Positions 1-64,000 of a DNA stretch of 64,000 nucleotides are shown piece after piece. The stretch is taken from NCBI RefSeq assembly GCF_007992435.1, contig NZ_BKAG01000001.1, forward strand, positions 186,001-250,000. The letters are read 5' to 3'. The notes below the pieces were generated by a model. That model was not told the DNA's origin. It was given only the letters and a program-made list of their open reading frames with translations, and made no database searches. A program made the translations under genes and the position numbers. The first letter of the stretch is position 1; the number at the start of each line of letters is the position of its first letter. The stretch is from Prosthecobacter gellanilyticus. GTDB taxonomy: Bacteria > Verrucomicrobiota > Verrucomicrobiia > Verrucomicrobiales > Verrucomicrobiaceae.

Positions 1-445
1 GCTGGCGCGCATCGTGACACATCGTGAGTTAGGCGTGGAGCCGCAGGTTTCGGCCATCACCACGCGTGAGGAGTTTGCGCACATCCAGGCCGTGGCGCGG
101 CGGGTGTATCTGCCGGAGATCGTGGCGGACTACATCGCGCGCATTGTGGATGCCACGCATCCGGGACAATCCAAAGCGGCGGACGGCGTGCGGTTTGGCG
201 CCAGCCCGCGTGCGGCGCTGAGCCTCGCTTCCGCAGCCAAGGCACGTGCTCTGATGCATGGCAGGCCGAATGCAAGCTTTGAAGATGTGCAGTCTCTGGC
301 GCTTCCCGTGCTGAACCACCGCATCCTCCTGGACTACACGGCCCGCATGGACGGCCGTACCAGTGCCAGCGTGGTCCGCGCCATCCTGGCGGAGGTGCCG
401 GTGCAAAATCTCGGCATGCCGAAGACACTGAAGGAGGCGGCATGA
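1..445 (+). CDS. MoxR-family AAA+ ATPase, C-terminal part (5' end outside window)
   Basis: The reading frame is open from the first bases of the window, so the gene begins upstream and only about 147 C-terminal residues are seen. They match the lid domain of MoxR ATPases: the stretch with the pattern GASPRAALSLASAAKARAL followed by a conserved VLNHRILLDY is typical. The Walker A and B motifs are missing because they lie upstream. MoxR ATPases act as chaperones that insert metal cofactors or activate partner proteins with von Willebrand domains. The stop codon overlaps the start of the next gene (ATGA at 442-445), so the two are translationally coupled. Confidence 0.88.
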   Translation, partial: LARIVTHRELGVEPQVSAITTREEFAHIQAVARRVYLPEIVADYIARIVDATHPGQSKAADGVRFGASPRAALSLASAAKARALMHGRPNASFEDVQSLALPVLNHRILLDYTARMDGRTSASVVRAILAEVPVQNLGMPKTLKEAA

Positions 446-2259
446 AGATCCGGGCTTCTCAAATCATTTTTTGGTTAGGCCTGATGGCCTCTCCTGCCCT
501 GGCACAGAAGAGCCTAACCAATGGTGCGATCACGGATGACGGCCGCCTGACGCTGGAGATGCGCAGTGTCTTTGATCCCATGCCTCCCTCCGGCTGCGCC
601 CCGCTGCGCATCGTGGCCACGAATTCGGGAGAGGGTGACACGCGCTGGGATTTCTCTTTTGTCTCGCAGACGCGGACGTATCGCCAGGAGGGTGATCACC
701 GCAGCCAGTTCATCCTGGCCGTGCCTGCGCACAGCACTCAGTCCGCCACCTTCCTGGTACCTATGGCGGTGAAGTATGGAGATCCCAGCGGCGGCTACTG
801 GGACAACAATCATGAGTTTCTGATCGAGGTCACGGCAGGTGGCGCTTCCTTCAAGAAGAACGAGTATCATGAGCGGGCTGATGACTTCCCTGCCATCGCC
901 ATCAGCAAAGGTCTGGCGGATGCGAACCACTCAAAGCTCAAGGATGAGGTGGAAAAGCGCTCGGGCCGCACCGGCAGCTCGAAGTCGTTCTTTGGCAGCA
1001 CCTTCGCTCCAGCGGATCTGCCGGAGGACTGGCGCGGCCTCAGCGGCTTTGACTTCCTCATGATCTCCGGCAGTGAGTGGCAGATGCTGAAGCCGGGCCA
1101 GCAGCTCGCGGTCATGCAGTGGGTGCGCTTTTACGGCAAGCTTCATGTCTACAATGCGAACTCCAGCGCCACGCCTGCCGGGCTGGGCCTGCCGGAAGGT
1201 TTTGAGAATAACAAAAAGGATCACTCCATGGGCAAGCTCCAGATCATCCCGTGGGATGGCAAAAGCCTGGACGCGGTTGAGACGGTCTCGCGCTACCACG
1301 GCATGGGAAACCGGGTCAAGGAGCTGACGGCGGAGTACTCCTATCGTGCATCAGGTGCCGCGAGTGAACCCACTTGGGGCCTTTTGAATGCGCTGGGTGA
1401 GCGCAGCTTCGCCTCCTGGCAGGTGATCGTGTTTCTGGTGATCTTTGGCATCCTCGTGGGGCCGGTGAATCTCTTCGTGCTCGCGCCTTCGGGGCGTCGG
1501 CATCGTTTGTTCGTCACCACACCGCTGCTGTCCGTGGGTGCCAGCGTGCTCATGGTGGGCGTGATCTTGATGCAGGACGGAGTCGGGGGTGCAGGTGCGC
1601 GGCTTGTGGTGATCGATATCGAGCCTGAAGAGGCTCTGGCCTATGTGACGCAGGAGCAGGTCAGCCGCACGGGTGTGCTGCTGGGTGGCGGATTTGAAGT
1701 GAAGCAGCCCGCTCTCATTGAGCCCCTGGCACTGCCAGATTCTCCCTGGGTGAAGCTGAAGAGCAACAGCGCCACGCAGCCGGCGCAGCTCTCGCAAAAC
1801 GGCAGCCTGCGCAGTGGCAACTTCTTCCAGAGCCGTGCGGAGCAGGGGCAGATCCTGCGCACCGCCGTGTCCACACGCGCACGTTTGGAACTCAAAGCAG
1901 GTCTGCCCGCTGATGCCGCGCCTGAGGTCATCTCCGCGCTCGGATTCACGCTCGAGGAGTTGTTCTATGTGGATGCCAACGGCATGGTCTGGCGCTCCAG
2001 CACCGCGGTGGCCACGGGCAAGCAGGTGAAGCTCGTCAAATCTGATGCGGCCGCTCTCCGGAGCAGCCTGCACAAACTCGCCGAGCTTTCGGACGGTGCC
2101 CAGCGCTCGGGCCTGAGCCGTCTCATGAATGGCACGCTGCCTCGCCAGACCTTCCTCGCCTCCGCCGAGGCCGCGCCGGGCTTCACCCTGGACACGCTCT
2201 CCTCCATCCGCTGGCAGGAGGACCAGGTGCTGGTCCTCGGGCCTTTGAAGCAACAATAG
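442..2259 (+). CDS. Exported membrane protein of the MoxR operon, function unknown
   Basis: A 605-residue protein with a signal peptide (residues 1-21, ending PALAQ), a large periplasmic N-terminal half, and two hydrophobic segments around residues 325-347 and 356-378 separated by a short basic loop, then a second extracytoplasmic domain of about 220 residues. The layout resembles the large uncharacterised membrane proteins that sit behind MoxR and DUF58 genes in Bat-type operons. I recognise no catalytic motif. It overlaps the MoxR gene by four bases, which supports shared expression and a role in the same envelope or protein-activation process. Function is inference from context. Confidence 0.8.
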   Translation: MKIRASQIIFWLGLMASPALAQKSLTNGAITDDGRLTLEMRSVFDPMPPSGCAPLRIVATNSGEGDTRWDFSFVSQTRTYRQEGDHRSQFILAVPAHSTQSATFLVPMAVKYGDPSGGYWDNNHEFLIEVTAGGASFKKNEYHERADDFPAIAISKGLADANHSKLKDEVEKRSGRTGSSKSFFGSTFAPADLPEDWRGLSGFDFLMISGSEWQMLKPGQQLAVMQWVRFYGKLHVYNANSSATPAGLGLPEGFENNKKDHSMGKLQIIPWDGKSLDAVETVSRYHGMGNRVKELTAEYSYRASGAASEPTWGLLNALGERSFASWQVIVFLVIFGILVGPVNLFVLAPSGRRHRLFVTTPLLSVGASVLMVGVILMQDGVGGAGARLVVIDIEPEEALAYVTQEQVSRTGVLLGGGFEVKQPALIEPLALPDSPWVKLKSNSATQPAQLSQNGSLRSGNFFQSRAEQGQILRTAVSTRARLELKAGLPADAAPEVISALGFTLEELFYVDANGMVWRSSTAVATGKQVKLVKSDAAALRSSLHKLAELSDGAQRSGLSRLMNGTLPRQTFLASAEAAPGFTLDTLSSIRWQEDQVLVLGPLKQQ

Positions 2260-2262
2260 TTA

Positions 2263-2408
2263 GGTGGAGAATGACGAATTTTCTAATGACGAAAGAACGC
2301 CATAATCACAAATCCGAACGGACGCAAAGCGGGCATCTGCTTGGACTTTCGCCATGTATGCTTGGTCATCCATTCGTCATGCAGTTTTAGTCATTCGGCA
2401 TTCTCCTC
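2263..2408. repeat. Imperfect inverted repeat in intergenic space
   Basis: The 180 bases between the MoxR-operon membrane protein and the ABC ATPase hold inverted-repeat arms at about 2263-2293 and 2371-2408, both built from the core GAGAATG(A/C)CGAAT with further TGACGAA units. The arms can pair imperfectly over some 30 bases. No gene is seen here. It looks like one of several palindromic intergenic families in this chromosome. Confidence 0.45.
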
Positions 2409-2440
2409 CGCCAACACTCTGACCCCACTTTCTCCCTTTC

Positions 2441-3508
2441 ATGTCCGCCCCTGAGATCGACACTTCCCAGCCCGCCATTCTGGTGGAGGATCTGAAGCGC
2501 AGCTTTGGCTCGCTGAAGGCGGTGGATGGTGTGTCCTTCAGCATCAATCATGGAAGCGTGGTCGGCTTTGTGGGTGCCAATGGTGCTGGCAAGACGACGA
2601 CGATGCGCATCCTCGCCACGCTAGACTATCCCAGCTCCGGCCAGGTGAAGGTGGGCGGGCATAATGTGGTACACTATCCCGCGAAGGTGCGCCGCCTGCT
2701 CGGCTGGATGCCGGACTCCTTTGGCACGTATGAGCACATGACGGTGCTCGAGTATCTGGACTTCTATGCGCGCGCGCTGGGTTACAAAGGTGCGGAGCGT
2801 GTGCAGCGCATCCAGGAGGTCATGGACTTCACGGATCTCACGCCGTTGGCGGACCGGCTGAGCAACAAGATGTCCAAAGGCCAGACGCAGCGTCTGTGTC
2901 TGGGTCGCGCTTTGCTGCATGATCCGCAGATCCTCATCATGGATGAGCCTGCCGCGGGCCTGGATCCGAAGGCGCGTGTGGAATTGAAGCGCCTCATCCG
3001 CATCCTCGCGGACGAGGGAAAGACCATCCTCATCAGCTCCCACATCCTCAGTGAGCTGGGGGAGATGTGTGACAGTCTGCTCTTCATCGACAAAGGCCGC
3101 ATCGTGCATCATGGCGATGCCGAGTCCATGACGCGTGCCAGCGCCACGCCAGAGACGATCGTGAATGTGCAGATCGCGGGCGAGCCTGCGAAGCTGGTCG
3201 AGTGGGCGCTCACCGCACCGCTGGTGAAGGTGATGGACGAGACCAAGCGCGGCGCGCGGCTTTGCATCGAGTCCACGGATGAGATGGTGCTCGCTGGCGT
3301 GCTCAAGCGCATGATCACGGACGGTTTGCTGGTCACGGATTATCATCGTGAAGAGCGCAAGCTCGAGGACGCCTTCATCGACATGCTGGGTCAAATCGAT
3401 CAAGGCAAGTTCCAGTCGAATGGGGGGCCGGTGATGTCCACCCCACCTCCGCTGCCGCAGATGCCGCCGGCCGTGGTGAGCGGGCCGGTGATGGGTGCGC
3501 AGGAGTGA
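2441..3508 (+). CDS. ABC transporter ATP-binding protein
   Basis: A 355-residue ABC ATPase. Walker A GANGAGKTTT is near residues 44-53, a signature in the form MSKGQTQRL near 143-152, and Walker B ILIMDEPAAGLDP near 164-176 followed by the H-loop SSHIL. The MSKGQ signature and the C-terminal domain of about 100 residues are typical of ABC-2 type exporters and gliding/secretion ATPases. The last 40 residues are Pro-rich. No permease gene follows; the next gene is glpD behind a repeat, so the partner permease must lie elsewhere. ATP-driven export is a family-level statement; the substrate is unknown. Confidence 0.9.
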   Translation: MSAPEIDTSQPAILVEDLKRSFGSLKAVDGVSFSINHGSVVGFVGANGAGKTTTMRILATLDYPSSGQVKVGGHNVVHYPAKVRRLLGWMPDSFGTYEHMTVLEYLDFYARALGYKGAERVQRIQEVMDFTDLTPLADRLSNKMSKGQTQRLCLGRALLHDPQILIMDEPAAGLDPKARVELKRLIRILADEGKTILISSHILSELGEMCDSLLFIDKGRIVHHGDAESMTRASATPETIVNVQIAGEPAKLVEWALTAPLVKVMDETKRGARLCIESTDEMVLAGVLKRMITDGLLVTDYHREERKLEDAFIDMLGQIDQGKFQSNGGPVMSTPPPLPQMPPAVVSGPVMGAQE

Positions 3509-3519
3509 GGTATCGAAGT

Positions 3520-3683
3520 CGCGGCAGCGTCCCGGAGTGCGGTGGCAGAGATGCACGGGCCACCGTGCATCGTCGACACCGCTCTCGTGCGCACACCATG
3601 CCTTCCTATCTCGAGAATGTTCTCTGCGCACCTAGCGGTGTCGCGCTTTAGCGCTTGCCACCGCACTCCGGGACGCTCCGCGA
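3520..3683. repeat. Palindromic intergenic element, copy 1
   Basis: Between the ABC gene and glpD, the arm at 3520-3547 (core CCCGGAGTGCGGTGGCA) is repeated in inverted form at 3657-3683 (TGCCACCGCACTCCGGG). Inside the left part is a smaller hairpin, ATGCACGG at 3551-3558 with CCGTGCAT at 3563-3570. The left half recurs near 9636-9712 in the opposite orientation. The element fills almost all of the 236-base gap. It resembles a REP- or MITE-like element; no transposase is seen beside it. Confidence 0.75.
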
Positions 3684-3744
3684 CGTTCGCGAACACACTG
3701 TACTTCGTACTTCCCTTTCGCGCACCGAGTCTGAGAATCAGCGC

Positions 3745-5295
3745 ATGAACCGCGCTGACTTCCTTTCCGCCGCCACCAGCGGCACGTCGTTTGACATCGT
3801 GATCGTCGGTGGTGGGGCCACGGGGCTCGGGGCGGCGGTGGATGCAGCCACGCGTGGTCACAGCGTGCTGCTTGTGGAGCAGTCAGACTTTGCCAAAGGC
3901 ACCTCGAGTCGCAGCACGAAGCTGGTGCATGGGGGGGTGCGCTATCTGAAGCAGGGGAATGTTTCTCTCGTGCTCGAGGCTTTGCGTGAGCGCGGGCTGC
4001 TGGTGCGCAATGCGCCGCATCTGGCGCACAGCCTGCCGTTCATCATCCCGAACTACCATTGGTGGGAAGGACCCTTCTACGGCATCGGCATGAAGGTCTA
4101 TGATGGGCTGGCCGGGAAGCTGGGTCTGGAGCCTTCGCGCTGGCTTTCGCGGGATGATGTGATCGAGCTGCTGCCCAACATCGAACCGGAAGGTCTCAAT
4201 GGTGGCATCATCTATCACGACGGGCAATTTGATGACTCGCGCCTGGCCATCAACCTCGCGCAAACCGCAGCGGAGAAGGGCGCGGTGCTGCTGAACTATG
4301 TGCGCTGCTGCGGTCTCATCAAAGAAGGCCAGCATGTGGCCGGCGTGCAGTTGCGGGATGAGGAGAGTGGTCGCGAGTTTGAGGTGCGCACGAAGGTCGT
4401 GATCAATGCGACCGGCGTTTTTGCCGATTCGGTGAGGCGCATGGATGATGCGCAGACGAAGTCGATGCTCAGCCCGAGCCAGGGCATTCACTTTGTGCTG
4501 CCGCGTGAATTCCTGCCGGGTGACTCCGCCATCATGATTCCGAAGACGGATGATGGCCGCGTGCTCTTTGCCGTGCCGTGGCATGGGCGGATCGTGGTGG
4601 GCACCACGGACACGCCGGTGAGTGAGTCTTCGCTTGAGCCGCGGGCCTTGCCGGAGGAGATCGAGTTCATCTTCACGCAGATGAATCGCTACCTGACCCG
4701 TGATCCAGGTCGTGATGATGTGCTCAGTGTATTCGCGGGGCTGCGACCGCTCATCAAGGCCGAGGCAGGCAGCACGGCGGCTCTTTCGCGGGATCATCTC
4801 ATCACCATTTCAGATTCCGGATTGATCACCATCGCGGGTGGAAAGTGGACCACGTATCGCAAGATGGCGGAAGATGTGATCGATCATGCAGAGATGATCG
4901 GCGCACTGGATCATCGCCTTTGTGCCACGCAGAACCTGCCGATTCATGGTCATGAAGGCAGCGCGGGTGATAAGAGTCATCTCAGCACCTATGGCAGTGA
5001 TGCAGCGGGTATTCGCGCGCTGGCGGATGCCGATGCTTCGCTGGGTGAATTGTTGCATGCCAAGCTTGAGTTCCTCAAGGCCGAGGTGGTCTGGCAGGCG
5101 CGGCACGAGATGGCACGGACGGTGGAGGATGTGCTGTCACGTCGCACGCGTGCGCTGCTGCTGGATGCGCGCACGAGCATGGAGGCCGCACCGGTGGTGG
5201 CGGAGATCCTGGCGCGTGAGATCGGCAAGGATGCTGCGTGGGCGCAGGGTCAGGTGACGGCCTACCAAACTTTGGCGAAAGGGTATCTGCTCTGA
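3745..5295 (+). CDS. glpD: Aerobic glycerol-3-phosphate dehydrogenase
   Basis: A 516-residue FAD-dependent dehydrogenase that oxidises glycerol 3-phosphate to dihydroxyacetone phosphate and passes electrons to the quinone pool at the inner membrane. The N-terminal dinucleotide-binding motif GGGATGLGAAVDAATRG is at about residues 17-33, followed by the family signature TSSRSTKLVHGGVRYL. A later FAD-contact region includes IAGGKWTTYR, and a C-terminal domain follows. Length fits GlpD. I chose the ATG at 3745 because an upstream in-frame start at 3655 would lie inside the palindromic repeat. The aquaporin gene at 32973-33716 could supply glycerol to the same pathway, though it is far away. Confidence 0.92.
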   Translation: MNRADFLSAATSGTSFDIVIVGGGATGLGAAVDAATRGHSVLLVEQSDFAKGTSSRSTKLVHGGVRYLKQGNVSLVLEALRERGLLVRNAPHLAHSLPFIIPNYHWWEGPFYGIGMKVYDGLAGKLGLEPSRWLSRDDVIELLPNIEPEGLNGGIIYHDGQFDDSRLAINLAQTAAEKGAVLLNYVRCCGLIKEGQHVAGVQLRDEESGREFEVRTKVVINATGVFADSVRRMDDAQTKSMLSPSQGIHFVLPREFLPGDSAIMIPKTDDGRVLFAVPWHGRIVVGTTDTPVSESSLEPRALPEEIEFIFTQMNRYLTRDPGRDDVLSVFAGLRPLIKAEAGSTAALSRDHLITISDSGLITIAGGKWTTYRKMAEDVIDHAEMIGALDHRLCATQNLPIHGHEGSAGDKSHLSTYGSDAAGIRALADADASLGELLHAKLEFLKAEVVWQARHEMARTVEDVLSRRTRALLLDARTSMEAAPVVAEILAREIGKDAAWAQGQVTAYQTLAKGYLL

Positions 5296-5300
5296 AGATT

Positions 5301-5356
5301 GTAGAAAGATTAAGGTAGAAAAATTCTCTGAAATCTTTCTACCCTAATTTTTCTAC
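5301..5356. terminator. Interleaved inverted repeats between convergent genes
   Basis: Two 11-base inverted repeats overlap: GTAGAAAGATT (5301-5311) with AATCTTTCTAC (5332-5342), and GTAGAAAAATT (5315-5325) with AATTTTTCTAC (5346-5356). The order is A, B, A', B', so the two hairpins exclude each other or form a knot. It lies between the converging glpD and the membrane protein gene on the other strand, where a bidirectional terminator would be expected. The AT-rich composition contrasts with the surroundings. Confidence 0.5.
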
Positions 5357-5411
5357 ATTATTGGTTTGGCATCAGCGCTGACGAGCACATTGAGCCAGGA
5401 GATCGCTCACC

Positions 5412-6761
5412 TCACTGGAACACCCGCTTCAGTACGGCTTTCTCTTCGGGGGTCAATGACTCGCGCCAGACTTGTTCGCCGCCCTGGCCTTGGTTGTTGA
5501 CGGTGCCGGCGGCGGTGGGGCCGGTGGAGGTTTTGTCGACCTCGTGCTTGCCGTCCTGGGTGCCGAGGGTGGTGCCGAGCTGGGCTTTGGAGAAGTCGTC
5601 GTTCTGCACGCCTTCGATCTTGTTGGTGCCAAAGTTGTTTTCGTCTTTGGAGAGCGTGAGAGGTGCGGTGCCGGGACCGCGATCAACGCCGCCATTGCCA
5701 GGGCCTTCCTTTTGCGGGCCGGTGGCCATGTCATCGAGGGACTTGAGACCGGCATCGTCTTCGCCCTGGCCGTCGCCGAGGAAGCCTTTGTTCTGGCCGA
5801 AACCCTGACCGGGGTTTTCACAGGTGCCGCTCTTGTTTTTGAGGGCATCGCGGAGCTGGTCGAGCTGCTCCTTGGACATGGACTTGAGGTTCTTCGGGTC
5901 GATCTGCGAGAGCTCCTTCAGCAGTGAGGGATCCAGCGCGAGGGTGTTGGACTTCAGGCTCTGCATCGCTTCATCGAACTCCTTCAGCATCTGCTCCTTG
6001 GCCTGCTCGGAGAGCTTGTCGCCATAGTTCTGCAGGGCGTTCAGGCTGCGTTCAGCATCGGAGAGATTGCGGCCCATGTTGGCGATCTCGCGCTGGAGCT
6101 GCTGCTTCAGGGTGTCACTGGCATTCAGGCTCTCGTGGCTGAACCATTTTTCCTGGGGCTGGTTGCGCAAGGCATCGAGCTTCGCGTCCTGCTCGGCCTC
6201 GGACTCCGGGGTGATAACCTTTTCGTCCTTCAACTTCTCCAGCCACTCATCCATTTGCTGCCACGCTTGTGGTTGGGCATCCGGAATCACGGCCTGGGCC
6301 TTCGGCGTGATCGGCAGGTAAAAAGCGGCGAGCAGACACACGGCACATACGACAAAAGGACCGCTGACACGCTCCCAGCGCCAGCGCAGACCATCCAGCA
6401 CGGACTCCGGCACTTTCGGCCAGGTGCCGCGACCGAGGCGTGCGACCGTGAGCGCGTTGTGCAGCCTGAGCTGGGACTCGAGCCGGACCATGGCCGTCTC
6501 GGTGTTGATAAACTGTTTCCGCGCCCATAGGAGCGCCGCGCCTGTGAGCAGCACCGCCGCCCCCGACCACCAGGGCCAGAGCGCCACGAAGTCCATGACA
6601 TGCCCGCGTGACCTCAACCAGACGATGCTGGCAAACCCTGCTGCTCCTGCGCCGACGAGCCAGGGGGTGAGCCGTTCCACTAACCAGGCTGTGTTCACCT
6701 TCCAAGCAGTGCGCTTCGCCAGCGCGTGCCAGCGTGCAGAGAGGACGGCTTGGTCTGTCAT
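5412..6761 (-). CDS. Membrane protein with coiled-coil and Gly-rich tail, function unknown
   Basis: About 449 residues from the ATG at 6761. Three hydrophobic segments lie in the first 145 residues, then a long charged helical region rich in Gln, Glu, Leu and Lys (likely coiled coil), then a Gly/Asn/Asp-rich linker and a short conserved-looking tail. The layout recalls DUF4175-like membrane proteins found near MoxR/DUF58 operons, but I cannot confirm the family. A longer frame extends to 7154, but that would overlap the leucine-rich-repeat gene on the other strand, and the protein-like composition begins at 6761. Function unknown. Confidence 0.75.
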   Translation of the reverse strand: MTDQAVLSARWHALAKRTAWKVNTAWLVERLTPWLVGAGAAGFASIVWLRSRGHVMDFVALWPWWSGAAVLLTGAALLWARKQFINTETAMVRLESQLRLHNALTVARLGRGTWPKVPESVLDGLRWRWERVSGPFVVCAVCLLAAFYLPITPKAQAVIPDAQPQAWQQMDEWLEKLKDEKVITPESEAEQDAKLDALRNQPQEKWFSHESLNASDTLKQQLQREIANMGRNLSDAERSLNALQNYGDKLSEQAKEQMLKEFDEAMQSLKSNTLALDPSLLKELSQIDPKNLKSMSKEQLDQLRDALKNKSGTCENPGQGFGQNKGFLGDGQGEDDAGLKSLDDMATGPQKEGPGNGGVDRGPGTAPLTLSKDENNFGTNKIEGVQNDDFSKAQLGTTLGTQDGKHEVDKTSTGPTAAGTVNNQGQGGEQVWRESLTPEEKAVLKRVFQ

Positions 6762-6927
6762 GTCAGTGGGGAGTGCGTGTTTGACACCCGACCCAGGTTT
6801 ATAGCAGAAAATAGGCGGATGGGAAAATGAAAGTCGGGGGCTGAATCCCAGAGCTTGTGAAGATGCAGTTGATCGATGGAAAGGATCGCTTCTCGTAAAA
6901 CCCCCGGCTCGTCCACACTCCGCCACC

Positions 6928-7530
6928 ATGTTCTGGTACAAGAAATTTGGCTCTCTTGAAGGAGCTTCCGCCAACCCAGCTTCTGTTGGAGGCTTGTATC
7001 TCATCAAGCCAGGAGTCGATTTTAGCGCCTTCGCTACCCTTCTGCCGAAGTTGATCAATCTACGCGAGATCGAGGTGGGCTGGCAGTCATGGACGGAGCT
7101 GCCTGAAGCCTTGGCAGGTTTACAGAAGCTCCGAAAATTCTGTGTCCTCAACATGCCAATTCAAACCTTTCCCGCCTTTCTAGCTTCTTGCCCACGTCTC
7201 ACTGAGTTGGTCTTGCGAGGGACTGACATCACTCACATCCCGCCGTCGGTTCAGGAGTTCAAGCATCTGCGTCGACTCGATTTTTCCAACCACCCATCAC
7301 CAGAAGTTCCGCCCCAGCTCGGGCAATTGTCCGAGCTTCGAGAGCTTCAGTTACATGACATCGGATTGACCTCACTGCCAGATTCCATCGCGGGATTGCG
7401 GCGCTTGCGTAGACTTATTATCGTCGGAAATCCTATCCGCGAAGTTGAGGTATCACGGATTCGAAGCTGGTTTCGTCCGGGGGTTGTCTCCGCGTGGAGC
7501 GTGGAAGAACAGGAGGCTGCACAGCAGTAG
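6928..7530 (+). CDS. Leucine-rich repeat protein
   Basis: A 200-residue protein made mostly of leucine-rich repeats of about 23 residues with the pattern LxxLxxLxLxxNxLxxLPxxL: examples are LINLREIEV, CPRLTELVLRGTDITHIP, FKHLRRLDFS and LSELRELQLHDIGLTSLP. There is no signal peptide, so it is probably cytoplasmic. Such repeats usually form a curved protein-binding surface. It has no obvious enzymatic part and no operon partner other than the small zinc-ribbon gene that starts inside its end. Confidence 0.85.
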   Translation: MFWYKKFGSLEGASANPASVGGLYLIKPGVDFSAFATLLPKLINLREIEVGWQSWTELPEALAGLQKLRKFCVLNMPIQTFPAFLASCPRLTELVLRGTDITHIPPSVQEFKHLRRLDFSNHPSPEVPPQLGQLSELRELQLHDIGLTSLPDSIAGLRRLRRLIIVGNPIREVEVSRIRSWFRPGVVSAWSVEEQEAAQQ

Positions 7531-7871
7531 TGAGGGGTGCCTACTCGGGTGCAGGGCACAACAGCGTTGACCTGTTTGATGGAATCCGTTTTCATCGTGT
7601 CGTGGACTTTTCAGACTTCATCTTTCTGGACAGCGATGGCGCTGACGAGGTGCCTGTGGACACCTTTGGCGGCCTTGTGGCGTTCGATTGTTACCAATGC
7701 GGGCATCCCGTGATCTGCTCATCGGCGGAGAATGAACGCGGCCATGACGAGGAACACCCGAGCGCCTGCAAAGGTTGTGGCACTCCCTACTACCTAGATG
7801 TGCGGTATCATAACCAGAAGATGTACATCCATACCCCCTGGAGAGACCCGGATGATCCGAATGCCTTTTGA
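7494..7871 (+). CDS. Small zinc-ribbon protein, hypothetical
   Basis: A protein of up to 125 residues with two CxxC pairs, CYQCGHP and CKGCGTPYY, spaced about 30 residues apart, which look like a zinc ribbon. The start is uncertain: GTG at 7494 overlaps the leucine-rich-repeat gene by 37 bases, while GTG at 7530 sits just at that gene's stop with a GGAGG about 13 bases upstream and may be the true start (113 residues). Function unknown. Confidence 0.6.
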   Translation: MERGRTGGCTAVVRGAYSGAGHNSVDLFDGIRFHRVVDFSDFIFLDSDGADEVPVDTFGGLVAFDCYQCGHPVICSSAENERGHDEEHPSACKGCGTPYYLDVRYHNQKMYIHTPWRDPDDPNAF

Positions 7872-7890
7872 TGCGACACTCCTTTGGTCA

Positions 7891-7958
7891 CCACCGAGGG
7901 CACGGAGGAGCACAGAGGTCAGAAATGGAAACTCTGTGGCCCTCCGTGCTCTCTGTGG
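7891..7958. repeat. Long-hairpin intergenic repeat
   Basis: Arms of 27 bases at 7891-7917 and 7932-7958 pair with about four mismatches around a 14-base loop; both arms are built on the units GCACGGAG and CACAGAG. The element lies between the small zinc-ribbon gene and the PH-like membrane protein. Repeats of the form ACGGAG/CACAGAG occur in many environmental genomes as intergenic hairpins. Confidence 0.65.
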
Positions 7959-8016
7959 TTAAGCCTTGGTGTTTCTTCACACTTCAAGTTGCCCCACCTT
8001 GCATCCGCGCGAATCC

Positions 8017-8478
8017 ATGAACACAACCTTCCCTGTCGATTGGAAACAGGTCTTCAAGTCGTTGTCGGTCTTCATGACGGTGGCCATCCTTGTGCCTGTG
8101 ACGCTAATGATCGGCGTGCGCTATGTGTCCTCGGGGTTCAACTATGAAAAGACGTTTGAGCATGTCTCCATGCCGGTTTTCTTGCTGATCCTTGCCTGTG
8201 TCCCCTTGGTCTCTGTGGTGATGGCATTTTTGGTTGGGCAGTGGTTCCGGCTTGCCACGATCACCCTCTCCGAAGGCATGATCCACGGTCGCAACTTCTG
8301 GGGCCGCAAGAACAAGATCCCGCTAAGCGAGATCACCCGGCTGACACCCTTCAGCAACAACGGCATCAAGGCCATCGTGGTGCACAGCAAGTATCACGGG
8401 CAGATTTACATCTCCGACAAGACGGAACGAATGGCCGAACTGCTTGAGTTTTTGAACGACCATCTTTCCAAAGATTGA
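8017..8478 (+). CDS. Small membrane protein with PH-like C-terminal domain
   Basis: A 153-residue protein. Two hydrophobic segments (about residues 14-36 and 51-72) are followed by a soluble domain of about 75 residues with beta-strand pattern, TLSEGMIHGRNFWGRK then IPLSEITRL and AIVVHS, similar to bacterial PH domains (bPH/DUF304-like). The ATG at 8017 begins the protein-like sequence; an upstream in-frame ATG at 7966 lies in the repeat region and is less likely. Function unknown. Confidence 0.7.
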   Translation: MNTTFPVDWKQVFKSLSVFMTVAILVPVTLMIGVRYVSSGFNYEKTFEHVSMPVFLLILACVPLVSVVMAFLVGQWFRLATITLSEGMIHGRNFWGRKNKIPLSEITRLTPFSNNGIKAIVVHSKYHGQIYISDKTERMAELLEFLNDHLSKD

Positions 8479-8578
8479 AGGATCGTCGGCGGTCTTTATT
8501 CAGGAGCAGGGAGTTCTTAGATTTTCCACGAAGCTACTTCACATGATACCAGCGGGTCTGCTATGATCATCTCAAACG

Positions 8579-8896
8579 ATGGCCGGTGGCTTTCTATCCA
8601 AACCTTCTGTTAGGCAAGTCCTGACGACGTCGTTCTGGACGTTGTTCGTGATGATTGTGGGTCTCGAGGTGATGCAGGAGTGCCAATTTAGAGATGGTCC
8701 GCTCAGGGGTACTTTTCTGGATCCTTATCGCATGTCCAAAGCGGACGAGGATGAGGTGTTGAAGGTGCTTTGTAAGATTGCCATTCTGGCGTTTGCTTCT
8801 CTGTGGCTTGTATCCCGTCATCTGCACGGCTGGCACACCTGGTTGTGGCTGTTGATCTTGCTCCTGGAGCTCTTCTCGCTGGCTGTGCCAAGGTAG
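8579..8896 (+). CDS. Small three-segment membrane protein, hypothetical
   Basis: A 105-residue protein with hydrophobic stretches at about residues 14-35, 60-79 and 85-102 and a polar loop between the first two. It overlaps the 3' end of the metallophosphoesterase gene on the opposite strand by 79 bases, so the two genes converge and share coding DNA at their ends. No family recognised. The hydrophobic pattern supports a real gene, but nothing else does. Confidence 0.5.
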   Translation: MAGGFLSKPSVRQVLTTSFWTLFVMIVGLEVMQECQFRDGPLRGTFLDPYRMSKADEDEVLKVLCKIAILAFASLWLVSRHLHGWHTWLWLLILLLELFSLAVPR

Positions 8897-9555
8897 TCGC
8901 AATCGATGTTAGGTTGGGAGGCGGTTTGCCCCTCAGGCACTTGCACAATTACCGGTGGATTCGTGACTTCGAGGTCGCGGCCGGTGACGACGGCGGTGTT
9001 GAGGTAGAGGGTGTTGGCTTCCTCATGACGGCCGTGGCTGTGGTGGATGTGGCCGAAGGCGTGGATACGAGGACGGATGCGGGTGAGCTCCTCACGGAGG
9101 TGCGGGCAGCCAACGTGGGTTTCGCTACCGTAGGGGAGATCGAGGATGCCGTGGGGCGGGGTGTGGGTGATGAGGATGTCCGTGTCTGACGGGATGCGGC
9201 TCCAGGTTTCGATCAACTGGGGCTCGGTGCGGTGGTAGGCGAAGAAGGGGAGGTCGGGGCACCACGGCGAACCAAAAATGCGGAGGCCGCAGTACTCGAA
9301 GGTGGTGTCCTCCAGGAGGTGAGCGTGAGTGAAGCGGAACTCGCGACGCTGGAGCATGAAGTCATGGTTGCCGCCGATGCAGAGGATTTGTTTCGCGGGG
9401 GCTTCGGCGAACCAAGCATCGACATCCTCGAGGTTGGCGCGGTCATCGCGCTCGAAGTAACCAAAATCGCCGCAGTGGATGAGGAGGTCACAGGGCGGGA
9501 TGGTGACCTGGCGGTGCTTGCGGTGGGTGTCTGCGATGATGCAGAGGGTGATCAT
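8818..9555 (-). CDS. Calcineurin-like metallophosphoesterase
   Basis: A 245-residue protein with the ordered metal-binding motifs of the family: ADTH near residue 9 (D-x-H), HCGDFG near 29, GGNHDF near 61, ITHTPPHG in the middle, and FGHIHHSHG near 167. This gives a two-metal phosphoesterase site. The short, single-domain form resembles YfcE-like or MPPED-like phosphodiesterases acting on nucleotides or phospho-ligands; the substrate is unknown. The last 25 residues overlap the gene on the other strand and look less conserved. Confidence 0.85.
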   Translation of the reverse strand: MITLCIIADTHRKHRQVTIPPCDLLIHCGDFGYFERDDRANLEDVDAWFAEAPAKQILCIGGNHDFMLQRREFRFTHAHLLEDTTFEYCGLRIFGSPWCPDLPFFAYHRTEPQLIETWSRIPSDTDILITHTPPHGILDLPYGSETHVGCPHLREELTRIRPRIHAFGHIHHSHGRHEEANTLYLNTAVVTGRDLEVTNPPVIVQVPEGQTASQPNIDCDYLGTASEKSSRSKINSHNQVCQPCR

Positions 9556-9635
9556 GGGGGAGCGCTAGGATTTGCAGCGCGAGAGGGTGGCGCAGATCTT
9601 GTGCGCAAAGGTAGTTAGGTCAAGGGGAGGTGCGG

Positions 9636-9712
9636 GGTGCGCACGCTAGCGGTGTCGACGAGGCACGATGGCCCGTGCCTCTCTGCCACCGCACTCCGGG
9701 ACGCTTCGCGAC
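9636..9712. repeat. Palindromic intergenic element, copy 2
   Basis: Reverse-complementary to 3520-3596 with roughly 85-90% identity by eye, including the core CCGCACTCCGGGACGC and the inner hairpin AGGCACG/CGTGCCT (9661-9680). In copy 1 the same hairpin positions read ATGCACG/CGTGCAT, so a base pair has changed on both sides. The second long arm seen in copy 1 is absent here. Confidence 0.7.
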
Positions 9713-9783
9713 TTTGGCGATGATGGTGATCTCGTGACTCGGGAGACTTTGGTTCCGCACAGAGGACTGTGAGGACCACCTTG

Positions 9784-10545
9784 TCAGCGGATGATGAGCT
9801 TGAAGGCGGCCTGACCCTGGCGTTCGTCGTCGTCGGAGATGAGGAGCTGGCCGAGGTGGTGGCCGCTGCGCCAGGGGGCGCCGGTGATGGGCTTGGTCTG
9901 CAGCAGGTAGGCTCCGGTGCCGGCGTTGCGGAAGGAGGTGATGTTGTTGCTGAACTGGGTGCCCTGGCCGGGGACCTCAAAGTGCTCCATGAGAGTGAAG
10001 TGATCCTTGCTCAGTTCCACGACGGGCACGCCGGCGCAGGTGACGATGACGAGGATGTTCGCCGGATGGGTGTTGCCCGCAGCGGCGGCACCCTGGGAGG
10101 TCTGGACGCTGATGGTCAGCGCTGTGGCGACTGGAGCGACGGGCTTGGCGGCCGGCGCTGCTTTGACTGGGGCAGGCGCAGGTGCTGGGGTCGGAGTGGG
10201 GGCGGGAGCGGGCGCTGCGACAGGAGCGGGAGGTGGTGGAGGCGGAGCCTTGGCCACAGGGGCTGGGGCCGGGTCTGGCTTCGGCGCGGCAGCGGCTGCT
10301 TTCGGGGCTGGAGCGGGAGCCGGTGCAGGTTTGGCGGCCGGTTTTGGGCTAGGCTTGGGCGCTGGTTTGGCAGCGGGGGCCTTGATTGGAGCTTTCGCGG
10401 GCGCCTTTGCCGCTGGTTTAGGAGCGGGTTTTTTTGCCGGAGCAGGCTTGGCCTTGCTGGCGGGTTTGGCAGGAGCGGGCTTCTTTTTCGCCACGGGGGC
10501 TGGCTTCTTGACGGCGGCTTTTTTGGAAGTCGGTTTGCTGGCCAT
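9784..10545 (-). CDS. Lys/Ala/Pro-rich protein with small C-terminal domain
   Basis: A 253-residue protein. Residues 1-60 are rich in Lys, Ala and Pro in the manner of histone H1-like proteins; residues 60-145 are almost only Ala and Pro; the last 110 residues form an ordinary domain starting around ATALTISVQTS and containing VELSKDHFTLMEHFEV. There is no signal peptide. The tail may bind nucleic acid or act as a linker; the C-terminal domain is not recognised. The GC-rich repeats generate long shadow frames on the other strand. Confidence 0.7.
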   Translation of the reverse strand: MASKPTSKKAAVKKPAPVAKKKPAPAKPASKAKPAPAKKPAPKPAAKAPAKAPIKAPAAKPAPKPSPKPAAKPAPAPAPAPKAAAAAPKPDPAPAPVAKAPPPPPPAPVAAPAPAPTPTPAPAPAPVKAAPAAKPVAPVATALTISVQTSQGAAAAGNTHPANILVIVTCAGVPVVELSKDHFTLMEHFEVPGQGTQFSNNITSFRNAGTGAYLLQTKPITGAPWRSGHHLGQLLISDDDERQGQAAFKLIIR

Positions 10546-10938
10546 GGCGTGTATTAATTGGGCAGAATTAACGCAGGCTAACCAAGTTTAGGGGAGACTG
10601 TCGAGGTTTGTCTTTGGCACGTTAGGAGAATCCTCGGGCAGCGGACGGGCTGATTTTCTGAGGGTTCCAGCCGATTTTGCCGTGTCGGGGACCGGGGATG
10701 AGACGGGGAGATTGCGGACCGTTGGTGTCTCGCCCCGTTGGGGCTCTGAGGATGCGGGGATCTGCGGTTTGAGGGGGCTGACGGAACTCCGTTGGAGTTC
10801 ATCGGCGAAGGGGACTTGGATGTCTGCGTTCCCAGGGTAGCGCTTCGCGCAACCTTGGGCTGAATGACGTAAGGCCCGTTGGCCTTGGAAGCATTTTTCT
10901 CTCCTCCGTGCTGATCTGTGACCAGGGAACTGGAGATC
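10546..10938. repeat. Gene-free stretch with repeat-like sequence
   Basis: No convincing gene lies between the Ala/Pro-rich protein and hflX. The stretch holds short self-complementary units (for example GGAACTCCGTTGGAGTTC at 10782-10799 and AAGGCCCGTTGGCCTT at 10872-10887) and the segment around 10830-10860 that reads like a common verrucomicrobial/planctomycete intergenic repeat. All frames through it give Arg/Pro/Ser-rich peptides without protein character. Confidence 0.45.
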
Positions 10939-12237
10939 CTACTCCTTCACGAGGAAGTCTTTGAACTTGGACTCGAAGCGTTTGGGGACGACGCACTGGA
11001 CGTCGGCGACGCCGCGCTCGTAGTCTTCCTTGAGGACTTTTCCCTGTTCGTGGAGGAAGGCGACGAGGTCCATGCGGTTCAGCGGAATGCTGAGGTCCAT
11101 GCGCACGACACGGTCGATGAGCATGTCGTGGATGCGGTGGAAGAGGTCGTCCATGCCCTGGCCGGTGTGCACGGAGATGGGCACGGCTTCGGGGAACAGG
11201 CGCTTCAGCTCCATGAGGCGGGTGTCATCCACCAGATCGATCTTGTTCAGGGCCAGGAGCACGCGCTTTTCACCCGCGCCGAGTTCTCCGAGGACTTTGG
11301 TGGTCGTCTGGTAGAACTCGTGGGCCTGGGTGGAGCTGGCATCCACAACATGGATGAGGAAGTCGGCGAGCACAGACTCCTCCAAGGTGGCGCGGAAGCT
11401 CTGCACAAGATCGTGCGGCAGGTTGCGGACGAAGCCGACGGTGTCTGTGAGCAGCATGGCCTGGCCGTCCGGCAGGTCCAGGCGGCGGGTGGTGGTGTCC
11501 AGGGTGGCGAAGAGCTTGTCCTCAGCCAGCACGTTGGCGCTGGTGAGATGGTTCAGGAGGGAGGACTTGCCGGCATTGGTATAACCAACGATGGCGGCGT
11601 GGGGCAGCGGCACACGGCTGCGCTCCTTGCGCATGGTATCGCGCTGCTTCTTCACTTCCTCGAGCTCGGCCTTCACGCGGTCACGGCGTTTGTAGACGAG
11701 GCGGCGGTCGACTTCGAGCTGGGTTTCACCCTCACCACGAGCGGCTCCGGCACCGCCCATGCCACCACCGGCTCCCCCGCCCTGACGGTCAAGGTGAGCC
11801 CACATGCGGGTGAGGCGCGGGATGGAGTATTCGAGGCGGGCGAGCTCGACCTGCAGGCGTGCCTCGCGGGTCTGGGCGCGCATGTTGAAGATGTCCAGGA
11901 TGACCTCATGCCGGTCGATGACGGCCAGTTTGGAGTCGCCCTCCCAGGCGCGCTGCTGGGCCGGGCTGAGCTCGTTGTCGAAGACGATGCAGTCGGCCTC
12001 CATGTTCTTCGCGGCCTCCATGAGCTCGGCGGCCTTGCCCTTGCCGAGGAGCACGCGCGGGTTGATCTCGCGGACAAAGACGAGCTCGGTGGCGACGACC
12101 TCGATGCCGAGGGTCTCGACGAGGTCCTTCAGCTCGATGAGCAGTTCGCGTGATTCTTCTTCATTCCGACGGTCAAAGTAGGCACCAATGAGGAAGGCTT
12201 TGTCAACTTGCTGGGGCTTATCCCGGATATCAAACAT
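10939..12237 (-). CDS. hflX: GTPase HflX
   Basis: A 432-residue GTPase that binds the 50S ribosomal subunit and rescues or splits stalled ribosomes. The N-terminal HflX domain contains VFVREINPRVLLGKGK and VIDRHEVILDIF; then a Gly-rich linker near residues 170-190; then the G domain with G1 GYTNAGKSS, G3 DTVGF and G4 NKID. Length and domain order match HflX. The start codon lies in a perfect hairpin (see 12235-12262), which may limit translation. Confidence 0.95.
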   Translation of the reverse strand: MFDIRDKPQQVDKAFLIGAYFDRRNEEESRELLIELKDLVETLGIEVVATELVFVREINPRVLLGKGKAAELMEAAKNMEADCIVFDNELSPAQQRAWEGDSKLAVIDRHEVILDIFNMRAQTREARLQVELARLEYSIPRLTRMWAHLDRQGGGAGGGMGGAGAARGEGETQLEVDRRLVYKRRDRVKAELEEVKKQRDTMRKERSRVPLPHAAIVGYTNAGKSSLLNHLTSANVLAEDKLFATLDTTTRRLDLPDGQAMLLTDTVGFVRNLPHDLVQSFRATLEESVLADFLIHVVDASSTQAHEFYQTTTKVLGELGAGEKRVLLALNKIDLVDDTRLMELKRLFPEAVPISVHTGQGMDDLFHRIHDMLIDRVVRMDLSIPLNRMDLVAFLHEQGKVLKEDYERGVADVQCVVPKRFESKFKDFLVKE

Positions 12238-12262
12238 CGCCCATGATTACGCATGGGCGATG
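12235..12262 (-). promoter_or_regulatory. Perfect hairpin covering the hflX start codon
   Basis: CATCGCCCAT (12235-12244) and ATGGGCGATG (12253-12262) are perfect complements around an 8-base loop. On the hflX transcript the last three bases of the stem are the start codon, and the only purine-rich Shine-Dalgarno-like bases (GGGCG) are also inside the stem. A five-codon frame (Met-Gly-Asp-Val-stop) begins in the stem and overlaps the hflX start. Hiding of the start codon is inferred from sequence. Confidence 0.6.
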
Positions 12263-12309
12263 TGCTTTGCCAACCTTATCAGCAGCTAAGAAGGAAGAGA
12301 TGAGGGCTC

Positions 12310-12711
12310 TCAGTTCGTGCCGAAGGCGCGGCGCCAGGGTTCCTGGAAGGAATTGCCGTAGTCTTCGGTGCCGCTTTTGATCATGCGGCCGTCTGCGCCG
12401 AAGAGGACGAACTGCTCCTCCACATGGGCAAAGGCGCCGTAGCCGGGGACGTGGCGCTTCCAGCCCTGGTTCGCATAGCGCCAGACCTCGCCCTGGGGGG
12501 TGGTTTTCTTGGACGAAGGCTCGCCCCACTTGGCCTCGACCTGGGCCTTGGTCATGCCGGCGGTCAGGGTGGTGTCCTCCTCGCCGCTGGCGGGGGCAGC
12601 CGCTGCTGGGCTGGAGGGAGATGAGGCGGCGGGGGTGCTGGAGTCCGAGCTGGCGCACTGGCTGAGCAGCACGGCGGCGGTGGCGAGGGAGAGGAGACGG
12701 AGTGGTTTCAT
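12310..12711 (-). CDS. Lipoprotein with SmpA/BamE-like domain
   Basis: A 133-residue protein with a lipoprotein signal: basic start MKPLRLL, hydrophobic core and lipobox LSQC with Cys at residue 20. A Ser/Pro/Ala-rich linker follows, then a small domain with GMTKAQVEAKWGEPS, the hallmark of the SmpA/OmlA (BamE-like) fold, and a tail of about 45 residues. Probably an outer-membrane or periplasmic lipoprotein. A longer frame up to 12903 would overlap the divergent SGNH gene and has no signal; the start at 12711 is preferred. Confidence 0.8.
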   Translation of the reverse strand: MKPLRLLSLATAAVLLSQCASSDSSTPAASSPSSPAAAAPASGEEDTTLTAGMTKAQVEAKWGEPSSKKTTPQGEVWRYANQGWKRHVPGYGAFAHVEEQFVLFGADGRMIKSGTEDYGNSFQEPWRRAFGTN

Positions 12712-12901
12712 AAGGTGATAAATCTCAACAAGTGAGGCACTTATGCTGACAAAGTGCCTCCCTGCCTGCAAGACAAGTTCTGTGAACGCCATGACAGAAG
12801 CCCCAGTCTGAAAACCGCGCCCGATGAGGTGGTCAGGGCGAATTCTGATGAATTTCCCGGAGGCAAATCTGTCTAAACTTATTCCAATCCCCCCACGACC
12901 C

Positions 12902-13828
12902 ATGAAACTGAAACTCTTCCAGATTGCAGCCGCGCTGCTGCTGACTGCCTCGCTACGAGCGGAGCAGTGTCTCGTGATCGGCGACAGCCTTTCGAAGGAA
13001 TACGAAGTCGAGTTCCCTGCCCTCTACCCGCAAAACCCTGCCTCCTGGGACACGCGGAACTGGGCGGAGATCCTGCACACCAAGCGCAAGACATGGTTTG
13101 ATCTCGGCAAATGGAACGGCTTTTACGATCCGCGCTTGGTTGGTCATGAGCACAACTGGGCTTTCCCAGGAACCACAAGCGCTCAGATCCGGCAGCAACT
13201 GAGCTCCTTTTACAACATCTGGTGGACCCGTGATTTGCAGGCCCAGATCCGCGGCTCTGCGGAGCGTGTGGTGATCTTTGTCGGCGGCAATGACGTGGAT
13301 AACTACTACGGCGCTCTGTACAATGGCGGTGTCGCCACGAAGTACATCAATCCTACGCGGGATAACATCATGTGGATCGTGGACTATGTGCGGAAGGTGA
13401 AGGGCACCATCCCGATGGTGCTGGTCTCCGTACCGCATGTGGGCTGCACGCCGGACATCCTACGCGCCTATCCGAATGATCCCGTGAAGACGAAGCGCGT
13501 GACCCTGGCGCTGGATTCCCTGAACGCGCAGCTCTCGCTCTTCGCGAAGCAGCGGAACATCGGGTTTGTGCCGGGCGTGTATGATCTGACGAAGGTCCTG
13601 ATCACGCAGCCGCTGGTCATCGACGGCCGGGCCTTCATCAAGGGCGCGGACATGGATGCGCGGCCTGAGTATGAGTTTTCCGGTGATGGCTTCCACCCGG
13701 GTATGGCGCCGCAGGCGAAGATCGCGCAGCTGATTGTGGATGCGTTTCGCGTGAAGTATCCTCTTTCACCCATCACGCCGTTGACGGATGCGGAGATTTT
13801 GACCGGGGTGCTGGGATTGGCCCCATGA
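12902..13828 (+). CDS. Secreted SGNH/GDSL hydrolase
   Basis: A 308-residue protein with a signal peptide (residues 1-20, ending SLRA). The GDSL block VIGDSLS gives nucleophile Ser29, block III is VGGNDVDN, and block V DGFHP near the end supplies the catalytic Asp and His. It probably cleaves ester bonds in a carbohydrate, lipid or peptide substrate outside the cytoplasm. The ATG at 12902 was chosen because the signal peptide starts there. It diverges from the lipoprotein gene. Confidence 0.87.
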   Translation: MKLKLFQIAAALLLTASLRAEQCLVIGDSLSKEYEVEFPALYPQNPASWDTRNWAEILHTKRKTWFDLGKWNGFYDPRLVGHEHNWAFPGTTSAQIRQQLSSFYNIWWTRDLQAQIRGSAERVVIFVGGNDVDNYYGALYNGGVATKYINPTRDNIMWIVDYVRKVKGTIPMVLVSVPHVGCTPDILRAYPNDPVKTKRVTLALDSLNAQLSLFAKQRNIGFVPGVYDLTKVLITQPLVIDGRAFIKGADMDARPEYEFSGDGFHPGMAPQAKIAQLIVDAFRVKYPLSPITPLTDAEILTGVLGLAP

Positions 13829-13846
13829 TGTGAAAGGTATTTTGGT

Positions 13847-13949
13847 GGGGACGCTGGCTTCCAGCGCCCCTCCGGGACGCGTCTTTTGTTAGGTGACGTG
13901 CCTTGTCGGACCGGTGGTTCTCATTCGCTTACGCTCATTTCACCACCGG
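13847..13949. repeat. Two palindromic units after the SGNH hydrolase gene
   Basis: The first unit is a short hairpin CGCTGG/CCAGCG (13852-13866) extended by GGGG/CCCC. The second pairs CCGGTGGT (13911-13918) with ACCACCGG (13942-13949) around a loop rich in TTCGCTTACGCTC. The second unit resembles a family common in verrucomicrobia and planctomycetes. Neither has a T-run, so they are repeats rather than classic terminators. Confidence 0.55.
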
Positions 13950-14010
13950 CTACAGGCCAGCGAGCCTCCGGCTCGATCAATCTATTTGTCGGCAGACATG
14001 CGAATTGGCG

Positions 14011-15450
14011 TCACACCATGTCAGGCACCTCGAAACCGGCGCGGTATTCGCGCTTCAATAAAGCGAGGGCCTCGGGTGTGGCGCTGTCGCCGATGAAGGT
14101 TTCCTTCGCGGCATCGATCTCGAGCATCTTGCCGACTTTGATGTCACCGGCTTTCAGTGTAATATCATTCGCAGTTAGGTGAGCGGGTTCATCGGAGAGC
14201 ATTTCCTGCCAGGGTTCGAACTCTTTGAGCGCGGCCTTGGCTTGATCGAGATCACCGGCCTGACCGAGACGGTAGGAGATGTTGCCGAGATGGCACCAGG
14301 CGCTGGAGTAGTGGATCTTTTCGATCTCGCCCTTGAGGTCTTCTTTCTTCCGGCTGCGGATGGCGGAGATGAAATTCGCCGCGTGCGTGCCACCGCCATC
14401 ACCTTTGAATTTCTTCACGACCTTGCCGCTGGCATCATGTGCGGAACCACCGCCACGACCGCCTTCATAGTAGCCGTTTTCACACTCGATGATCATGAAG
14501 GCGCTGGTGCGGCGGCGCAGATAGACATCCGAAGCCTTCATGCCGGCTTTGCGCGGCAGATTGTGCACATCCATGACCACGGGGATGTCACCAGTGTCAA
14601 AGTAGATGAAGTGCGTGTTTGGAGTTTCGCCCGCGTCATTCCAGCCGAGACGGCCGCCACCAGCGAGCACGCGTTTTGGAAGCGCGATCTTGTCACGGAA
14701 GACCACACTGCGGAGGTCATCGAGGATGTGTGGACCCCAGTTGCCGAGTTCGCCGTTACCGGTGTTCCAGACCCAATGCCAGTCGTACTGAAGTCTTTCC
14801 CGCATGATCGGGATGTCCTGGGCCGGGCCTAACCAAAGGTTATAATCGACATGGGTCGGAGGCGCGAGCGGTGTCTCTCGTTTGCCGATGCTGGCGCGCT
14901 GGCCGTAGTGGTTGCAGCGGACGTACTTGATCTTGCCGAGTTCGCCGGAGTCGAGATAAGCCTTCAGCTCATCATGGAAGGGATCACTGCGCTGCTGCGT
15001 GCCGCCCTGGACAATGCGGTTGTACTTGCGCGCGGCCTCGACGAGCTTGCGGCCTTCCCAGATGTTGTGGGAGACGGGCTTCTCCACATACACGTCCTTG
15101 CCAGCCTGGCAGGCCCAGATGGAGGCCAGCACATGCCAGTGATTGCCGGTGGAGACGACGACGGCATCGATGGTCGGGTCTTCCATGACCTTGCGCATGT
15201 CTTGCGTGGTCTTGGCGTTTGGATACTTCAGCTTGGCCTTGTCGAGAGCCACCGTGTCGGCATCACAGAGGTAGGCGATTTCAACTCCTGGCACCTTGGC
15301 CATGCGTCCGGCATTGCCACTTCCCTGCCCGCCGAGGCCGATGGAGGCGATGCGGATCTTGTCATTCGCACCGAGCACGCGCGAGGCGGAGAGGGCGGTG
15401 GTGGCCAGCGCAGTCTGGCGCAGGAAGGAGCGGCGGGTTGGGGTGTGCAT
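14011..15450 (-). CDS. Tat-exported Gfo/Idh/MocA-family oxidoreductase
   Basis: A 479-residue protein with a twin-arginine signal (TRRSFLRQ at residues 5-12, then a hydrophobic stretch to about residue 28). The Rossmann motif IGLGGQGSGNAG starts near residue 36, and the family motif VEKPVSHNIWEG supplies the catalytic-region Lys. The C-terminal half is the substrate-binding domain. Such proteins oxidise or rearrange sugars or inositols with bound NAD(P); the Tat-exported form is very common in verrucomicrobia and planctomycetes. Substrate unknown. Confidence 0.9.
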   Translation of the reverse strand: MHTPTRRSFLRQTALATTALSASRVLGANDKIRIASIGLGGQGSGNAGRMAKVPGVEIAYLCDADTVALDKAKLKYPNAKTTQDMRKVMEDPTIDAVVVSTGNHWHVLASIWACQAGKDVYVEKPVSHNIWEGRKLVEAARKYNRIVQGGTQQRSDPFHDELKAYLDSGELGKIKYVRCNHYGQRASIGKRETPLAPPTHVDYNLWLGPAQDIPIMRERLQYDWHWVWNTGNGELGNWGPHILDDLRSVVFRDKIALPKRVLAGGGRLGWNDAGETPNTHFIYFDTGDIPVVMDVHNLPRKAGMKASDVYLRRRTSAFMIIECENGYYEGGRGGGSAHDASGKVVKKFKGDGGGTHAANFISAIRSRKKEDLKGEIEKIHYSSAWCHLGNISYRLGQAGDLDQAKAALKEFEPWQEMLSDEPAHLTANDITLKAGDIKVGKMLEIDAAKETFIGDSATPEALALLKREYRAGFEVPDMV

Positions 15451-15699
15451 CGGTGGAGGCAGGTTGGGTTTAGATCATATATGAAAGCAGGTTGGGGGGT
15501 GAGTTGGCAAGCACGTTCGTTGGGTGACCGTGGCGCAACCCGGTCTTCCTCCGGGCGGTGGGAGCGCATTCAGAGACCGCGAATGATCCAGGCATGGGAG
15601 TTCGCAGATGATTGGAGCTGTCCAGCACGTGGGGGACGAGCAGACTTCGTCACGCTTGTCCTACGAAGCCAGAAAACAGGTTGGAAAACCTGTTCTACG

Positions 15700-16956
15700 T
15701 TAGGGGGTGATCCGCGCTCCAGCTTTTTTCAGCTCGTCGACGAGCTTTTTGGACTCGTCGTTGAGGGGGCATTCGGTGAGGTAGATCTGGCAGTAGGGAG
15801 CCCACTCGCGGGCTCCTTCGTTGTCTTTTTTCCAGGCGCGATGCAGGGGAGTGATGTCGGCGACGGGGTTTTTATCCAGGAAAAGGAACTGCAGGTCGGA
15901 AAGGGTTTCCAACGGGGTGAGGTCGGTGACCTGGTTGCCCTTCAGGGAGAGCATGGAGAGCCACTTGAGCTGGCCGATGCCGTCGAGCTTCGCGACCTTG
16001 TTGCCATCGAGGTAGAGGGTCCAGACTTTCGGCAGCTTGAAGAGGGCGCTGACGTCGGTGATCTGGTTGCCGGCAAGGTAAAGGGAGTTCAGGGCGACGA
16101 TGCCGCCGAGCGGTGAGACATCCGTGACCTTGTTATTGGTGAGCTCGACGTATTGAAGGGCCTTGCAGTCAGCGAGCGGGGAGATGTCGGCGATCTGGTT
16201 GTTCCCCACGTCCAGGAACTGCAGACGTTCCAGACCCTTGATAGGAGCCAGACTGGTGATCTTGTTTTCCGGCAGGGTCAGGGAGGCCAGGGCGGTGCAT
16301 TTCTCCAGACCGCTGAGATCGGTGATGCCGAGGCCCTTGCCATCGATGATGGACACGGTGACCACGTCCTCGGCAGTGATGACTTCCTGGTTGTCACGCT
16401 TGGCGAAGACCTGCTTCCGCACGGCACCTTCCAGGGCTTTGTCTTTAAAGACGGCCACTGGTGCGGGTTTCGGCGGAGGTGGAGGAGCGGCAGGCTTGGC
16501 CTCAGGTTTCGTTTCGGCCGGTTTCGGAGCTGGGGCTGGGGCGGGCTTGGTTTCGGCAGCCTTCGGTGCCGGGGCCGGTGCTGGCGCAGGCTTGGCTGGC
16601 TCCGTTTTCGGAGTCTCAGGCTTGGCAGGAGCCGGGGTGGCCGGAGGTGTGGCAGGTTTTGGAGCCGGGGGAGGCGTGGTGGCCGCCGGTTTGGTGGCAG
16701 GTGCAGGTGTAGGGGCTGGAGTTGCGGCGGGTTTGGCGGGGGTCTCGACTTTGGCGGGTGCTGCTGGAGCGGGCGCTGGTGCTGGCTTCGGGGCCTCGGT
16801 CTTGGCTGGAACCGGTGCCGCAGGCTGGGTGGGTGTTGGGACTGCTGGCTTGGGAGCTTCCGCAGGTTTGGCAGGCGCTGGATCGGCAGGTTTGGCTTCT
16901 TGAGCCGCGAGTGCCGTGGCAGACAGGAGGAGGAGCAGAGTCGAGAGGGACTTCAT
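15700..16956 (-). CDS. Secreted leucine-rich repeat protein with Ala/Pro-rich linker
   Basis: A 418-residue protein: signal peptide (residues 1-17), about 150 residues of Ala/Pro/Lys low complexity, then internalin-type leucine-rich repeats of 22 residues, for example ITDLSGLEKCTALASLTLPENKITSLAPIKG broken into repeating L-x-x-L-x-L-x-x-N-x-I units, from residue 205 to 385. The N-terminal part of the ordered region (KALEGAVRKQVF) is a typical cap. It is probably a cell-surface or periplasmic binding protein. The repetitive DNA produces long shadow frames on the other strand. Confidence 0.85.
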   Translation of the reverse strand: MKSLSTLLLLLSATALAAQEAKPADPAPAKPAEAPKPAVPTPTQPAAPVPAKTEAPKPAPAPAPAAPAKVETPAKPAATPAPTPAPATKPAATTPPPAPKPATPPATPAPAKPETPKTEPAKPAPAPAPAPKAAETKPAPAPAPKPAETKPEAKPAAPPPPPKPAPVAVFKDKALEGAVRKQVFAKRDNQEVITAEDVVTVSIIDGKGLGITDLSGLEKCTALASLTLPENKITSLAPIKGLERLQFLDVGNNQIADISPLADCKALQYVELTNNKVTDVSPLGGIVALNSLYLAGNQITDVSALFKLPKVWTLYLDGNKVAKLDGIGQLKWLSMLSLKGNQVTDLTPLETLSDLQFLFLDKNPVADITPLHRAWKKDNEGAREWAPYCQIYLTECPLNDESKKLVDELKKAGARITP

Positions 16957-17151
16957 GTCTGTGAAGGGTGGTTGAGATCAGATAGCAGTTACGGCTCTAG
17001 ACGGGCACATGTTTAGGGTAATTGCAGCGGAACCCGTGTCATCAGTCTATAACAAGTGTTAAAAGTTAATGTATCTTAATTTATTAAAATTTACTCCTAT
17101 GTTGCTTTATAATTTTGAAATTTTTATTCAATCTGGTTAAATTGCCCCAAC

Positions 17152-17604
17152 ATGATTTTGCCACCTATCCCAGAGCTTCCAGTCAATTCGCCCCTGCATA
17201 GCATGCAGCAGAAACTGTTGAGCCTGCGCCAGACTCTAGAACTGGCCTGCCAGGATCTCGATGAGCAAATCGCCGCGCTAGGTTCCGAACCGCCGCCAGC
17301 ACCGGTGAAGCCCGCCAAGGTTTCCACGAAACCCAAGCCCTCCCAGGCGCATCTCGATGCTGCGGCCGAGTTCACCCGTCGCCTGTTTGAGGCAGATCCC
17401 AAGCCAGTATCCCCGGAGCCTGAGAGGCTTGCGTTTGAGGAAAGGAAAGAGGCCGTTGCACAGCGTCATCCTACCTCCGTGCGGGTGATTGAGGCGATCC
17501 CTGAAGTGGATCTGGATCCGACACTTGAGCAAGCGACTTTGGAAGAGCTCAATACCGCCCTTTCCGCCGCCTTTGAGCAGATCGCGAAAAATCGCATCTG
17601 GTAA
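17152..17604 (+). CDS. Hypothetical protein, 150 residues
   Basis: A soluble protein with a helical first third (about residues 18-46, heptad-like leucines), a Pro-rich linker, and a second helical part from 63 on, ending FEQIAKNRIW. No family recognised. It is preceded by about 110 bases of unusually AT-rich DNA with a TATAAT at 17108-17113, which may be its promoter. The next gene begins 58 bases after its stop. Confidence 0.6.
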   Translation: MILPPIPELPVNSPLHSMQQKLLSLRQTLELACQDLDEQIAALGSEPPPAPVKPAKVSTKPKPSQAHLDAAAEFTRRLFEADPKPVSPEPERLAFEERKEAVAQRHPTSVRVIEAIPEVDLDPTLEQATLEELNTALSAAFEQIAKNRIW

Positions 17605-17661
17605 CGAATCTGGCGCAAAAGACACAGGATCACCACGGCAGGCCCTGCCGTATCCTTTGAT

Positions 17662-18561
17662 ATGCAAATCGGCATCACAGGCGCCACGGGCATGGTGGGG
17701 CGCGCAGTCGGCACCCTGGCTCTGGGCACAGGGCATGAGGTCATCGGCTACTCGCGACAGGCCTCGAGTCCGCAGCCGCATGTGAGCCGGACGCTGATCT
17801 CCACGAAGGAGAATCCCCTGCCTGAGACGAAGCTGGATGCGCTCATCCACCTGGCGGGTGAAAACCTCTTCGGCGTGTGGACGAAGGCCAAGCTGGAACG
17901 CATCTGGAAGAGCCGGGTGGATCTCACACGGCAGATCGTGACCCAACTACGCACCTGGAAGCCTGAAAACCGGCCGAAGGTGCTGCTCTGCGCCTCCGCC
18001 GTGGGCTTCTATGGTGACAGGGGCGACGAGGTGCTGGAGGAAAACAGTCCCGCCGGCAGTGGCTATCTGGCAGGACTTTGCAAGGAGTGGGAAGCTGCGG
18101 CTAAGCAGGCCTCCGCCATGGGCACCCGCGTGGTGCTGCTGCGCACGGGCGTGGTGCTCGGACGGGAAGGCGGAGCTTACCCGCTGATGCGCCGAGTGTT
18201 CTCTTTGGGGCTCGGCGGCCGCATGGGATCTGGCAAGCAGTGGATGCCGTGGATTCACGAGCAGGACGAGGCCACGCTCATCCTCTGGGCTTTGGAAAAC
18301 GAGAGCGTGGTGGGGCCGCTGAACCTGTGCGCGCCGCATCCCGTGACGAATGCGGAATACACGCGCAGGCTGGCTGCTCATCTGAAGCGGCCTGCCTTCT
18401 TCCACGTGCCGGCTTTTGCCATGCGCCTGGCGCCGAAACGCATGGCGGATGAGATGCTGCTGATCAGCCAGCGCGCCTTTCCTCGCGTTGCCACAGATCT
18501 GGGCTATCGTTTCGCCTATCCGCAGCTCGATGATGCTCTCACCGAACTCGGAGGTTCATAA
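17662..18561 (+). CDS. TIGR01777-type NAD-dependent epimerase (YfcH-like)
   Basis: A 299-residue extended short-chain dehydrogenase. The nucleotide-binding motif GITGATGMVGRAV is at residues 4-16; LIHLAGENLFG, SAVGFYGDRGDE and the C-terminal DUF1731-like block with ADEMLLISQR and DLGYRFAYP are signatures of the YfcH/TIGR01777 family. Its reaction is not established for the family. It may be co-transcribed with the upstream 150-residue gene. Confidence 0.9.
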   Translation: MQIGITGATGMVGRAVGTLALGTGHEVIGYSRQASSPQPHVSRTLISTKENPLPETKLDALIHLAGENLFGVWTKAKLERIWKSRVDLTRQIVTQLRTWKPENRPKVLLCASAVGFYGDRGDEVLEENSPAGSGYLAGLCKEWEAAAKQASAMGTRVVLLRTGVVLGREGGAYPLMRRVFSLGLGGRMGSGKQWMPWIHEQDEATLILWALENESVVGPLNLCAPHPVTNAEYTRRLAAHLKRPAFFHVPAFAMRLAPKRMADEMLLISQRAFPRVATDLGYRFAYPQLDDALTELGGS

Positions 18562-18653
18562 GGGTCTGCCGCTTGCTGTGGTCTAACCAACCGTAGTCAA
18601 CGGGGTTCGATCACCGAACCGTTGTCCTCTTCCCTCCCGCTCCGCTCCCGTCC

Positions 18654-19532
18654 ATGTCCGCCGCCCAGACCACCATCGCCGTCATCTACGATTACGACCA
18701 GACGCTCAGCCCCACCTACATGCAGGATGAGACGCTGTTCCCGCACTTCGGCATCAATGCGAACCAGTTCTGGAAGAAGAGCCGCGAGCTGGTGGACCAG
18801 CAAGGTTATGATGGCGAGCTGGCCTATCTGAAATGCATGCTCGACTACCTTGAGATGGACCGCCCGACGAATGATGAGCTGGTGAAGCTGGGCGCCCAGC
18901 TGCGCTACTACAAAGGCGTGCCCGAGGTTTTTGACGAACTGAACGGCACACTGAGCCAGCAGCATCGTTCGTTAGGCATCAAGATCGAGCACTACATCGT
19001 CTCCTCCGGCTTGAAGGCGCTGCTGGACGGCAGTTCGCTCGCACCCTCGGTGAAGCGCATTTTCGGCTGTGAGTTCGGCACGGACAAGGACGGACGCATC
19101 AGTTTCCCGAAGCGTGTGATCAGCCACACCACGAAGACGCAGTATCTCTTCCGCATCAACAAAGGCATGCTGGAGCCGCATGAGGATGTGAATGATCACA
19201 TGGACCCTGAGCTGCGGCCCATCCCGTTTCAAAACATGATCTACATCGGCGATGGTCCCACGGACGTGCCCTGCTTCACCCTCATGAAGCGCTACGGTGG
19301 TCATGCCATCGCCGTGTACAACGCGGAGGAGACCAGCCGCGCCAGCTTCCGCAAATGCTACCAGCTCAATGCGCTGGCCGACCGTGTGAAGCACATCGCC
19401 CCTGCGGACTACCGCGCTGGCAGCCACCTGCGCCTGCTGCTGGAGGAGATGATCCTGGATATTGCGGACAGCATCGTGCGGAAGAAGAAGCTGGAGATCG
19501 AGGAAGGCACCGTGTCCGCGCCGCATTTTTGA
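18654..19532 (+). CDS. HAD-family phosphatase
   Basis: A 292-residue hydrolase with motif I YDYDQTLS (nucleophile Asp13, acid Asp15), motif II SSG near residue 119, and motif IV GDGPTDVPCF near residue 200. The cap contains the helical residues 30-100. It belongs to the phosphoserine-phosphatase-like branch of HAD enzymes, substrate unknown. It starts 93 bases after the epimerase gene on the same strand. Confidence 0.88.
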   Translation: MSAAQTTIAVIYDYDQTLSPTYMQDETLFPHFGINANQFWKKSRELVDQQGYDGELAYLKCMLDYLEMDRPTNDELVKLGAQLRYYKGVPEVFDELNGTLSQQHRSLGIKIEHYIVSSGLKALLDGSSLAPSVKRIFGCEFGTDKDGRISFPKRVISHTTKTQYLFRINKGMLEPHEDVNDHMDPELRPIPFQNMIYIGDGPTDVPCFTLMKRYGGHAIAVYNAEETSRASFRKCYQLNALADRVKHIAPADYRAGSHLRLLLEEMILDIADSIVRKKKLEIEEGTVSAPHF

Positions 19533-19606
19533 GGCCAGACCTGGCAGGTCGCGGAGAAGGACCCTGCGTATGCCTAACCAAAAGAGTATTCTCTATGGGG
19601 GGCTGT

Positions 19607-20107
19607 CTAATGTTCCTGCGCGTGGAGTAGATGGATCTTCCCGATGATGATCCGGCCCTTCTCGGGCAGGGGCCGTTTGGGTATGACGTCAACGCGGATG
19701 CCTGATGGCACCGGCGGACCTGCCAGCCGCAGGCGCTTGAAGAGGCAGGTGGCGTCGAGTGAAAACCCCATGCCCTGGCCACCTCCACCATGCTTGTCCT
19801 TCATGGAGGACTGGACCAAACCGTAGAGGCCAACGGTGCCGAGATGATGCTCCGGATGTGCCGCCGCTGCCGCGCCTTCGGGAACGGACAGATAGACGTC
19901 CAGCAATGTGGGTTGATCCCCGGTGATGCCTTCCAGCCGTAGATACACCTCGCCTCGGGGGTCGGCTCCAGACTTTGTCTCCAGCGCGGCTGCCAATGCA
20001 CGGCATGCCTCTGGCTGCACCGGCAGCACCACGGAGGCACCGGTGGGAGCAAGCTGGAGCGCCTGAGTGGTGCTTCCAACCGTGCTTGCTTGTGAGGGAT
20101 CAGACAT
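19607..20107 (-). CDS. Stand-alone paralogue of the tyrosinase C-terminal domain
   Basis: A 166-residue protein without signal peptide. It aligns with the last 140 residues of the tyrosinase two genes upstream: VYLRLEGITGDQPTLLDVYL against VFLKLEGITGTRGATVLDVF, then GTVGLYGLVQSS against GSVGLFGLKQAS, GFSLDATCLFKRL against TFSLDITSIVDDL, and PKRPLPEKGRIIIGKIHL against PYRPLPAGTDIKVGRVSV. No copper-binding domain is present. Tyrosinase C-terminal domains often cover the active site or carry copper, so a free copy could act as a caddie or regulatory protein. That role is inference. Confidence 0.75.
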   Translation of the reverse strand: MSDPSQASTVGSTTQALQLAPTGASVVLPVQPEACRALAAALETKSGADPRGEVYLRLEGITGDQPTLLDVYLSVPEGAAAAAHPEHHLGTVGLYGLVQSSMKDKHGGGGQGMGFSLDATCLFKRLRLAGPPVPSGIRVDVIPKRPLPEKGRIIIGKIHLLHAQEH

Positions 20108-20201
20108 GGACCGTGTGCGGATGAGAGCGGGTTAAACGTGCTGCCCAAAACAGGCATTGAAGGGTTTGCCACTCCCGCTGACAGGCTTTGACACCGGAAG
20201 T

Positions 20202-21002
20202 CTAAGTGGTGTTGGAAGCGTGCCAAGGAGCTTCCGCAACGGCTGGCTGGCGGCCGGGCAAGACTCTGGGGTGCCAGCCGCGAAAGCGCCTCTCCAACCA
20301 AAGAAACGAGGTGCGGAAACCGCGCCACCGCCACGACGGACGTGCCGCAGGATCCATGCGCTCACAAAACATCAGCACCGTGACGGCTGCCATGGCGGCA
20401 TGGTGGCCGCTGGGGAGCACCATGGGGAAGAGCATGGCGACCCAGCAGGATCCCGCGCACCACAGGCCATGCACCAGCCCCATTTGGAAGGCATCTCTTC
20501 CGGCGGCGAAACCAAACGCAGCGAGCGGGCGATGACTCTGGCACCGGTTCAGACAGATCTGCTTAGCGGGAGATGCCTGCCAAATCAGCGCCACCAGACC
20601 CACGACCATGGCGGGCAACCATGACCATGATGGCGGAGCCAGAGATCTGGCGAGGAGCTCGGCCCCGGTGAGCCCTGCCCCGACCAGCAGCCACACCAAG
20701 CCAAAGCCTGTGAAAAACAGTGCGACAAGGGCCACCCGGACCCGGGTGAAACTGCTCTGCCAAATGAAGAACACGGGTGGCACCAGTGTGGGGAGCATCA
20801 TCGCCAGCAGCATGAGCACCCAGTTCGTTGCCTGATGTCCCGGACCGGCAGATTCCATGAGCTGGCTCGCAGTGCCCCCGCACATGGTCGACGAAAGCAT
20901 GGATGGACCCGCGCTCCTGGTGAGGAGCGCGATCCACCCTGCCAGACTGACGAGAAGCACGCCCGTGAAGAGCCGGGCGTGCTGCTTGCGTTGTAGTGTC
21001 AT
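20202..21002 (-). CDS. DUF2182-like metal-binding integral membrane protein
   Basis: A 266-residue protein with about six hydrophobic segments. The pattern WVLMLLAMMLPTLVPP, the CLNRC motif (KQICLNRC) and the later GLWCAGSCWVAMLFPM match DUF2182, a family of predicted metal-binding membrane proteins. It lies 16 bases after the tyrosinase gene in the same direction, so the two are almost certainly co-transcribed. A role in copper delivery or membrane handling of the metal is plausible but inferred. The last 45 residues are basic and not typical of the family. Confidence 0.78.
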   Translation of the reverse strand: MTLQRKQHARLFTGVLLVSLAGWIALLTRSAGPSMLSSTMCGGTASQLMESAGPGHQATNWVLMLLAMMLPTLVPPVFFIWQSSFTRVRVALVALFFTGFGLVWLLVGAGLTGAELLARSLAPPSWSWLPAMVVGLVALIWQASPAKQICLNRCQSHRPLAAFGFAAGRDAFQMGLVHGLWCAGSCWVAMLFPMVLPSGHHAAMAAVTVLMFCERMDPAARPSWRWRGFRTSFLWLERRFRGWHPRVLPGRQPAVAEAPWHASNTT

Positions 21003-21018
21003 GGGAATGTCCCGTGTG

Positions 21019-22626
21019 TTAATGCGTCACGCGATACACACTGACGCGTCCCACCTTGATGTCCGTTCCTGCGGGAAGTGGACGATAGGGCACCAGGAGC
21101 ACGTCCAGGGAGCCGGCATCCAGGGTTTTTCCCAGATGCAGGTCATCCACGATGGAGGTGATATCGAGTGAGAAGGTCAGGCCCGAGCCTCCATGCTTGC
21201 CATTTTTGTCGCTGGCCTGCTTCAGCCCGAAGAGCCCCACGCTGCCTGCCTTCTGCTGCGGGTTTTCGGCGGGATTCGCTCCTGCAGGCAGGTTCACGAA
21301 GACATCCAGCACGGTGGCGCCGCGGGTGCCTGTGATGCCTTCCAGTTTGAGAAACACCTGGTCCGGCTGATCCGGGGTGGATTCCAGGCTCAGGCTGGAC
21401 ATGAGCTTCTTGTTGACGGTCGAGTCCAGCTTCACGGAGGCACGGCTGACGCCGCCGTTCACGATCAGGCTGCTGGTGCTCGCGCCCAAAAGCTCCGCAG
21501 CACGTGGCGGTGCCACGATCTGGGGGCGCGCTGCGGCTTCGAGGGCAGGTGCTCCCAGATGGGCCAGCCGGGCCGCGAGAGCCACAGGCTGGGCTTTCGG
21601 GCTGGGGAAGCCCGATGCCGCTGCCAGGGCAGTGTTCTGCAGCATGTCGTAGGTGTAGTTCAGCACCTGAATATTGCCGACGTCCCCGGGAGTGTATTTC
21701 CAGGGCTGGCTCTGCGGCCAAGGCATGGCAAACTCAGGGGTCGGACCATTGACCCAGGCAGGGTCTGAGGGGTTGGAACGGCCCAGGGCCACGTTCCAGT
21801 ATGCCCACAGCAGGTCGATCAGGCAGTGGTGCATGTAGAAGATCGGGTCCAGCGCTGCCAGGTTCGGGTCGATCATCAGACCTTCCTCGGTGTAGTCACC
21901 GGAATTGTTCTTGGTGCTGCCGACGATCACGTGGACGTTGTTGTGGGGATTGCTCTCCAGCCCGCCCGTGAGCCCGCTGAAGTGCGAGAAAGTGGTGATG
22001 CCACCTCCGAAGCCGCCGTTCGCACTCGTGCCCGTGTAGGTCGAATCGTTCAGGCAGTCGGCGCTGATCCCGCCTTGGGGAATGTAGATGTTTCCATCAC
22101 CATCCGGGCCGTAGCGGTCCGTGACATACAGCGGATTTGTCTGGCCGCCCAGACCGGCAGGAAAGGGGCTGCCATCCGGCAGAGTCGCGGGAAGCGTCGT
22201 TGCCGCGAAATCCCCGGGCATCTGCGGGTTTTGGAAATAGTTCCAATAGGGCAGAGCCCAGGTGGCGGGACCGCCTGCAGCGACGATGTCCTGCCGGAGC
22301 TGAGCTTCCAAAGCCATGAGGTAGCCCCGGTGCCAGGGCACAAAATACCAGGTCCCATGCTGGCATTGATCCCACAGGCTGGTGTCGCTGGGGACTGGTG
22401 AGGTCGGCACGTCCGGTGGCGGATTCACCTGGGCCCAGGACCGGGAAGTCGGGTCGGTCTGGGTCACCCATTGGCCGTGGATAGCGGCGAAGTACCACCA
22501 GCTGGCGGGATCGCTAAGAGATCTCTGCATCATCGCATGCACGCCCACGGCGTACCAGACCACGTTTGGATCACTGAAGTTCCCGCCGGAATCGGAGATG
22601 TCGTTTCGAGTGTATTGCTGTCCCAT
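21019..22626 (-). CDS. Tyrosinase (type 3 copper monooxygenase)
   Basis: A 535-residue enzyme that hydroxylates phenols and oxidises catechols to quinones. Copper A ligands are His50 (AAIHG), His90 (CQHGT) and His99 (VPWHRGY); copper B ligands are His228 and His232 (PHNNVHV) and His266 (YMHHCLID). A C-terminal domain of about 150 residues follows a linker near residue 370. No signal peptide is seen, and no Tat motif. It is the first gene of a three-gene operon with the DUF2182-like protein and the domain paralogue. A product might be melanin or modified phenolics. Confidence 0.92.
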   Translation of the reverse strand: MGQQYTRNDISDSGGNFSDPNVVWYAVGVHAMMQRSLSDPASWWYFAAIHGQWVTQTDPTSRSWAQVNPPPDVPTSPVPSDTSLWDQCQHGTWYFVPWHRGYLMALEAQLRQDIVAAGGPATWALPYWNYFQNPQMPGDFAATTLPATLPDGSPFPAGLGGQTNPLYVTDRYGPDGDGNIYIPQGGISADCLNDSTYTGTSANGGFGGGITTFSHFSGLTGGLESNPHNNVHVIVGSTKNNSGDYTEEGLMIDPNLAALDPIFYMHHCLIDLLWAYWNVALGRSNPSDPAWVNGPTPEFAMPWPQSQPWKYTPGDVGNIQVLNYTYDMLQNTALAAASGFPSPKAQPVALAARLAHLGAPALEAAARPQIVAPPRAAELLGASTSSLIVNGGVSRASVKLDSTVNKKLMSSLSLESTPDQPDQVFLKLEGITGTRGATVLDVFVNLPAGANPAENPQQKAGSVGLFGLKQASDKNGKHGGSGLTFSLDITSIVDDLHLGKTLDAGSLDVLLVPYRPLPAGTDIKVGRVSVYRVTH

Positions 22627-22967
22627 GATCGGTGTCCTGTTGTGTTAGTTTGTTGTTCGGAAACCACGCACGTTGGCGGGAATTGGACCGACGCTGCCTG
22701 ATTCATTTACAAATATCAACTACATATTTAAAACAATGTGTTTGCCTTAATTCTTGCCTGTAATCACCAAGTAAATCAGCAAAAGCTCAGTAAACCTAAG
22801 AATCAAGTCCATGTAATATTGTTCAATCGAACTTATGCAACGCCTAAATAACAGGCCCGACCTCTGTCTCCCCTTGTCTCCTACCGGCAAGGCGGCAAAA
22901 TCATCCCGATGATCTTGCAGCATCGATGACGGGTGGTCTGTCACACAGGGCGCTGCATCCTCTCCTC
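22627..22967. other. AT-rich divergent promoter region without genes
   Basis: About 300 bases lie between the divergent tyrosinase and EEP-family genes. The middle (22690-22850) is AT-rich and probably carries promoters for both directions, but I see no consensus pair that I would defend. One inverted repeat, GTTC-N4-GAAC, lies in the middle of it near 22821-22832. No gene is visible. Confidence 0.4.
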
Positions 22968-23993
22968 ATGACTCAAAGCCGCCCGTTTGTCTCCGCCTCG
23001 GTCCGTCTCGATGGCATCCTGGATGTGCTCATCCTGCTGGCCTTGTCAGGCTCTTGGTTAGGCGTGTTCGGACACTGGCACTGGGCTTTGGACGTCTTTG
23101 CGCACTTCCGCTGGCAGTATCTGATCTTCTGCTGGATCGCGGTGGGCTGGAGCCTTTGGCGCCGGCGCAAATACGTGGCCTGGATCAGTGGGGCGACCCT
23201 GGCGCTCAATGCGGCGATGATCGGAAGCTTGCTGTTCACACTGCCCAGTCCGACGGGCACGGAGGTGCCGGACTTCAAGCTGCGTGTTGTGAGCCTGAAC
23301 GTCCTCACGGAGAACCGCCGCCATCAGGACGTGCTGGACTTCCTCCGCAAGGCTGATGCAGACGTCATCTTCCTCATGGAGATCGACCATGTGTGGGCGG
23401 AAGCGATGAAGCCTCTGGAGCAGAGCCATCCTCATCATCAGGTGTATCCTCGCGAGGATAATTTTGGTGTCGCCTTCTACAGCCGCCTGCCGCTCAAGGA
23501 TGTGCATGTCACGCATCGCTTTGAGCACGGTCTGAATCTGGACTCCGACCCACCCCCGACCATCGAAGCGCGGTTGAGCATCGGTGCGCGTGAGCTGGTG
23601 ATGTATGGCGTGCACACGCTGCCACCAGGTGGTGCGATGCAGTGGCGCAGTCGAAACTTCTTGTTAGAGGACATCGGTCTCCAGGCCGCCGCGCTGAAGG
23701 AGCCGGTGCTTGTGTTCGGAGATCTCAATGCCACGCCCTGGTGTGAAGGCATGCGCTGCCTGCTGCGGGCAGGCCGTCTGGGCTTTCATATGACGACACC
23801 TCCATGGGCACCGACCTGGCGCGTGACCTCACCGTTTGCCATTCCGATCGATCACGCGCTCTGCACACCGCCTCTCGCGATCCAGCGTCGTGAGATCAGT
23901 GGTAATCTAGGGTCTGATCATCGCGCACAAATTTTGGACATTCGCTGGATGGACGGGGCGGCGTGCTGTGAGGTGGGTGCGGGGGGCCATTGA
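22968..23993 (+). CDS. Membrane-anchored endonuclease/exonuclease/phosphatase-family protein
   Basis: About 341 residues. Three hydrophobic segments in the first 100 residues are followed by an EEP domain: VVSLNVLTENRR (metal-binding Asn), VIFLMEID (Glu), VFGDLNATPW (catalytic Asp-x-Asn) and SDHRAQ (catalytic Asp-His) near the C-terminus. The layout matches the YafD/membrane-EEP group, whose substrate is unknown. The start could also be the ATG at 22926, 14 codons upstream; neither has a clear ribosome-binding site. Confidence 0.82.
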   Translation: MTQSRPFVSASVRLDGILDVLILLALSGSWLGVFGHWHWALDVFAHFRWQYLIFCWIAVGWSLWRRRKYVAWISGATLALNAAMIGSLLFTLPSPTGTEVPDFKLRVVSLNVLTENRRHQDVLDFLRKADADVIFLMEIDHVWAEAMKPLEQSHPHHQVYPREDNFGVAFYSRLPLKDVHVTHRFEHGLNLDSDPPPTIEARLSIGARELVMYGVHTLPPGGAMQWRSRNFLLEDIGLQAAALKEPVLVFGDLNATPWCEGMRCLLRAGRLGFHMTTPPWAPTWRVTSPFAIPIDHALCTPPLAIQRREISGNLGSDHRAQILDIRWMDGAACCEVGAGGH

Positions 23994-24096
23994 AGCACCC
24001 AGAAGCGAGGATAACGAACTTTAGATTCTCGGCCAGGATGACACTATCAGAGTCGTTGATCCAATATTGGAATGGGTGGCCACCGAACCATGAAAG

Positions 24097-24482
24097 CTGT
24101 CAATTTTTTGCACACTGACCCCATTTTGCCCCTAAGCTACGAGTGAATAACCACTTTCCCATTCAAAGAATGACACATGAAATACAAATCGGAGTAAAAG
24201 GAAGAATCCTTGAAGGTGATGAGGCCGGTCATTTTATCCTCGTGCAGAATGATGAGGAGAACACTGGTGGGTTCTTGATCCTAACTGCATCTGATGAAGA
24301 AATGATCGAGGGGCACGATGCATGGGTTGAAGATTACAAACAATTAGAGGCATACTTTGATGAATCACATTGGAAGATCGATTGGCGGAACAGGACTGCG
24401 GCAACTAGCTGAGCGACGATGGAAAAACCTACAGCCACACAAAAGTTCGCGTAAAACGGGGTCAGTGTGCAAAAATTGACAG
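24097..24482. mobile_element. 386-bp element with inverted ends enclosing one small gene
   Basis: The left end (24097-24127) begins CTGTCAATTTTTTGCACACT and continues GACCCCATTTT; the right end (24453-24482) is its reverse complement with one base missing and one changed. Between them is a single small gene and no transposase. The end sequence with GGGGTCAGTGTGCAAAAATT resembles ends found around REP-type (Y1) transposases. I see no clear target-site duplication. It looks like a non-autonomous element or a mobile gene cassette. Confidence 0.65.
24170..24412 (+). CDS. Small acidic hypothetical protein inside the inverted-repeat element
   Basis: An 80-residue protein from the ATG at 24170 (a GTG at 24143 would add nine residues). 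It is acidic, with a beta-strand pattern in the first half (IQIGVKGRILEG, HFILVQND, GGFLILTA) and a helical acidic tail with YKQLEAYFDESHW. The size and acidity resemble immunity or antitoxin-like proteins, but I recognise no family. It is the only gene between the inverted ends. Confidence 0.55.
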   Translation: MTHEIQIGVKGRILEGDEAGHFILVQNDEENTGGFLILTASDEEMIEGHDAWVEDYKQLEAYFDESHWKIDWRNRTAATS

Positions 24483-24706
24483 ACTGATGTGGGCGCGTTC
24501 AGCCATCAAACTTCCACGCAGCCTCCGCATCGAGTCCGTCCGGGCGTGTTGCCATGTCAGGAAGTTCGCAGTGTCCAAAGGGTCCGCTTGGGTCGCTTCC
24601 AGGCTGGCGTGAAAGTGTGGACAGTCCTTCGCCAAGGTTACGGACTGCAAAGGCGATCTTGAGATCTGTCGGCGCGAATGGAAAGAACTCCAAGACTCAC
24701 ACCCCC

Positions 24707-25303
24707 ATGACGAAGATGAAACCACAGATGCTTCTGCTGATCCTGGTTGTCATAGGTGGCGTTTTCGGCTGGATGCTGAGCAGGCCGCAGAGTTTTCTGA
24801 AACCGGTATCAGAAAGCCTGGCGAAAGAAGGGGCGGCAAGGAATGAAACTGTTAACACCCAGCCCTCGCCGGTGTTTGGGACGCCTACTGATCCCAAGCT
24901 AGTTTCACTTCGCCACCACCTGCTTCGGCCTTGGACCGAGGTGAAAACAGAAGTGGATGCCTTTCGTCAGCAGACAGCCATGGTGGATCTTTCCGAAATG
25001 AGAACGGTGGAAGCAACCACGGTCATGGCCGAACTGTTGTTCGCAGATACCAAAACCTTTTTCGACACGAAGGTGATGGCGAATGGCTTGAAAAGCAAAA
25101 CCACCAGCTATTCCGTCATGATCTACCTTTACAAAATTTTAGAGGGGGCACCGATGCCGCTCGACGGATTTAACTATGGTAACGCAGACCTGCCAGTATG
25201 GCAGGAATGGTGGGGTTTGAATCACGAGAAACTAAGGTTCCGCGAACTTGGCAAACCAGCACCTCTCCCGTCAGGATCCCTTCCTGAAGGTTCAAAGAAA
25301 TAG
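24707..25303 (+). CDS. Single-pass membrane protein, hypothetical
   Basis: A 198-residue protein with one N-terminal hydrophobic segment (residues 6-23, LLLILVVIGGVFGWML) and a soluble remainder that contains a helical core (LRPWTEVKTEVDAFRQQ, VMAELLFADTKTFFDT, YSVMIYLYKIL) and a Trp-rich motif WQEWWGLNHEKLRF. It may be anchored in the membrane or secreted. Upstream in-frame codons reach 24554 but look non-coding. No family recognised. Confidence 0.6.
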   Translation: MTKMKPQMLLLILVVIGGVFGWMLSRPQSFLKPVSESLAKEGAARNETVNTQPSPVFGTPTDPKLVSLRHHLLRPWTEVKTEVDAFRQQTAMVDLSEMRTVEATTVMAELLFADTKTFFDTKVMANGLKSKTTSYSVMIYLYKILEGAPMPLDGFNYGNADLPVWQEWWGLNHEKLRFRELGKPAPLPSGSLPEGSKK

Positions 25304-25938
25304 CAGGAACGAAGTTGGCCACTTGGGCGATCCAGGTGGATCGCGGTAGATCGCGGTCCTTTTTACAGGAGGATGGGAGTTTTGGAGAGAGAGGGAGGGT
25401 TGGCAGGCAGCTCTGAGCTGATCCAGGTGAATCCAAGCAGATCCAGGGTGTTTTTTTGAGGTTCGTTGGATAGGCGAATAGGACGGCTCAAGGGCGGTCG
25501 TGGTGGATCCAGGTAGATCGCGGTAGATCCAGGTTGGTTGAGTTCGCGGGACGGGTTCCTCGTTCTGGCGAACGAGCCTACGATGCCGATCCAAGGGAGC
25601 CGTTTGCAGTTGCTTGCCGTAGTTTGCGATTGTTTACGGTGGTTTCCAAGACGGTCGATCCGAGTCAATCCGACTGGATCCGACCTGAAGATGGGTATTG
25701 AAGAGGGGACTCAACTTTCGGAGAAAGTTGGCCACTTTGGAGGTGATCCAGGTGGATCGCGGTAGATCCAGCCTGGTTGAGTTCGCGGGATGGGTTCCTC
25801 GTTCTGGCGAACCACCTACGATGTGCACGTGCGGTGCTTCATTTGCCACAAGACGCTCTGACACGCTGAAGCGTGAACAACGTGCTTGTGGGGCGGATTC
25901 GTTTCTCCTGTCGAGCCTTTGGCTCGGCAAACTCTTGG
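25304..25938. repeat. Gene-free stretch with dispersed direct repeats
   Basis: The 635 bases hold at least three partial copies of one unit. The unit GATCCAGGTGGATCGCGGTA occurs at 25329-25348 and 25745-25764, with a one-base variant at 25506-25525. Copies 1 and 3 share a preceding GTTGGCCACTT, and copies 2 and 3 share a following segment of about 55 bases ending in CTGGCGAAC near 25572 and 25811. The unit consists of GATCNNGGT(G/A)GATC-like palindromic pieces. No gene is seen; frames through it have no protein character. Confidence 0.7.
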
Positions 25939-27015
25939 TTAGCGGCCGAAGAGGGGTTTGCGCTTGGGCTCGGCGGGCGGACTCTGGGTGCTGGAGGGCT
26001 GGGAGGGGACGAGCTTTTGCTGCTGGGCTTTCTCTTTCTCGGCGCTGTCGCGGTAGAAGATGATGCCGTTGCGCTTGATGTTGGAGATGAGGCCGGAGAA
26101 CTCGTCCTTCAGGCTGGCATCGTGGATGAGGGCGCCGAGGAGGCCTTTGCCGGTGCTGATGTTACGCGCGGCCTGGGCGAAGCTGTCTGCAGCCTTCTTG
26201 ATGGACACGAGGGCTTCATCCGCATTGGCCATGACCTTGTCGGCCTTGGCGATGGCGGGGTCGAGCTTGTCAAACATGGGGCCGATCTTCTTGGTGGCTT
26301 CGTCGAGGTTTTTGGAGCTCGATTTGAAGTTGGCGGCGGCGTCTTTGAGATCGGCGATAGCGGCCTTGATCTGGGCGGCATTTTCATCGCCGAAGACTTT
26401 GTCATCCACGCGCTCCATGGTGTGATGCAGATGCTCGATGCTCTTCTTGAAGTCACCAATCGTGGCATCACCCAGGGCGCCTTTATTGATCTTCTCAAAG
26501 GAGGTTCGAATGTCCCCGAGAGCCAGGCGCACGTCATCGAGCACGACGTCGACTTTCTTGGCGACCTTCTCGGCCTGGCCCTGCAGATCGGAGAGACCGC
26601 CGGACTGGTTGCCTTCGATGATCTCGGGGTAGTCATGCGGGATGAACTTGTCCGTGGCTTTGCCGGTGGGCTTGATCTCGACCAGTGCATCACCCATGAG
26701 GCCGGCGGAGCCGATGGAGATGGTGGCGTCTTCAGGAACCATGACTTCTCTGAAGAGCTCGATGTCGATGATGACGCCAGTGAAGGTGGCGTTGAGGCGG
26801 GGCTTGTCCTTCACCTTGCCGACACGTGAGCCGCCGAGGAAAACCGGTGAACCATCTTTGATACCCGAGGCATTCGGGAAAGCGACGCGCAGGGTGTAGG
26901 TGTCTTTGAAGACCTCCCGCACACGGCCGAACTGGAGGACGAGGCCGCCGAGAAGCAGCAGGCCGACGAACACGAAGAGTCCGACGAGCATCTCGGTTTT
27001 TCTATTGCTGTCCAT
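25939..27015 (-). CDS. mlaD: MlaD-family (MCE domain) lipid-transport protein
   Basis: A 358-residue protein with one N-terminal membrane anchor (residues 9-28) and an MCE domain: LRVAFPNASGIKDGSPVFLGG then GKVKD and ISIGSAGLMGDALVEI. The remaining 210 residues are helical (likely long coiled coil as in PqiB/MlaD relatives) and end in a basic, Pro-rich tail. Such proteins bind lipids in the periplasm as the substrate-binding part of an ABC system between the two membranes. It is the last gene of the mlaE-mlaF-mlaD operon. Confidence 0.88.
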   Translation of the reverse strand: MDSNRKTEMLVGLFVFVGLLLLGGLVLQFGRVREVFKDTYTLRVAFPNASGIKDGSPVFLGGSRVGKVKDKPRLNATFTGVIIDIELFREVMVPEDATISIGSAGLMGDALVEIKPTGKATDKFIPHDYPEIIEGNQSGGLSDLQGQAEKVAKKVDVVLDDVRLALGDIRTSFEKINKGALGDATIGDFKKSIEHLHHTMERVDDKVFGDENAAQIKAAIADLKDAAANFKSSSKNLDEATKKIGPMFDKLDPAIAKADKVMANADEALVSIKKAADSFAQAARNISTGKGLLGALIHDASLKDEFSGLISNIKRNGIIFYRDSAEKEKAQQQKLVPSQPSSTQSPPAEPKRKPLFGR

Positions 27016-27052
27016 GATGAGGAGAAGGGGTGGGGATGAGGGGGAAAGGAGA

Positions 27053-27859
27053 CTAGCAGGTCACGTCGGAACGGCCATTGATGAAGTCCTGCACGAGCTT
27101 GTCGGGGGAGTTGCGCAGTTCTTCGGGTGTGCCGAGGAAGTGGATCTTGCCGCGGTAGAGCATGGCCACGCGGGTGGCGATCTTGAACACGCTGCGCATG
27201 TCATGCGTGACGACGATGGATGTCACGCCATAGCGCTTTTGCATGCGCTGGATCATCTGGTCGATGATGTCAGAGCCGATGGGGTCGAGGCCGGAGTTCG
27301 GCTCATCGTAGAGGATGCACTCACTGCGGTCGATGATGGCGCGGGCGATGCCGGTGCGCTTCTTCATGCCGCCGGAGAGATTGGTGGGGTACTTGTGCGC
27401 GTGCTCGTCGAGGTCCACGGCTTCGAGAGCGGCCATGACGCGGCGTTTGACCTCGGCCTTGTCTTTGAGGCCGCGCTCAAGCAGCGGGAAGGCCACGTTT
27501 TCCTCGACGGTGAGGTAGTCAAAAAGAGCGGCGCCCTGGAAGAGCATGCTGACCTTCTGGCGCACGGCAGCCATCTGGCGCTCTTTGAGCACATTCACAT
27601 GCATGCCGGCCACGTAGACATCGCCCTCATCGGGATGGATGAGGCCGATGACGTGCTTCATGGTCACGGTCTTGCCTTCGCCGCTGGGGCCGATGAGGCA
27701 GATCGTCTCGCCATGCTTGATCTGGAGATCGATGCCATCCAGCACCTGCTGGCTGCCGAAGCGCTTCCTCAAACCACGCAGGTCAATGAAGATCTCATCC
27801 GGGCCGTGAATGGTCCGGGGGATCATGGTGGTGAGGGTGGGGTTCATGGGACGAAGCAA
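27053..27859 (-). CDS. mlaF: MlaF-type ABC transporter ATPase
   Basis: A 268-residue ATPase. Walker A GPSGEGKTVT near residue 58, signature LSGGMKKRTGIARAI near 161, Walker B CILYDEPNSGLDP near 182 and H-loop VVTHDM. The GGMKKR signature and DEPNSGLDP are typical of MlaF/Mkl ATPases that move phospholipids between inner and outer membrane. It lies 37 bases before mlaD and 20 bases after mlaE. Confidence 0.92.
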   Translation of the reverse strand: MLRPMNPTLTTMIPRTIHGPDEIFIDLRGLRKRFGSQQVLDGIDLQIKHGETICLIGPSGEGKTVTMKHVIGLIHPDEGDVYVAGMHVNVLKERQMAAVRQKVSMLFQGAALFDYLTVEENVAFPLLERGLKDKAEVKRRVMAALEAVDLDEHAHKYPTNLSGGMKKRTGIARAIIDRSECILYDEPNSGLDPIGSDIIDQMIQRMQKRYGVTSIVVTHDMRSVFKIATRVAMLYRGKIHFLGTPEELRNSPDKLVQDFINGRSDVTC

Positions 27860-27879
27860 GTGCGCTGTTCAGCCATCAA

Positions 27880-28683
27880 TCAGGTGGCACCGATGGGGAA
27901 GACGTAGTTCAGCGCGATCGAGAGGAAGAAGTTCACGATCAGGAGCACCAGGGAGGAGATCACGACCGCACGTGTGGTGCCAGCACCCACGCCCACGGCG
28001 CCGTTTTCGGCCGCGAGGCCCTGGTGGCAGGAGATGAGGGTGATGAGCATGCCGAAGACGAAGCCTTTGATCATGCCGATGGAGAGGTCCTCCATGTTCG
28101 TGTGGTCCACCATGTGGGTCATGTACCAGGTGGCGGGCATGTCATAACCCACACTGGTTACGAGGTAGGAGGCGAAGAGGCCGAAGGACACGCTCTCCGC
28201 CACCAGGAAGGGCATGGAGATCATCATGGCCAGGAAGCGCGGCAGGACGAGGTAGTCCACGGGGTGCACACCCATGACGCGGAGAGCGTCCACCTGCTCC
28301 GTGACCTTCATGGTGCCGATGTCAGCTGCCATGGCCGCGCCCACACGGCCAGCGACCATGAGGCCTGCCAGCACGGGGCCCAGCTCACGGCAGAGAGCCA
28401 CGGAAACGACGGCCCCCACGGTGGTCTCGATGCCGAACTCCTTGAACTTCGCGTAGCTCTGAAAGGTGAAAACGGCCCCGGTGAAGGCCCCGGTCACGAT
28501 GACCACGCCCTGGGAGCCGTAACCGATGGCCACAATCTGCTGGGCCACCAGCCGCAGGCGCCAGACCCCGGAGCGCAGGGCGATGAGCAGCTCCTTCGCC
28601 AGTTCCGCCACCTGACCTAGGTAGGTCAGAAAGTGCAGGGCGATTTGGCCTATGAAGGCCAGAATGTTCAGGGGGAAACTCAT
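27880..28683 (-). CDS. mlaE: MlaE-type ABC transporter permease
   Basis: A 267-residue integral membrane protein of the MlaE (DUF140) family. The motif ELGPVLAGLMVAGRVGAAMAADIGTM near the centre and VDALRVMGVHPVDYLVLPR are the hallmarks. It is the first gene of the operon and supplies the membrane channel for lipid transport by MlaF and MlaD. A cytosolic STAS protein and a separate MlaC carrier are not found next to it. Confidence 0.92.
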   Translation of the reverse strand: MSFPLNILAFIGQIALHFLTYLGQVAELAKELLIALRSGVWRLRLVAQQIVAIGYGSQGVVIVTGAFTGAVFTFQSYAKFKEFGIETTVGAVVSVALCRELGPVLAGLMVAGRVGAAMAADIGTMKVTEQVDALRVMGVHPVDYLVLPRFLAMMISMPFLVAESVSFGLFASYLVTSVGYDMPATWYMTHMVDHTNMEDLSIGMIKGFVFGMLITLISCHQGLAAENGAVGVGAGTTRAVVISSLVLLIVNFFLSIALNYVFPIGAT

Positions 28684-28870
28684 CGGCGGGGGATCATGGC
28701 ACCTGATGAGTCAAAGGCAATCGACCTCATGCTGCAGATGTGCGGGGGGCATACGTCTGTCTGAGGAGAGCCGACGAGATGGTGACAAAGAAGTTTCGGA
28801 AGGCACGCAGCCAGAGCCCCGCTGCCTCACCCAAATCCCCATTTGACTTTCGGCCTCTCTACCAGAACAT

Positions 28871-28894
28871 ATCAACGCATCCTGATACGTTGAT
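28871..28894 (+). promoter_or_regulatory. Inverted repeat upstream of ahcY
   Basis: ATCAACG (28871-28877) and CGTTGAT (28888-28894) form a palindrome with a 10-base spacer, about 40 bases before the ahcY start. It contains a second pair, TATCA/TGATA. Operators of this kind for ArsR-type SahR regulators control ahcY in some proteobacteria; the match here is by analogy only. The rest of the 250-base mlaE-ahcY gap shows no gene. I do not see a folded SAH riboswitch with confidence. Confidence 0.4.
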
Positions 28895-28933
28895 TTGATC
28901 GTTTTACCCCAAACCTGAAACCACACCACGACC

Positions 28934-30337
28934 ATGAGCGACTACAAAGTCAAAGACATCGCCCTCGCCGACTTCGGCCGTAAAGAACTCGACATCGCCG
29001 AGAGCGAAATGCCAGGCCTCATGGCCACGCGCGAGAAGTACGGCCCGAAGAAGCCCCTCGCTGGCGTCCGCATCACCGGCTCCCTGCACATGACCATCCA
29101 GACCGGCGTGCTCATTGAGACGCTGAAGGAACTGGGCGCTGACGTGCGCTGGGCCTCCTGCAATATCTTCTCCACCCAGGACCACGCTGCCGCTGGCATC
29201 GCCGCCACGGGCACGCCTGTGTTCGCCTGGAAGGGCGAGACCCTGGAAGAATACTGGTGGTGCACATGGAAGGCCATCATCTTCCCCGGTAACAAAGGCC
29301 CGGAACTCATCGTCGACGACGGTGGTGACGTGACCCTCCTCATCCACAAGGGTTATGAGATGGAAAACGGTGACAAGTGGGTCGACACCCCTTCCGACAA
29401 CCACGAAGTGAAGGTCATCAAGGACCTGCTCAAGCAGATCGCCAAGGAAACCCCCGGCATCTTCCACACGATCGTCAAAGATCTGAAGGGCGTCTCTGAA
29501 GAGACCACCACCGGCGTGCATCGCCTCTATGAAATGGCGAAGGCTGGCAAGCTGCTCTTCCCTGCCATCAACGTGAACGACAGCGTCACGAAGTCCAAGT
29601 TCGACAACCTCTACGGCTGCCGCGAGTCCCTCCTGGACGGCATCAAGCGCGCCACGGACGTCATGATCGCCGGCAAGGTCGGCGTGGTCTGCGGTTACGG
29701 CGATGTGGGCAAGGGTTGCGCCGCTGCTCTCCGCGGCATGGGCGCGCAGGTCATCGTCACCGAAATCGACCCTGTGTGTGCCCTTCAGGCCGCCATGGAA
29801 GGCTACCGCGTGATGCCGATCGAAGACACCCTCGGCACCGGCGACATCTACGTCACCACCACCGGCAACAAGGACATCATCACTCTCGAGCACATGGAGA
29901 AGATGAAGGACCAGGCCATCGTTTGTAACATCGGTCACTTCGACAACGAGATCCAGGTGGACAAGCTCAACGCCCGTCAGGACGTGAAGCGCCTCAACAT
30001 CAAGCCCCAGGTGGACAAGTACACCTTCCCGGCTGGCAACAGCATCTTCATGCTGGCGGAAGGCCGCCTTGTGAACCTCGGCTGCGCCACCGGCCACCCG
30101 AGCTTCGTGATGAGCAACAGCTTCACCAACCAGACGCTGGCTCAGATCGAACTTTGGGCCACCAAGGACAGCCGCCCGATCGGCGTCACCGTCCTGCCGA
30201 AGAAGCTCGACGAAGAAGTCGCCCGTCTGCACCTCGCCAAGATCGGCGTGAAGCTGACCGTGCTCTCCAAGGACCAGGCTGATTACATCGGCGTGCCAGT
30301 TGAAGGCCCTTACAAGACGGACCACTACCGTTATTGA
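28934..30337 (+). CDS. ahcY: Adenosylhomocysteinase
   Basis: A 467-residue NAD-dependent enzyme that splits S-adenosylhomocysteine into adenosine and homocysteine, relieving product inhibition of methyltransferases. Seen are the substrate-site block [27 protein letters not shown]-like [15 protein letters not shown], the NAD-binding [11 protein letters not shown] near residue 256, and the C-terminal KTDHYRY that caps the NAD of the neighbouring subunit. Length is normal. The codon use is strongly biased (GGC, ATC, AAG), as in a highly expressed gene. It is monocistronic, with an inverted repeat before it and two hairpins after it. Confidence 0.97.
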
Positions 30338-30346
30338 TCGGATCGT

Positions 30347-30433
30347 AGAACGAGTTTTCCAACTCGTTCTGCAACCCACCCTTTACCCCCAAAACCTGAA
30401 ACGCGTCCGGTCGAAAGGCCGGGCGCGTTTTTG
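30347..30433 (+). terminator. Two hairpins after ahcY; second is a typical terminator
   Basis: Hairpin one is AGAACGAGTT/AACTCGTTCT (30347-30370) around TTCC without a T-run. Hairpin two (about 30399-30433) pairs AACGCG-CCGG with the GGCCGGGCGCGTT arm around GTCGAAA and ends in TTTTT, a standard Rho-independent terminator for ahcY. Confidence 0.75.
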
Positions 30434-30484
30434 GTTGGGTGAGATTGGGTTGGCAAATCGATCCCTTATCCCGTAAGTTATGGT

Positions 30485-30703
30485 ATGATCTCGCTTCAGG
30501 CCCTGCATGACATGCCCTTGAAAGAGAAGCTCTTCGTCATGGAAGCGCTTTGGGATGATATTTCGACGGCAGAGGCTGATCTTTCCGTTCCGAAGTGGCA
30601 ACAGGATTTGCTCGACGAACGTGAATCGGCAGTCACCGCCGGTACCGCCAAGTTCATTGATTGGGAAGATGCGAAGCGAGAGATTCTTGAAGCTGTTCGA
30701 TGA
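30485..30703 (+). CDS. Antitoxin, addiction-module component (TIGR02574-like)
   Basis: A 72-residue acidic protein of the unstable antitoxin family: the N-terminal pattern LPLKEKLFVMEALWDDI-like (MPLKEKLFVMEALWDDIS) and the later PKWQQDLLDERE motif are characteristic, and the gene overlaps the toxin start by four bases (ATGA). It should bind and neutralise the RelE/ParE-type toxin encoded next and repress the operon. The last stretch DWEDAKREIL is the toxin-binding helix in this family. Confidence 0.85.
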   Translation: MISLQALHDMPLKEKLFVMEALWDDISTAEADLSVPKWQQDLLDERESAVTAGTAKFIDWEDAKREILEAVR

Positions 30704-30999
30704 GAATCCAGATCCTCGATCTCGCCAAAGAAGATCTCGTTGCTGGTTACCGCTTTTATGAAAAGCAGGAAGCTGGTCTGGGTGCCTATTTCCTTCGTCA
30801 CCTATACACTGACATTGATGGGCTGGCGATCACCGCAGGGACGCATCTGAAGCCGTATCGTCACTTTCATCGAGCTCTGTCAAAGCGCTTTCCTTTCGCC
30901 ATCTTCTACACCGTTGAAGACAAGGTGGTCAAGGTGCGCGCCATCACCGATTGCTGCCGCCGCCCTTCATGGATCAGGCGTCACTTGCGAGGGGCGTGA
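30700..30999 (+). CDS. RelE/ParE-family toxin
   Basis: A 99-residue basic protein beginning MRIQILDLAKEDLVAGYRFYE, with the ParE/RelE fold elements KEDLVAGYRFYEKQEAGLG and the C-terminal FAIFYTVEDKVVKVRAITDC. Family members inhibit growth by cutting mRNA at the ribosome or blocking gyrase; which one applies here is unknown. It is coupled to the antitoxin gene by a four-base overlap. Confidence 0.87.
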   Translation: MRIQILDLAKEDLVAGYRFYEKQEAGLGAYFLRHLYTDIDGLAITAGTHLKPYRHFHRALSKRFPFAIFYTVEDKVVKVRAITDCCRRPSWIRRHLRGA

Positions 31000-31140
31000 G
31001 GCCAAGCAAGCATCGCGGATGTCCGATGAGGGCATGATGGCCTCTGATGATCATCACGCAGAGTTCCGTGGCGCAGCATCACGTAGCGCGAGCACCATCA
31101 CTCGCGGACTTCATGCTTTCCTAACCAAAGATGCAATCGA

Positions 31141-32106
31141 TCATCCCAAGCCCACGGCATCACGCACGCGGGCCAGGGTCTTGCGGGCCACGGCGCGGGC
31201 TTTCTCGGCACCTTCGGCGAGCACGCGGTCCACGTACTTCGGATCGGCGATGATCTCGGCGCGGCGCTCGCGGAAGGGGGCGAAGTGCTCGGTCATGGCT
31301 TGAAGCAGGCGCTTCTTGAAGTCGCCGTAGCCGACGCCGCCTTTCTCATGATCGGCCACCATGGTGTCATAGTCAGCCTGGGAGGCCACGAGCTTGTAGA
31401 GCGCGAGGATGCTGCTGCCTTCGATGGACTTGGGAGACTCCACGGGTGTGGAGTCGGTCTTGATGCCCATGATCTTCTTCTTCAGCGCAGGCAGTTCTTC
31501 AAAGAGCTGGATCGTGTTGTCATAGCTCTTGCTCATCTTCTGGCCGTCGAGACCTGGCACCACAGCGGTCTGCTCGTTGATGCGTGGCATAGGCAGCTTG
31601 AAGAGGCCTTCACCAAAGGTCTCGTTCATCTTGATGGCGATGTCGCGCGTGACCTCCACATGCTGCTTTTGGTCGCGGCCCACGGGCACCACGTCACTGT
31701 CATAGATCAGAATGTCTGCGGCCATGAGCACGGGATAGGCAAAGAGGCCGTGGGAAGGTTTGATGCCGTGCGCCACCTTGTCCTTGTAGCTGTGGCAGCG
31801 CTCCAGCAGGCCCATGGGGGTCACGGTGCTGAGGATCCAGGAAAGCTCGGCATGCTCCGGCAGATCACTCTGACGGAAGAAGACGCTCTTGGCGGGGTCG
31901 AGGCCGCAGGCCAGGAAGTCGATCGCCAGATTGCGCACATGGTCGCGCAGCAGCTTGCCATCCTGAACCGTGTTCAGCGAGTGGTAGTCCGCGATGAAGT
32001 AATAGGCATCGCCCTCGTGCTGGAGCTTCAGAGCTGCCTCCATCATGCCAAAGTAATTGCCGATGTGGAGACGTCCGCTGGGTTGGAGGCCGGAAAGGAT
32101 GCGCAT
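31141..32106 (-). CDS. trpS: Tryptophanyl-tRNA synthetase
   Basis: A 321-residue class I aminoacyl-tRNA synthetase. The HIGH-type motif HIGN is at residues 14-17 and the KMSKS motif GQKMSKSYDNT lies near residue 190. The indole-site stretch DAYYFIADYHSLN and the FRQSDLPEHAELSW block fit TrpS. It charges tRNA-Trp. It is separated from the zeta-like kinase gene by 83 bases on the same strand. Confidence 0.95.
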   Translation of the reverse strand: MRILSGLQPSGRLHIGNYFGMMEAALKLQHEGDAYYFIADYHSLNTVQDGKLLRDHVRNLAIDFLACGLDPAKSVFFRQSDLPEHAELSWILSTVTPMGLLERCHSYKDKVAHGIKPSHGLFAYPVLMAADILIYDSDVVPVGRDQKQHVEVTRDIAIKMNETFGEGLFKLPMPRINEQTAVVPGLDGQKMSKSYDNTIQLFEELPALKKKIMGIKTDSTPVESPKSIEGSSILALYKLVASQADYDTMVADHEKGGVGYGDFKKRLLQAMTEHFAPFRERRAEIIADPKYVDRVLAEGAEKARAVARKTLARVRDAVGLG

Positions 32107-32189
32107 AAGAAAGGGGCGCTAGAGATGGCGGCGTTCCGCCCGGGATCAAGCCCGGCGGAAGGGAAAGTCAGGAATGCCGACGCCTGATC

Positions 32190-32927
32190 TTACCAGAGGT
32201 CGAAGGGCTTGAAACTCGGCGGTGGCGAGTCAGGGGCCAGGGTGATCTCCGGGGTCACCTTGATCCCCATGCATTCGTAGAGGTGCATCATCTTCTCCGT
32301 GGCCACGCGGCTGGCTTCGAGGACGATCTTGTCCATTTCCGAATACTTTATCGGCTCAGGCTCCTGGAGTATCGAGGATGGGATCATGTCGATGGCCTCC
32401 TGTTTGGTGTGGGTGAGATCGCCCGCGATCTTGACCGCTGGCGGTAGGGCATTGTCCCACAAACCCCACTCATCGGCAAGGGGCAGGTAGTCCTGCGCAA
32501 AGTGCTTCACACTGCGGTCGTAGCGGCGGCGGATGTCCTCCTCCGGCACGTGGTGACCGCCTGTGAGCACACGGAACTTCACGCGGGCGACGGCCTGGCT
32601 GGCGGAGGAGATGAGGATGTAGTGCAGCAGCACCTTGAAGCCTTTCTCCTTCGCCTGCTGGAGCAGTTTGACATAGGTCTTGCCGCTGAGGGTGGACTCG
32701 ATGGCGAAGCTGCTCCCTGCGGCGATGAGGCTCTGTGCCTCTTCCAGGAGGCGCCGACCTGCGCTGAAGGCGGCGAGGCTCGGGTCTCTCGGCGAGAGGC
32801 CTTTCGCGATGAGGTCCGCATTCAGGAAACGCGGAATGCCCAAGCGCGGGAGCAATTCACGGGCGAGCGTGCTTTTCCCGGCGCCGTTGCAGCCGCCGAT
32901 GATGCAGAGGGTGGGTGGAGTGACCAT
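32190..32927 (-). CDS. Zeta-toxin-like P-loop kinase
   Basis: A 245-residue protein with Walker A GGCNGAGKST (residues 11-20) followed by RFLNADLIAKGLSP, the D-x-I pattern of zeta toxins and related UDP-GlcNAc/uridine kinases; SFAIESTLSG and a basic YKR-like lid (EEDIRRRYDRS) follow. No epsilon-type antitoxin is visible upstream, and many such stand-alone proteins are chromosomal kinases. The start at 32927 is chosen because the upstream extension lacks protein character. Confidence 0.82.
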   Translation of the reverse strand: MVTPPTLCIIGGCNGAGKSTLARELLPRLGIPRFLNADLIAKGLSPRDPSLAAFSAGRRLLEEAQSLIAAGSSFAIESTLSGKTYVKLLQQAKEKGFKVLLHYILISSASQAVARVKFRVLTGGHHVPEEDIRRRYDRSVKHFAQDYLPLADEWGLWDNALPPAVKIAGDLTHTKQEAIDMIPSSILQEPEPIKYSEMDKIVLEASRVATEKMMHLYECMGIKVTPEITLAPDSPPPSFKPFDLW

Positions 32928-32972
32928 CGCGGGAAAGTCATAACCCTCCCGCTGCGCCCCTGCCAAGTGAGA

Positions 32973-33716
32973 TTAAGCCGCCGCAGGCATGACCCAGAGG
33001 GCCACGTAGATCACCGCGCCGAGCAGGCCACCGATGATCGGCCCCACCACGGGAATCCAGGAGTAGCCCCAGTCGCTGCCGCCCTTGCCCGGAATGGGCA
33101 GGAGGAAGTGGGCAATGCGCGGGCCGAGGTCGCGGGCTGGGTTGATGGCATAACCGGTGGGTCCGCCGAGCGAGAGGCCGATGGACCACACAATCAAACC
33201 GACCAGCGCAGGTCCGAGACCCGTGGAGAAGCCCGTCTTGGGGTCCAGGTTCACCGGTGAAAGGATGGCCAGCACCCCGAGCACCAGAACGATGGTGCCG
33301 ATGATCTCGCAGATCAGGTTCGAGGCCGTGTGACGGATCGCCGGAGCGGTGCAGAACACACCCAGCTTCGAGGCTTTGTCCTCCGTGACCTTCCAGTGCG
33401 GCAGGTAGGCCAGCCAGACCAGCACTGCCCCGAGGAAGCCGCCTGCCACCTGGCCGCCCACATAGCCCGGCACCTCGGCCCAGGGCAGCTTGCCGAGGTA
33501 GGCCATGGCCACCGTCACGGCAGGGTTCAGATGCGCGCCGCTGATGGCCGCCGTGCAGTAGACCCCCACCGTCACCGCCATGGCCCAGCCAGTGGTGATG
33601 ACGATCCATCCGCTGTTGTTTCCTTTCGTTCCTTTGAGCACCACGTTGGCGACGACTCCGTCACCGAGCAGGACAAGGATCATGGTTCCGAACAGTTCCG
33701 CGAGGGGAGCATTCAT
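32973..33716 (-). CDS. glpF: Glycerol facilitator (aquaglyceroporin)
   Basis: A 247-residue membrane channel with six hydrophobic segments and two re-entrant NPA boxes: AHLNPAVTV near residue 64 and YAINPARDLG near residue 190. The Asp after the second NPAR marks glycerol-conducting members rather than pure water channels. It lets glycerol enter the cell, consistent with glpD at 3745-5295. The ATG at 33716 starts the conserved part; an upstream in-frame extension to 33839 is unlikely. Confidence 0.9.
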   Translation of the reverse strand: MNAPLAELFGTMILVLLGDGVVANVVLKGTKGNNSGWIVITTGWAMAVTVGVYCTAAISGAHLNPAVTVAMAYLGKLPWAEVPGYVGGQVAGGFLGAVLVWLAYLPHWKVTEDKASKLGVFCTAPAIRHTASNLICEIIGTIVLVLGVLAILSPVNLDPKTGFSTGLGPALVGLIVWSIGLSLGGPTGYAINPARDLGPRIAHFLLPIPGKGGSDWGYSWIPVVGPIIGGLLGAVIYVALWVMPAAA

Positions 33717-33880
33717 GGCTGGGTCAGGTGGTTGATTGAGGTTGGAATTCCGCGCGAGGCTATCGGGTTGCCCGTTTGGCGGCAAGACTGTAGATAGCGG
33801 TCGTTTTTTCTCGCGGAAAAAAGTTAGGTAACTTGACATCCTGCCTGCTCTCCGCGTGAACGTAGGTCCTCCCGAAACCC

Positions 33881-34429
33881 GTGTCCCAGTTTCAGTATTA
33901 CATCTCCAAAGGTGGCAAGACCGTCGGCCCCTGCACTCTCGATGACCTGCGCAGCTATCTCGCGTATGGTTCCGTGCAGGTGCATGATCTCGCCCTGCGT
34001 GATGGCGAGACGGATTGGCGGCCGCTCCTCCAGCTCGATGAACTGCGCTTGCATGAGGGCGCGGACTTTGTGCAGGATATCACCCGCCGGCAGCGCGTGG
34101 CGCGCTATCGCGAATATGAAAAGGTGCCTCTGCCAAAGCGCAGCGGCTGGGTGCTGCGGGAGATGCTTATCGGCTTTTTCTTTTTCCCGCCGAAGCTCTG
34201 GCGCGCGTCCGCCTCCGTGCTACAGGGCCGTGTTTACCGTCCCGAGGCCAATGCTGACGGCTTTCTCAAGCACTGGCCGCGCTGGGTGGAGTTTTTCGTG
34301 CAGTTCATGCTCATCGTGAATGCCGCCGTGTGGATCCTGCTGCTCTGGGTCATCACGATGAATGCCATGCCCCTCGTGCGTGAGATGGTGGACCTGGCGA
34401 AGACCGGGGCTGCGGATTTGAAGAACTGA
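33881..34429 (+). CDS. GYF-domain (GYF_2) membrane protein
   Basis: A 182-residue protein starting with GTG. The first 55 residues form a GYF_2-type domain (FQYYISKGGKTVGPCTLDDLRSYL, then DLALRDGETDWRPL), which binds proline-rich peptides in its family. A C-terminal hydrophobic segment (about residues 144-166) anchors it in the membrane. The function is unknown; it may tether a partner protein at the inner membrane. Confidence 0.78.
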   Translation: MSQFQYYISKGGKTVGPCTLDDLRSYLAYGSVQVHDLALRDGETDWRPLLQLDELRLHEGADFVQDITRRQRVARYREYEKVPLPKRSGWVLREMLIGFFFFPPKLWRASASVLQGRVYRPEANADGFLKHWPRWVEFFVQFMLIVNAAVWILLLWVITMNAMPLVREMVDLAKTGAADLKN

Positions 34430-34524
34430 GCGCACGCATCACTTCTGAATCAGACCCACATCCAATAAGGGCGGTGCAAAAACCATGCTTGCGGCGTTGG
34501 TGATGGTTGGGATAGTTCATTTGA

Positions 34525-35610
34525 ATGGTCGCCAGAACGTATTCAGCCACCCTTGTCGGCGTCGATGCTGTCGAGGTCGAGATCGAGTCCCATGATGGGG
34601 GTGGAAATCCCAAGATGTTTATTGTGGGTTTGCCCGATGCCTCGGTGAAGGAAAGTCGCGAGCGTGTCACCGCGGCCATCGCCTCCTGCGGCTTTGCCAT
34701 GAATGATGGTGTCACCACGGTGAATCTCGCGCCTGCGGATCTGCGCAAGGAGGGGCCGGGTTTTGACCTGCCCATCGCCATCTCATTGATCGCCCACCGC
34801 TCCAAAATCCCCATCAAGGTTCTCGCGGAGACAGCCATGATCGGTGAACTGGCCTTGAACGGCGAACTCCGTCCCGTGCGCGGCCTGCTGGCGGTGGCGC
34901 TGGAAGCACGGCGGAAAGGTCGCAAGCGCCTGCTTGTGCCGAAGCGCGCGGCGGTGGAGGCCAGCGTGGTCGCTGGCATCGACATCATCGGCGTGCAGCA
35001 TCTGCGTGAGGTGGTCGAGTACTTGAAAGGTGACATTGAGCTGACGCCAGAGCCCTGCAGGGCGGCTGAGTTTTTCATGGGCGCCTCTGTTTACGATATC
35101 GATTTTGCGGATGTGAAAGGCCAGGGCTATGCGAAGCGCGCCATCGAGGTGGCCGTGGCCGGCGGTCACAATCTTTTGATGGTGGGCCCGCCTGGAACAG
35201 GCAAGTCGATGATCGCGAAGCGGATCGGCACCATCATGCCGCCGATGACTGAGGAGGAGGCGATCGAGACCACGAAGATTCACAGCGCCAGCGGCCTTCT
35301 GACCGAGGAGCGCTCGTTTGTGGCCACGCGGCCATTTCGTTCTCCCCACCACACCATCAGTGATGCGGGCCTGCTCGGTGGCGGAAGCAATCCCGGCCCC
35401 GGAGAAGTATCGCTCGCCCACAATGGCGTGTTGTTCCTGGATGAACTGCCGGAGTTTCGCCGCAGTACTTTGGAGGTGATGCGCCAGCCGCTGGAGGATG
35501 GCAAAGTCACCATCTCCCGCGCCGCAGGCACCATGACCTTTCCTGCCACGGCTCTCCTGGTCGCCGCCATGAATCCTTGTCCATACGGGTTCGAGCGACT
35601 GCGGCGCTGA
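34525..35610 (+). pseudogene. comM: comM (yifB) cut off within the AAA+ domain
   Basis: The protein runs through the LonC-like N-terminal ComM domain (from [22 protein letters not shown]) and most of the AAA+ Mg-chelatase-like domain: Walker [10 protein letters not shown] near 231 and Walker [11 protein letters not shown] near 308. It ends abruptly: the conserved AAMNPCPCG motif is replaced by AAMNPCPYG plus six unrelated residues and a stop at 35608-35610. Normal ComM has about 500 residues, so 140-150 are missing. ComM is a helicase that helps integrate transformed DNA, so this strain probably lacks it. The break marks the start of the island. Confidence 0.9.
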
Positions 35611-35669
35611 GCACGAATATAGTGTGAGCCCCCGCCCCCTTTTTTCCCGCCCGAAAACTAACTGGCTTG

Positions 35670-36569
35670 TTATATACAAAGGCTTCCGCCCTTGTAGCTC
35701 AAGGGAAGAAGGATGACGACGAGTTTTGGATAGTCGGGATTCGCCACAGTTGGCAATTTGACTGCCTCTGCCATATAGCTTCTGGGGGAGCCATCGATCC
35801 ACCAAGTCTCTCTCACAGGCCCGACGCTTTGGGATTGCTCAGCGTAGCATATTGTCGCCACGGAATCTTTAGGAGGGCGCTCTCCTCCTTTGATATAGCC
35901 CTTGAAGAGTTTGTTCCCCGACGAATGTTTTACCCACAGAGGACCACCTCCGCTGAAGCTGCCTCGTTGGTCGGTCATGAATGCGAACGAGACAGGGATA
36001 GCCGAGATTAGTTCCGCCATTCTGTAACATGTGGCATCCAATGAGCCTCCGTATCGCTGCTGGAGCCGAAGCAACTCTGGGAAATGGAGCCGACCAATGC
36101 CTTTCAGATCATCGGTGAATTCGTCACTGGGGAACAGCATTTCAGCCGCTGCGGTATCACAGAGGCTTTCGAACTCTTTCTCTTCCGGACTACTCTGTGC
36201 TGCGGCATGGTGGAGAGGCAAGAAGTCGCAATAGTCGGGGAACAAGGTATGCGCAAATTCGTGAAAAATTGTGAAGGCCTGGCGTTCCTTCATTCGACCC
36301 GCAGCATATTCAATCTTCGGCCGGCCGTTCGCGCCGAGTAGGATGCGCCCGTCCCCATCGATATCGTGTTCGACTTCAAAGCATCGGATGCCAAACAAAC
36401 TACATAGTTGGCGCGGGCAAAAGGCGGGCCCAGACCATCCATGCCTTTTCGCGTAGCTCACCTTTTCTTGGGCAAGCCGTCGTATAAGGGCTTTTGGTTT
36501 CTTTTCCCCAAAATGTTTCAAGAGAGCCTCCACCGAAGGGTGGCGGTCTTTAGTCGTAGCTGCTGACAT
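35670..36569 (-). CDS. ImmA/IrrE-family metallopeptidase
   Basis: About 299 residues from the ATG at 36569. The zinc-peptidase motif HEFAH lies near residue 105, followed about 40 residues later by the second metal-binding part CDTAAAEMLFP, the usual ImmA/IrrE arrangement. The C-terminal third is not recognised. Family members cut the XRE repressor encoded next to them after DNA damage or mating signals. The gene lies directly downstream of an XRE repressor gene (47 bases apart), which fits such a pair. Confidence 0.87.
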   Translation of the reverse strand: MSAATTKDRHPSVEALLKHFGEKKPKALIRRLAQEKVSYAKRHGWSGPAFCPRQLCSLFGIRCFEVEHDIDGDGRILLGANGRPKIEYAAGRMKERQAFTIFHEFAHTLFPDYCDFLPLHHAAAQSSPEEKEFESLCDTAAAEMLFPSDEFTDDLKGIGRLHFPELLRLQQRYGGSLDATCYRMAELISAIPVSFAFMTDQRGSFSGGGPLWVKHSSGNKLFKGYIKGGERPPKDSVATICYAEQSQSVGPVRETWWIDGSPRSYMAEAVKLPTVANPDYPKLVVILLPLSYKGGSLCI

Positions 36570-36616
36570 GGGATGGCGGACCTGTTTAGGCAATGGCTAA
36601 ACATATATCCAACCGC

Positions 36617-37024
36617 TTAAGCCCGAAAACTGTTTTCTATGCTTTGGTAAACGAACTTCCAGTGCTCTAGGTCTCGGTGCACTTTGGCTTTACGGTTCCT
36701 CAGCACGTACATGGCATCAAGGATGGCAGGATCAGGCTCCTTTCCCACAGATTTCAGGAAGCGAACAAGTCCATCTAACCATTCTGGCTTTTTTTCCGGT
36801 ATCACTCGTTTAATTTGTGCCTGCTCTGTCTCTAAAAGATCCGCTAGAGTCGCATCAAGTGCCTCGGCAATTTTGAAGAGAGTATCGATAGATGGATTAC
36901 TTTCCTCATCGTTCTCCAATTTTGAAACAAGCCCCTTCGACACCTGAGCCATCTCGGCTAGCTGAGGAAGAGTGAGGTTTTTTTCGGTCCGAAGGGCTCG
37001 AAGGCGGGGGCCGAGGTTTCGCAT
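36617..37024 (-). CDS. XRE-family transcriptional repressor
   Basis: A 135-residue protein with an N-terminal helix-turn-helix (residues 5-58: RLRALRTEKNLTLPQLAEMAQV, then SKGLVSKLEN and IDTLFKIAEAL), followed by a helical C-terminal region. It is transcribed with the ImmA/IrrE peptidase and diverges from the DUF2779 operon. It probably represses both directions at the operator in between until the peptidase removes it. The start at 37024 is chosen because the helix-turn-helix begins there. Confidence 0.9.
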   Translation of the reverse strand: MRNLGPRLRALRTEKNLTLPQLAEMAQVSKGLVSKLENDEESNPSIDTLFKIAEALDATLADLLETEQAQIKRVIPEKKPEWLDGLVRFLKSVGKEPDPAILDAMYVLRNRKAKVHRDLEHWKFVYQSIENSFRA

Positions 37025-37128
37025 AATGAAAATTATGGGCTCGAAGTTCAAAATAGCAAGACCTTTACCCTTGACCGGTTCATTATATTGAACAACATGG
37101 ACACCGTTAGCAATCAAGTTGAACTCAC
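37025..37128. promoter_or_regulatory. Divergent promoter region with inverted-repeat operator
   Basis: Perfect inverted repeat GTTCA-N6-TGAAC at 37078-37093, overlapping an AT-rich core, plus related half-sites GTTCA near 37046 and GTTGAAC near 37118. It lies between the XRE gene and the divergent small genes, where an XRE repressor would bind. Confidence 0.6.
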
Positions 37129-37374
37129 ATGAAGAACACCAAAGTTACCTCTCCTTCGTTGGCATCTCAGGCAGGACGCATCCTGGCCGATTCCAGCGCC
37201 TCTGAAACAGCCAAGAGCTTGGCGGCTAGCGCGCTCGCGCAGCGGTCTTCTGGACACCAGACCGGAGCTGATATCGAAGCGCTCGCAGGCCGGGTTCTGG
37301 ATAGCAAGAAGTATAGCGATGAAACCAAATCCCTCGCTGGATCGGTTCTGTCGCAATCAAACAAAGCTCGTTAA
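37129..37374 (+). CDS. Small hypothetical protein with internal repeat
   Basis: An 81-residue protein. It contains two similar units, SLASQAGRILADSSA and EALAGRVLDSKKYS, each followed by an ETAKSLAASALAQ or ETKSLAGSVLSQ type sequence, so it is an internal duplication of about 30 residues. It is the first gene of a + strand operon reading into the DUF2779 and SLATT genes. Similar small Ala/Ser-rich proteins are common in islands; no function is known to me. Confidence 0.7.
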   Translation: MKNTKVTSPSLASQAGRILADSSASETAKSLAASALAQRSSGHQTGADIEALAGRVLDSKKYSDETKSLAGSVLSQSNKAR

Positions 37375-37397
37375 CCTCCTTATTATCCCTGCGAACT

Positions 37398-37604
37398 ATG
37401 GACAAATACTTTGTCAACGACACTGCCCAGCCGAATGGCGATCACGAAGTTCATAAATCGACATGTTCTTGGTTGGCTCTTGCCATCAGAAAGACAGATT
37501 TGGGCTATCACGCTGACTGCTCTGGAGCTGTGCAGAAGGCACGCAATCATCATCGACAAGTGAATGGCTGCGCATTCTGCAGCCCGCGTTGTCATACCAG
37601 TTAA
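37398..37604 (+). CDS. Small Cys/His-rich hypothetical protein
   Basis: A 68-residue protein with YFVNDTAQPNGDHEVHKSTC near the start and a C-terminal CAFCSPRCHTS. The combination NDxAQPNGDHEVH and CxxC...CHTS is seen in a widespread small-protein family without assigned function; a zinc site is likely. It starts 23 bases after the preceding gene and is followed by the DUF2779 nuclease gene. Confidence 0.7.
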   Translation: MDKYFVNDTAQPNGDHEVHKSTCSWLALAIRKTDLGYHADCSGAVQKARNHHRQVNGCAFCSPRCHTS

Positions 37605-37695
37605 GGGTTGGCCGCCCAATGTTTAATGATCTCACTATGCTAACAGCGAATCTCCATTGCGTGGTTTGCGGTTAGGCCGACAACCCCAAATTGCT

Positions 37696-39507
37696 ATGTA
37701 TCTTACGAAGTCTGACTTTAAAGTTGCTAGTGCCTGCCCAACCAAACTCTATTACAGGAAGCTTCAATATCCTTCGCTTCTTGATGCCGATCCCTTCTTG
37801 GAGTTTCTCGCTGACGGAGGATACATGATCGAAAAGATGGCTAAGCTCCTCTATCCTGAGGGCATTGAGATGGGCCAGTCTACAGGCCATGAGAGTGCAT
37901 TCAAAGATACCACGGACAGACTACAAGAAGCCGATATTGTGTTGTTCGAACCTACGGTTCTTGCCGGGAATCTCTTGGCTCGAATCGACATTTTAGTAAA
38001 GAAGGCGAACCACGTTAAAATCATCGAAGTCAAATCTTCCTCAGTCGATGCAATCGAAGGAGGTCCCAACCCGTTTCGAGGTTCCAAAGGAGGTATTCTG
38101 GCGAAGTGGCGTCCTTACCTTGAGGACGTCACCTTCCAAGCATTGGTTTTTAACCGAGCATTTCCCCAGCTCACTGTTGAACCGATGCTGTGTATTGTGG
38201 ACAAATCGGCTGCGGCCAATGAGGCCTGCACCTTGGACAAGTTCAATTTGAGGAAGGGGAGTGGTAGAAGGATGGCAGCCGATGTTGAGTATTCAGGAGA
38301 TCTTGCAGCCTTGAAAGATGCCCATGTGCTTGCATTCTACAACGTGGCGGGAGAGGTCGGCGAACTGACCACTGAGGTGGAAGCAGCTGCCGATGGCCTT
38401 GCTGCAACTTTGCGAGGTGAAGTACCCACTCGATCTACCCCGACGATCAATATGGGGTGCAAAAAGTGCGAATATCGAACTGATCCAAATAGCGGCCCGA
38501 GTGGCTTCACAGATTGTTGGGGCTCGCTTGCAAAGGTGCAACCTCATCTCTTTGACTTCGTAAGGTTAGACGGCTTGCGGCCGCCCGGGAAGAATGACCC
38601 TGTGTCTTTGTTGACAGGTCAGGGGACAGCCAGCTTGCTGGATATTCCAGAAGCTTGGTTGAGCGGAGCGTATGCGCCACGCCAACGGATTCAACTTACT
38701 CACACCTCACCGCCTCGGGAGTATCTGGACGAGAGTTTAAGAGCGAAGCTTCGTACCCATGACTATCCATTACATTTTATCGACTTTGAAGCTAGTCGAG
38801 TTGCGCTGCCTTATCATACGGGTATGCACCCCTATCAACAGGTGGCATTTCAGTGGAGTTGCCACACCATCCGCCAGCCAGGGGCTCCAGTCGAGCATTC
38901 CGAATGGATTAATCTAGAGCGTAGGTTTCCCAATTTTGGATTTGCCAAAACACTGCATAACGTTCTCGGGAACGAAGGTACGATCTACGTGTGGTCTCAC
39001 TTCGAGATGACAGCGCTCAAGGAGATTCGCAGCCATATGACGACGCTTTGTTTTGAAGATCCTGCATTGGCGACCTGGCTTGAAGTAATCACTGATCCCG
39101 ATAATCCGCGTGTCATCGACATGGAGAAACTGGCTGCGAAACATTATTTCCATCCACGGATGGGAGGGAGAACTTCAATCAAAGTGGTCCTTCCTGCCGT
39201 ATGGGAGAATGACCCAACACTTTGGCGGGATCCATTCTTTTCCAGATATTACAAAGTCGATGCCGATGGTAAAGTTCTTGATCCTTATAAAACTTTGACA
39301 CCGCTCCCAGTAAGTGACGTGGGCGAAGACCTTGGCGTCGTGATAGAGGGAACGGCTGCTATCAGGGCCTATCAGGATCTTGTGTTTGGTAGAGGCTCAA
39401 TAGACGAGCGTGCTCGGGAAGGGCTCAAAAAGCTTCTTCTTCAATACTGTGAACTCGACACGGCGGCGATGGTCATGATCTGGAAGCATTGGATTAGAGA
39501 CAACTAA
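37696..39507 (+). CDS. DUF2779-family nuclease: Cas4-like domain plus DEDD exonuclease
   Basis: A 603-residue protein. The first 280 residues look like a Cas4/AddB-type PD-(D/E)XK nuclease: Asp98 in RIDIL, Glu111 and Lys113 in EVKSSS, and four cysteines (C14, C255, C258, C274) placed as for an iron-sulfur cluster. The C-terminal half contains an RNase H-like exonuclease start, HFIDFEAS with Asp363 and Glu365, a VWSHFE block and a late YCELDT with Asp588. This matches DUF2779, a family frequent in defence islands. It is followed 39 bases later by the SLATT effector gene. An upstream start at 37657 is less likely. Confidence 0.82.
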   Translation: MYLTKSDFKVASACPTKLYYRKLQYPSLLDADPFLEFLADGGYMIEKMAKLLYPEGIEMGQSTGHESAFKDTTDRLQEADIVLFEPTVLAGNLLARIDILVKKANHVKIIEVKSSSVDAIEGGPNPFRGSKGGILAKWRPYLEDVTFQALVFNRAFPQLTVEPMLCIVDKSAAANEACTLDKFNLRKGSGRRMAADVEYSGDLAALKDAHVLAFYNVAGEVGELTTEVEAAADGLAATLRGEVPTRSTPTINMGCKKCEYRTDPNSGPSGFTDCWGSLAKVQPHLFDFVRLDGLRPPGKNDPVSLLTGQGTASLLDIPEAWLSGAYAPRQRIQLTHTSPPREYLDESLRAKLRTHDYPLHFIDFEASRVALPYHTGMHPYQQVAFQWSCHTIRQPGAPVEHSEWINLERRFPNFGFAKTLHNVLGNEGTIYVWSHFEMTALKEIRSHMTTLCFEDPALATWLEVITDPDNPRVIDMEKLAAKHYFHPRMGGRTSIKVVLPAVWENDPTLWRDPFFSRYYKVDADGKVLDPYKTLTPLPVSDVGEDLGVVIEGTAAIRAYQDLVFGRGSIDERAREGLKKLLLQYCELDTAAMVMIWKHWIRDN

Positions 39508-39546
39508 ACTTTCCACAACGCATAATGCTTCTCGTCTTGAACCGCG

Positions 39547-40458
39547 ATGAAATCCTGGGTCAAACTTCAAATCCTCAAAATAAAGCTTGGTCGGAAGAAT
39601 TCCGGTCTGTGCCGAGCTGTCCGGCGACAATTCAGTCGTCGCCGTCGCTTACTGAAAACCGCTGCGCAGCGAGAAAACGAGCGAGAATTTCGCGTGCGGC
39701 TGCGAAACCAACGTCAGCAAAAAAGCGATCTCCCACCTTACCTCACCAAGAACAATTGGGAACAAGAGTTGAACTACAAGCTATGGATTACCAAGGGTGC
39801 ACGCTTTGCGGCAGCACGCCGCTGTGAAGATCTGGACGCTGCTGGACTCTGGGCGACGACAATCCTTTCCGCCTATCTGATCATTGTGGGGCTCATTCCG
39901 TATATTCCACATCCCATTTTCAAGGACATCTCACAAGACTTGCTGAGCTTCGGAACAGCCGCGCTTTCCATTATTCTAATGGCAGTCACTCTTCTAATCT
40001 CAATGCGTCAGTATCCACTTCAAGCGAGAGCGTTTCACGAATGTTCGCTAAAGATAGGAGTTCTCTATGATCGCCTGCGTCAAGCGAAGGAAATTGAAAA
40101 TGAGGAGGCGAAGCGGGCGCAAATCGCCGCAGTGACGCGAGACTATGAAGAACTGCTTCCAAAATACGCCAACCACCAGCCGATTGACCTTGATATGTTT
40201 AAGACGCTGAAGGCTGAATACTTCAAGGTCGGCTGGTGGTGGTGTGTGCGGTGTAACTTCAGGTATTATAGACTAACGAAAGCTATGCTGCATTCGGTCA
40301 TCGCAGGTGGTGTGTTAATGGTTGTCATCATCGCCTTCAGAATAGACGCCATGGAAGGTTCATCTGCGTTGCCGCAAACGGCGAAGCCGAATGCCTCACT
40401 CGATGGCAAGATGGACCCCTACGCGGTTAACCGTATGTCAATTCTGCCTGGGAAATGA
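39547..40458 (+). CDS. SLATT-family membrane effector
   Basis: A 303-residue protein. A basic N-terminal 75 residues are followed by the SLATT pattern: helix with WITKGARFAAARRCED near 80-95, two membrane helices (about 98-121 and 132-154) and a long helix with FHECSLKIGVLYDRLRQAKE. A third hydrophobic segment lies near 248-268. SLATT proteins are predicted pore-forming effectors normally switched on by a nucleotide second messenger or a reverse-transcriptase partner; none is seen here. The neighbour is the DUF2779 nuclease on the same strand. Confidence 0.72.
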   Translation: MKSWVKLQILKIKLGRKNSGLCRAVRRQFSRRRRLLKTAAQRENEREFRVRLRNQRQQKSDLPPYLTKNNWEQELNYKLWITKGARFAAARRCEDLDAAGLWATTILSAYLIIVGLIPYIPHPIFKDISQDLLSFGTAALSIILMAVTLLISMRQYPLQARAFHECSLKIGVLYDRLRQAKEIENEEAKRAQIAAVTRDYEELLPKYANHQPIDLDMFKTLKAEYFKVGWWWCVRCNFRYYRLTKAMLHSVIAGGVLMVVIIAFRIDAMEGSSALPQTAKPNASLDGKMDPYAVNRMSILPGK

Positions 40459-40462
40459 TTGT

Positions 40463-42580
40463 TCACTCACCCTGAATTCTCCAGATCGACACATTCCTGA
40501 AGCTCGCCGTTGCTGGTAGGACACTTTCATCAAGGCGACCGGCTAATTCCTCGGAACGAGGCGCCCATAAGTTTGCGTTTAAGTGCATAGGAAGGTGTGG
40601 AAGCGGAGTGGGGTCCCATCCAACCCGTTGGTGGACGACTTTGTCGTCAACGGACCACGAAATAAGGCCCGGCCGCCACTCAATGGCGTAAAGATGATAG
40701 TCTTGAGTAGCATCAAAACCTAGTTCGATACGACAAGGTGAGCCTCGATAGCCAAAACCGATCGCTACCCCTTCGTCCCCTGGGTTGAAATAGACGTTCA
40801 CCAACATACGGTGGGGGTCATCACCGGTTAGCTCGATATCGATCTCTTGACGTGGGCAATCTCGATAAAGAAAGAAGCCAGTGACAAGGCCGGAACCGCG
40901 AGCAGCCTTTATCTCCGCTTCGAACCGCCCGTGCGCGAACGAATTGACAGTGGCGAAGGAACCTGAACGATACGGCCTACCTCTCGCTGTGACCTTCGTT
41001 AGTGCAAGATGGGCCCCCTCATCTGAATATGTCATCCCCTCCGGATCGAACCCTGCCTGATTCCCGGGAAATGTTCCGACGCTACTACGAAACAGTGGCG
41101 TTGCCGCTGTCATGGCTGCACGGCTAATAAGAGCGTAATCACGTGGCGTTTTGGGAGAGGTCTGTGACTCTTGCCATCCGCCTTTGGGGATTAGCGCCCA
41201 TGGTGAATCATCCATGGAAGAGGATCGCGCGCAGTCTGTTGATACGATCGGCTCAACCACTGAGCGGTCGTCGCGAAAAATTCGTAATTTACGCGGGGCA
41301 CCTATGGGAAATGCATGAATCGGCGGCGCGAGGCCAAGGAGAGAACAAAGTGGTTGCCACAAAACTTCGCTTTCCTCGTCGTCTGGAAGAAATGCGGTTC
41401 TAGATAGCGGAATACAACTTAATTCCAGCCTGGGAGGTATAACAGCGTTTGTCTCCAGCACAAACTTTACACCCGGATGCTTAATGGCAGCATGAAATGC
41501 GTCCTTCGAAAGCGGAACGTCAACGAGAGCATCGAACGTCTGAAGAAGGACCATCAGCTCGCTTTCCTGGATCACGTCCTCGTCACCATCAAAAACTCGA
41601 ACACGAAAACCAAGCATAGACAGAGCCATGGGCACACCTTCTTGATCACGACAAGCCGTCCAAGATATGATTGGCCCAGCGACCGCTCGCTCCGGCACCT
41701 CAAGAATATTTGCGTCGACTATCCCGGCACGCGCGAGGTATGGCAGAATAGAATAGGAATTATCAGAGCCTCCATCAAGTCGTTGTTTGATCGCGGGCAA
41801 AGAGAGTGCAAGGGCACCAAGTTCCTTGAAGCGACGGTTGATCCACATGTCAACGGGTCCGACGACTGGCATTGATCTCAATAGAGTCGAGGCACCTTCA
41901 CGAGAAAGGACGTAGCCCGAAAGAAACCACAGTCCTCTAATCGGGCGGAACAAAGCTTGGCAAACGTCTGCACGTTCTACTGTTCCACCTGCGTCGGAAT
42001 AAGAGAGATACAACAAATGCGGCCCTCCACGGTTTGCACAACGTTTGGATGCTGCGCGCCATCCTGCGTCGATCAGCGAGGCCGCTCCGCGTGTGAACCA
42101 AACATCATCTTCTAGCACCAAGACATGACCGTGACTTCCCTCAGCAATCATCTTCCATGATTCAATGTGCGACCTTGCAACGGCGACCTCTTGCCGAGTC
42201 ATTCTAAGTGGCTCGTTGGCACCGAAACACTCCTCTAGTCTTGCGTCTGGCTGAACATAAAGCTGATCACCCAAGAGATATGTCGGATCTACGTCAGCTG
42301 TAGCCGCTATGGCTCGACCGTCGCGAGCGTCTATAGCTGCCATGCGCCTTGCAATCGATGTTAGTGGCAAATCTTCGCAGGTATTGAACCGGCTCAGTTC
42401 ACGTAGCGTTCGCCGCAATCTCTGCGGCTGTCGGTTGAGATTCACTATTAAAATCATTCCGATCTTCCCCTTACGCCTACCGAAAGCCGAGATCCGCCCA
42501 CCAGGGAATAACGCCCACAGCATTCGCGACGCCCGGAACACAAATCTGCGAAAAAGACTAGAAACGTCATGAAGGTTCAT
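40463..42580 (-). CDS. Fusion: GT25 glycosyltransferase, sulfotransferase-like, GH16 glycosidase
   Basis: A 705-residue protein. Residues 40-270 resemble GT25 (LPS-type) transferases: VNLNRQPQRLRRTLRELS, HVLVLEDDVWF with an acidic motif, and PVDMWINRRF. Residues 300-395 resemble a sulfotransferase fold (VPMALSMLGFRV, FDALVDVP, PGVKFVLETNA) but lack a clear PAPS loop. Residues 490-700 match GH16: the catalytic motif QEIDIELTG has Glu579, Asp581 and Glu583. A transferase joined to a glycoside hydrolase/transglycosylase is unusual. It ends the three-gene operon. Confidence 0.7.
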   Translation of the reverse strand: MNLHDVSSLFRRFVFRASRMLWALFPGGRISAFGRRKGKIGMILIVNLNRQPQRLRRTLRELSRFNTCEDLPLTSIARRMAAIDARDGRAIAATADVDPTYLLGDQLYVQPDARLEECFGANEPLRMTRQEVAVARSHIESWKMIAEGSHGHVLVLEDDVWFTRGAASLIDAGWRAASKRCANRGGPHLLYLSYSDAGGTVERADVCQALFRPIRGLWFLSGYVLSREGASTLLRSMPVVGPVDMWINRRFKELGALALSLPAIKQRLDGGSDNSYSILPYLARAGIVDANILEVPERAVAGPIISWTACRDQEGVPMALSMLGFRVRVFDGDEDVIQESELMVLLQTFDALVDVPLSKDAFHAAIKHPGVKFVLETNAVIPPRLELSCIPLSRTAFLPDDEESEVLWQPLCSLLGLAPPIHAFPIGAPRKLRIFRDDRSVVEPIVSTDCARSSSMDDSPWALIPKGGWQESQTSPKTPRDYALISRAAMTAATPLFRSSVGTFPGNQAGFDPEGMTYSDEGAHLALTKVTARGRPYRSGSFATVNSFAHGRFEAEIKAARGSGLVTGFFLYRDCPRQEIDIELTGDDPHRMLVNVYFNPGDEGVAIGFGYRGSPCRIELGFDATQDYHLYAIEWRPGLISWSVDDKVVHQRVGWDPTPLPHLPMHLNANLWAPRSEELAGRLDESVLPATASFRNVSIWRIQGE

Positions 42581-42606
42581 CGTGGTAGCTCCAATGACAC
42601 CGGGCT

Positions 42607-43461
42607 TTAACAGCCGTATACGTTACGCCAATTGCGGTCATCACTCCGATATGAGAGATTCCATCGCATTTCTGCGATCGAGTCCCAGTTTCGCAATATC
42701 TCAAAATCTAGGGGAAGGCCTGACAGCTCCAACTGACGTGCGTGAGCTGCCAATGCAGCAGTCAAGTTGCCAGGGCCGGTCGTAGATTGTATCTCGAGCG
42801 TGCCGTTAGTATTGAGCAGCTTTTCGGTGGCTCGAACTAGCGCGGACCGAAGGATTGGGTGACCCGCCGGCCCAGCGATAGGATCGTTGTTGACATAGAA
42901 GATTCGTTTGCCGCTTGGTAGATCCGGTCGCCAGATATCCGCCGCCGCCATCATTCCGCCAATCGTCATGTCATAACACAGCGGCTGCAGCTTGAGCCTC
43001 TCATCACGGAACATATACTTCCAACCATCACCAATGAGGACATCATCCGCATCGATATACATGCCTCCTTTCTCGAGTATAAAGCACATACGCAAATAGT
43101 CGCAACGCATTGCAGGATGACGACAACGCTCGAATGCGCTGAGCTCACGTTCACCATAGAACTCCGCAATGTACTCTGCCGCGCTGGTATCGTCGAACAT
43201 GTAAAACTCGAATCCCTCGTCTGCCAGAGAATCCCAACTTTCGAGGCAACCACGAACGTCGTCTGGCAGATTGAGTGGATCATGCCAGTATCTTAGCAGT
43301 CGCTTAGGTATAGACGTTTGGCTTGTGTTGAAATCCTCGATCACGTTCCTCGAGCCTTCACATTGTTTGAGAATGATATCTCTAATGAATGCAGATCGAA
43401 GGTCATCGCACTCCTCGAAACCGGGCGGGTATAGGTCCATGTGTTTTGAAATGGATATCAA
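42607..43461 (-). CDS. Glycosyltransferase with DXD motif (OCH1-like)
   Basis: A 284-residue protein. IPKRLLRYWHDPLNLPDDV and, near residue 115, RHPAMRCDYLRMCFILEKGG followed by YIDADDV match the Gly_transf_sug/OCH1-like families, where D-x-D binds the metal and sugar nucleotide. It overlaps the carbamoyltransferase gene by four bases and ends 26 bases before the fusion gene, so all three form one operon. The sugar and acceptor are unknown. Confidence 0.82.
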   Translation of the reverse strand: MISISKHMDLYPPGFEECDDLRSAFIRDIILKQCEGSRNVIEDFNTSQTSIPKRLLRYWHDPLNLPDDVRGCLESWDSLADEGFEFYMFDDTSAAEYIAEFYGERELSAFERCRHPAMRCDYLRMCFILEKGGMYIDADDVLIGDGWKYMFRDERLKLQPLCYDMTIGGMMAAADIWRPDLPSGKRIFYVNNDPIAGPAGHPILRSALVRATEKLLNTNGTLEIQSTTGPGNLTAALAAHARQLELSGLPLDFEILRNWDSIAEMRWNLSYRSDDRNWRNVYGC

Positions 43462-45083
43462 TCCAAGGACTTATGACGCGAAGAACTGGTGAGATAAGCC
43501 TGATATCGTGGGGACTTTTTTAACAGGTATGCTTGACCATCGACAATAAACCCGTCAAGACCATGCCCTATTGAATATGCCTCGAGATCAGTCATGTTGT
43601 TAATGAACCCCTTTCCTTTGAAGTTGAGAGATGTGTTGCAAAGCACCCCATAGCCTGTGCGTTTTTTGAACGCTGAGAGCAGCTCGTGGAGCTCCTTATT
43701 GCTTGTGGATGTGACCGTCTGGAGACGGGCTGTTTTATTGACATGGGTGACAGCCGCGAGATCACCAATTCTTGCATGATATGTATATAACATATGCGGG
43801 CTATCATGATCACATCCAAAGCATTTCTCAGCATCCTCGTCGAGGCACACAGGGGCGATAGGACGAAATTGCTCACGCTGCTTGATCTCGTTTAGCCGCA
43901 CTCTAGTCTCGTCTCTAAATGGAGCAGCGAGTATGGACCTATTACCGAGCGCGCGAGGGCCAATTTCATATCTTCCGTGTGCCCACCCCAAGATTAAATC
44001 ATTCGCCAGCATGTCAGCGACTCTGTCGTTATTCTTCGAATACACGTCATAACTGTTTAGATCGCTGGGAACCCCTGAGCGAAAGCTGAGGCCTGAGTAA
44101 ACGTTCCAATTGATCTTTGGGTTACCGGTATAGCGAAATTGCGCGTCTATGGCAGTACCTATAGCTGCACCCGAATCGTTCGCCACAGGAGGGACAAATA
44201 CCTCGGAAAACAATTCCGTCTCTCGCCACTTTGTATTCCAGTCGCAATTAAGACCACACCCACCCGCAATTATTAACGGTAGTCTTTTGTTCAGCTTGGC
44301 CCTGGCAACATGGTGAAACCTTTCAAATATTGCGTCACTGTAGATTCCTGCGAAATCGCGAAATTCGGGGTCTTCCAAGCCCGCATCAAGGTAAGGCATG
44401 TCCGAAAGCGCCTCGTAATCACTTAGTTTCCGGTATGGACCATCGAGCAGAAAACTGAGCAACTGCCTCTCCTTCTCAGTGGCTGTAGAACGTCGCGAGA
44501 AGGAGGCTAGCGCCATCAATTTTCCTGCATCTGACGAGCGGGGATATGGCCCATCTTTGGGGAACGTAGGATCAGCCAAGCCATATAGTAGCCCATATCG
44601 ATTTCCTGTCTGATTCAGAACATCGGCGATCAGTGTGATGTTGAGTTCGTGGTCTATTTCATAAAATGCACCCATCTCTCCTTCCCATATCAATGCATAA
44701 CACTCAGTGCCTTGCGGTAGCGCAGACATCCCAAAAGCACAGAGTATGTGTGACCTCTCATGGGAGGAGGAAAAATAGTCGGCACGTCCACGAAAAAGCT
44801 TACCTTTGTCTATTATCGCACCTTCGCGTGATAGACCTCGATATCCAGCATTCGTGTGTGAGCCGAATAAAAATTCATGGTGATCCCGCGGCCACCAGCC
44901 CCCCATACAGATGATGTCAGGAACAGCACTGAGCTCACCAACAGCATTTAAAACGTCGGTGACTGATACTGCCGAATATCGGTAGTTAGAATCCTTTTCA
45001 GCCTCGATCGAAAACTCCAAGCAGGAGTCTTGAAGAAAGGCAATAGCGCCATCGTGACCCGGGTTATAAGATAGTATTCTCAC
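43458..45083 (-). CDS. NodU/CmcH-family carbamoyltransferase
   Basis: A 541-residue protein of the NodU/TobZ family, which transfers a carbamoyl group from carbamoyl phosphate to a sugar or natural-product hydroxyl. Seen are the start NPGHDGAIAFLQDSCLEF, a metal-binding HERSH motif (HxxxH), the ATP-grasp-like IIAGGCGLNCDWN, the classical GRYEIGPRALGNRSIL block and, near the end, REQFRPIAPV and YGVLCNTSLNFKGKGFI. The enzyme is first in an operon with two glycosyltransferases, which suggests a carbamoylated glycan product. The DNA is more AT-rich than the host's. Confidence 0.9.
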   Translation of the reverse strand: MRILSYNPGHDGAIAFLQDSCLEFSIEAEKDSNYRYSAVSVTDVLNAVGELSAVPDIICMGGWWPRDHHEFLFGSHTNAGYRGLSREGAIIDKGKLFRGRADYFSSSHERSHILCAFGMSALPQGTECYALIWEGEMGAFYEIDHELNITLIADVLNQTGNRYGLLYGLADPTFPKDGPYPRSSDAGKLMALASFSRRSTATEKERQLLSFLLDGPYRKLSDYEALSDMPYLDAGLEDPEFRDFAGIYSDAIFERFHHVARAKLNKRLPLIIAGGCGLNCDWNTKWRETELFSEVFVPPVANDSGAAIGTAIDAQFRYTGNPKINWNVYSGLSFRSGVPSDLNSYDVYSKNNDRVADMLANDLILGWAHGRYEIGPRALGNRSILAAPFRDETRVRLNEIKQREQFRPIAPVCLDEDAEKCFGCDHDSPHMLYTYHARIGDLAAVTHVNKTARLQTVTSTSNKELHELLSAFKKRTGYGVLCNTSLNFKGKGFINNMTDLEAYSIGHGLDGFIVDGQAYLLKKSPRYQAYLTSSSRHKSLD

Positions 45084-45240
45084 GGCTTTGTTACTTAATT
45101 AACGTTGTCGGGTGTAATCCAGGTGTCCCCTGCCGCCCTCACTCAACCCGCCTTGTGTGACTGAAAACGACACGAAATGCCCAAGTTCTACCCTTCGGAG
45201 GGTAATTGGGGGGCGCTTTGGGTGCATAAACGCGCTGGCT

Positions 45241-46335
45241 TTACCCGGGCACTAATTCCGAAAGTTCGTAACGACGCTTCAGGTTGTTACCCACCACACG
45301 CATCCAGATGCCGTCGAACTGAAGGCGACCGGCCACAATCCCGCCGGAGATGCCTAGCTTCGTGGCGAGTTCATGCGCTGCGCTGACTGGCATTTTGCCG
45401 CCATGATTCTCCCTGACCTTGCGAATTTCCTCTGAGGGGATCAAGAACTCCCGCGCAAACAGGTTGGCATCTGTCTCGAGCGCATCCTCCCGGCCTTCAT
45501 ATTCCACCAGCCATTCACGCTTCAGCTTACCTTGCAAGACGTGGCGGGCTTCGTGAAAGAAAGTGAACCAGAAATGACCGTCATCCCTGTAACGGCCTGT
45601 TTGCACAATGAGAGCGGTGCTGTTCATCAGTTGGCTAGCGGCCCCGCTTACGTGAGTTCCTGGAAGCTCCGGTAGAAGAACATAGGCAACCCCACAGGCG
45701 TTGCATTCTTTCTGAATGACTGCAACCCACTCCCTCACCGGCAGTGTTGTGGCTTTCTTGAGCCGCTCCAGCGCTTCGAGGAAAGCTGCTTCGTCATAGG
45801 GGGCACAGGCCTGCTTGCGGGCTTCCAGCTCCGCCTTACGCAGCCACACGGCCACAGCCTCGGGGTCACTTTGCAGCTTGGGTGATTTACGAAAGGCAGC
45901 TACCGGCCCGCCCCAGACTTCTTTCCAGCCCTTCACGTTGGCGCAGCCAAAGAAGTGCAGCACCTCCATCATGGTTTGTTTCATGTCTTTCGTCTTGGAA
46001 AGCCACCCCTTTTTCTGCATCACTGCGATTGGAAGACTCTTTAGCCACTCCTCGTCCACCTCCAGACGGTCAGCGGCACGCTGGCGGGCCAGAAGCTCAC
46101 GATATTGTGTCTCCAGGTTCATCCAAAAGTAGGCTGGCACACCCAGCACGCGTTCGAGTTCCAGGGCCGTGTCCGCAGTGAGAGCGGCTTTGGCCTGGAT
46201 AATTTCATTTATGGTTTTGATCGGCCTTCCCATGCGCCGGGCCAGTTCGGATTGCGTCAGACCCATCGCATCGAGGGTCTCTGCAAGCGTCTCTCCTGGC
46301 GGGGAGGCGTAGTCGGGTTGGAAGTTGGGGCTCAT
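45241..46335 (-). CDS. HigA-type antitoxin fused to an ImmA/IrrE peptidase
   Basis: A 364-residue protein. Residues 15-70 form a VapI/HigA-type helix-turn-helix (GETLAETLDAMGLTQSELAR then RRMGRPIKTINEI). From about residue 190 it continues as an ImmA/IrrE domain with FFHEARHVLQG (HEARH zinc motif) and a second acidic block EDALETDANLFAREFLIP. It follows a HigB-type toxin gene, an order (toxin first) typical of higBA, and the fusion adds a peptidase to the antitoxin. It should bind the toxin and the operator, with the peptidase perhaps controlling release. Confidence 0.85.
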   Translation of the reverse strand: MSPNFQPDYASPPGETLAETLDAMGLTQSELARRMGRPIKTINEIIQAKAALTADTALELERVLGVPAYFWMNLETQYRELLARQRAADRLEVDEEWLKSLPIAVMQKKGWLSKTKDMKQTMMEVLHFFGCANVKGWKEVWGGPVAAFRKSPKLQSDPEAVAVWLRKAELEARKQACAPYDEAAFLEALERLKKATTLPVREWVAVIQKECNACGVAYVLLPELPGTHVSGAASQLMNSTALIVQTGRYRDDGHFWFTFFHEARHVLQGKLKREWLVEYEGREDALETDANLFAREFLIPSEEIRKVRENHGGKMPVSAAHELATKLGISGGIVAGRLQFDGIWMRVVGNNLKRRYELSELVPG

Positions 46336-46368
46336 GTGTGTTGGGGGATTTTGTTGCTTGGTGTTTTT

Positions 46369-46704
46369 TCAGTGGTAGTCCACCACTTCAAAAATCGTTA
46401 TTTCCGTCACTGCCTCCCAGTCCAGTCCGCCGTCCGCCTTGTGCGGCTCCGGCTCGTGGGCCACTAGGAGGATCAGGCGGTGGGGATGCCGCACGGTGAT
46501 TGAAATCTGCCCTTGTCGGTCGCCCGTCAGCTCATGGGCGCGCAGTTGCGGCAGCAGACGCAGATGCGCCAGACATCGTGCCGCCCGTAGCTCGGTCACA
46601 CGACGCATGAGTATCCGCCCTTGCTCCGCCCCGTAGGCCCGGGCCAGCTCCTTTTCAGAGGAGAATTCTTTTTCAATCTTGGTGTTTCGGAAATGAACCA
46701 GCAT
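46369..46704 (-). CDS. HigB-like toxin (RelE superfamily)
   Basis: A 111-residue protein with FRNTKIEKEFSSEKELARAYG at the start, LRLLPQLRAHELTGDRQGQIS in the middle and a hydrophobic LILLVAHEP strand near residue 80, matching HigB-type ribosome-dependent mRNA interferases. The gene lies 33 bases before the antitoxin-peptidase gene on the same strand and is preceded by an inverted-repeat operator. Confidence 0.78.
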   Translation of the reverse strand: MLVHFRNTKIEKEFSSEKELARAYGAEQGRILMRRVTELRAARCLAHLRLLPQLRAHELTGDRQGQISITVRHPHRLILLVAHEPEPHKADGGLDWEAVTEITIFEVVDYH

Positions 46705-46770
46705 CGGCTGACGGGTGTGAACATCCTGTTAATATCAGGGTGAATGCTGGTGAACAATGCCTTTTTACCC

Positions 46771-46802
46771 AAAAGGTTAAAATATTTTTGACATAACCTT
46801 TT
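46771..46802. promoter_or_regulatory. Inverted-repeat operator before higB
   Basis: AAAAGGTTA (46771-46779) and TAACCTTTT (46794-46802) are perfect complements with a 14-base AT-rich spacer, a likely binding site for the HigA-type antitoxin. The core overlaps probable -10 sequence on the minus strand. Confidence 0.6.
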
Positions 46803-47033
46803 ACCCACCACACCTTATCCATCGTGAAGCTCAACTTACAGCAACACGAAAAAGCCGCCTCTGCTGATACAGAGACGGCTCATTCCGGCCACTCCTCGGC
46901 ACGGATCACTCCGCCCTTTTGGAACGGCTTTCAGTCTGGACGACTGCACGCATTTTCCTGGCAGACAGGCGGCGAGTCAAGCCCCGAGCTTGGAGTGGAG
47001 AACTCTCAAAAATAGAAAGGAAACTCCCCCATC
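46803..47033. other. Gap with hairpin before a small gene
   Basis: About 230 bases without a confident gene. A hairpin with arms of 11 bases and one mismatch lies at 46853-46880 (AGCCGCCTCTG against CAGAGACGGCT). A 63-codon frame starts with GTG at 46824 and spans the hairpin, but its peptide is not protein-like. The hairpin could be a leader structure. Confidence 0.4.
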
Positions 47034-47246
47034 ATGGCAAAAGATGCACCTGGCATGAAAGGCATTCGGTCCCGCAATGAAAGCGGTCCGCTACGCGCCA
47101 AACGCGGCGACACGCTTGTCGGCACGATTGAGAAGCAATACGGCGTCGATCTCGGTGTGCGAAGCGACATGCGCCTCGACACGCTGAAAGAACGCACCGG
47201 CATGGACTCCCTCAATGACATCCTACGCGGAGGAAAGGGCAAATAG
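47034..47246 (+). CDS. Small basic hypothetical protein
   Basis: A 70-residue protein rich in Lys, Arg, Gly and Asp. RAKRGDTLVGTIEKQYGVDLGVRSDMRLDTLKERTG resembles a small protein family found in many bacteria in toxin-antitoxin and island contexts; the pieces RGDTLVGTIEK and VRSDMRLDTL are the recognisable parts. A Rho-independent terminator follows directly. Function unknown. Confidence 0.65.
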   Translation: MAKDAPGMKGIRSRNESGPLRAKRGDTLVGTIEKQYGVDLGVRSDMRLDTLKERTGMDSLNDILRGGKGK

Positions 47247-47259
47247 CCCTCCCTACGAG

Positions 47260-47290
47260 GCGGCGGCGCGGAAACGTGCCGCCGCTTTTT
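47260..47290 (+). terminator. Rho-independent terminator
   Basis: GCGGCGGC (47260-47267) pairs with GCCGCCGC (47278-47285), extended by GCG/CGT, around a GAAA-type loop and followed by five T bases. Confidence 0.85.
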
Positions 47291-47297
47291 CATGCTT

Positions 47298-47647
47298 TCA
47301 AATTATTGCCCGTAGCTCCCGCAGCTCAAAACATCCGCCACCAGGTTTGGCATAAATGAGCGCGTGGCAAGTCGGGCAAAGGGGCGAAAAGTTCGCAGGG
47401 CGTCTTCCCAGCGCATGATTCGTCCTTCGACGGGAGTCGCATGCACGGGTTCGTGGTGATACGTGTGGACGATGTCGCGATGAAAGCCCTCGCGGGGCCG
47501 CGTCCAACGGCAGGCAGCATAAACGATCAGTCCTGCCTCCTCATCCCGAAAATGCTCCTTCAATTGTTCGATGGGCCTTTGGCATCGCTGCCGGGTTTGT
47601 TGATGGGTCTCCATCAGCCGCCCTTCGCGAAGTGCTTTGGAACTCAT
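47298..47647 (-). pseudogene. Decayed HNH endonuclease fragment
   Basis: Two overlapping frames carry the parts of one HNH nuclease. The first frame has ACRWTRPREGFH and HTYHHEPVHATPVEGR (the N-terminal zinc-ribbon and His motif); the C-terminal LCPTCHALIYAKPGGG and LRELRAII lie in another frame. The shift is near 47380. Joined in one frame they give a normal HNH core, so the gene is frameshifted. It borders another gene fragment upstream. Confidence 0.6.
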
Positions 47648-47741
47648 TCCATTCTGCCTCGGTCACTTCCGCCGGCAGGGCAGTGTCTCGGGAAGTTCGA
47701 CTGGCACCACCCGGAACCGATTCTCTCCCCTTGGCTCAAGG

Positions 47742-47940
47742 TCAAACAACGGAGGCTCCCCAGCCCGCAAAAAGGAACCGGAATGGGATGCCAAACAAAA
47801 TACTGCCGTGCATGGAGTGAGAAGTCGCAGAGCAGGCCGCGCTCATCCACGCAAGCCAAAATGAGGCTTTCAGACGACTGAAAGAGGAGCACCGGCGGCG
47901 TAGCTCCAATGAGGGCTGGCATAACAATCTTCTCCGCGTC
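47742..47940 (-). pseudogene. Fragment of a DUF2637-type gene
   Basis: The short peptide MPALIGATPPVLLF followed by S-ESL is encoded at about 47875-47930 on the minus strand. It is nearly identical to a segment of the complete DUF2637 protein at 56847-57530. No other part of that protein is visible nearby, so this is a remnant, probably from an ancient duplication or recombination in the island. Confidence 0.55.
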
Positions 47941-47963
47941 CCGCAGAAGCCTTTGTGCAGCTA

Positions 47964-49223
47964 TCACTCAGATCGCTGCGAGAGAGCATTGATTAAAAAA
48001 TCGGCGAGGCGTTCTTCGTCATACGCTTTGCCGTGCGTGTGCATCGCTTGGGAGAGTGCGGCGGACCAAGGCGTCGAGACTGGGTTGCCTGTGAGGGGGC
48101 GGCTCTCTAGCGGCATGGCTGCTTGGTAGGATTCAAGGTCGAAGAGCCAGGGCTTTGCTCCAAACTCAGTGAAGACACGTTCGGCTATTGCTATTCCCGG
48201 CCAGTCGAAATCACCATGATACCAGAGTGCGCAGCCTGCATCACGAAGTCGGCGCATAAGATGGCGGGCGGCGTGGCACGGTTCGCCGTTGACGCATATG
48301 ATCGGCGGACAACGGAGACCGAGATACGAGGCCGCGAGGGAGATGATGGTAGGGTTTTCACAAACATACACCTCAGGCGGGGAGGTGATTCGACTCCAGT
48401 CAGCTGCCCAAAGCATACGTGGGGTGAGATGCACCGGCTGTAGATCCGCGGAGGTCATGGCGATGAGTTGGCAAAGTGATGCTTCGCCTCGGAGGCCGAG
48501 ATTAAAAGTCAGCACCGGAGCGCTGAGGTCGTCACCGATGACTCCGACGGCGGCCCAGAGATCTCGACGCTCGTCGGAGCGGACGGGCATTGGGCGCTCA
48601 AAGCGTAGCGCCAGTCCGCGAAGAACGAGCGTCGAGAGGGGTGTGGCTGCATCCAGGGCGTGGCTACTACCGCAAAACTCGGCAGCGACACTGGTTAGCG
48701 GACGCTCTTCAACCAGCGGCAGTGCCTGGAGCAAGCGGGCAGCGGTTAGGAGCATCTTCATGCCTATCTCGGTGTAGCCTTTGCAATGACGACGAAGGCT
48801 GCCATCACGCCGCAGTGATTCGAGCCATTCGTCGCAATGCGGAAAAGCGTGAGCACCGATAAGTGGTGTCATCTGCGGCCAGAAATGCTGCCAAGCCAGC
48901 CGCTTCTCCAAACTAGCGAGTTTTTCGTCCGGCACGGGGCCATGCAACGCAGTGAGGATTTCATTCCAGTCAGCGGGAAGCTGCGCTAACGAGAGAGCAG
49001 CGCCCAGCTTCGCCAAATCATAACGCAATGTGGATGAGTGATGATTCACCGGCTGACGCAGCAGGCGGGCATGGTGAAGCCGCTCCTCGTCAGTGGGACG
49101 CGGCAGCGTCACCGCGGTCGGGAAGGGCTTTCCAGCCCCTCGATATGTTTCCAGTTTAGCGATGAAGCGATTCCATCCCTTCGTGTCGAAAATGGCTCGG
49201 AGCCGTTGTTGTGGACTGCTCAT
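47964..49223 (-). CDS. jetD: Wadjet JetD nuclease subunit (TIGR02679/DUF2399-like)
   Basis: A 419-residue protein from the ATG at 49223, overlapping the end of jetC by four bases. The conserved C-terminal part contains VNGEPCHAARHLMRR and WYHGDFDWPGIAIAE; the D-F-D acidic pair in a Toprim-like fold is the catalytic centre of JetD. In Wadjet, JetABC extrudes DNA loops and JetD cuts closed circular DNA, eliminating plasmids. A longer frame up to 49439 lies entirely within jetC and is rejected. Confidence 0.85.
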   Translation of the reverse strand: MSSPQQRLRAIFDTKGWNRFIAKLETYRGAGKPFPTAVTLPRPTDEERLHHARLLRQPVNHHSSTLRYDLAKLGAALSLAQLPADWNEILTALHGPVPDEKLASLEKRLAWQHFWPQMTPLIGAHAFPHCDEWLESLRRDGSLRRHCKGYTEIGMKMLLTAARLLQALPLVEERPLTSVAAEFCGSSHALDAATPLSTLVLRGLALRFERPMPVRSDERRDLWAAVGVIGDDLSAPVLTFNLGLRGEASLCQLIAMTSADLQPVHLTPRMLWAADWSRITSPPEVYVCENPTIISLAASYLGLRCPPIICVNGEPCHAARHLMRRLRDAGCALWYHGDFDWPGIAIAERVFTEFGAKPWLFDLESYQAAMPLESRPLTGNPVSTPWSAALSQAMHTHGKAYDEERLADFLINALSQRSE

Positions 49224-52200
49224 GCGGAGGGAGACGCTGTGAGCCGAAACTCTGGCGTGTCGGGCACGGGAGCGATCTGGCGGGTTTTTCCATTCCAAAC
49301 CCAGCGGGTGGCCGCGATAGCATCGGCGCTGGCGACAAGCTGGTAAATGGCAATGCCGGAGATGGTGGCGTGAGCACCCCATTCGCGCTCGCTCGTCATG
49401 ACGAGATCGAGGTCGAATGCCTCCAGCAGCCCCATGCAACTGCCGCGTGTTGGCTTGTCCATGCCGGCGAATGCCTCGTCGAGCAGGATGAATCTCGGCG
49501 CGTGACTGGCGGCGGAGCGGTAGTGCGAGGCGGCGGCCGCCATCTGCGGAATCGTCAAGGTAAGGGCTTTCTCACCCTGAGAAAGCGTGCCGTAGCGCTT
49601 CTTGTTCAATCGCTCCCATTTGCCCTGGTGGCGCCGTTCGGCGGTGTAGGCGTGCCATTCACGGTAATCGAGTGCTTGAAGCAACTGCTCGGACGCAGAC
49701 GCCGTGGGATGATTGATGCGTTCGCTCTGAATGAGCTGATGGAGACAGTCTCCCACGTCCTTGCGTTCTTTCTCTGTCCAGGTGCCGTGATCCACAAGGA
49801 GCAATCGTCGCACCGCAGGCAATCCGGGCGGCAATCCCTCGCTCTTCGGCTCCCACTGGAGTCGCAAGGTGACGCCGAGAGTGGTGGCGCAGCGGCCCAT
49901 CTCCTCATTCATGAGCGCGGTCTGCTTTTGCGCCGCTTCAATGAGGTCTTGCAGCTTGGACGAGACTTCGGAGACGAGATGGCGGTCGATGATGTCACGC
50001 TCCTTTTCACCAAGCAGCCGGTCATGTGTGGCACGCTCCGCTTCCACGGCAGCGAGACAGGCAGCAGGTCTCAAGTGATGGCCTTGATAACGGCACACGA
50101 CGAGGGTCAGCCCGCCACTGAGCACCTGGTGCTCAATCTCGCAGGTCGTGCCGGTGCGGTTGCTCAACTCGGTGATTTGCGTATTGAGCAGGTTGATGCG
50201 GTTCGTCCACGCCTCCTCGCTGATATTGGCATCAGGCAGTTCTTTGCCGATCCGGCGGGCGATGGTCGCCGCACGAGTGGGTGCCCAGGAGTCTTTTTCG
50301 ATGTCGGTCAGATCGGGGTGTGCCTCGGGAAAAAGATCAAACAGCAAAGGTACACGCAATGCCTGGATGGCCTCGTCACGCTCACTACTGGTGCGGTTCA
50401 CATTTTCTTGAGCGGGCTGGAGTGAAGACTGCACCACAATCAAATGGTGATCCGCTTCGGAAGCTTCTCGATTGGCTTGGTTGAGCCGTTTCTGAGCCGA
50501 TTCCTTTTCAGACAGTGCCTCTGTCAGCTTTTCCTGATACTCGGTGACGGATGAGCCATGCGATGCGGCGAGCGCTTCGTATGCCTGATTGGCGGAAATG
50601 GCGGCGGTTCGGATCGAGGAGGCATCGCTGGTTTCTTTGGCATGTGTTTCGGCCGCCTGACGTTCGCGGCTCTGTGTGACGGCGAGTTGGTTGGAAGCGG
50701 TGATCCATGCTTGCACCGTTCCCCAGAGTGTCGCCATCGCCTTGTCATAGGGAGGCCAGGCGGGCCGCAGATCAGCTAGATGATCGAGGTGATCCCGATA
50801 GCCGAGGTGTGTCGCTTCCTGTCGGAGTGATTCGGTGGCTTCAGCCGTCTTTTGACGGGCACGATGCGTTCTTTGCACGGCCTCACTGTGAGCTTTGCTG
50901 GCCGCATCTTGTTTGATGTGGGCCTCGGTGCGCAGGGTCAGGTGATTGGCGATCAAGAGATCCTTCGGAGCGCTGTTCGACTCCGCCATGACTACCTCCT
51001 CACGCTCATTGAGCTGGTTTGATTCCTGCTGAAGGAGGCTTTCGTCTTCACCGAGCCGCAGCAGCGCTTCTGTGACTTCCGCGAGCCGCCTTTGACGTGC
51101 GATCTCACGACTGCTGGCTCCGAGGTGCTCCGCCTGTGGTTTGCAACCACGGCCAGCCACCGGCCCGAGCTGCCAACGCCCATCAAGGGCAACCCAATGC
51201 TCCGCAGAGCCTGCTCCAGCGCCGATATGCCGCAGGACGCGGCGCAGAGTTTCCTCGGATAAACCGCTTTCGGTGTTCAAATCGGGGATGAGCCAGCTTT
51301 CGAGCGTTTCGCCGCGCAGAGCTGATTCATCACGTCCCGTCAAAAATGTATCCTGTGGGAAATCACCCATCAGCGAGCCATCAGGCGTGATCCAGGCATC
51401 CAGCAGGCCTGCGGCCTCCAGCGCAGCTTCGAGTCCGGTGCGCTGGGTGTCCGTGAGAGTGGGCTGAAACTCACAAACCTGCCAAAGCGGTGCGCCAGCG
51501 CGACCTTGGCGTGCCGCTGTGTCACGTGTGCGTGGCGCGGGTGGTGGCGGTGACTGCTGAGCCAGTGACGCCTGTTCTTGACGAAGTTCTTCACGATCAC
51601 GATGAAGTTGGTCACGCCTCGTTTTCAGGTCGGCTCTCGCCGTAGCGAGTGTGGTCGCCTCAGCGTTCCTGGCGCTGTATAAACTCGCCGCTAGAACGCG
51701 ATGCTGTTCCTCCGCTGTCTCCAGCCAGTCTTCAAAAGCAGGCGCAAGCTCCGACCACGCTGGCATCGCCAGCCAGCGCAGGCCATCACGCCAAGCCGCA
51801 TAGTTCGCCGCCAGTGTCTTCAACGCGGCATCAGCAGCTTCCTCATGTTTCCGCACATCTTCGCGATGAGCTTCGACGGCCGATGAACATTGATCTTCGT
51901 GGACTTGAGCCGCGGCTTGTTCAGTCTGTGCCTTTTTGATGACGGCGAGGCCACCTTCGATCTGCTGCAGACGATGCTCATGATCGTCGGCGAGCCTTTT
52001 GAAGTCGGCTTTGAGCTTTTCCAGCCGCATCGAGTCTGCGGGCCATGCGTTCGCATCTGGAATGAGTTTTGCATGGTCGCTGCTGAATCCGGCAGCGTGT
52101 GAAAGGTGCATTGCGCCTTTCCAATCGTGATCTCGCTGTTGCTGATGCTTTTGTTGCTCATCAAAAGATGCCGACAATAGCTGCTGCTCGTGTTTGTGTT

Positions 52201-53302
52201 GTTGTGCCGCGTTTTGAGCACGCACTTCAGCCAGGGATGCCTGCTTGGTTTTATCTAGAGCCAGTTCGCGAGCAATTTCGAGCCGCTTGGCATCGCCTGC
52301 CGCGGGGCTGGTGCTCAGCGCGGTGTATCTTGCCTCCGCCGCCGTGTAGTGATCGTGCGCCAACTGCATCTGGTCTGTGGTTTCGGATTTACGTGCCTCC
52401 GCAGCCTGGATGCTCTCCTCAATGGCGTTCACCTTTCGCTGCGCAGACTCATAAGCGGAATGCGTGGTGCGCACACGCTCTGCGCGGAGCTGAATCGCCA
52501 TTTGAAGATACGTCTGATAGCCTGACTGAAAGCCCTCCAGCGAATCCCGAAGGCTTTGCAAAGAGGCGAACTGCTGACGTAGGTCATCCAGCTGCTTGAA
52601 GGCATCTGCCACCGGCCCCACCACATCTTCTGAGAGCGGCGGCAGCGCATTCGACAGCGCGGTGAAGATGGTTTTTTCATCCAGCTTCTTCGAGAGCTGC
52701 GGAGCACGCAGACGAATTAACAGCTCAATGAGCGCAGCATAGCGCCCGCGACCGAGGGAAAAAAGGCGGCGATCAATCTCCGCACGATAATCCTTGGCCG
52801 AGACAAAGAAACACGAGTCACCGAGCACCTCGATGAGTCGCTCCTTGCTGTGTGGATAAGCGCCTTCGAGCAACTGAAAGTCCCGCCCCACCCGCTGCTC
52901 GGTGATGAAGAACCAGCGTTTCGGCTGATCGTCACCTCCGCGCACACCTCTCATACCGCAGCCGAGCGTGAGATAGTGCTCCACGCCTTGCTCATCACGT
53001 CGGCCAAACTCGATCCAGGTGTAGCCCGTGCGCTGTTCGTGCTCATCCATGAGCAGATGCCACACGAGCTGCCGAGCCGGGTCCGCGTCCGGCTCCACGC
53101 GATGGGATGCGATCTCTCCATCAAACAAAAACGGAAGCTGCAAGGCGAGCACGCGAGATTTGCCGGTGCCGTTGTTGCCTCGGACGAGCAGGCGGCCTCG
53201 CTCATACCAAAACTCCTGGTTCTCGTATTTGAAAAGGTTGATCAACCCGCTGCGCAGCGGCTGGAAGCGTGTCATTTCAGGTGAGGGAAGCATGGGAGTC
53301 AA
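49220..53302 (-). CDS. jetC: Wadjet JetC SMC-like ATPase (TIGR02680-like)
   Basis: A 1360-residue SMC/MukB-like ATPase. Walker A GNNGTGKS is at residues 42-49; long coiled coils occupy about 250-500 and 750-1020; a C-terminal head with LSQGEKALTLT (signature-like) and FILLDEAFAGMD (Walker B) lies near 1240-1290. It loads on DNA with JetA and JetB and powers loop extrusion. It overlaps jetB at its start and jetD at its end by four bases each. Confidence 0.92.
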   Translation of the reverse strand: MTPMLPSPEMTRFQPLRSGLINLFKYENQEFWYERGRLLVRGNNGTGKSRVLALQLPFLFDGEIASHRVEPDADPARQLVWHLLMDEHEQRTGYTWIEFGRRDEQGVEHYLTLGCGMRGVRGGDDQPKRWFFITEQRVGRDFQLLEGAYPHSKERLIEVLGDSCFFVSAKDYRAEIDRRLFSLGRGRYAALIELLIRLRAPQLSKKLDEKTIFTALSNALPPLSEDVVGPVADAFKQLDDLRQQFASLQSLRDSLEGFQSGYQTYLQMAIQLRAERVRTTHSAYESAQRKVNAIEESIQAAEARKSETTDQMQLAHDHYTAAEARYTALSTSPAAGDAKRLEIARELALDKTKQASLAEVRAQNAAQQHKHEQQLLSASFDEQQKHQQQRDHDWKGAMHLSHAAGFSSDHAKLIPDANAWPADSMRLEKLKADFKRLADDHEHRLQQIEGGLAVIKKAQTEQAAAQVHEDQCSSAVEAHREDVRKHEEAADAALKTLAANYAAWRDGLRWLAMPAWSELAPAFEDWLETAEEQHRVLAASLYSARNAEATTLATARADLKTRRDQLHRDREELRQEQASLAQQSPPPPAPRTRDTAARQGRAGAPLWQVCEFQPTLTDTQRTGLEAALEAAGLLDAWITPDGSLMGDFPQDTFLTGRDESALRGETLESWLIPDLNTESGLSEETLRRVLRHIGAGAGSAEHWVALDGRWQLGPVAGRGCKPQAEHLGASSREIARQRRLAEVTEALLRLGEDESLLQQESNQLNEREEVVMAESNSAPKDLLIANHLTLRTEAHIKQDAASKAHSEAVQRTHRARQKTAEATESLRQEATHLGYRDHLDHLADLRPAWPPYDKAMATLWGTVQAWITASNQLAVTQSRERQAAETHAKETSDASSIRTAAISANQAYEALAASHGSSVTEYQEKLTEALSEKESAQKRLNQANREASEADHHLIVVQSSLQPAQENVNRTSSERDEAIQALRVPLLFDLFPEAHPDLTDIEKDSWAPTRAATIARRIGKELPDANISEEAWTNRINLLNTQITELSNRTGTTCEIEHQVLSGGLTLVVCRYQGHHLRPAACLAAVEAERATHDRLLGEKERDIIDRHLVSEVSSKLQDLIEAAQKQTALMNEEMGRCATTLGVTLRLQWEPKSEGLPPGLPAVRRLLLVDHGTWTEKERKDVGDCLHQLIQSERINHPTASASEQLLQALDYREWHAYTAERRHQGKWERLNKKRYGTLSQGEKALTLTIPQMAAAASHYRSAASHAPRFILLDEAFAGMDKPTRGSCMGLLEAFDLDLVMTSEREWGAHATISGIAIYQLVASADAIAATRWVWNGKTRQIAPVPDTPEFRLTASPSA

Positions 53303-54525
53303 GATTCGGTGACACGCGGTTTTAATTCATGCCGGTAACGATGGATGGCAGCCATGACGATCACTCCGCCCTGCACGTGCCGCACGAGATCAAGGCTGGC
53401 AAGGCGGCGAAGCACCTCGCGGGCTAGAGCCTCCTCGGCGCCCTGAGCAGCGGTTTCTTTTCGCCAGAAGCCTTTGTTTTTCGCCGCCTGCTCAGCCAGG
53501 AATCGCTCCACCATGCTGATGGGCACTATTTCTCCTGGCTCGGTGAGACGCAGGTCACCGAGAAACTCCGCCGTGAGCAGCGTGGCATGGCCATCTGTGC
53601 CCTCCTCTGGCAATCCGAGGTCCGTGCAGTCACCTGTTCTGTCGGATAAGGCGATGCCGTCTTTTCTATCCTCCGGTTCCAGCCCCGTTGCATCGACGAG
53701 CGCTTTGATGAGATGCGGGCGTTGCTTCAGCAGGTAGTCGAGTGTGTCCGGCGGCAGATCTCCAGGTGTGTAAAGCACGGGATCATCCAGCAGGCGACGA
53801 TTGAGGTGATGGCGGATACGTTGATTTCGCTGATCTGCCTCATCAATGACCGGCTCGGCCACCAATGGGGCGAGCCGGGCGCTCCAGTCTTTTTCCAGGA
53901 TGGAGCTGGGAGACCTACGTGCGGCCAGCAGTCGATAAAGGATGAGGTGATGCACATCATAGAGCACCTCTTGCTCTCGCTGGCGGAGGAACCGTTCCTC
54001 ATCCCCATCCACCTGCGTAAGAGCACGCAGCTCCATGAGCAGCCGCAGCGCCGCCACCAGATCACGCCGGGAATCCGCCGCATCCAGATCAAAGGTCAGC
54101 GTGGCAAAGGCAGGCTCATCTTTCCACAGCTCGATGATCCCGCGTGCCAGTTCGCCGAGCGTCGTCTGCCGCTCACCACGCACCAGCACGGCCAGCGCCA
54201 GACACAGCAGCACATAGCGTCGGCGTGAGAAAGGCGGCTCATCCTTTTTCGAGAGCCGGGCCGGATGCGTTGCATCCGCCCATCTGGCAGGAACCTTGTA
54301 GAGCCTGGCGCTCTCGGATGTCACATCCAGTGTCCAGCCCGTGTGCCGAGACAACCACTGCCGCAGCGGTTCGGCCTGACGTCGGACCTTGGCAAAGTCC
54401 TCGCGATGATCCACATGCTCTGCCACGAGCAGAGGACGCCGCAGCAAGGCACGCAGCGCCTCCTGCCGCTCCTGCTCTGAGGCGCGGTGAAAGTCGGATG
54501 CATCTTGGGAGGTCGTCTTCATCAC
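53299..54525 (-). CDS. jetB: Wadjet JetB subunit (TIGR02678/DUF2398-like)
   Basis: A 408-residue protein, DUF2398-like: EQERQEALRALLRRPLLVAE near the start, FSRRRYVLLCLALAVL and LYDVHHLILYRLLAARR, and a C-terminal helical domain ending VRHVQGGVIVMAAIHRYRHELKPR. It is a kleisin-associated winged-helix partner of the SMC-like JetC. It overlaps jetA and jetC by four bases on both sides. Confidence 0.86.
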   Translation of the reverse strand: MMKTTSQDASDFHRASEQERQEALRALLRRPLLVAEHVDHREDFAKVRRQAEPLRQWLSRHTGWTLDVTSESARLYKVPARWADATHPARLSKKDEPPFSRRRYVLLCLALAVLVRGERQTTLGELARGIIELWKDEPAFATLTFDLDAADSRRDLVAALRLLMELRALTQVDGDEERFLRQREQEVLYDVHHLILYRLLAARRSPSSILEKDWSARLAPLVAEPVIDEADQRNQRIRHHLNRRLLDDPVLYTPGDLPPDTLDYLLKQRPHLIKALVDATGLEPEDRKDGIALSDRTGDCTDLGLPEEGTDGHATLLTAEFLGDLRLTEPGEIVPISMVERFLAEQAAKNKGFWRKETAAQGAEEALAREVLRRLASLDLVRHVQGGVIVMAAIHRYRHELKPRVTES

Positions 54526-56153
54526 GCTTCATACTCTGTGAGTCGTAGGGTGATGCGCAGATCCGGCCCGCGGAGCACGCCCTCCGCCGTGTGCAGCCTC
54601 GCCAACTCTGCACGAGGTGCGGGCAGGTGGATTTGCACGCTCATGCCACCATCGGCCGTCACTGCCTCTCCTTGCTGATCCTCCAGGCCGATCATGGCAA
54701 ATGCCTCACCAATGGCATCCAGCAACACCTCAAAACCCACGTCGTCCAATTCAGGCAACTCCGAGAGCGCACAGGGCGTGCGAGCTGCCAACACGGACCG
54801 CGCGGCATGCAGCGCCCGACTTTCAGCATCCGCACGCTCACGCAGGGCAGCGCGGGCAGCAGCGCGGTCAATGATACCCGGCGGCCTGCCTCGCGGGGCC
54901 ACACGACCACGTGTCCATTGTGCGATGGTGATGATGTAGGGAGGGCAATCCTCCCATGAAGGGCGCTCATCGTCATCCAGAGCCGCCCAAGCTTGCAGCG
55001 TCGTCTCATTCACCCGCAGATGACGGCAGGAGTTCAAGGCAAAGGCAGCCCGCCAAAGCCGGTGCATGTCTTCATCCTCCGGAGCCTCCGCGAACCAGCG
55101 TGCCAAAGCGAGGAAGTCCGTGGAGCGGTCCGCGCGATTCGCCCGCTGGTCATGCATGCGCCTCACCCGCTCCAGTAGCGCCGGGATCGCCGCCGTGGCC
55201 CGTGAGCGCAGGCTCTCCGCATGCGCCGTGTGATGACCACTGCTGATGAACCACCCTCGCAGGCCCGACCAGTGGTGCTGCCAGCGGCGCAACGTCTGCG
55301 CCCTCCGTGCTTCCGGCGGAGCCAGCTCGTCGGCCAGTTCAGCGTAAGCAGCCGCCTCCAGGGCTGGCTCCATGCCTCTCGCGTCGAGCTTTTCGAGAGA
55401 GTTGCGGATGCGATAACTCGCGCTCGTCAGCTCTTTCACAAAGCGGTCCAGATAGCTCAGGAGTTCCTCTTTTAGTGCGATGAAGGCCGACTCTTCCGCA
55501 ACCGGCTTGTCCATCTCTCGCTGCAAACCACCGATGAACATCTGCGCCCGCGTCACCAGCGTATCGAAGCGCGAGGACAGGTCATTCAGCGCCCTCACCG
55601 CCTTGGCTTCATCCAACACCTCCGCTGCCATGAGCCTCAACAGTTCATCCAGCGTATCCGCAATATCCCTCAGCGCCGTGGTCGAAAGCTCGCCGGGACG
55701 CATCAGCTCTTTGTCAAAGAACGCCAATGCCCGCTCCCCCATGTCGCCAGCATGAGTGAGCTGAAACAACCGCTTGGGATGCAGATACTCCTCGATCGTG
55801 CGGGCTGAAACCATGTCCCGGGTCGCGTCCAAATTCCCCCACAAACAGAGCTGATCGAGACAGGCAATGATCTCATCTTCGCCACCGAGACCCGCGTGAC
55901 GACGCTCCGCCTCCTCGATCCGGCTCAATATCTCCCCAGGTCGCAGAGCAATCTCAAAACCCTCTTTCGCTGCCACAAACACCCGCAAAATAGCCCGATA
56001 CGCCTGCACCTTTTGGGCATTCAAATGGAAGAACACACTGCGCATCTCCTCACCTTCTCGCAACTCAGAAACGAGATCACTTGCCGCAGGGAGTTGTTGC
56101 TGTGCATCCACGTCACGGATCATGGAAAGTGAGTCCAAAGTTCGCAAGATCAT
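54522..56153 (-). CDS. jetA: Wadjet JetA subunit (TIGR02677/DUF2397-like)
   Basis: A 543-residue protein, DUF2397-like, with an N-terminal AQKVQAYRAILRVFVAAKEG helix and a C-terminal module ending LPAPRAELARLHTAEGVLRG. It is predicted to be the kleisin-like subunit that connects the JetC heads. It begins the operon; all four jet genes overlap by four bases, which indicates tight translational coupling and fixed stoichiometry. Confidence 0.85.
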   Translation of the reverse strand: MILRTLDSLSMIRDVDAQQQLPAASDLVSELREGEEMRSVFFHLNAQKVQAYRAILRVFVAAKEGFEIALRPGEILSRIEEAERRHAGLGGEDEIIACLDQLCLWGNLDATRDMVSARTIEEYLHPKRLFQLTHAGDMGERALAFFDKELMRPGELSTTALRDIADTLDELLRLMAAEVLDEAKAVRALNDLSSRFDTLVTRAQMFIGGLQREMDKPVAEESAFIALKEELLSYLDRFVKELTSASYRIRNSLEKLDARGMEPALEAAAYAELADELAPPEARRAQTLRRWQHHWSGLRGWFISSGHHTAHAESLRSRATAAIPALLERVRRMHDQRANRADRSTDFLALARWFAEAPEDEDMHRLWRAAFALNSCRHLRVNETTLQAWAALDDDERPSWEDCPPYIITIAQWTRGRVAPRGRPPGIIDRAAARAALRERADAESRALHAARSVLAARTPCALSELPELDDVGFEVLLDAIGEAFAMIGLEDQQGEAVTADGGMSVQIHLPAPRAELARLHTAEGVLRGPDLRITLRLTEYEA

Positions 56154-56251
56154 TCGTTAGCGGCGAACTTCTACTTGGGCAGCAGAGCCTTGTGCGCGGC
56201 CTTAGGGACTTTGTTCTCTGCCTTTTCTACAGCCTCATCGCCAGATTCATG

Positions 56252-56554
56252 CGTTGGATGGGCGATCCAGCGGCCCTCAGGCTCCACGGACAACATGTCT
56301 TCTTCCCGGACTTCGTCTTTCGCCATGAAGGTGGGAAAACGGTCTTCGCCGAAACTGTTGGCTACTGGACCCCGCAATACCTCGCTGAGAAGCGTGTTAC
56401 ATTGGAGCGATTTAAAGACCGGAGCTTACTTCTCATTGTGCGTGCATCGGCGACCGAGCACTTTGCCGATATGTCGTTGGCGACTGCCACCTACAAAACG
56501 GCGGTAAAGACTGAACCCGTCATCGAAGCCTTGAACGGGATGTCGTTGTCTTGA
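56252..56554 (+). pseudogene. Remnant of a DUF790-family gene
   Basis: About 100 codons encoding HVFFPDFVFRHEGGKTVFAE followed by TVGYWTPQYLAEKRV and LLIVRAS. This is the C-terminal PD-(D/E)XK-like part of DUF790 (Bax-like) proteins, which are normally about 400 residues. Nothing of the rest is present in the same frame, and its 5' side abuts the start of the divergent jetA. It is probably a leftover from an earlier defence or repair gene. Confidence 0.6.
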
Positions 56555-56846
56555 GGAGAGTTGGCCTCGACCCTTGGGGGCTGATGGAGTGCCTCAACTG
56601 GCGACACGATGGCCACCGAACGTCAAGTGCTCATTGACGAGTATCATGATGAGTTTAGCGAGGACCTCACACGCTAAAATGATTGACCGACTCTTGAGTG
56701 CATTACCTCACTCTCGAGAAAGGCTATAACCAATTCATCTTATAGCATCTTCTAACAATGGAACGGGTGGCATACGGATTGGCAGGCACTTGGCAGCTAG
56801 TCTGCCAGGGTCGAACTGGCGCCCAGCTAGGCCCGAAAATGATACA
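56555..56846. other. Gap with two tiny coupled frames
   Basis: Nearly 300 bases between the DUF790 remnant and the DUF2637 gene. An ATG at 56610 opens a frame of 22 codons (Met-Ala-Thr-Glu-Arg-Gln...) whose stop overlaps a second 16-codon ATG frame. Neither is convincing. No RNA structure stands out. Confidence 0.3.
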
Positions 56847-57530
56847 TCATGCCCCAGCGGCTGCGGCAAGTCTGCGCACCGTTGCGAGACCCACGCCAGA
56901 TTCACGCGCTACTTGGCGTTTAGGCATGCCCGAGGCAAGTAGCTCGCTTGCTTTAACTTTACGAGAGTCCACAGGCTGCTGGGACTGTGGTTTCGCAGTG
57001 TTGGTCTGACCGATCTTCTTGGACGCCTTACGTTTGATGGAAGGCACAAGAGTCGTGAGCGACGAGTGCTGACCGCCCAGGCTGCTGTTGATCTGACGCA
57101 TAAGGCTTTCGAACGAGAGAAACAGCAGCACAGGCGGGGTTGCCCCAATAAGGGCCGGCATAAAACCACCGGGAGCGTGAGCGATGTTGAAGAGAATCGA
57201 GGCCCCTGTCGAGACGATCACAAGCCACATCGACCACCGCGTATCCTCTCCCATGATGGAGCAGCGGAGAGCAGAGATTGAGAACACGATGATCGAGCCG
57301 TCCACCATGATCGGGAACAGCCAAGCATGACCAGGATTTAAGGCCCCGGACTCAGAAGCGAAGTGCTGTAGGGCTTCGAACGATAAAACAAAGGAGCAGA
57401 CGCCCAAGATGGCTACCAGCGTCACTGTTAAGCCTGAGATAACCCGTATGAAGGTCGCGGGGTTTGAGGCGGTGGCTACAGGTGCAGCTTCGTTTGTGAG
57501 GATAGCAGGGGGAGGTTTAGTGGCGACCAT
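56847..57530 (-). CDS. DUF2637-type membrane protein with C-terminal helix-turn-helix
   Basis: About 227 residues from the ATG at 57530. Four hydrophobic segments lie between residues 25 and 145, including the conserved PIMVDGSIIVFSISALR and FMPALIGATPPVLLF of DUF2637, a family related to SpdB-type plasmid-transfer proteins of actinobacteria. The last 40 residues contain a resolvase-type helix-turn-helix (ASGMPKRQVARESGVGLATV). Such a DNA-binding tail on a membrane protein would suit plasmid or island transfer. A fragment of a relative lies at 47742-47940. Confidence 0.75.
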   Translation of the reverse strand: MVATKPPPAILTNEAAPVATASNPATFIRVISGLTVTLVAILGVCSFVLSFEALQHFASESGALNPGHAWLFPIMVDGSIIVFSISALRCSIMGEDTRWSMWLVIVSTGASILFNIAHAPGGFMPALIGATPPVLLFLSFESLMRQINSSLGGQHSSLTTLVPSIKRKASKKIGQTNTAKPQSQQPVDSRKVKASELLASGMPKRQVARESGVGLATVRRLAAAAGA

Positions 57531-57647
57531 CCAGAAAAAAAACACGCACGAAATTCGTGTCAATTTACCTGCTCCGCACTCCAGTCATACGAACTGATGC
57601 GGCGGAAGTAGCGGTAAAGCGTCCGGCGTCGAGTTCATGAACAGCGC

Positions 57648-58169
57648 TCACCTGCTCCAGCGCTCAAGACATGTCTCAAGCAGACTTTGACCCTGAGGAT
57701 CACCGCTCTCACCGGGGTCTCTTCCAGCGGCTCTGAGGTGGCGTATTGCATCCGCGGGCTGTAGTCCTCGTAGCACCACCAGAAACGCAAGCAGCACGAA
57801 GCCGGTTCGCCCGACCCCGGCGGAACAATGGACCACGGTCTTTCTCCCGTCTGTAATCGATTGCTTCAGGAATGGGAGGACTTTGCCAACCAACAAATCA
57901 GCCGAGGGTAGGGTGTAGTCGGCCACAGGAGCGTGAAGGACGTTGTCTGCACCAAAACAGTCCCGGTAGCACTTCAGCAGACCATCGTAGTAGCGGATCT
58001 GCTCGCCCTCTAGAAGACAGACCACACGACCTATCCCCTGCCCCTCCATGAAGGCGATCCATCGGTCCACATCTTCAGTACCGACCCGACTGGAAGCATA
58101 TCCAGGCCGACAAGCGCCATAGACGATCTGTTCATCGGAGGATGCTGGCGCAAAGTGATGGGTGTTCAT
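57648..58169 (-). CDS. Dual-specificity-type protein phosphatase
   Basis: A 173-residue protein with the P-loop VVHCSAGVGRTG (catalytic Cys in CX5R) near residue 113 and the acid-loop region GADNVLHAPVADYT near residue 77. It has the size of small tyrosine/dual-specificity phosphatases acting on phosphoproteins or RNA 5' ends. A broken second copy is at 59128-59382. It is divergent to a zinc-finger gene that starts about 130 bases away. Confidence 0.88.
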   Translation of the reverse strand: MNTHHFAPASSDEQIVYGACRPGYASSRVGTEDVDRWIAFMEGQGIGRVVCLLEGEQIRYYDGLLKCYRDCFGADNVLHAPVADYTLPSADLLVGKVLPFLKQSITDGRKTVVHCSAGVGRTGFVLLAFLVVLRGLQPADAIRHLRAAGRDPGESGDPQGQSLLETCLERWSR

Positions 58170-58300
58170 AAAAGGCGCTTGGACTGCTAGCCGCCAAACA
58201 AAGCATCGCTACAGCCTTCCCGCAATACCCCCGCCCGCCAGCTCACTCGCCGTCCGTGCGAAAATTGCGTGAATTGGACGCCGTGCTTTTTTGCCGTCCT

Positions 58301-58582
58301 ATGACAACCAACCACGGTATAAAGACACAAACCTGCTCTTGTGGATGCGGCGGCACTACAAGGGGCGGCCGATACCTCCCCGGTCATGACGCGAAGCATA
58401 AGTCCACCTTAACTAGGGCAGCATTGGCCGGCAGTAAGCGAGCAACCAAGAAACTCGGCGAGCTAGGCTGGACCAAGGTCTTGCCTGCCTCGTCGGCACC
58501 GTCTTCAAGAAGGCGGCCCAACGTTTTGAAGAAGGTGGCACATGAGCAGGCACAAAAAAGCAAAACCGGAGGCAAGCGATGA
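58301..58582 (+). CDS. Small zinc-finger protein with CGCG...GHD motif
   Basis: A 93-residue basic protein. CSCGCGGTTRGGRYLPGHDAK near the start is a motif with four Cys/His ligands found in small phage and plasmid proteins; the rest is basic and helical (LTRAALAGSKRATKKLGELG). It probably binds nucleic acid. Its stop overlaps the start of the next gene (ATGA). A relative sits at 59561-59791. Confidence 0.65.
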   Translation: MTTNHGIKTQTCSCGCGGTTRGGRYLPGHDAKHKSTLTRAALAGSKRATKKLGELGWTKVLPASSAPSSRRRPNVLKKVAHEQAQKSKTGGKR

Positions 58583-59073
58583 GCAAGGATATCATCTTCT
58601 ATCAGTTCAGCCGATCAGCGGTTCGAGAGGGCGATTTCACAGACTTCCTTAGCCGCTTTGAGCTGAGCGCACTACCGCGAGGGAGACAGCTCGCTGACAT
58701 GATGAACGGCCTGGCCACATTCGTGAACGGCTACGACGCTGACGTGAGGGAACTTTATGCCATCCCTGAAGTTCGAGCCTTCTACTCACGCCTTGTGGAT
58801 GCATGGCCCTACTGGTTATACTTCGGCAACCTGGACACAGAGGCGCTTATGATGGTCGTTCTTTGTTGCCTGAAATCGCTCGATGCTAAGACCGTCGTGG
58901 GCCGATCACACTCCCAAGTCATTTGCGATCCGCAGGAGCTTCTGGGGTTTGTCTCACGTCACTTGGAGCCTATGAACGTGATGTGTGAACGGGCGGACTT
59001 GTCTGACCAGGCCATCCTTAACCGAACCTGCAAAGTCTTCGCATACTTTTCACTTCCTCTCTCTACGTCCTGA
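58579..59073 (+). CDS. Hypothetical protein coupled to the zinc-finger gene
   Basis: A 164-residue protein, mostly helical, beginning MSKDIIFYQFSRSAVREGDFT. It overlaps the zinc-finger gene by four bases, so the two are translationally coupled. The middle has YFGNLDTEALMMVVLCCLKSL. No family is recognised. The end lies against the broken phosphatase copy, so its 3' end may have been altered by the same recombination. Confidence 0.55.
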   Translation: MSKDIIFYQFSRSAVREGDFTDFLSRFELSALPRGRQLADMMNGLATFVNGYDADVRELYAIPEVRAFYSRLVDAWPYWLYFGNLDTEALMMVVLCCLKSLDAKTVVGRSHSQVICDPQELLGFVSRHLEPMNVMCERADLSDQAILNRTCKVFAYFSLPLSTS

Positions 59074-59127
59074 TTGGCGCGAACCGGCAGTCCATGGAGT
59101 GTTAGTGAGAATGAAAACTTGGAAAGC

Positions 59128-59382
59128 GTGTAGTCGGCAACATGAGCGTGAAGAACGTTTTATCCTCCAAAATGAGCCCGGTAGCAATTCAGGAGACCAT
59201 TGTAGAATCGCAGCTGCTCTCCCTCCAAAAGACACACGGCTCGGCCGATTCCTTGTTCGTTTCATGAAGGCAATCCACCTTATCACCTCGTCGTCCTCGA
59301 CACGGCGGGAAGTATACTCGGGTCTGCATGCACCATAGACAACCTGTTCCTCGGGCGATGCTGGCGCGAAGTGATTGTTCAT
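59128..59382 (-). pseudogene. Broken second copy of the dual-specificity phosphatase
   Basis: The start (MNNHFAPASPEEQVVYGACR, then PEYTSRRV, RWIAFM) matches the phosphatase at 57648-58169. After about 40 residues the frame shifts: the peptides RPSRVSFGGRAAAI or, in the correct frame, GIGRAVCLLEGEQLRFYNGL then NCYRAHFGG and a stop are read, and the sequence ends before the P-loop. It has a frameshift, a stop and a truncation. Confidence 0.75.
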
Positions 59383-59560
59383 GGATGTGACTTGCCCCCG
59401 CCCAGCAAAGCACAGGCTCGCGAAGCACGCAATTCGGCCGCGGCACACTCTTTAGACCACCTGTCCGACAGCTTCAAAATTCCTTCTTTGGCAACACCGT
59501 CTTAAGTCTCAGGGGTGCGGGGTTGTCAAAAACACAAAACTACCGAATGTTCACGCTTTT

Positions 59561-59791
59561 ATGGAACCAAAGAAGGATGAAATCATTAAGCTTTGCATGT
59601 GCGGCTGCAACAAGCGTGTCCCAAGGTGGAGGAGATACCGGAGACGGCACGAGGCAGCTTTTCAAGATCGCACCTATACGCAGTTAGGTGATCCAGGAAA
59701 CCCTCCTGTGGTTAAGGCTATCGCAGAGCAAATTGTTGAGATAATGGGATGGAAGGATATTCCGCGCTTCAAACAGTTCTTTGAGTCCTAA
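59561..59791 (+). CDS. Small Cys-rich protein, paralogue of the zinc-finger gene
   Basis: A 76-residue protein with CMCGCNKRVPRWRRYRRRHEA, the same C-x-C-G-C plus G/RxxxxxH spacing as the gene at 58301-58582 but with a different C-terminal part. It stands in the same orientation to the broken phosphatase as the first copy does to the intact one. This points to duplication of a two-gene unit. Confidence 0.6.
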   Translation: MEPKKDEIIKLCMCGCNKRVPRWRRYRRRHEAAFQDRTYTQLGDPGNPPVVKAIAEQIVEIMGWKDIPRFKQFFES

Positions 59792-60122
59792 TTGGCTCGT
59801 TACTGGATGAATGGACGTTTGCCCAGTAACGAAGCTTGACTAACGCAGATCGGGGAATTTCGCTGTCTAATCAACGCCATTGCACGTCGTTGGTCAGATA
59901 AATGAACGCACGCCGTTTCTCGATTTGGAGACCCATTTTTTGCAGCACCGGCCCTGCAAGCGCTCATCAATTCAAAGATGAGCACGTCGTCAAACCGGCA
60001 ATCAATCTGTGCAACTCCAGGCTCATGAAATCTACACAAACGCCATTGGATAGCAGGTGAAGCCATTGCGTTGGAAGCTTCGCGGATAATAGTCGGCGTT
60101 GCACACTATCCTATTGCGGCAC
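59792..60122. other. Gene-free stretch with a perfect hairpin
   Basis: A perfect 10-base stem TCGTTACTGG (59797-59806) and CCAGTAACGA (59823-59832) begins right after the stop of the Cys-rich gene; it has no T-run. An 88-codon minus-strand frame covers the rest but looks non-coding. No other feature is recognised. Confidence 0.45.
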
Positions 60123-61094
60123 TCATTTTGAGAACGGGAAACGATCACCGCGCTCGAGGGTTACCGCGTGATTAGCATCTATCTTATATTCAAGACGACC
60201 ATCACGCGTGATCACTATGTGCTGATAAAATTCTAAGCTCTTGGGTGCTAGCTCATAATAGCGGTTTCCGGTGTTGTTATACTTGCCTGTCTTGATTGTC
60301 CAAGTTGTCTTGTCGCCTTCACCCCAGTTGTCGTGTTGCGGACGGGCCCTAAACATCTGCATCGTGCCATCCGCGTTGACGACCCATTTGAGCCACCCGT
60401 TTACCTTGGCCAGCCCCAAGGGCTCATTGACAAAAAACTGATAGTCGGTGGCAGTATAAGTCCAAGTGCCTACCACGTAGCTTTTCGCTTCGTTCATAGC
60501 TTCCTCCACCGGTAGGTCGTGCAGTTTTGACGCGAAGTCCATGGGCGACTCCACGAATGACACGAGAACAAGGAGGAAGCAGATACTGGCTGCAAGGGGC
60601 TTAGCCCATGACCGGCTTAGATAGCGACCTTTGAGATCACTATTGATGTGATGGATCTGGGGCCTAGCTCCAATGAAATACCAAGCTCCCAGGAAGAGCA
60701 AATTCAGCGGAATCGTCATCGCTGGAAAACTCTCCGAGAAAATGTTCCACCATGTCAGCGAGGACACGATGATGGCAGCGTCGAGCCAGCCCATAGCGGT
60801 TTTGGCCTTGGCTTTGTCACCCAACGATACCCAATTTGCGTAGTGAATCATGGTTCCAAACATGGGTCCAAACAATAGACTCCAATTCACCGCAGCGGTG
60901 GGATTCCAGAGGGATGGTGGTGGCTCCTGGGATGTTGGTGACATCAGTTGCTCTGGGTTCACGAAAGGGGCCGGCCGCGCTGGCATCGTAAACGGAGCTG
61001 AACAAAGCGGACAATTTACTCCCTGTCCCTCCCAACCAGGGTTGACCGTGAGTACGCGTGAACAAGTTGGGCAAATGATTGAGTATTGTGTCAT
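60123..61094 (-). CDS. Zinc-ribbon membrane protein, hypothetical
   Basis: A 323-residue protein. The N-terminus has a zinc ribbon: CPTCSRVLTV then NCPLCSAPF (two CxxC). Four hydrophobic segments lie between residues 70 and 190, then a soluble C-terminal domain of about 120 residues with TWTYTATDYQFFVNEPL and repeated beta-like motifs. Possibly a membrane sensor. No family name recognised; it stands alone between two gaps. Confidence 0.65.
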   Translation of the reverse strand: MTQYSIICPTCSRVLTVNPGWEGQGVNCPLCSAPFTMPARPAPFVNPEQLMSPTSQEPPPSLWNPTAAVNWSLLFGPMFGTMIHYANWVSLGDKAKAKTAMGWLDAAIIVSSLTWWNIFSESFPAMTIPLNLLFLGAWYFIGARPQIHHINSDLKGRYLSRSWAKPLAASICFLLVLVSFVESPMDFASKLHDLPVEEAMNEAKSYVVGTWTYTATDYQFFVNEPLGLAKVNGWLKWVVNADGTMQMFRARPQHDNWGEGDKTTWTIKTGKYNNTGNRYYELAPKSLEFYQHIVITRDGRLEYKIDANHAVTLERGDRFPFSK

Positions 61095-61118
61095 CGTAAA
61101 TCGCTGATAGACAACAAT

Positions 61119-61724
61119 TTAAATTTGATCTGCACTACACGCAATCCCTTCACGTCGGAGAGTTGTTTTCAACGAGAACATCTGGTTCACAAGTTCCGAA
61201 ATTCCCCCCACTGCCATGAACGTAGCGCGAGGAAGCATAACAGCGCTCCTCGAATGTCCTTTTACGCCAAGGCTATTGGCTCGGGTGTGTCTTGCTGGCC
61301 TGCATGCCGGAAGCGCCAAGGGCTCTCCGTTGTGGTTCCCAAACCACGAGTAGCGAACTCCTGTCAGATCACGGGCGCATGTCATGAGGACAACGCATCC
61401 GCTCGGCTTATTGCACAAGGTAGTGTTAACTCTCACATATGCTCCTTCTGTAATTGAGCTCTTTAATTGGATATGCCTTGTGAGACGTCTCCACTCGATC
61501 ACTAGGTCATACCCATTGTCGTCAACTTCCGAATGACTGATCTCTGGGAGCGACTCCGTGGGACTGCTGCTCCAAATGTGAAGCAGGAACTGACTGATGA
61601 AGTGATGCTCGAGGATCATTTCCCTGTAGCTCGAGGCATGCGTGTGTCGATCAGGTAGCCCGACTGATTCTGGGGGCGGAAGTTCAGATGGCTGAGGAAG
61701 ACCGGCATGAGGACTCATACGCAT
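61119..61724 (-). CDS. PD-(D/E)XK-like nuclease, hypothetical
   Basis: A 201-residue protein with EMILEHHFISQFLLHIW, then HSEVDDNGYDLVIEWRRLTR and HIQLKSS: an acidic residue before D-L-V and the Q-x-K that follows give the D-(X)n-QXK form of a PD-(D/E)XK site. This suggests a restriction-type endonuclease. No methyltransferase is seen. It diverges from an XRE regulator gene 90 bases away, as restriction genes often do from their control protein. Confidence 0.6.
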   Translation of the reverse strand: MRMSPHAGLPQPSELPPPESVGLPDRHTHASSYREMILEHHFISQFLLHIWSSSPTESLPEISHSEVDDNGYDLVIEWRRLTRHIQLKSSITEGAYVRVNTTLCNKPSGCVVLMTCARDLTGVRYSWFGNHNGEPLALPACRPARHTRANSLGVKGHSRSAVMLPRATFMAVGGISELVNQMFSLKTTLRREGIACSADQI

Positions 61725-61814
61725 CTACGCTACCTGGACACATAAGATCACGTCAACAGATTTTACGCCCCATTGGGGCGTGTTCATTTTAACGGGTCTC
61801 GCCTCTGCTGATGC

Positions 61815-62039
61815 GTGCCCTTAAACTCGGAAGAGCAAGCTTCTCTCAGGAAATTCGGTGCTGCTGTCAGGCGGCTTCGAACACTGAAGTGCATGACTCA
61901 AGAGGAATTGGCTGACCTCACTGACTTGCATACCCGTTCACTACAGAAAATCGAAGCGGGGGATAAGAACATCCTGATCACCACCGTGAGGCGCATACAG
62001 AAAAGCTTAGATTGCTCGTGGGACGATCTGATGAGTTAG
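61815..62039 (+). CDS. XRE-family helix-turn-helix regulator
   Basis: A 74-residue protein starting with GTG. The helix-turn-helix (RRLRTLKCMTQEELADLTDL then HTRSLQKIEAG) covers most of it, in the manner of restriction-modification C proteins. It is divergent to the PD-(D/E)XK gene, which it may control. Confidence 0.85.
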   Translation: MPLNSEEQASLRKFGAAVRRLRTLKCMTQEELADLTDLHTRSLQKIEAGDKNILITTVRRIQKSLDCSWDDLMS

Positions 62040-62213
62040 ATTGGTGCAGTGATTTAACAGTGTCTATCAGCTGCTTACCACCCAGACGTCCGCACTTGGT
62101 TTACCATCAGGAGCACGATAACCCGAACGCAGGAGCGTTGCTTTAATATAGCAAGCGAGTGCAAACGTGCCAATTCTGGTTACGCAGGACGGACACTGGC
62201 GAAACTTACGCCC

Positions 62214-62447
62214 CTAGCCGTCTTGGCCGGAGGAAACATCCATGCTCGGTGGCAATTCCTTGAGAAATGACTCGTCATTGGTGACATGGTTACCAAAAGA
62301 TTCATCTCGGCGCGGCCTCTTCTCGCGGCGAGTGCCGCAGATTCTATCATATTGCGCGTACGCCTCTTCACGCGAAACGGGTCGACGTCGTGCTTTGATT
62401 CTTTCTATAAACTCTGGGGAGGCGATATGGTGTGGGAGTATATTCAT
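62214..62447 (-). CDS. Small hypothetical protein downstream of the recombinase
   Basis: A 77-residue basic protein starting 7 bases after the recombinase stop on the same strand, so probably co-transcribed. It begins MNILPHHIASPEFIERIKAR and contains RRPVSREEAYAQYD; the C-terminal half is polar. No family is recognised. Confidence 0.5.
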   Translation of the reverse strand: MNILPHHIASPEFIERIKARRRPVSREEAYAQYDRICGTRREKRPRRDESFGNHVTNDESFLKELPPSMDVSSGQDG

Positions 62448-62454
62448 GCGGAGT

Positions 62455-63183
62455 TCAGTTGGCGAGTTGGAGTCGGTTGGTGGGGGATGGATGTAATCTC
62501 ACGAGATGGTCAAGCATGTGCAGACGCTTAAGCGTCCGATAGGTGTTGGGAAGGTGCCATGAACCTCCTCCGGGTCCGGGAACGTGTTCCGCGTTAAGAC
62601 CGTCCCGGAATCCGGCGGTAGTCCGCACACCTTGATGCGCCAGTCTTTGAAAGTAGGGCCGGAACCGCTCCGCCAAGTCAGCGGCCTGTTGCTTATGCTG
62701 CTGCGCGAGCACACTTCCCGTTGCGCCAATCACAACGCCCCTTCGCTTGGCAGCCGCAAGGGCCTCCCGTGTGCGCAGCGATATCCTACGTGCCTCCTCT
62801 TCCGCAAAAGCAGCTTGGACATGCATCATAAACCGGTCCTTGGTAGGCTGGTCAACGGCCACAAATGAAACGTTAGCTTCCAGCAAGCCCGAGATAAAGT
62901 GAACGTTGCGAGCGAGCCTATCCAACTTTGCAATAAGCAAAGTCGCACGTTGCTTGCGGCAGAGATCCAAAGCAGCCATCAAAGCAGGTCTGTTACTGGC
63001 CTTCTTTCCTGATTCAGCCTCTGTGAACTCACTGAGGACATTACCTGGGTGACCCGCCACATACCGAGCTACTGCCATGCGTTGGGCATCGAGGCCTAAC
63101 CCGCTCTCGCCCTGCTTTTGAGTGCTGACACGGAAGTATAAGCAATACCGTGGCAGCGAATGTTCGATTGCTTGAGGTTGCAT
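62455..63183 (-). CDS. Serine recombinase (resolvase family)
   Basis: A 242-residue recombinase. The catalytic Ser is in YFRVSTQ near residue 17, followed by GLGLDAQR and AKLDRLARN, and FAEEEARRISLRTREALAAAK marks the helix leading to the DNA-binding part. It can invert, resolve or integrate DNA. The ATG at 63183 is preferred over an upstream start at 63285. The DNA-binding domain is short, as in resolvases and small integrases. It may move or maintain the island. Confidence 0.9.
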   Translation of the reverse strand: MQPQAIEHSLPRYCLYFRVSTQKQGESGLGLDAQRMAVARYVAGHPGNVLSEFTEAESGKKASNRPALMAALDLCRKQRATLLIAKLDRLARNVHFISGLLEANVSFVAVDQPTKDRFMMHVQAAFAEEEARRISLRTREALAAAKRRGVVIGATGSVLAQQHKQQAADLAERFRPYFQRLAHQGVRTTAGFRDGLNAEHVPGPGGGSWHLPNTYRTLKRLHMLDHLVRLHPSPTNRLQLAN

Positions 63184-63352
63184 GAGCGCAAATAAAACAT
63201 GCCAATTAAATTCTGTCAAATCGGGGTCAACTGCGACAAGACCAGCAACTATTCTCGCATACATTGTTAGGTGTGGGTTTACCACGGTTGATATGATTAA
63301 ATCATTATAATAACTACCCGGGTGGCGGCTGACTGGCCAGGTGGTTGGCGAT

Positions 63353-63679
63353 CTATATGCCAGGTGACCACAAGACAGAAACGAACGCGCTCTTGCCTGG
63401 ACTCGTGTCGATTGAGATGAGCCCTGCCCTCTGCAAGGCCTTCAAGCCTGCGGCCTTTTGCTTCCGATCAATACTAAACTTCTCGGCCTGTATGTTGCTG
63501 ACTGAGAATGACTTTTGTTTTGTTACCGAACTTAAAAACCAGACCAGCGGTGCTACTTTTGCGGCAGTGGGCTCGGCACAAGAGTTGGCAAGAGCAAACC
63601 ACCTGACGGGGGCGCAAACAAAGGGCGCTGGTCGGCCCACCTCAACAGGTATGCCGGGATCGTAGTCGTCGTTGTTCAT
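63353..63679 (-). CDS. Winged-helix-like hypothetical protein
   Basis: A 108-residue protein. The second half, KSFSVSNIQAEKFSIDRKQK followed by LKALQRAGLISIDTSPG and VSVLW, has the pattern of a winged helix (recognition helix then beta wing). It follows the DNA polymerase gene by 9 bases, with GAAGG as ribosome-binding site just before the ATG at 63679. A role in replication control is possible. Confidence 0.6.
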   Translation of the reverse strand: MNNDDYDPGIPVEVGRPAPFVCAPVRWFALANSCAEPTAAKVAPLVWFLSSVTKQKSFSVSNIQAEKFSIDRKQKAAGLKALQRAGLISIDTSPGKSAFVSVLWSPGI

Positions 63680-63688
63680 GAGTTACCT

Positions 63689-64000
63689 TCAATTGAGTCG
63701 TGAAATGATTCTTCTCAGCATGGGTGGGGTGTCGATTTGGCAAGGGTCTGACCCGCCTACTGTGACCGTGGCGCTTACCCTGCAACCCACGCCACCCAAG
63801 ACGACCTCACTCGCCTCCACCATGATTTGAGAGGCACAAGCCTTGACGGCTTCCACTTCGTCGAGATCACATTCTACAATGGCGGCGTCATGTGCGGCGG
63901 CGACTATATTGTGGCCATTTTCAACGAGTGAGATCAACGCAATCCTGAGGATGTCTCCCGCCGCAGACTGGATAGGCCAATTCCCAACACTGCGAGGATT
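63689..64000 (-). CDS. Family A DNA polymerase, C-terminal part (5' end outside window)
   Basis: About 103 residues, open to the window edge. NPRSVGNWPIQSAAGDILRIAL resembles motif 5-region of polymerase I, here split as SVGNWPIQSAAGDILRI, and AAAHDAAIVECD is the motif C palm region (H-D-x-x-x-x-E) with the catalytic Asp. The enzyme could be a plasmid or phage polymerase serving replication of the element. The rest lies to the right of the window. Confidence 0.82.
   Translation of the reverse strand, partial: NPRSVGNWPIQSAAGDILRIALISLVENGHNIVAAAHDAAIVECDLDEVEAVKACASQIMVEASEVVLGGVGCRVSATVTVGGSDPCQIDTPPMLRRIISRLN

Follow-up and report, generated by a model that had tools for sequence, protein, structure and literature searches.

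A mobile glycosyltransferase–GH16 fusion module in bacterial defence islands that may act against phages by editing glycans

Introduction

A three-gene operon of Prosthecobacter gellanilyticus combines an O-carbamoyltransferase, a GT32/OCH1-like glycosyltransferase and a protein in which a GT25 domain is fused to a GH16 domain, raising the question of what such a combination modifies and where in the cell it works. A sequence-only reading had proposed that the operon makes an oligosaccharide that is carbamoylated and may be secreted. The defence-island setting of the operon, absent from that reading, is the main clue to its function, and we suggest that the GT32-fusion pair with an optional carbamoyltransferase may represent an undescribed way of phage resistance via the sugar coat or a sugar-tagged molecule. 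The window is the whole 64,000-nt stretch of contig NZ_BKAG01000001.1 (186,001-250,000), and all coordinates are positions within it.

Operon and domain architecture

The operon consists of three intact ORFs of 541, 284 and 705 codons on the minus strand (Table 1). The carbamoyltransferase and GT32 ORFs share a 4-bp overlap and 26 bp separate the GT32 ORF from the fusion ORF, bearing out the view of the three genes as one operon. The GC content of the operon core is 0.510 versus 0.598 for window positions 1-36000, in agreement with the proposed island origin and with DNA more AT-rich than that of the host.

Table 1. Features of the module and its neighbourhood in the window
Feature	Position	Strand	Basis or remark
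comM/yifB 5′ part, cut by the island	34525..35607	+	3′ part ~72 kb downstream, same strand, same contig
DUF2779 protein and SLATT_5 membrane effector, convergent with the fusion	37657..40458	+	Profile matches
Three-domain fusion protein, 705 aa	40463..42580	-	ORF, Pfam, alignment of relatives
GH16 domain, residues 516-676, catalytic EIDIE at 579-583	40553..41035	-	PF00722 2.3e-27; lichenase 1gbg Foldseek 1.5e-11
Degenerate sulfotransferase-like domain without canonical P-loop, residues 286-500	41081..41725	-	PF17784 in 10/14 members; Foldseek; motif loss
GT25 domain, residues 44-245, LEDD at 156-159	41846..42451	-	PF01755 8.2e-7
Basic amphipathic N-terminal helix, residues 1-36, probable membrane-surface anchor	42473..42580	-	Hydrophobic moments; low-confidence model
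GT32/OCH1-like glycosyltransferase, 284 aa, DxD at 137-139	42607..43461	-	PF04488 3.8e-6
O-carbamoyltransferase (TobZ/NodU/GdmN type), first gene, 541 aa, GTG start	43458..45083	-	PF16861 1e-52, PF02543 3.5e-23
HTH + IrrE-type peptidase protein, PD-Lambda-2_B-like	45241..46335	-	PADLOC/profile match
Wadjet (JetABCD-like) defence operon	47964..56153	-	JetC2 E 0, JetD2 1e-108; TIGR02680/TIGR02679; DUF2397, DUF2398

Both Carbam_trans domains and an HxxxH site, presumably involved in metal binding, mark the first gene product as a predicted O-carbamoyltransferase, and 223 positions are invariant across 11 homologues, including GHDG (9-12) and HERSH (108-112). Its solved PDB relatives are 7xb6, GdmN and TobZ, with novobiocin carbamoyltransferase among the nearest. 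The second protein, placed in GT32 by a PF04488 score of 27.9 (little above the cut-off of 23) together with a DxD motif whose D137 and D139 are invariant in 17 sequences, matches 9n3s, the initiation-specific alpha-1,6-mannosyltransferase (OCH1), at 6.3e-6. Catalytic motifs are invariant throughout the aligned sets of the module (GT25, GH16 and GT32, 17 sequences each; carbamoyltransferase, 11).

The two outer domains of the fusion protein are assigned by profile and motif. Glyco_transf_25 (PF01755) matches 14 of 14 members and the EDD motif is kept in 17/17 fusions, while the GT25 family profile matches procollagen galactosyltransferase 1 at 3.4e-6. The C-terminal domain has the GH16 fold and the ExDxE motif, kept as EIDxE in 17/17 fusions, and judged from these it looks able to hydrolyse or transglycosylate.

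Sulfotransferases are recognised by a PAPS-binding P-loop of K/R-T-G-T type and a 3′-phosphate-binding Arg. In all 17 middle domains the canonical P-loop is replaced, and no Arg is conserved after the KFI strand, leaving a likeness at the fold level only. Since the canonical PAPS-binding P-loop is absent, the middle domain is probably a scaffold; an active sulfotransferase was rejected. Sulfotransfer_4 (PF17784) reaches E<=1 in 10 of 14 aligned relatives (best 1.2e-5), and the middle part of the window protein itself has no Pfam match. With a low-confidence model of the domain (L007 sequence, pLDDT 59.6), Foldseek returned no match below 1e-3, a sugar kinase (1.4e-3) and the sulfotransferase SgdX2 (1.7e-3) being the weak first and second hits. 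The full-length AlphaFold model, built from 7 sequences, reaches only pLDDT 59.3, because of which GH16 is its sole firm structural match. Structure prediction of the 705-residue protein sustains the GH16 part of the original domain calls, and the separate model of the middle domain gives a weak sulfotransferase match; the GT25 and intact EIDIE assignments also stand. The full-length model, of low confidence, places a helix at residues 7-22, and the best hydrophobic moment of the first 16 windows falls in the protein's own top 7% for 16 of the 17 fusions.

Distribution, co-inheritance and mobility

Searching for the same fusion elsewhere yielded full-length relatives with 35-65% identity in Alphaproteobacteria, Enterobacteriaceae, Aliarcobacter, another Verrucomicrobiota-order genome and a Planctomycetes MAG, several of them on plasmids or islands. 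The alignment sets hold 17 fusion sequences including the window protein, and locus counts refer to 18 distinct loci. As homologues align end to end, an assembly artefact is unlikely, and both assembly error and chance fusion were rejected.

The GT32 gene adjoins the fusion at 17/18 loci and the carbamoyltransferase at only 12/18, so that the latter is an optional part of the module; it was not found in the surroundings of 5 of the 17 loci having the GT32-fusion pair, E. coli chromosomes being covered as far as these surroundings. Carbamoylation is thus not obligatory. Trees of the fusion and of GT32 divide into the same two clades (100/100), in agreement with the tree of the carbamoyltransferase.

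The module is rare. Samples of 383 further genomes of the class and 287 further genomes of the phylum, with scoring confined to the two or three top candidates of each genome, yielded no full-length copy. A third set, of 55 other relatives, yielded one. This fits the earlier claim that the product is confined to island carriers. At least 4 copies occur in 5,426 E. coli genomes, a lower bound from a Klebsiella query that detects near copies only; a 'distant' search of E. coli with the Citrobacter variant gave no matches and also missed the four known copies. One relative (L007) comes from an Actinomycetota MAG, where its 7-kb contig has a GC content of 0.505 versus 0.557 for another contig of that MAG.

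The window module lies inside a ~72-kb island splitting comM, and related modules are carried by Klebsiella and Citrobacter plasmids and by an E. coli chromosomal island, the E. coli copies adjoining VirB-type genes. Four of the nine plasmid copies are typed as conjugative and five as non-mobilizable, and the named plasmid hosts and E. coli hosts are diderm. The module is a candidate mobile cargo of defence islands and plasmids. A phage origin was rejected, with no match in 50,697 phage records; among viral contigs one stretch matched a pattern and none encodes a relative, in a search sensitive to close relatives only.

Defence-gene neighbourhood

Next to the module in the window stands a Wadjet operon, whose DUF2397 and DUF2398 proteins we take to be JetA/JetB. 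Within 10 kb of the module, 11/18 loci have strong matches to defence genes of known type (Wadjet, CBASS, Gabija, Lit, Shedu, Lamassu-like, AbiD, DUF262), a count at PADLOC E<=1e-60 that includes hand-picked genes and is not matched to a control, and weaker matches (5e-50 to 7e-14) occur at five more. Among the six nearest ORFs, matches at E<=1e-60 were found at at least 8/18 loci, a lower bound because per-protein E-values cover 36 hand-chosen neighbours, compared with about 2/18 control regions (one-sided Fisher p=0.03).

The test set comprised the 96 nearest mechanical ORFs of >=150 aa at the 18 loci. For the 18 control regions 102 proteins were chosen and 99 scanned, three very long ones being left out (L070:10373-15736, L071:2630-12184, L074:6601-11136). 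These regions are loosely matched: two come from each of four genomes, three span just 4-12 kb, and there is none for L004, L005, L008 and L044. At E<=1e-10, 248 PADLOC families matched in the test set versus 70 in the control, counted as models and not as proteins; judging by the sort order of the best 25 of the 70 control families, only a DpdF-type and a PD-T4-6-type match attain 1e-60 there. Defence linkage is thus recurrent beyond the control, with a modest enrichment over loosely matched regions. No known defence gene was found in the neighbours examined at L003, L007 and L008. Housekeeping genes, too, can be hit by the PADLOC models for kinases, helicases and ABC ATPases. The neighbours of L038 are metabolic and transport genes besides a DUF262 gene, and those of L003 look housekeeping-like by eye.

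The module could also be an accessory modifier of surface or storage glycans for niche or host interaction that merely rides in islands rich in defence genes. Its rarity, the control comparison of only p=0.03 and the unrelated cargo that islands gather, as at L038 and L003, would suit this account, but strong PADLOC matches near most loci, with weaker ones at five more, make it rather unlikely.

Cellular location

Scanning the hydropathy of 45 core proteins (17 loci) revealed no clear signal peptide or membrane span, two fusions having a 19-residue peak of 1.64-1.65, near the usual membrane-span cut. The module proteins thus look cytosolic from their sequences, which is unusual for GH16. No polysaccharide export, flippase or polymerase genes were noticed in neighbourhood annotations and ORF lists, inspected partly by eye, and no LPS genes were noticed beside the module; a capsule or exopolysaccharide cluster was rejected, no supporting genes being noticed. 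These results do not support the proposed secretion of an oligosaccharide. A dedicated carbamoylated oligosaccharide or small natural product, possibly secreted, is improbable. In its favour, the closest solved structures for the first gene product include TobZ, GdmN and a novobiocin carbamoyltransferase. Against it, the lists examined show no constant neighbour for export, resistance or further biosynthesis, the carbamoyltransferase was not found at the five pair loci mentioned above, and hydropathy gives no secretion signal.

Discussion

Given the conserved unit, agreeing trees, invariant motifs, defence neighbours and mobility, our tentative reading, with a probability of roughly 0.36, is that this candidate defence-island module acts from the cytosolic side on a glycan, with the inner membrane as the most likely site, and that the remodelled glycan masks a phage receptor. 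For localisation, acceptor, linkage, surface effect and anti-phage effect we infer the following course. The proteins would remain cytosolic, the fusion docking on the inner membrane via its basic N-terminal helix. With host nucleotide sugars as donors, the two transferases would extend a lipid-linked glycan, in all likelihood lipid A-core/LOS, by one or two sugars. The GH16 domain could then trim or transglycosylate the transferase product, and the carbamoyltransferase, where present, would cap a hydroxyl, so that the altered surface glycan may hide the receptor of a phage or other invader.

The surface idea is suggested by the diderm hosts, the Pfam label 'LPS biosynthesis' of GT25 and the precedent of WapO, described as a putative LPS-core carbamoyltransferase (PMC8005017). 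Against it, the LPS core offers no obvious job for a cytosolic GH16, and the Actinomycetota copy, if correctly binned, would speak against an LPS acceptor. The modest enrichment over loosely matched controls, the lack of any LPS gene noticed nearby, the five non-mobilizable plasmids of nine and the three loci without a known defence gene among the neighbours examined also weigh against the reading as a whole.

An intracellular target, somewhat doubtful in itself, is nearly as likely as the surface. Here the transferases would attach sugar tags during infection to a macromolecule of the phage or the host, be it a protein, a nucleic acid or a lipid precursor. The cytosolic GH16 would remove or move the sugar, serving as an editing step or safety catch, and in some lineages the carbamoyl group would protect the tag. 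The lack of clear signal peptides or membrane spans and the defence neighbours fit such a role. GH16 is the part most conserved between clades (0.49, versus 0.42 for GT25 and 0.22 for the middle domain), and on 9/9 plasmids the GT25-middle part never occurs without GH16, as expected for an add/remove pair. However, the module has no constant partner that could serve as sensor, nuclease or other effector, the amphipathic helix suggests a membrane site, and in clade A the conservation of GT25 is on a par with that of GH16 (0.70 vs 0.66).

Returning to glycan remodelling, our results tentatively raise the possibility of a new type of bacterial immunity by glycan editing, in which a mobile cytosolic glycosyltransferase pair is joined to a glycosidase/transglycosylase and, in some cases, adds an O-carbamoyl cap. 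With similar reserve, such immunity could rewrite a single widespread glycan in hosts from Verrucomicrobiota to Enterobacteriaceae and in this way block phages or competing mobile elements. Most described defence systems target nucleic acids, NAD, membranes or translation. If the reading is true, transferable glycan editing would add a chemistry hardly represented in defence, moving among very different bacteria with two genes, and would bear on phage therapy, as related modules occur on Klebsiella and Citrobacter plasmids and in an E. coli chromosomal island.

Comparison with known systems

With the anti-phage systems of PADLOC-DB 2.0.0 the module has genomic company and mobility in common, although no model there matches its three proteins (E<=0.01). 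No description of the module was found among the papers listed in literature searches on it, its parts or its chemistry, with subscription journals mostly outside their scope. The likeness to Sulfotransfer_4 (PF17784) extends to the profile match in 10 of 14 relatives and possibly to a P-loop-like fold, but the fusion lacks the canonical PAPS-binding P-loop. TobZ, GdmN, NodU and WapO, the last likened without sequence comparison, have both Pfam domains, GHDG and HxxxH in common with the first gene, which differs in being optional and mobile; no set of genes for antibiotics, Nod factors or LPS was noticed nearby. The GT25 family includes Lex2B/LpsA-type LPS transferases; its members, procollagen galactosyltransferase among them, share the PF01755 domain and conserved EDD motif with the fusion, whereas the module's GT25 is joined to sulfotransferase-like and GH16 domains in a mobile, defence-associated setting. 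Lichenases, XTH and Crh transglycosylases have the same fold and EIDxE as the GH16 of the fusion. Secretion is the rule for canonical bacterial GH16 enzymes, whereas the domain in the fusion follows a transferase and has a cytosolic look; glycan editing, if true, would bear on the possible roles of cytosolic GH16 enzymes.

Operon structure and catalytic potential

The proposal from the sequence-only reading that three genes form one operon was borne out, since three complete genes follow one another in the order carbamoyltransferase, GT32-like transferase and fusion, the first two overlapping by 4 bp and the last two separated by 26 bp. Pfam and NCBIfam assigned them to O-carbamoyltransferase, Gly_transf_sug, and GT25 plus GH16, respectively. 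The closest solved structures were TobZ/GdmN-type carbamoyltransferases for the first protein, initiation-specific alpha-1,6-mannosyltransferase for the second, and beta-glucanases for the fusion, with procollagen galactosyltransferase added when the family profile was used.

The same fusion was sought, as that reading had suggested, and 14 aligned members proved to be conserved over the full length. The GH16 Glu-x-Asp-x-Glu, described earlier as intact, is preserved as EIDxE in all 17 fusion sequences, as are the GT25 EDD (17/17) and the aspartates of the GT32 DxD (17/17); GHDG and HERSH are preserved in 11/11 aligned carbamoyltransferases, the broken Rhizorhabdus copy being excluded. Given these motifs, all four enzymatic parts (GT25, GH16, GT32 and carbamoyltransferase) look active. 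The supposed sulfotransferase-like segment between GT25 and GH16 held in part: Sulfotransfer_4 matched it in 10 of the 14 aligned members, and a low-confidence model of it matched P-loop folds (sugar kinase first, sulfotransferase SgdX2 second), but the window protein's own segment had no such match, and the P-loop is altered in one tree clade (FGxxxSGxSSL with variants) and lost in the other, so that the middle domain is taken as a putative scaffold. This domain also evolves faster than the others: identity between clades is 0.22, versus 0.42 for GT25 and 0.49 for GH16.

In a hydropathy scan, none of 45 core proteins from 17 loci showed a clear signal peptide or transmembrane stretch; the top 19-residue means, 1.65 (L039, residue 315) and 1.64 (L038, residue 34), were near the usual cut and the others lower. 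A basic amphipathic helix forms the N-terminus of the fusion. In 16 of 17 fusions the strongest of the first 16 windows ranks within the top 7% of all hydrophobic moments for that protein (84th percentile in L056). The GH16-bearing fusion is thus probably cytosolic and peripheral, which is unusual for GH16.

Distribution, composition and transfer

Scanning of genome contigs gave 22 pattern-matching stretches, seven of which encode relatives (six full length, L008 broken). Matches spanning 80% or more of the protein occurred in 9 of 72,556 plasmid records, all nine carrying GH16; the GT25-middle part without GH16 was not found on plasmids. At least 4 of 5,426 E. coli genomes were positive (two are records of one strain name), with chromosomal copies adjoining VirB-type conjugation genes (three of four read). 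In overlapping genome samples, scored on the two or three top candidates of each genome except among the relatives, full-length copies occurred in 1/55 relatives' genomes, 0/383 of the window's class and 0/287 of its phylum (query genome excluded from each), 1/384 in the class of Neorhizobium, 1/397 in its phylum, and 0/295 in the phylum to which the Actinomycetota MAG belongs. In the window's class, 75 other genomes had partial matches, nearly always GH16-only. A pattern search located the site of probe EUB338-III once in the window's genome, which makes Verrucomicrobiota the probable phylum of the host. A same-order genome holds a GT25 segment that shares 47% identity with the fusion and whose frame contains three stops, a possible module remnant (L010). 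Because the nearest kin of the window copy are in a Planctomycetes MAG and Rhizobiaceae, transfer across phyla is implied if the MAG contig is rightly binned.

With the four Aliarcobacter plasmids counted once and the E. coli islands counted once, GT32 lies next to the fusion in 17 of 18 loci. The carbamoyltransferase is upstream in all eight clade A loci and downstream in four clade B loci; it was not found in five loci, nor at the L008 fragment. It had no match at 1e-20 in plasmids W01 and W02, searched in their entirety, or in genomes G418 and G625, and the E. coli negative covers 32 kb. On Rhizorhabdus wittichii pSWIT02, one of the four clade B loci that carry it, an IS4-type transposase gene separates two pieces of it; GT32 and the fusion both have open frames there. 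Fusion and GT32 trees show an identical, fully supported two-clade split, with which the carbamoyltransferase tree is concordant; within the clades, resolution is poor for many branches, and L042 sits on a long one. On one Aliarcobacter plasmid, GT32 is annotated as two short ORFs and the fusion as whole.

Defence neighbourhoods and the comM island

The window operon is flanked by a DUF2779/SLATT_5 pair, and on the other side by an HTH-peptidase gene and then a Wadjet-like operon. By PADLOC, a defence gene at E<=1e-60 was among the six nearest ORFs in at least 8 of 18 loci versus about 2 of 18 loosely matched control regions (Fisher one-sided p=0.03), which is support, not proof, of a module–defence linkage. 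L003, L007 and L008 had no defence match in the neighbourhood portion examined.

Features of the module loci and the comM island (window positions unless a contig, region or locus is given)
Feature	Position	Locus or region	Remark
comM (yifB) 5′ part	34525-35607		361 codons to first stop
HTH protein and peptidase	35670-37117		capH and capP matches
DUF2779 protein, then SLATT_5 two-TM protein	37657-40458		DUF2779 protein with Cas4-like N-terminal part, by eye
Three-gene operon	40463-45083		minus strand
Wadjet (JetABCD-like), four genes	47964-56153		beside module
Resolvase-type gene	62455-63285		
Second recombinase	contig 254521-256329		by eye
1393-codon ORF	288437-292618	G000:C1 (L088/L089)	
comM 3′ part, Mg_chelatase_C	contig 293494-293787	G000:C1:293149-293814 (L089)	same strand as 5′ part
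GT25 segment	2595-2861	G278:C17 (L010)	
Split carbamoyltransferase	11187-13748	L040	
Split GT32 annotation	8062-8911	L060	
CBASS cyclase, 2TM effector; GajA, GajB on other side		L002	PADLOC
Cyclase, 2TM effector		L005	PADLOC
Cyclase, TIR effector		L056	PADLOC
GajA, GajB		L057	PADLOC
PDC-S06, PtuA		L059	PADLOC
Lit, SduA		L042	PADLOC
AbiD		L040	PADLOC
LmuB		L044	PADLOC
DUF262 protein		L038	PADLOC
Weaker defence matches		L004, L006, L039, L041, L043	PADLOC

The DUF2779 and SLATT_5 genes are directly adjacent and could be a two-gene defence unit. The capH/capP-matching genes resemble the CapH/CapP pair of CBASS, and no cyclase was noticed near them.

In the window's genome, an island of about 72 kb interrupts comM, and the codons for NPCPxGF (Asn-Pro-Cys-Pro-x-Gly-Phe) are repeated imperfectly at its two ends. 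All of the defence cluster lies within this island, together with genes judged by eye to be UmuD-like, catalase and recombinase genes; no Tn7-type gene was seen by eye among ORF beginnings. An unusually long single ORF, whose start looks by eye like that of a Y-family (UmuC/DinB-like) polymerase, lies at the comM junction beside a UmuD/LexA-like gene. Tn6022-like and Tsy transposons are known to target comM (PMC10293859), and the gene is linked with AbaR islands (PMC7508600).

Proposed function

Genes, domains, motifs, co-inheritance, mobility and neighbourhood were observed directly, and from them we infer a mechanism. To work in very different hosts, a two-gene core would have to rely on an acceptor and sugar donors that these hosts share. 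The named plasmid hosts and the E. coli hosts are diderm, and Actinomycetota is represented by a single MAG contig of 7 kb. Bacterial GT25 and GT32 enzymes use cytosolic sugar nucleotides. The LPS core is known to be O-carbamoylated, WapO being the putative enzyme (PMC8005017). On these grounds we tentatively favour, at a probability of roughly 0.36, a module that would modify a lipid-linked surface glycan and thereby mask a receptor. An intracellular add/remove system is nearly as probable, and a modifier with no part in defence ranks third, at a somewhat lower probability. In the literature searched, no description was found of the three-domain fusion, its fixed GT32 pairing, the apparently cytosolic GH16 or the recurrent defence company, and no PADLOC-DB 2.0.0 model matches the module; each individual domain is already known.
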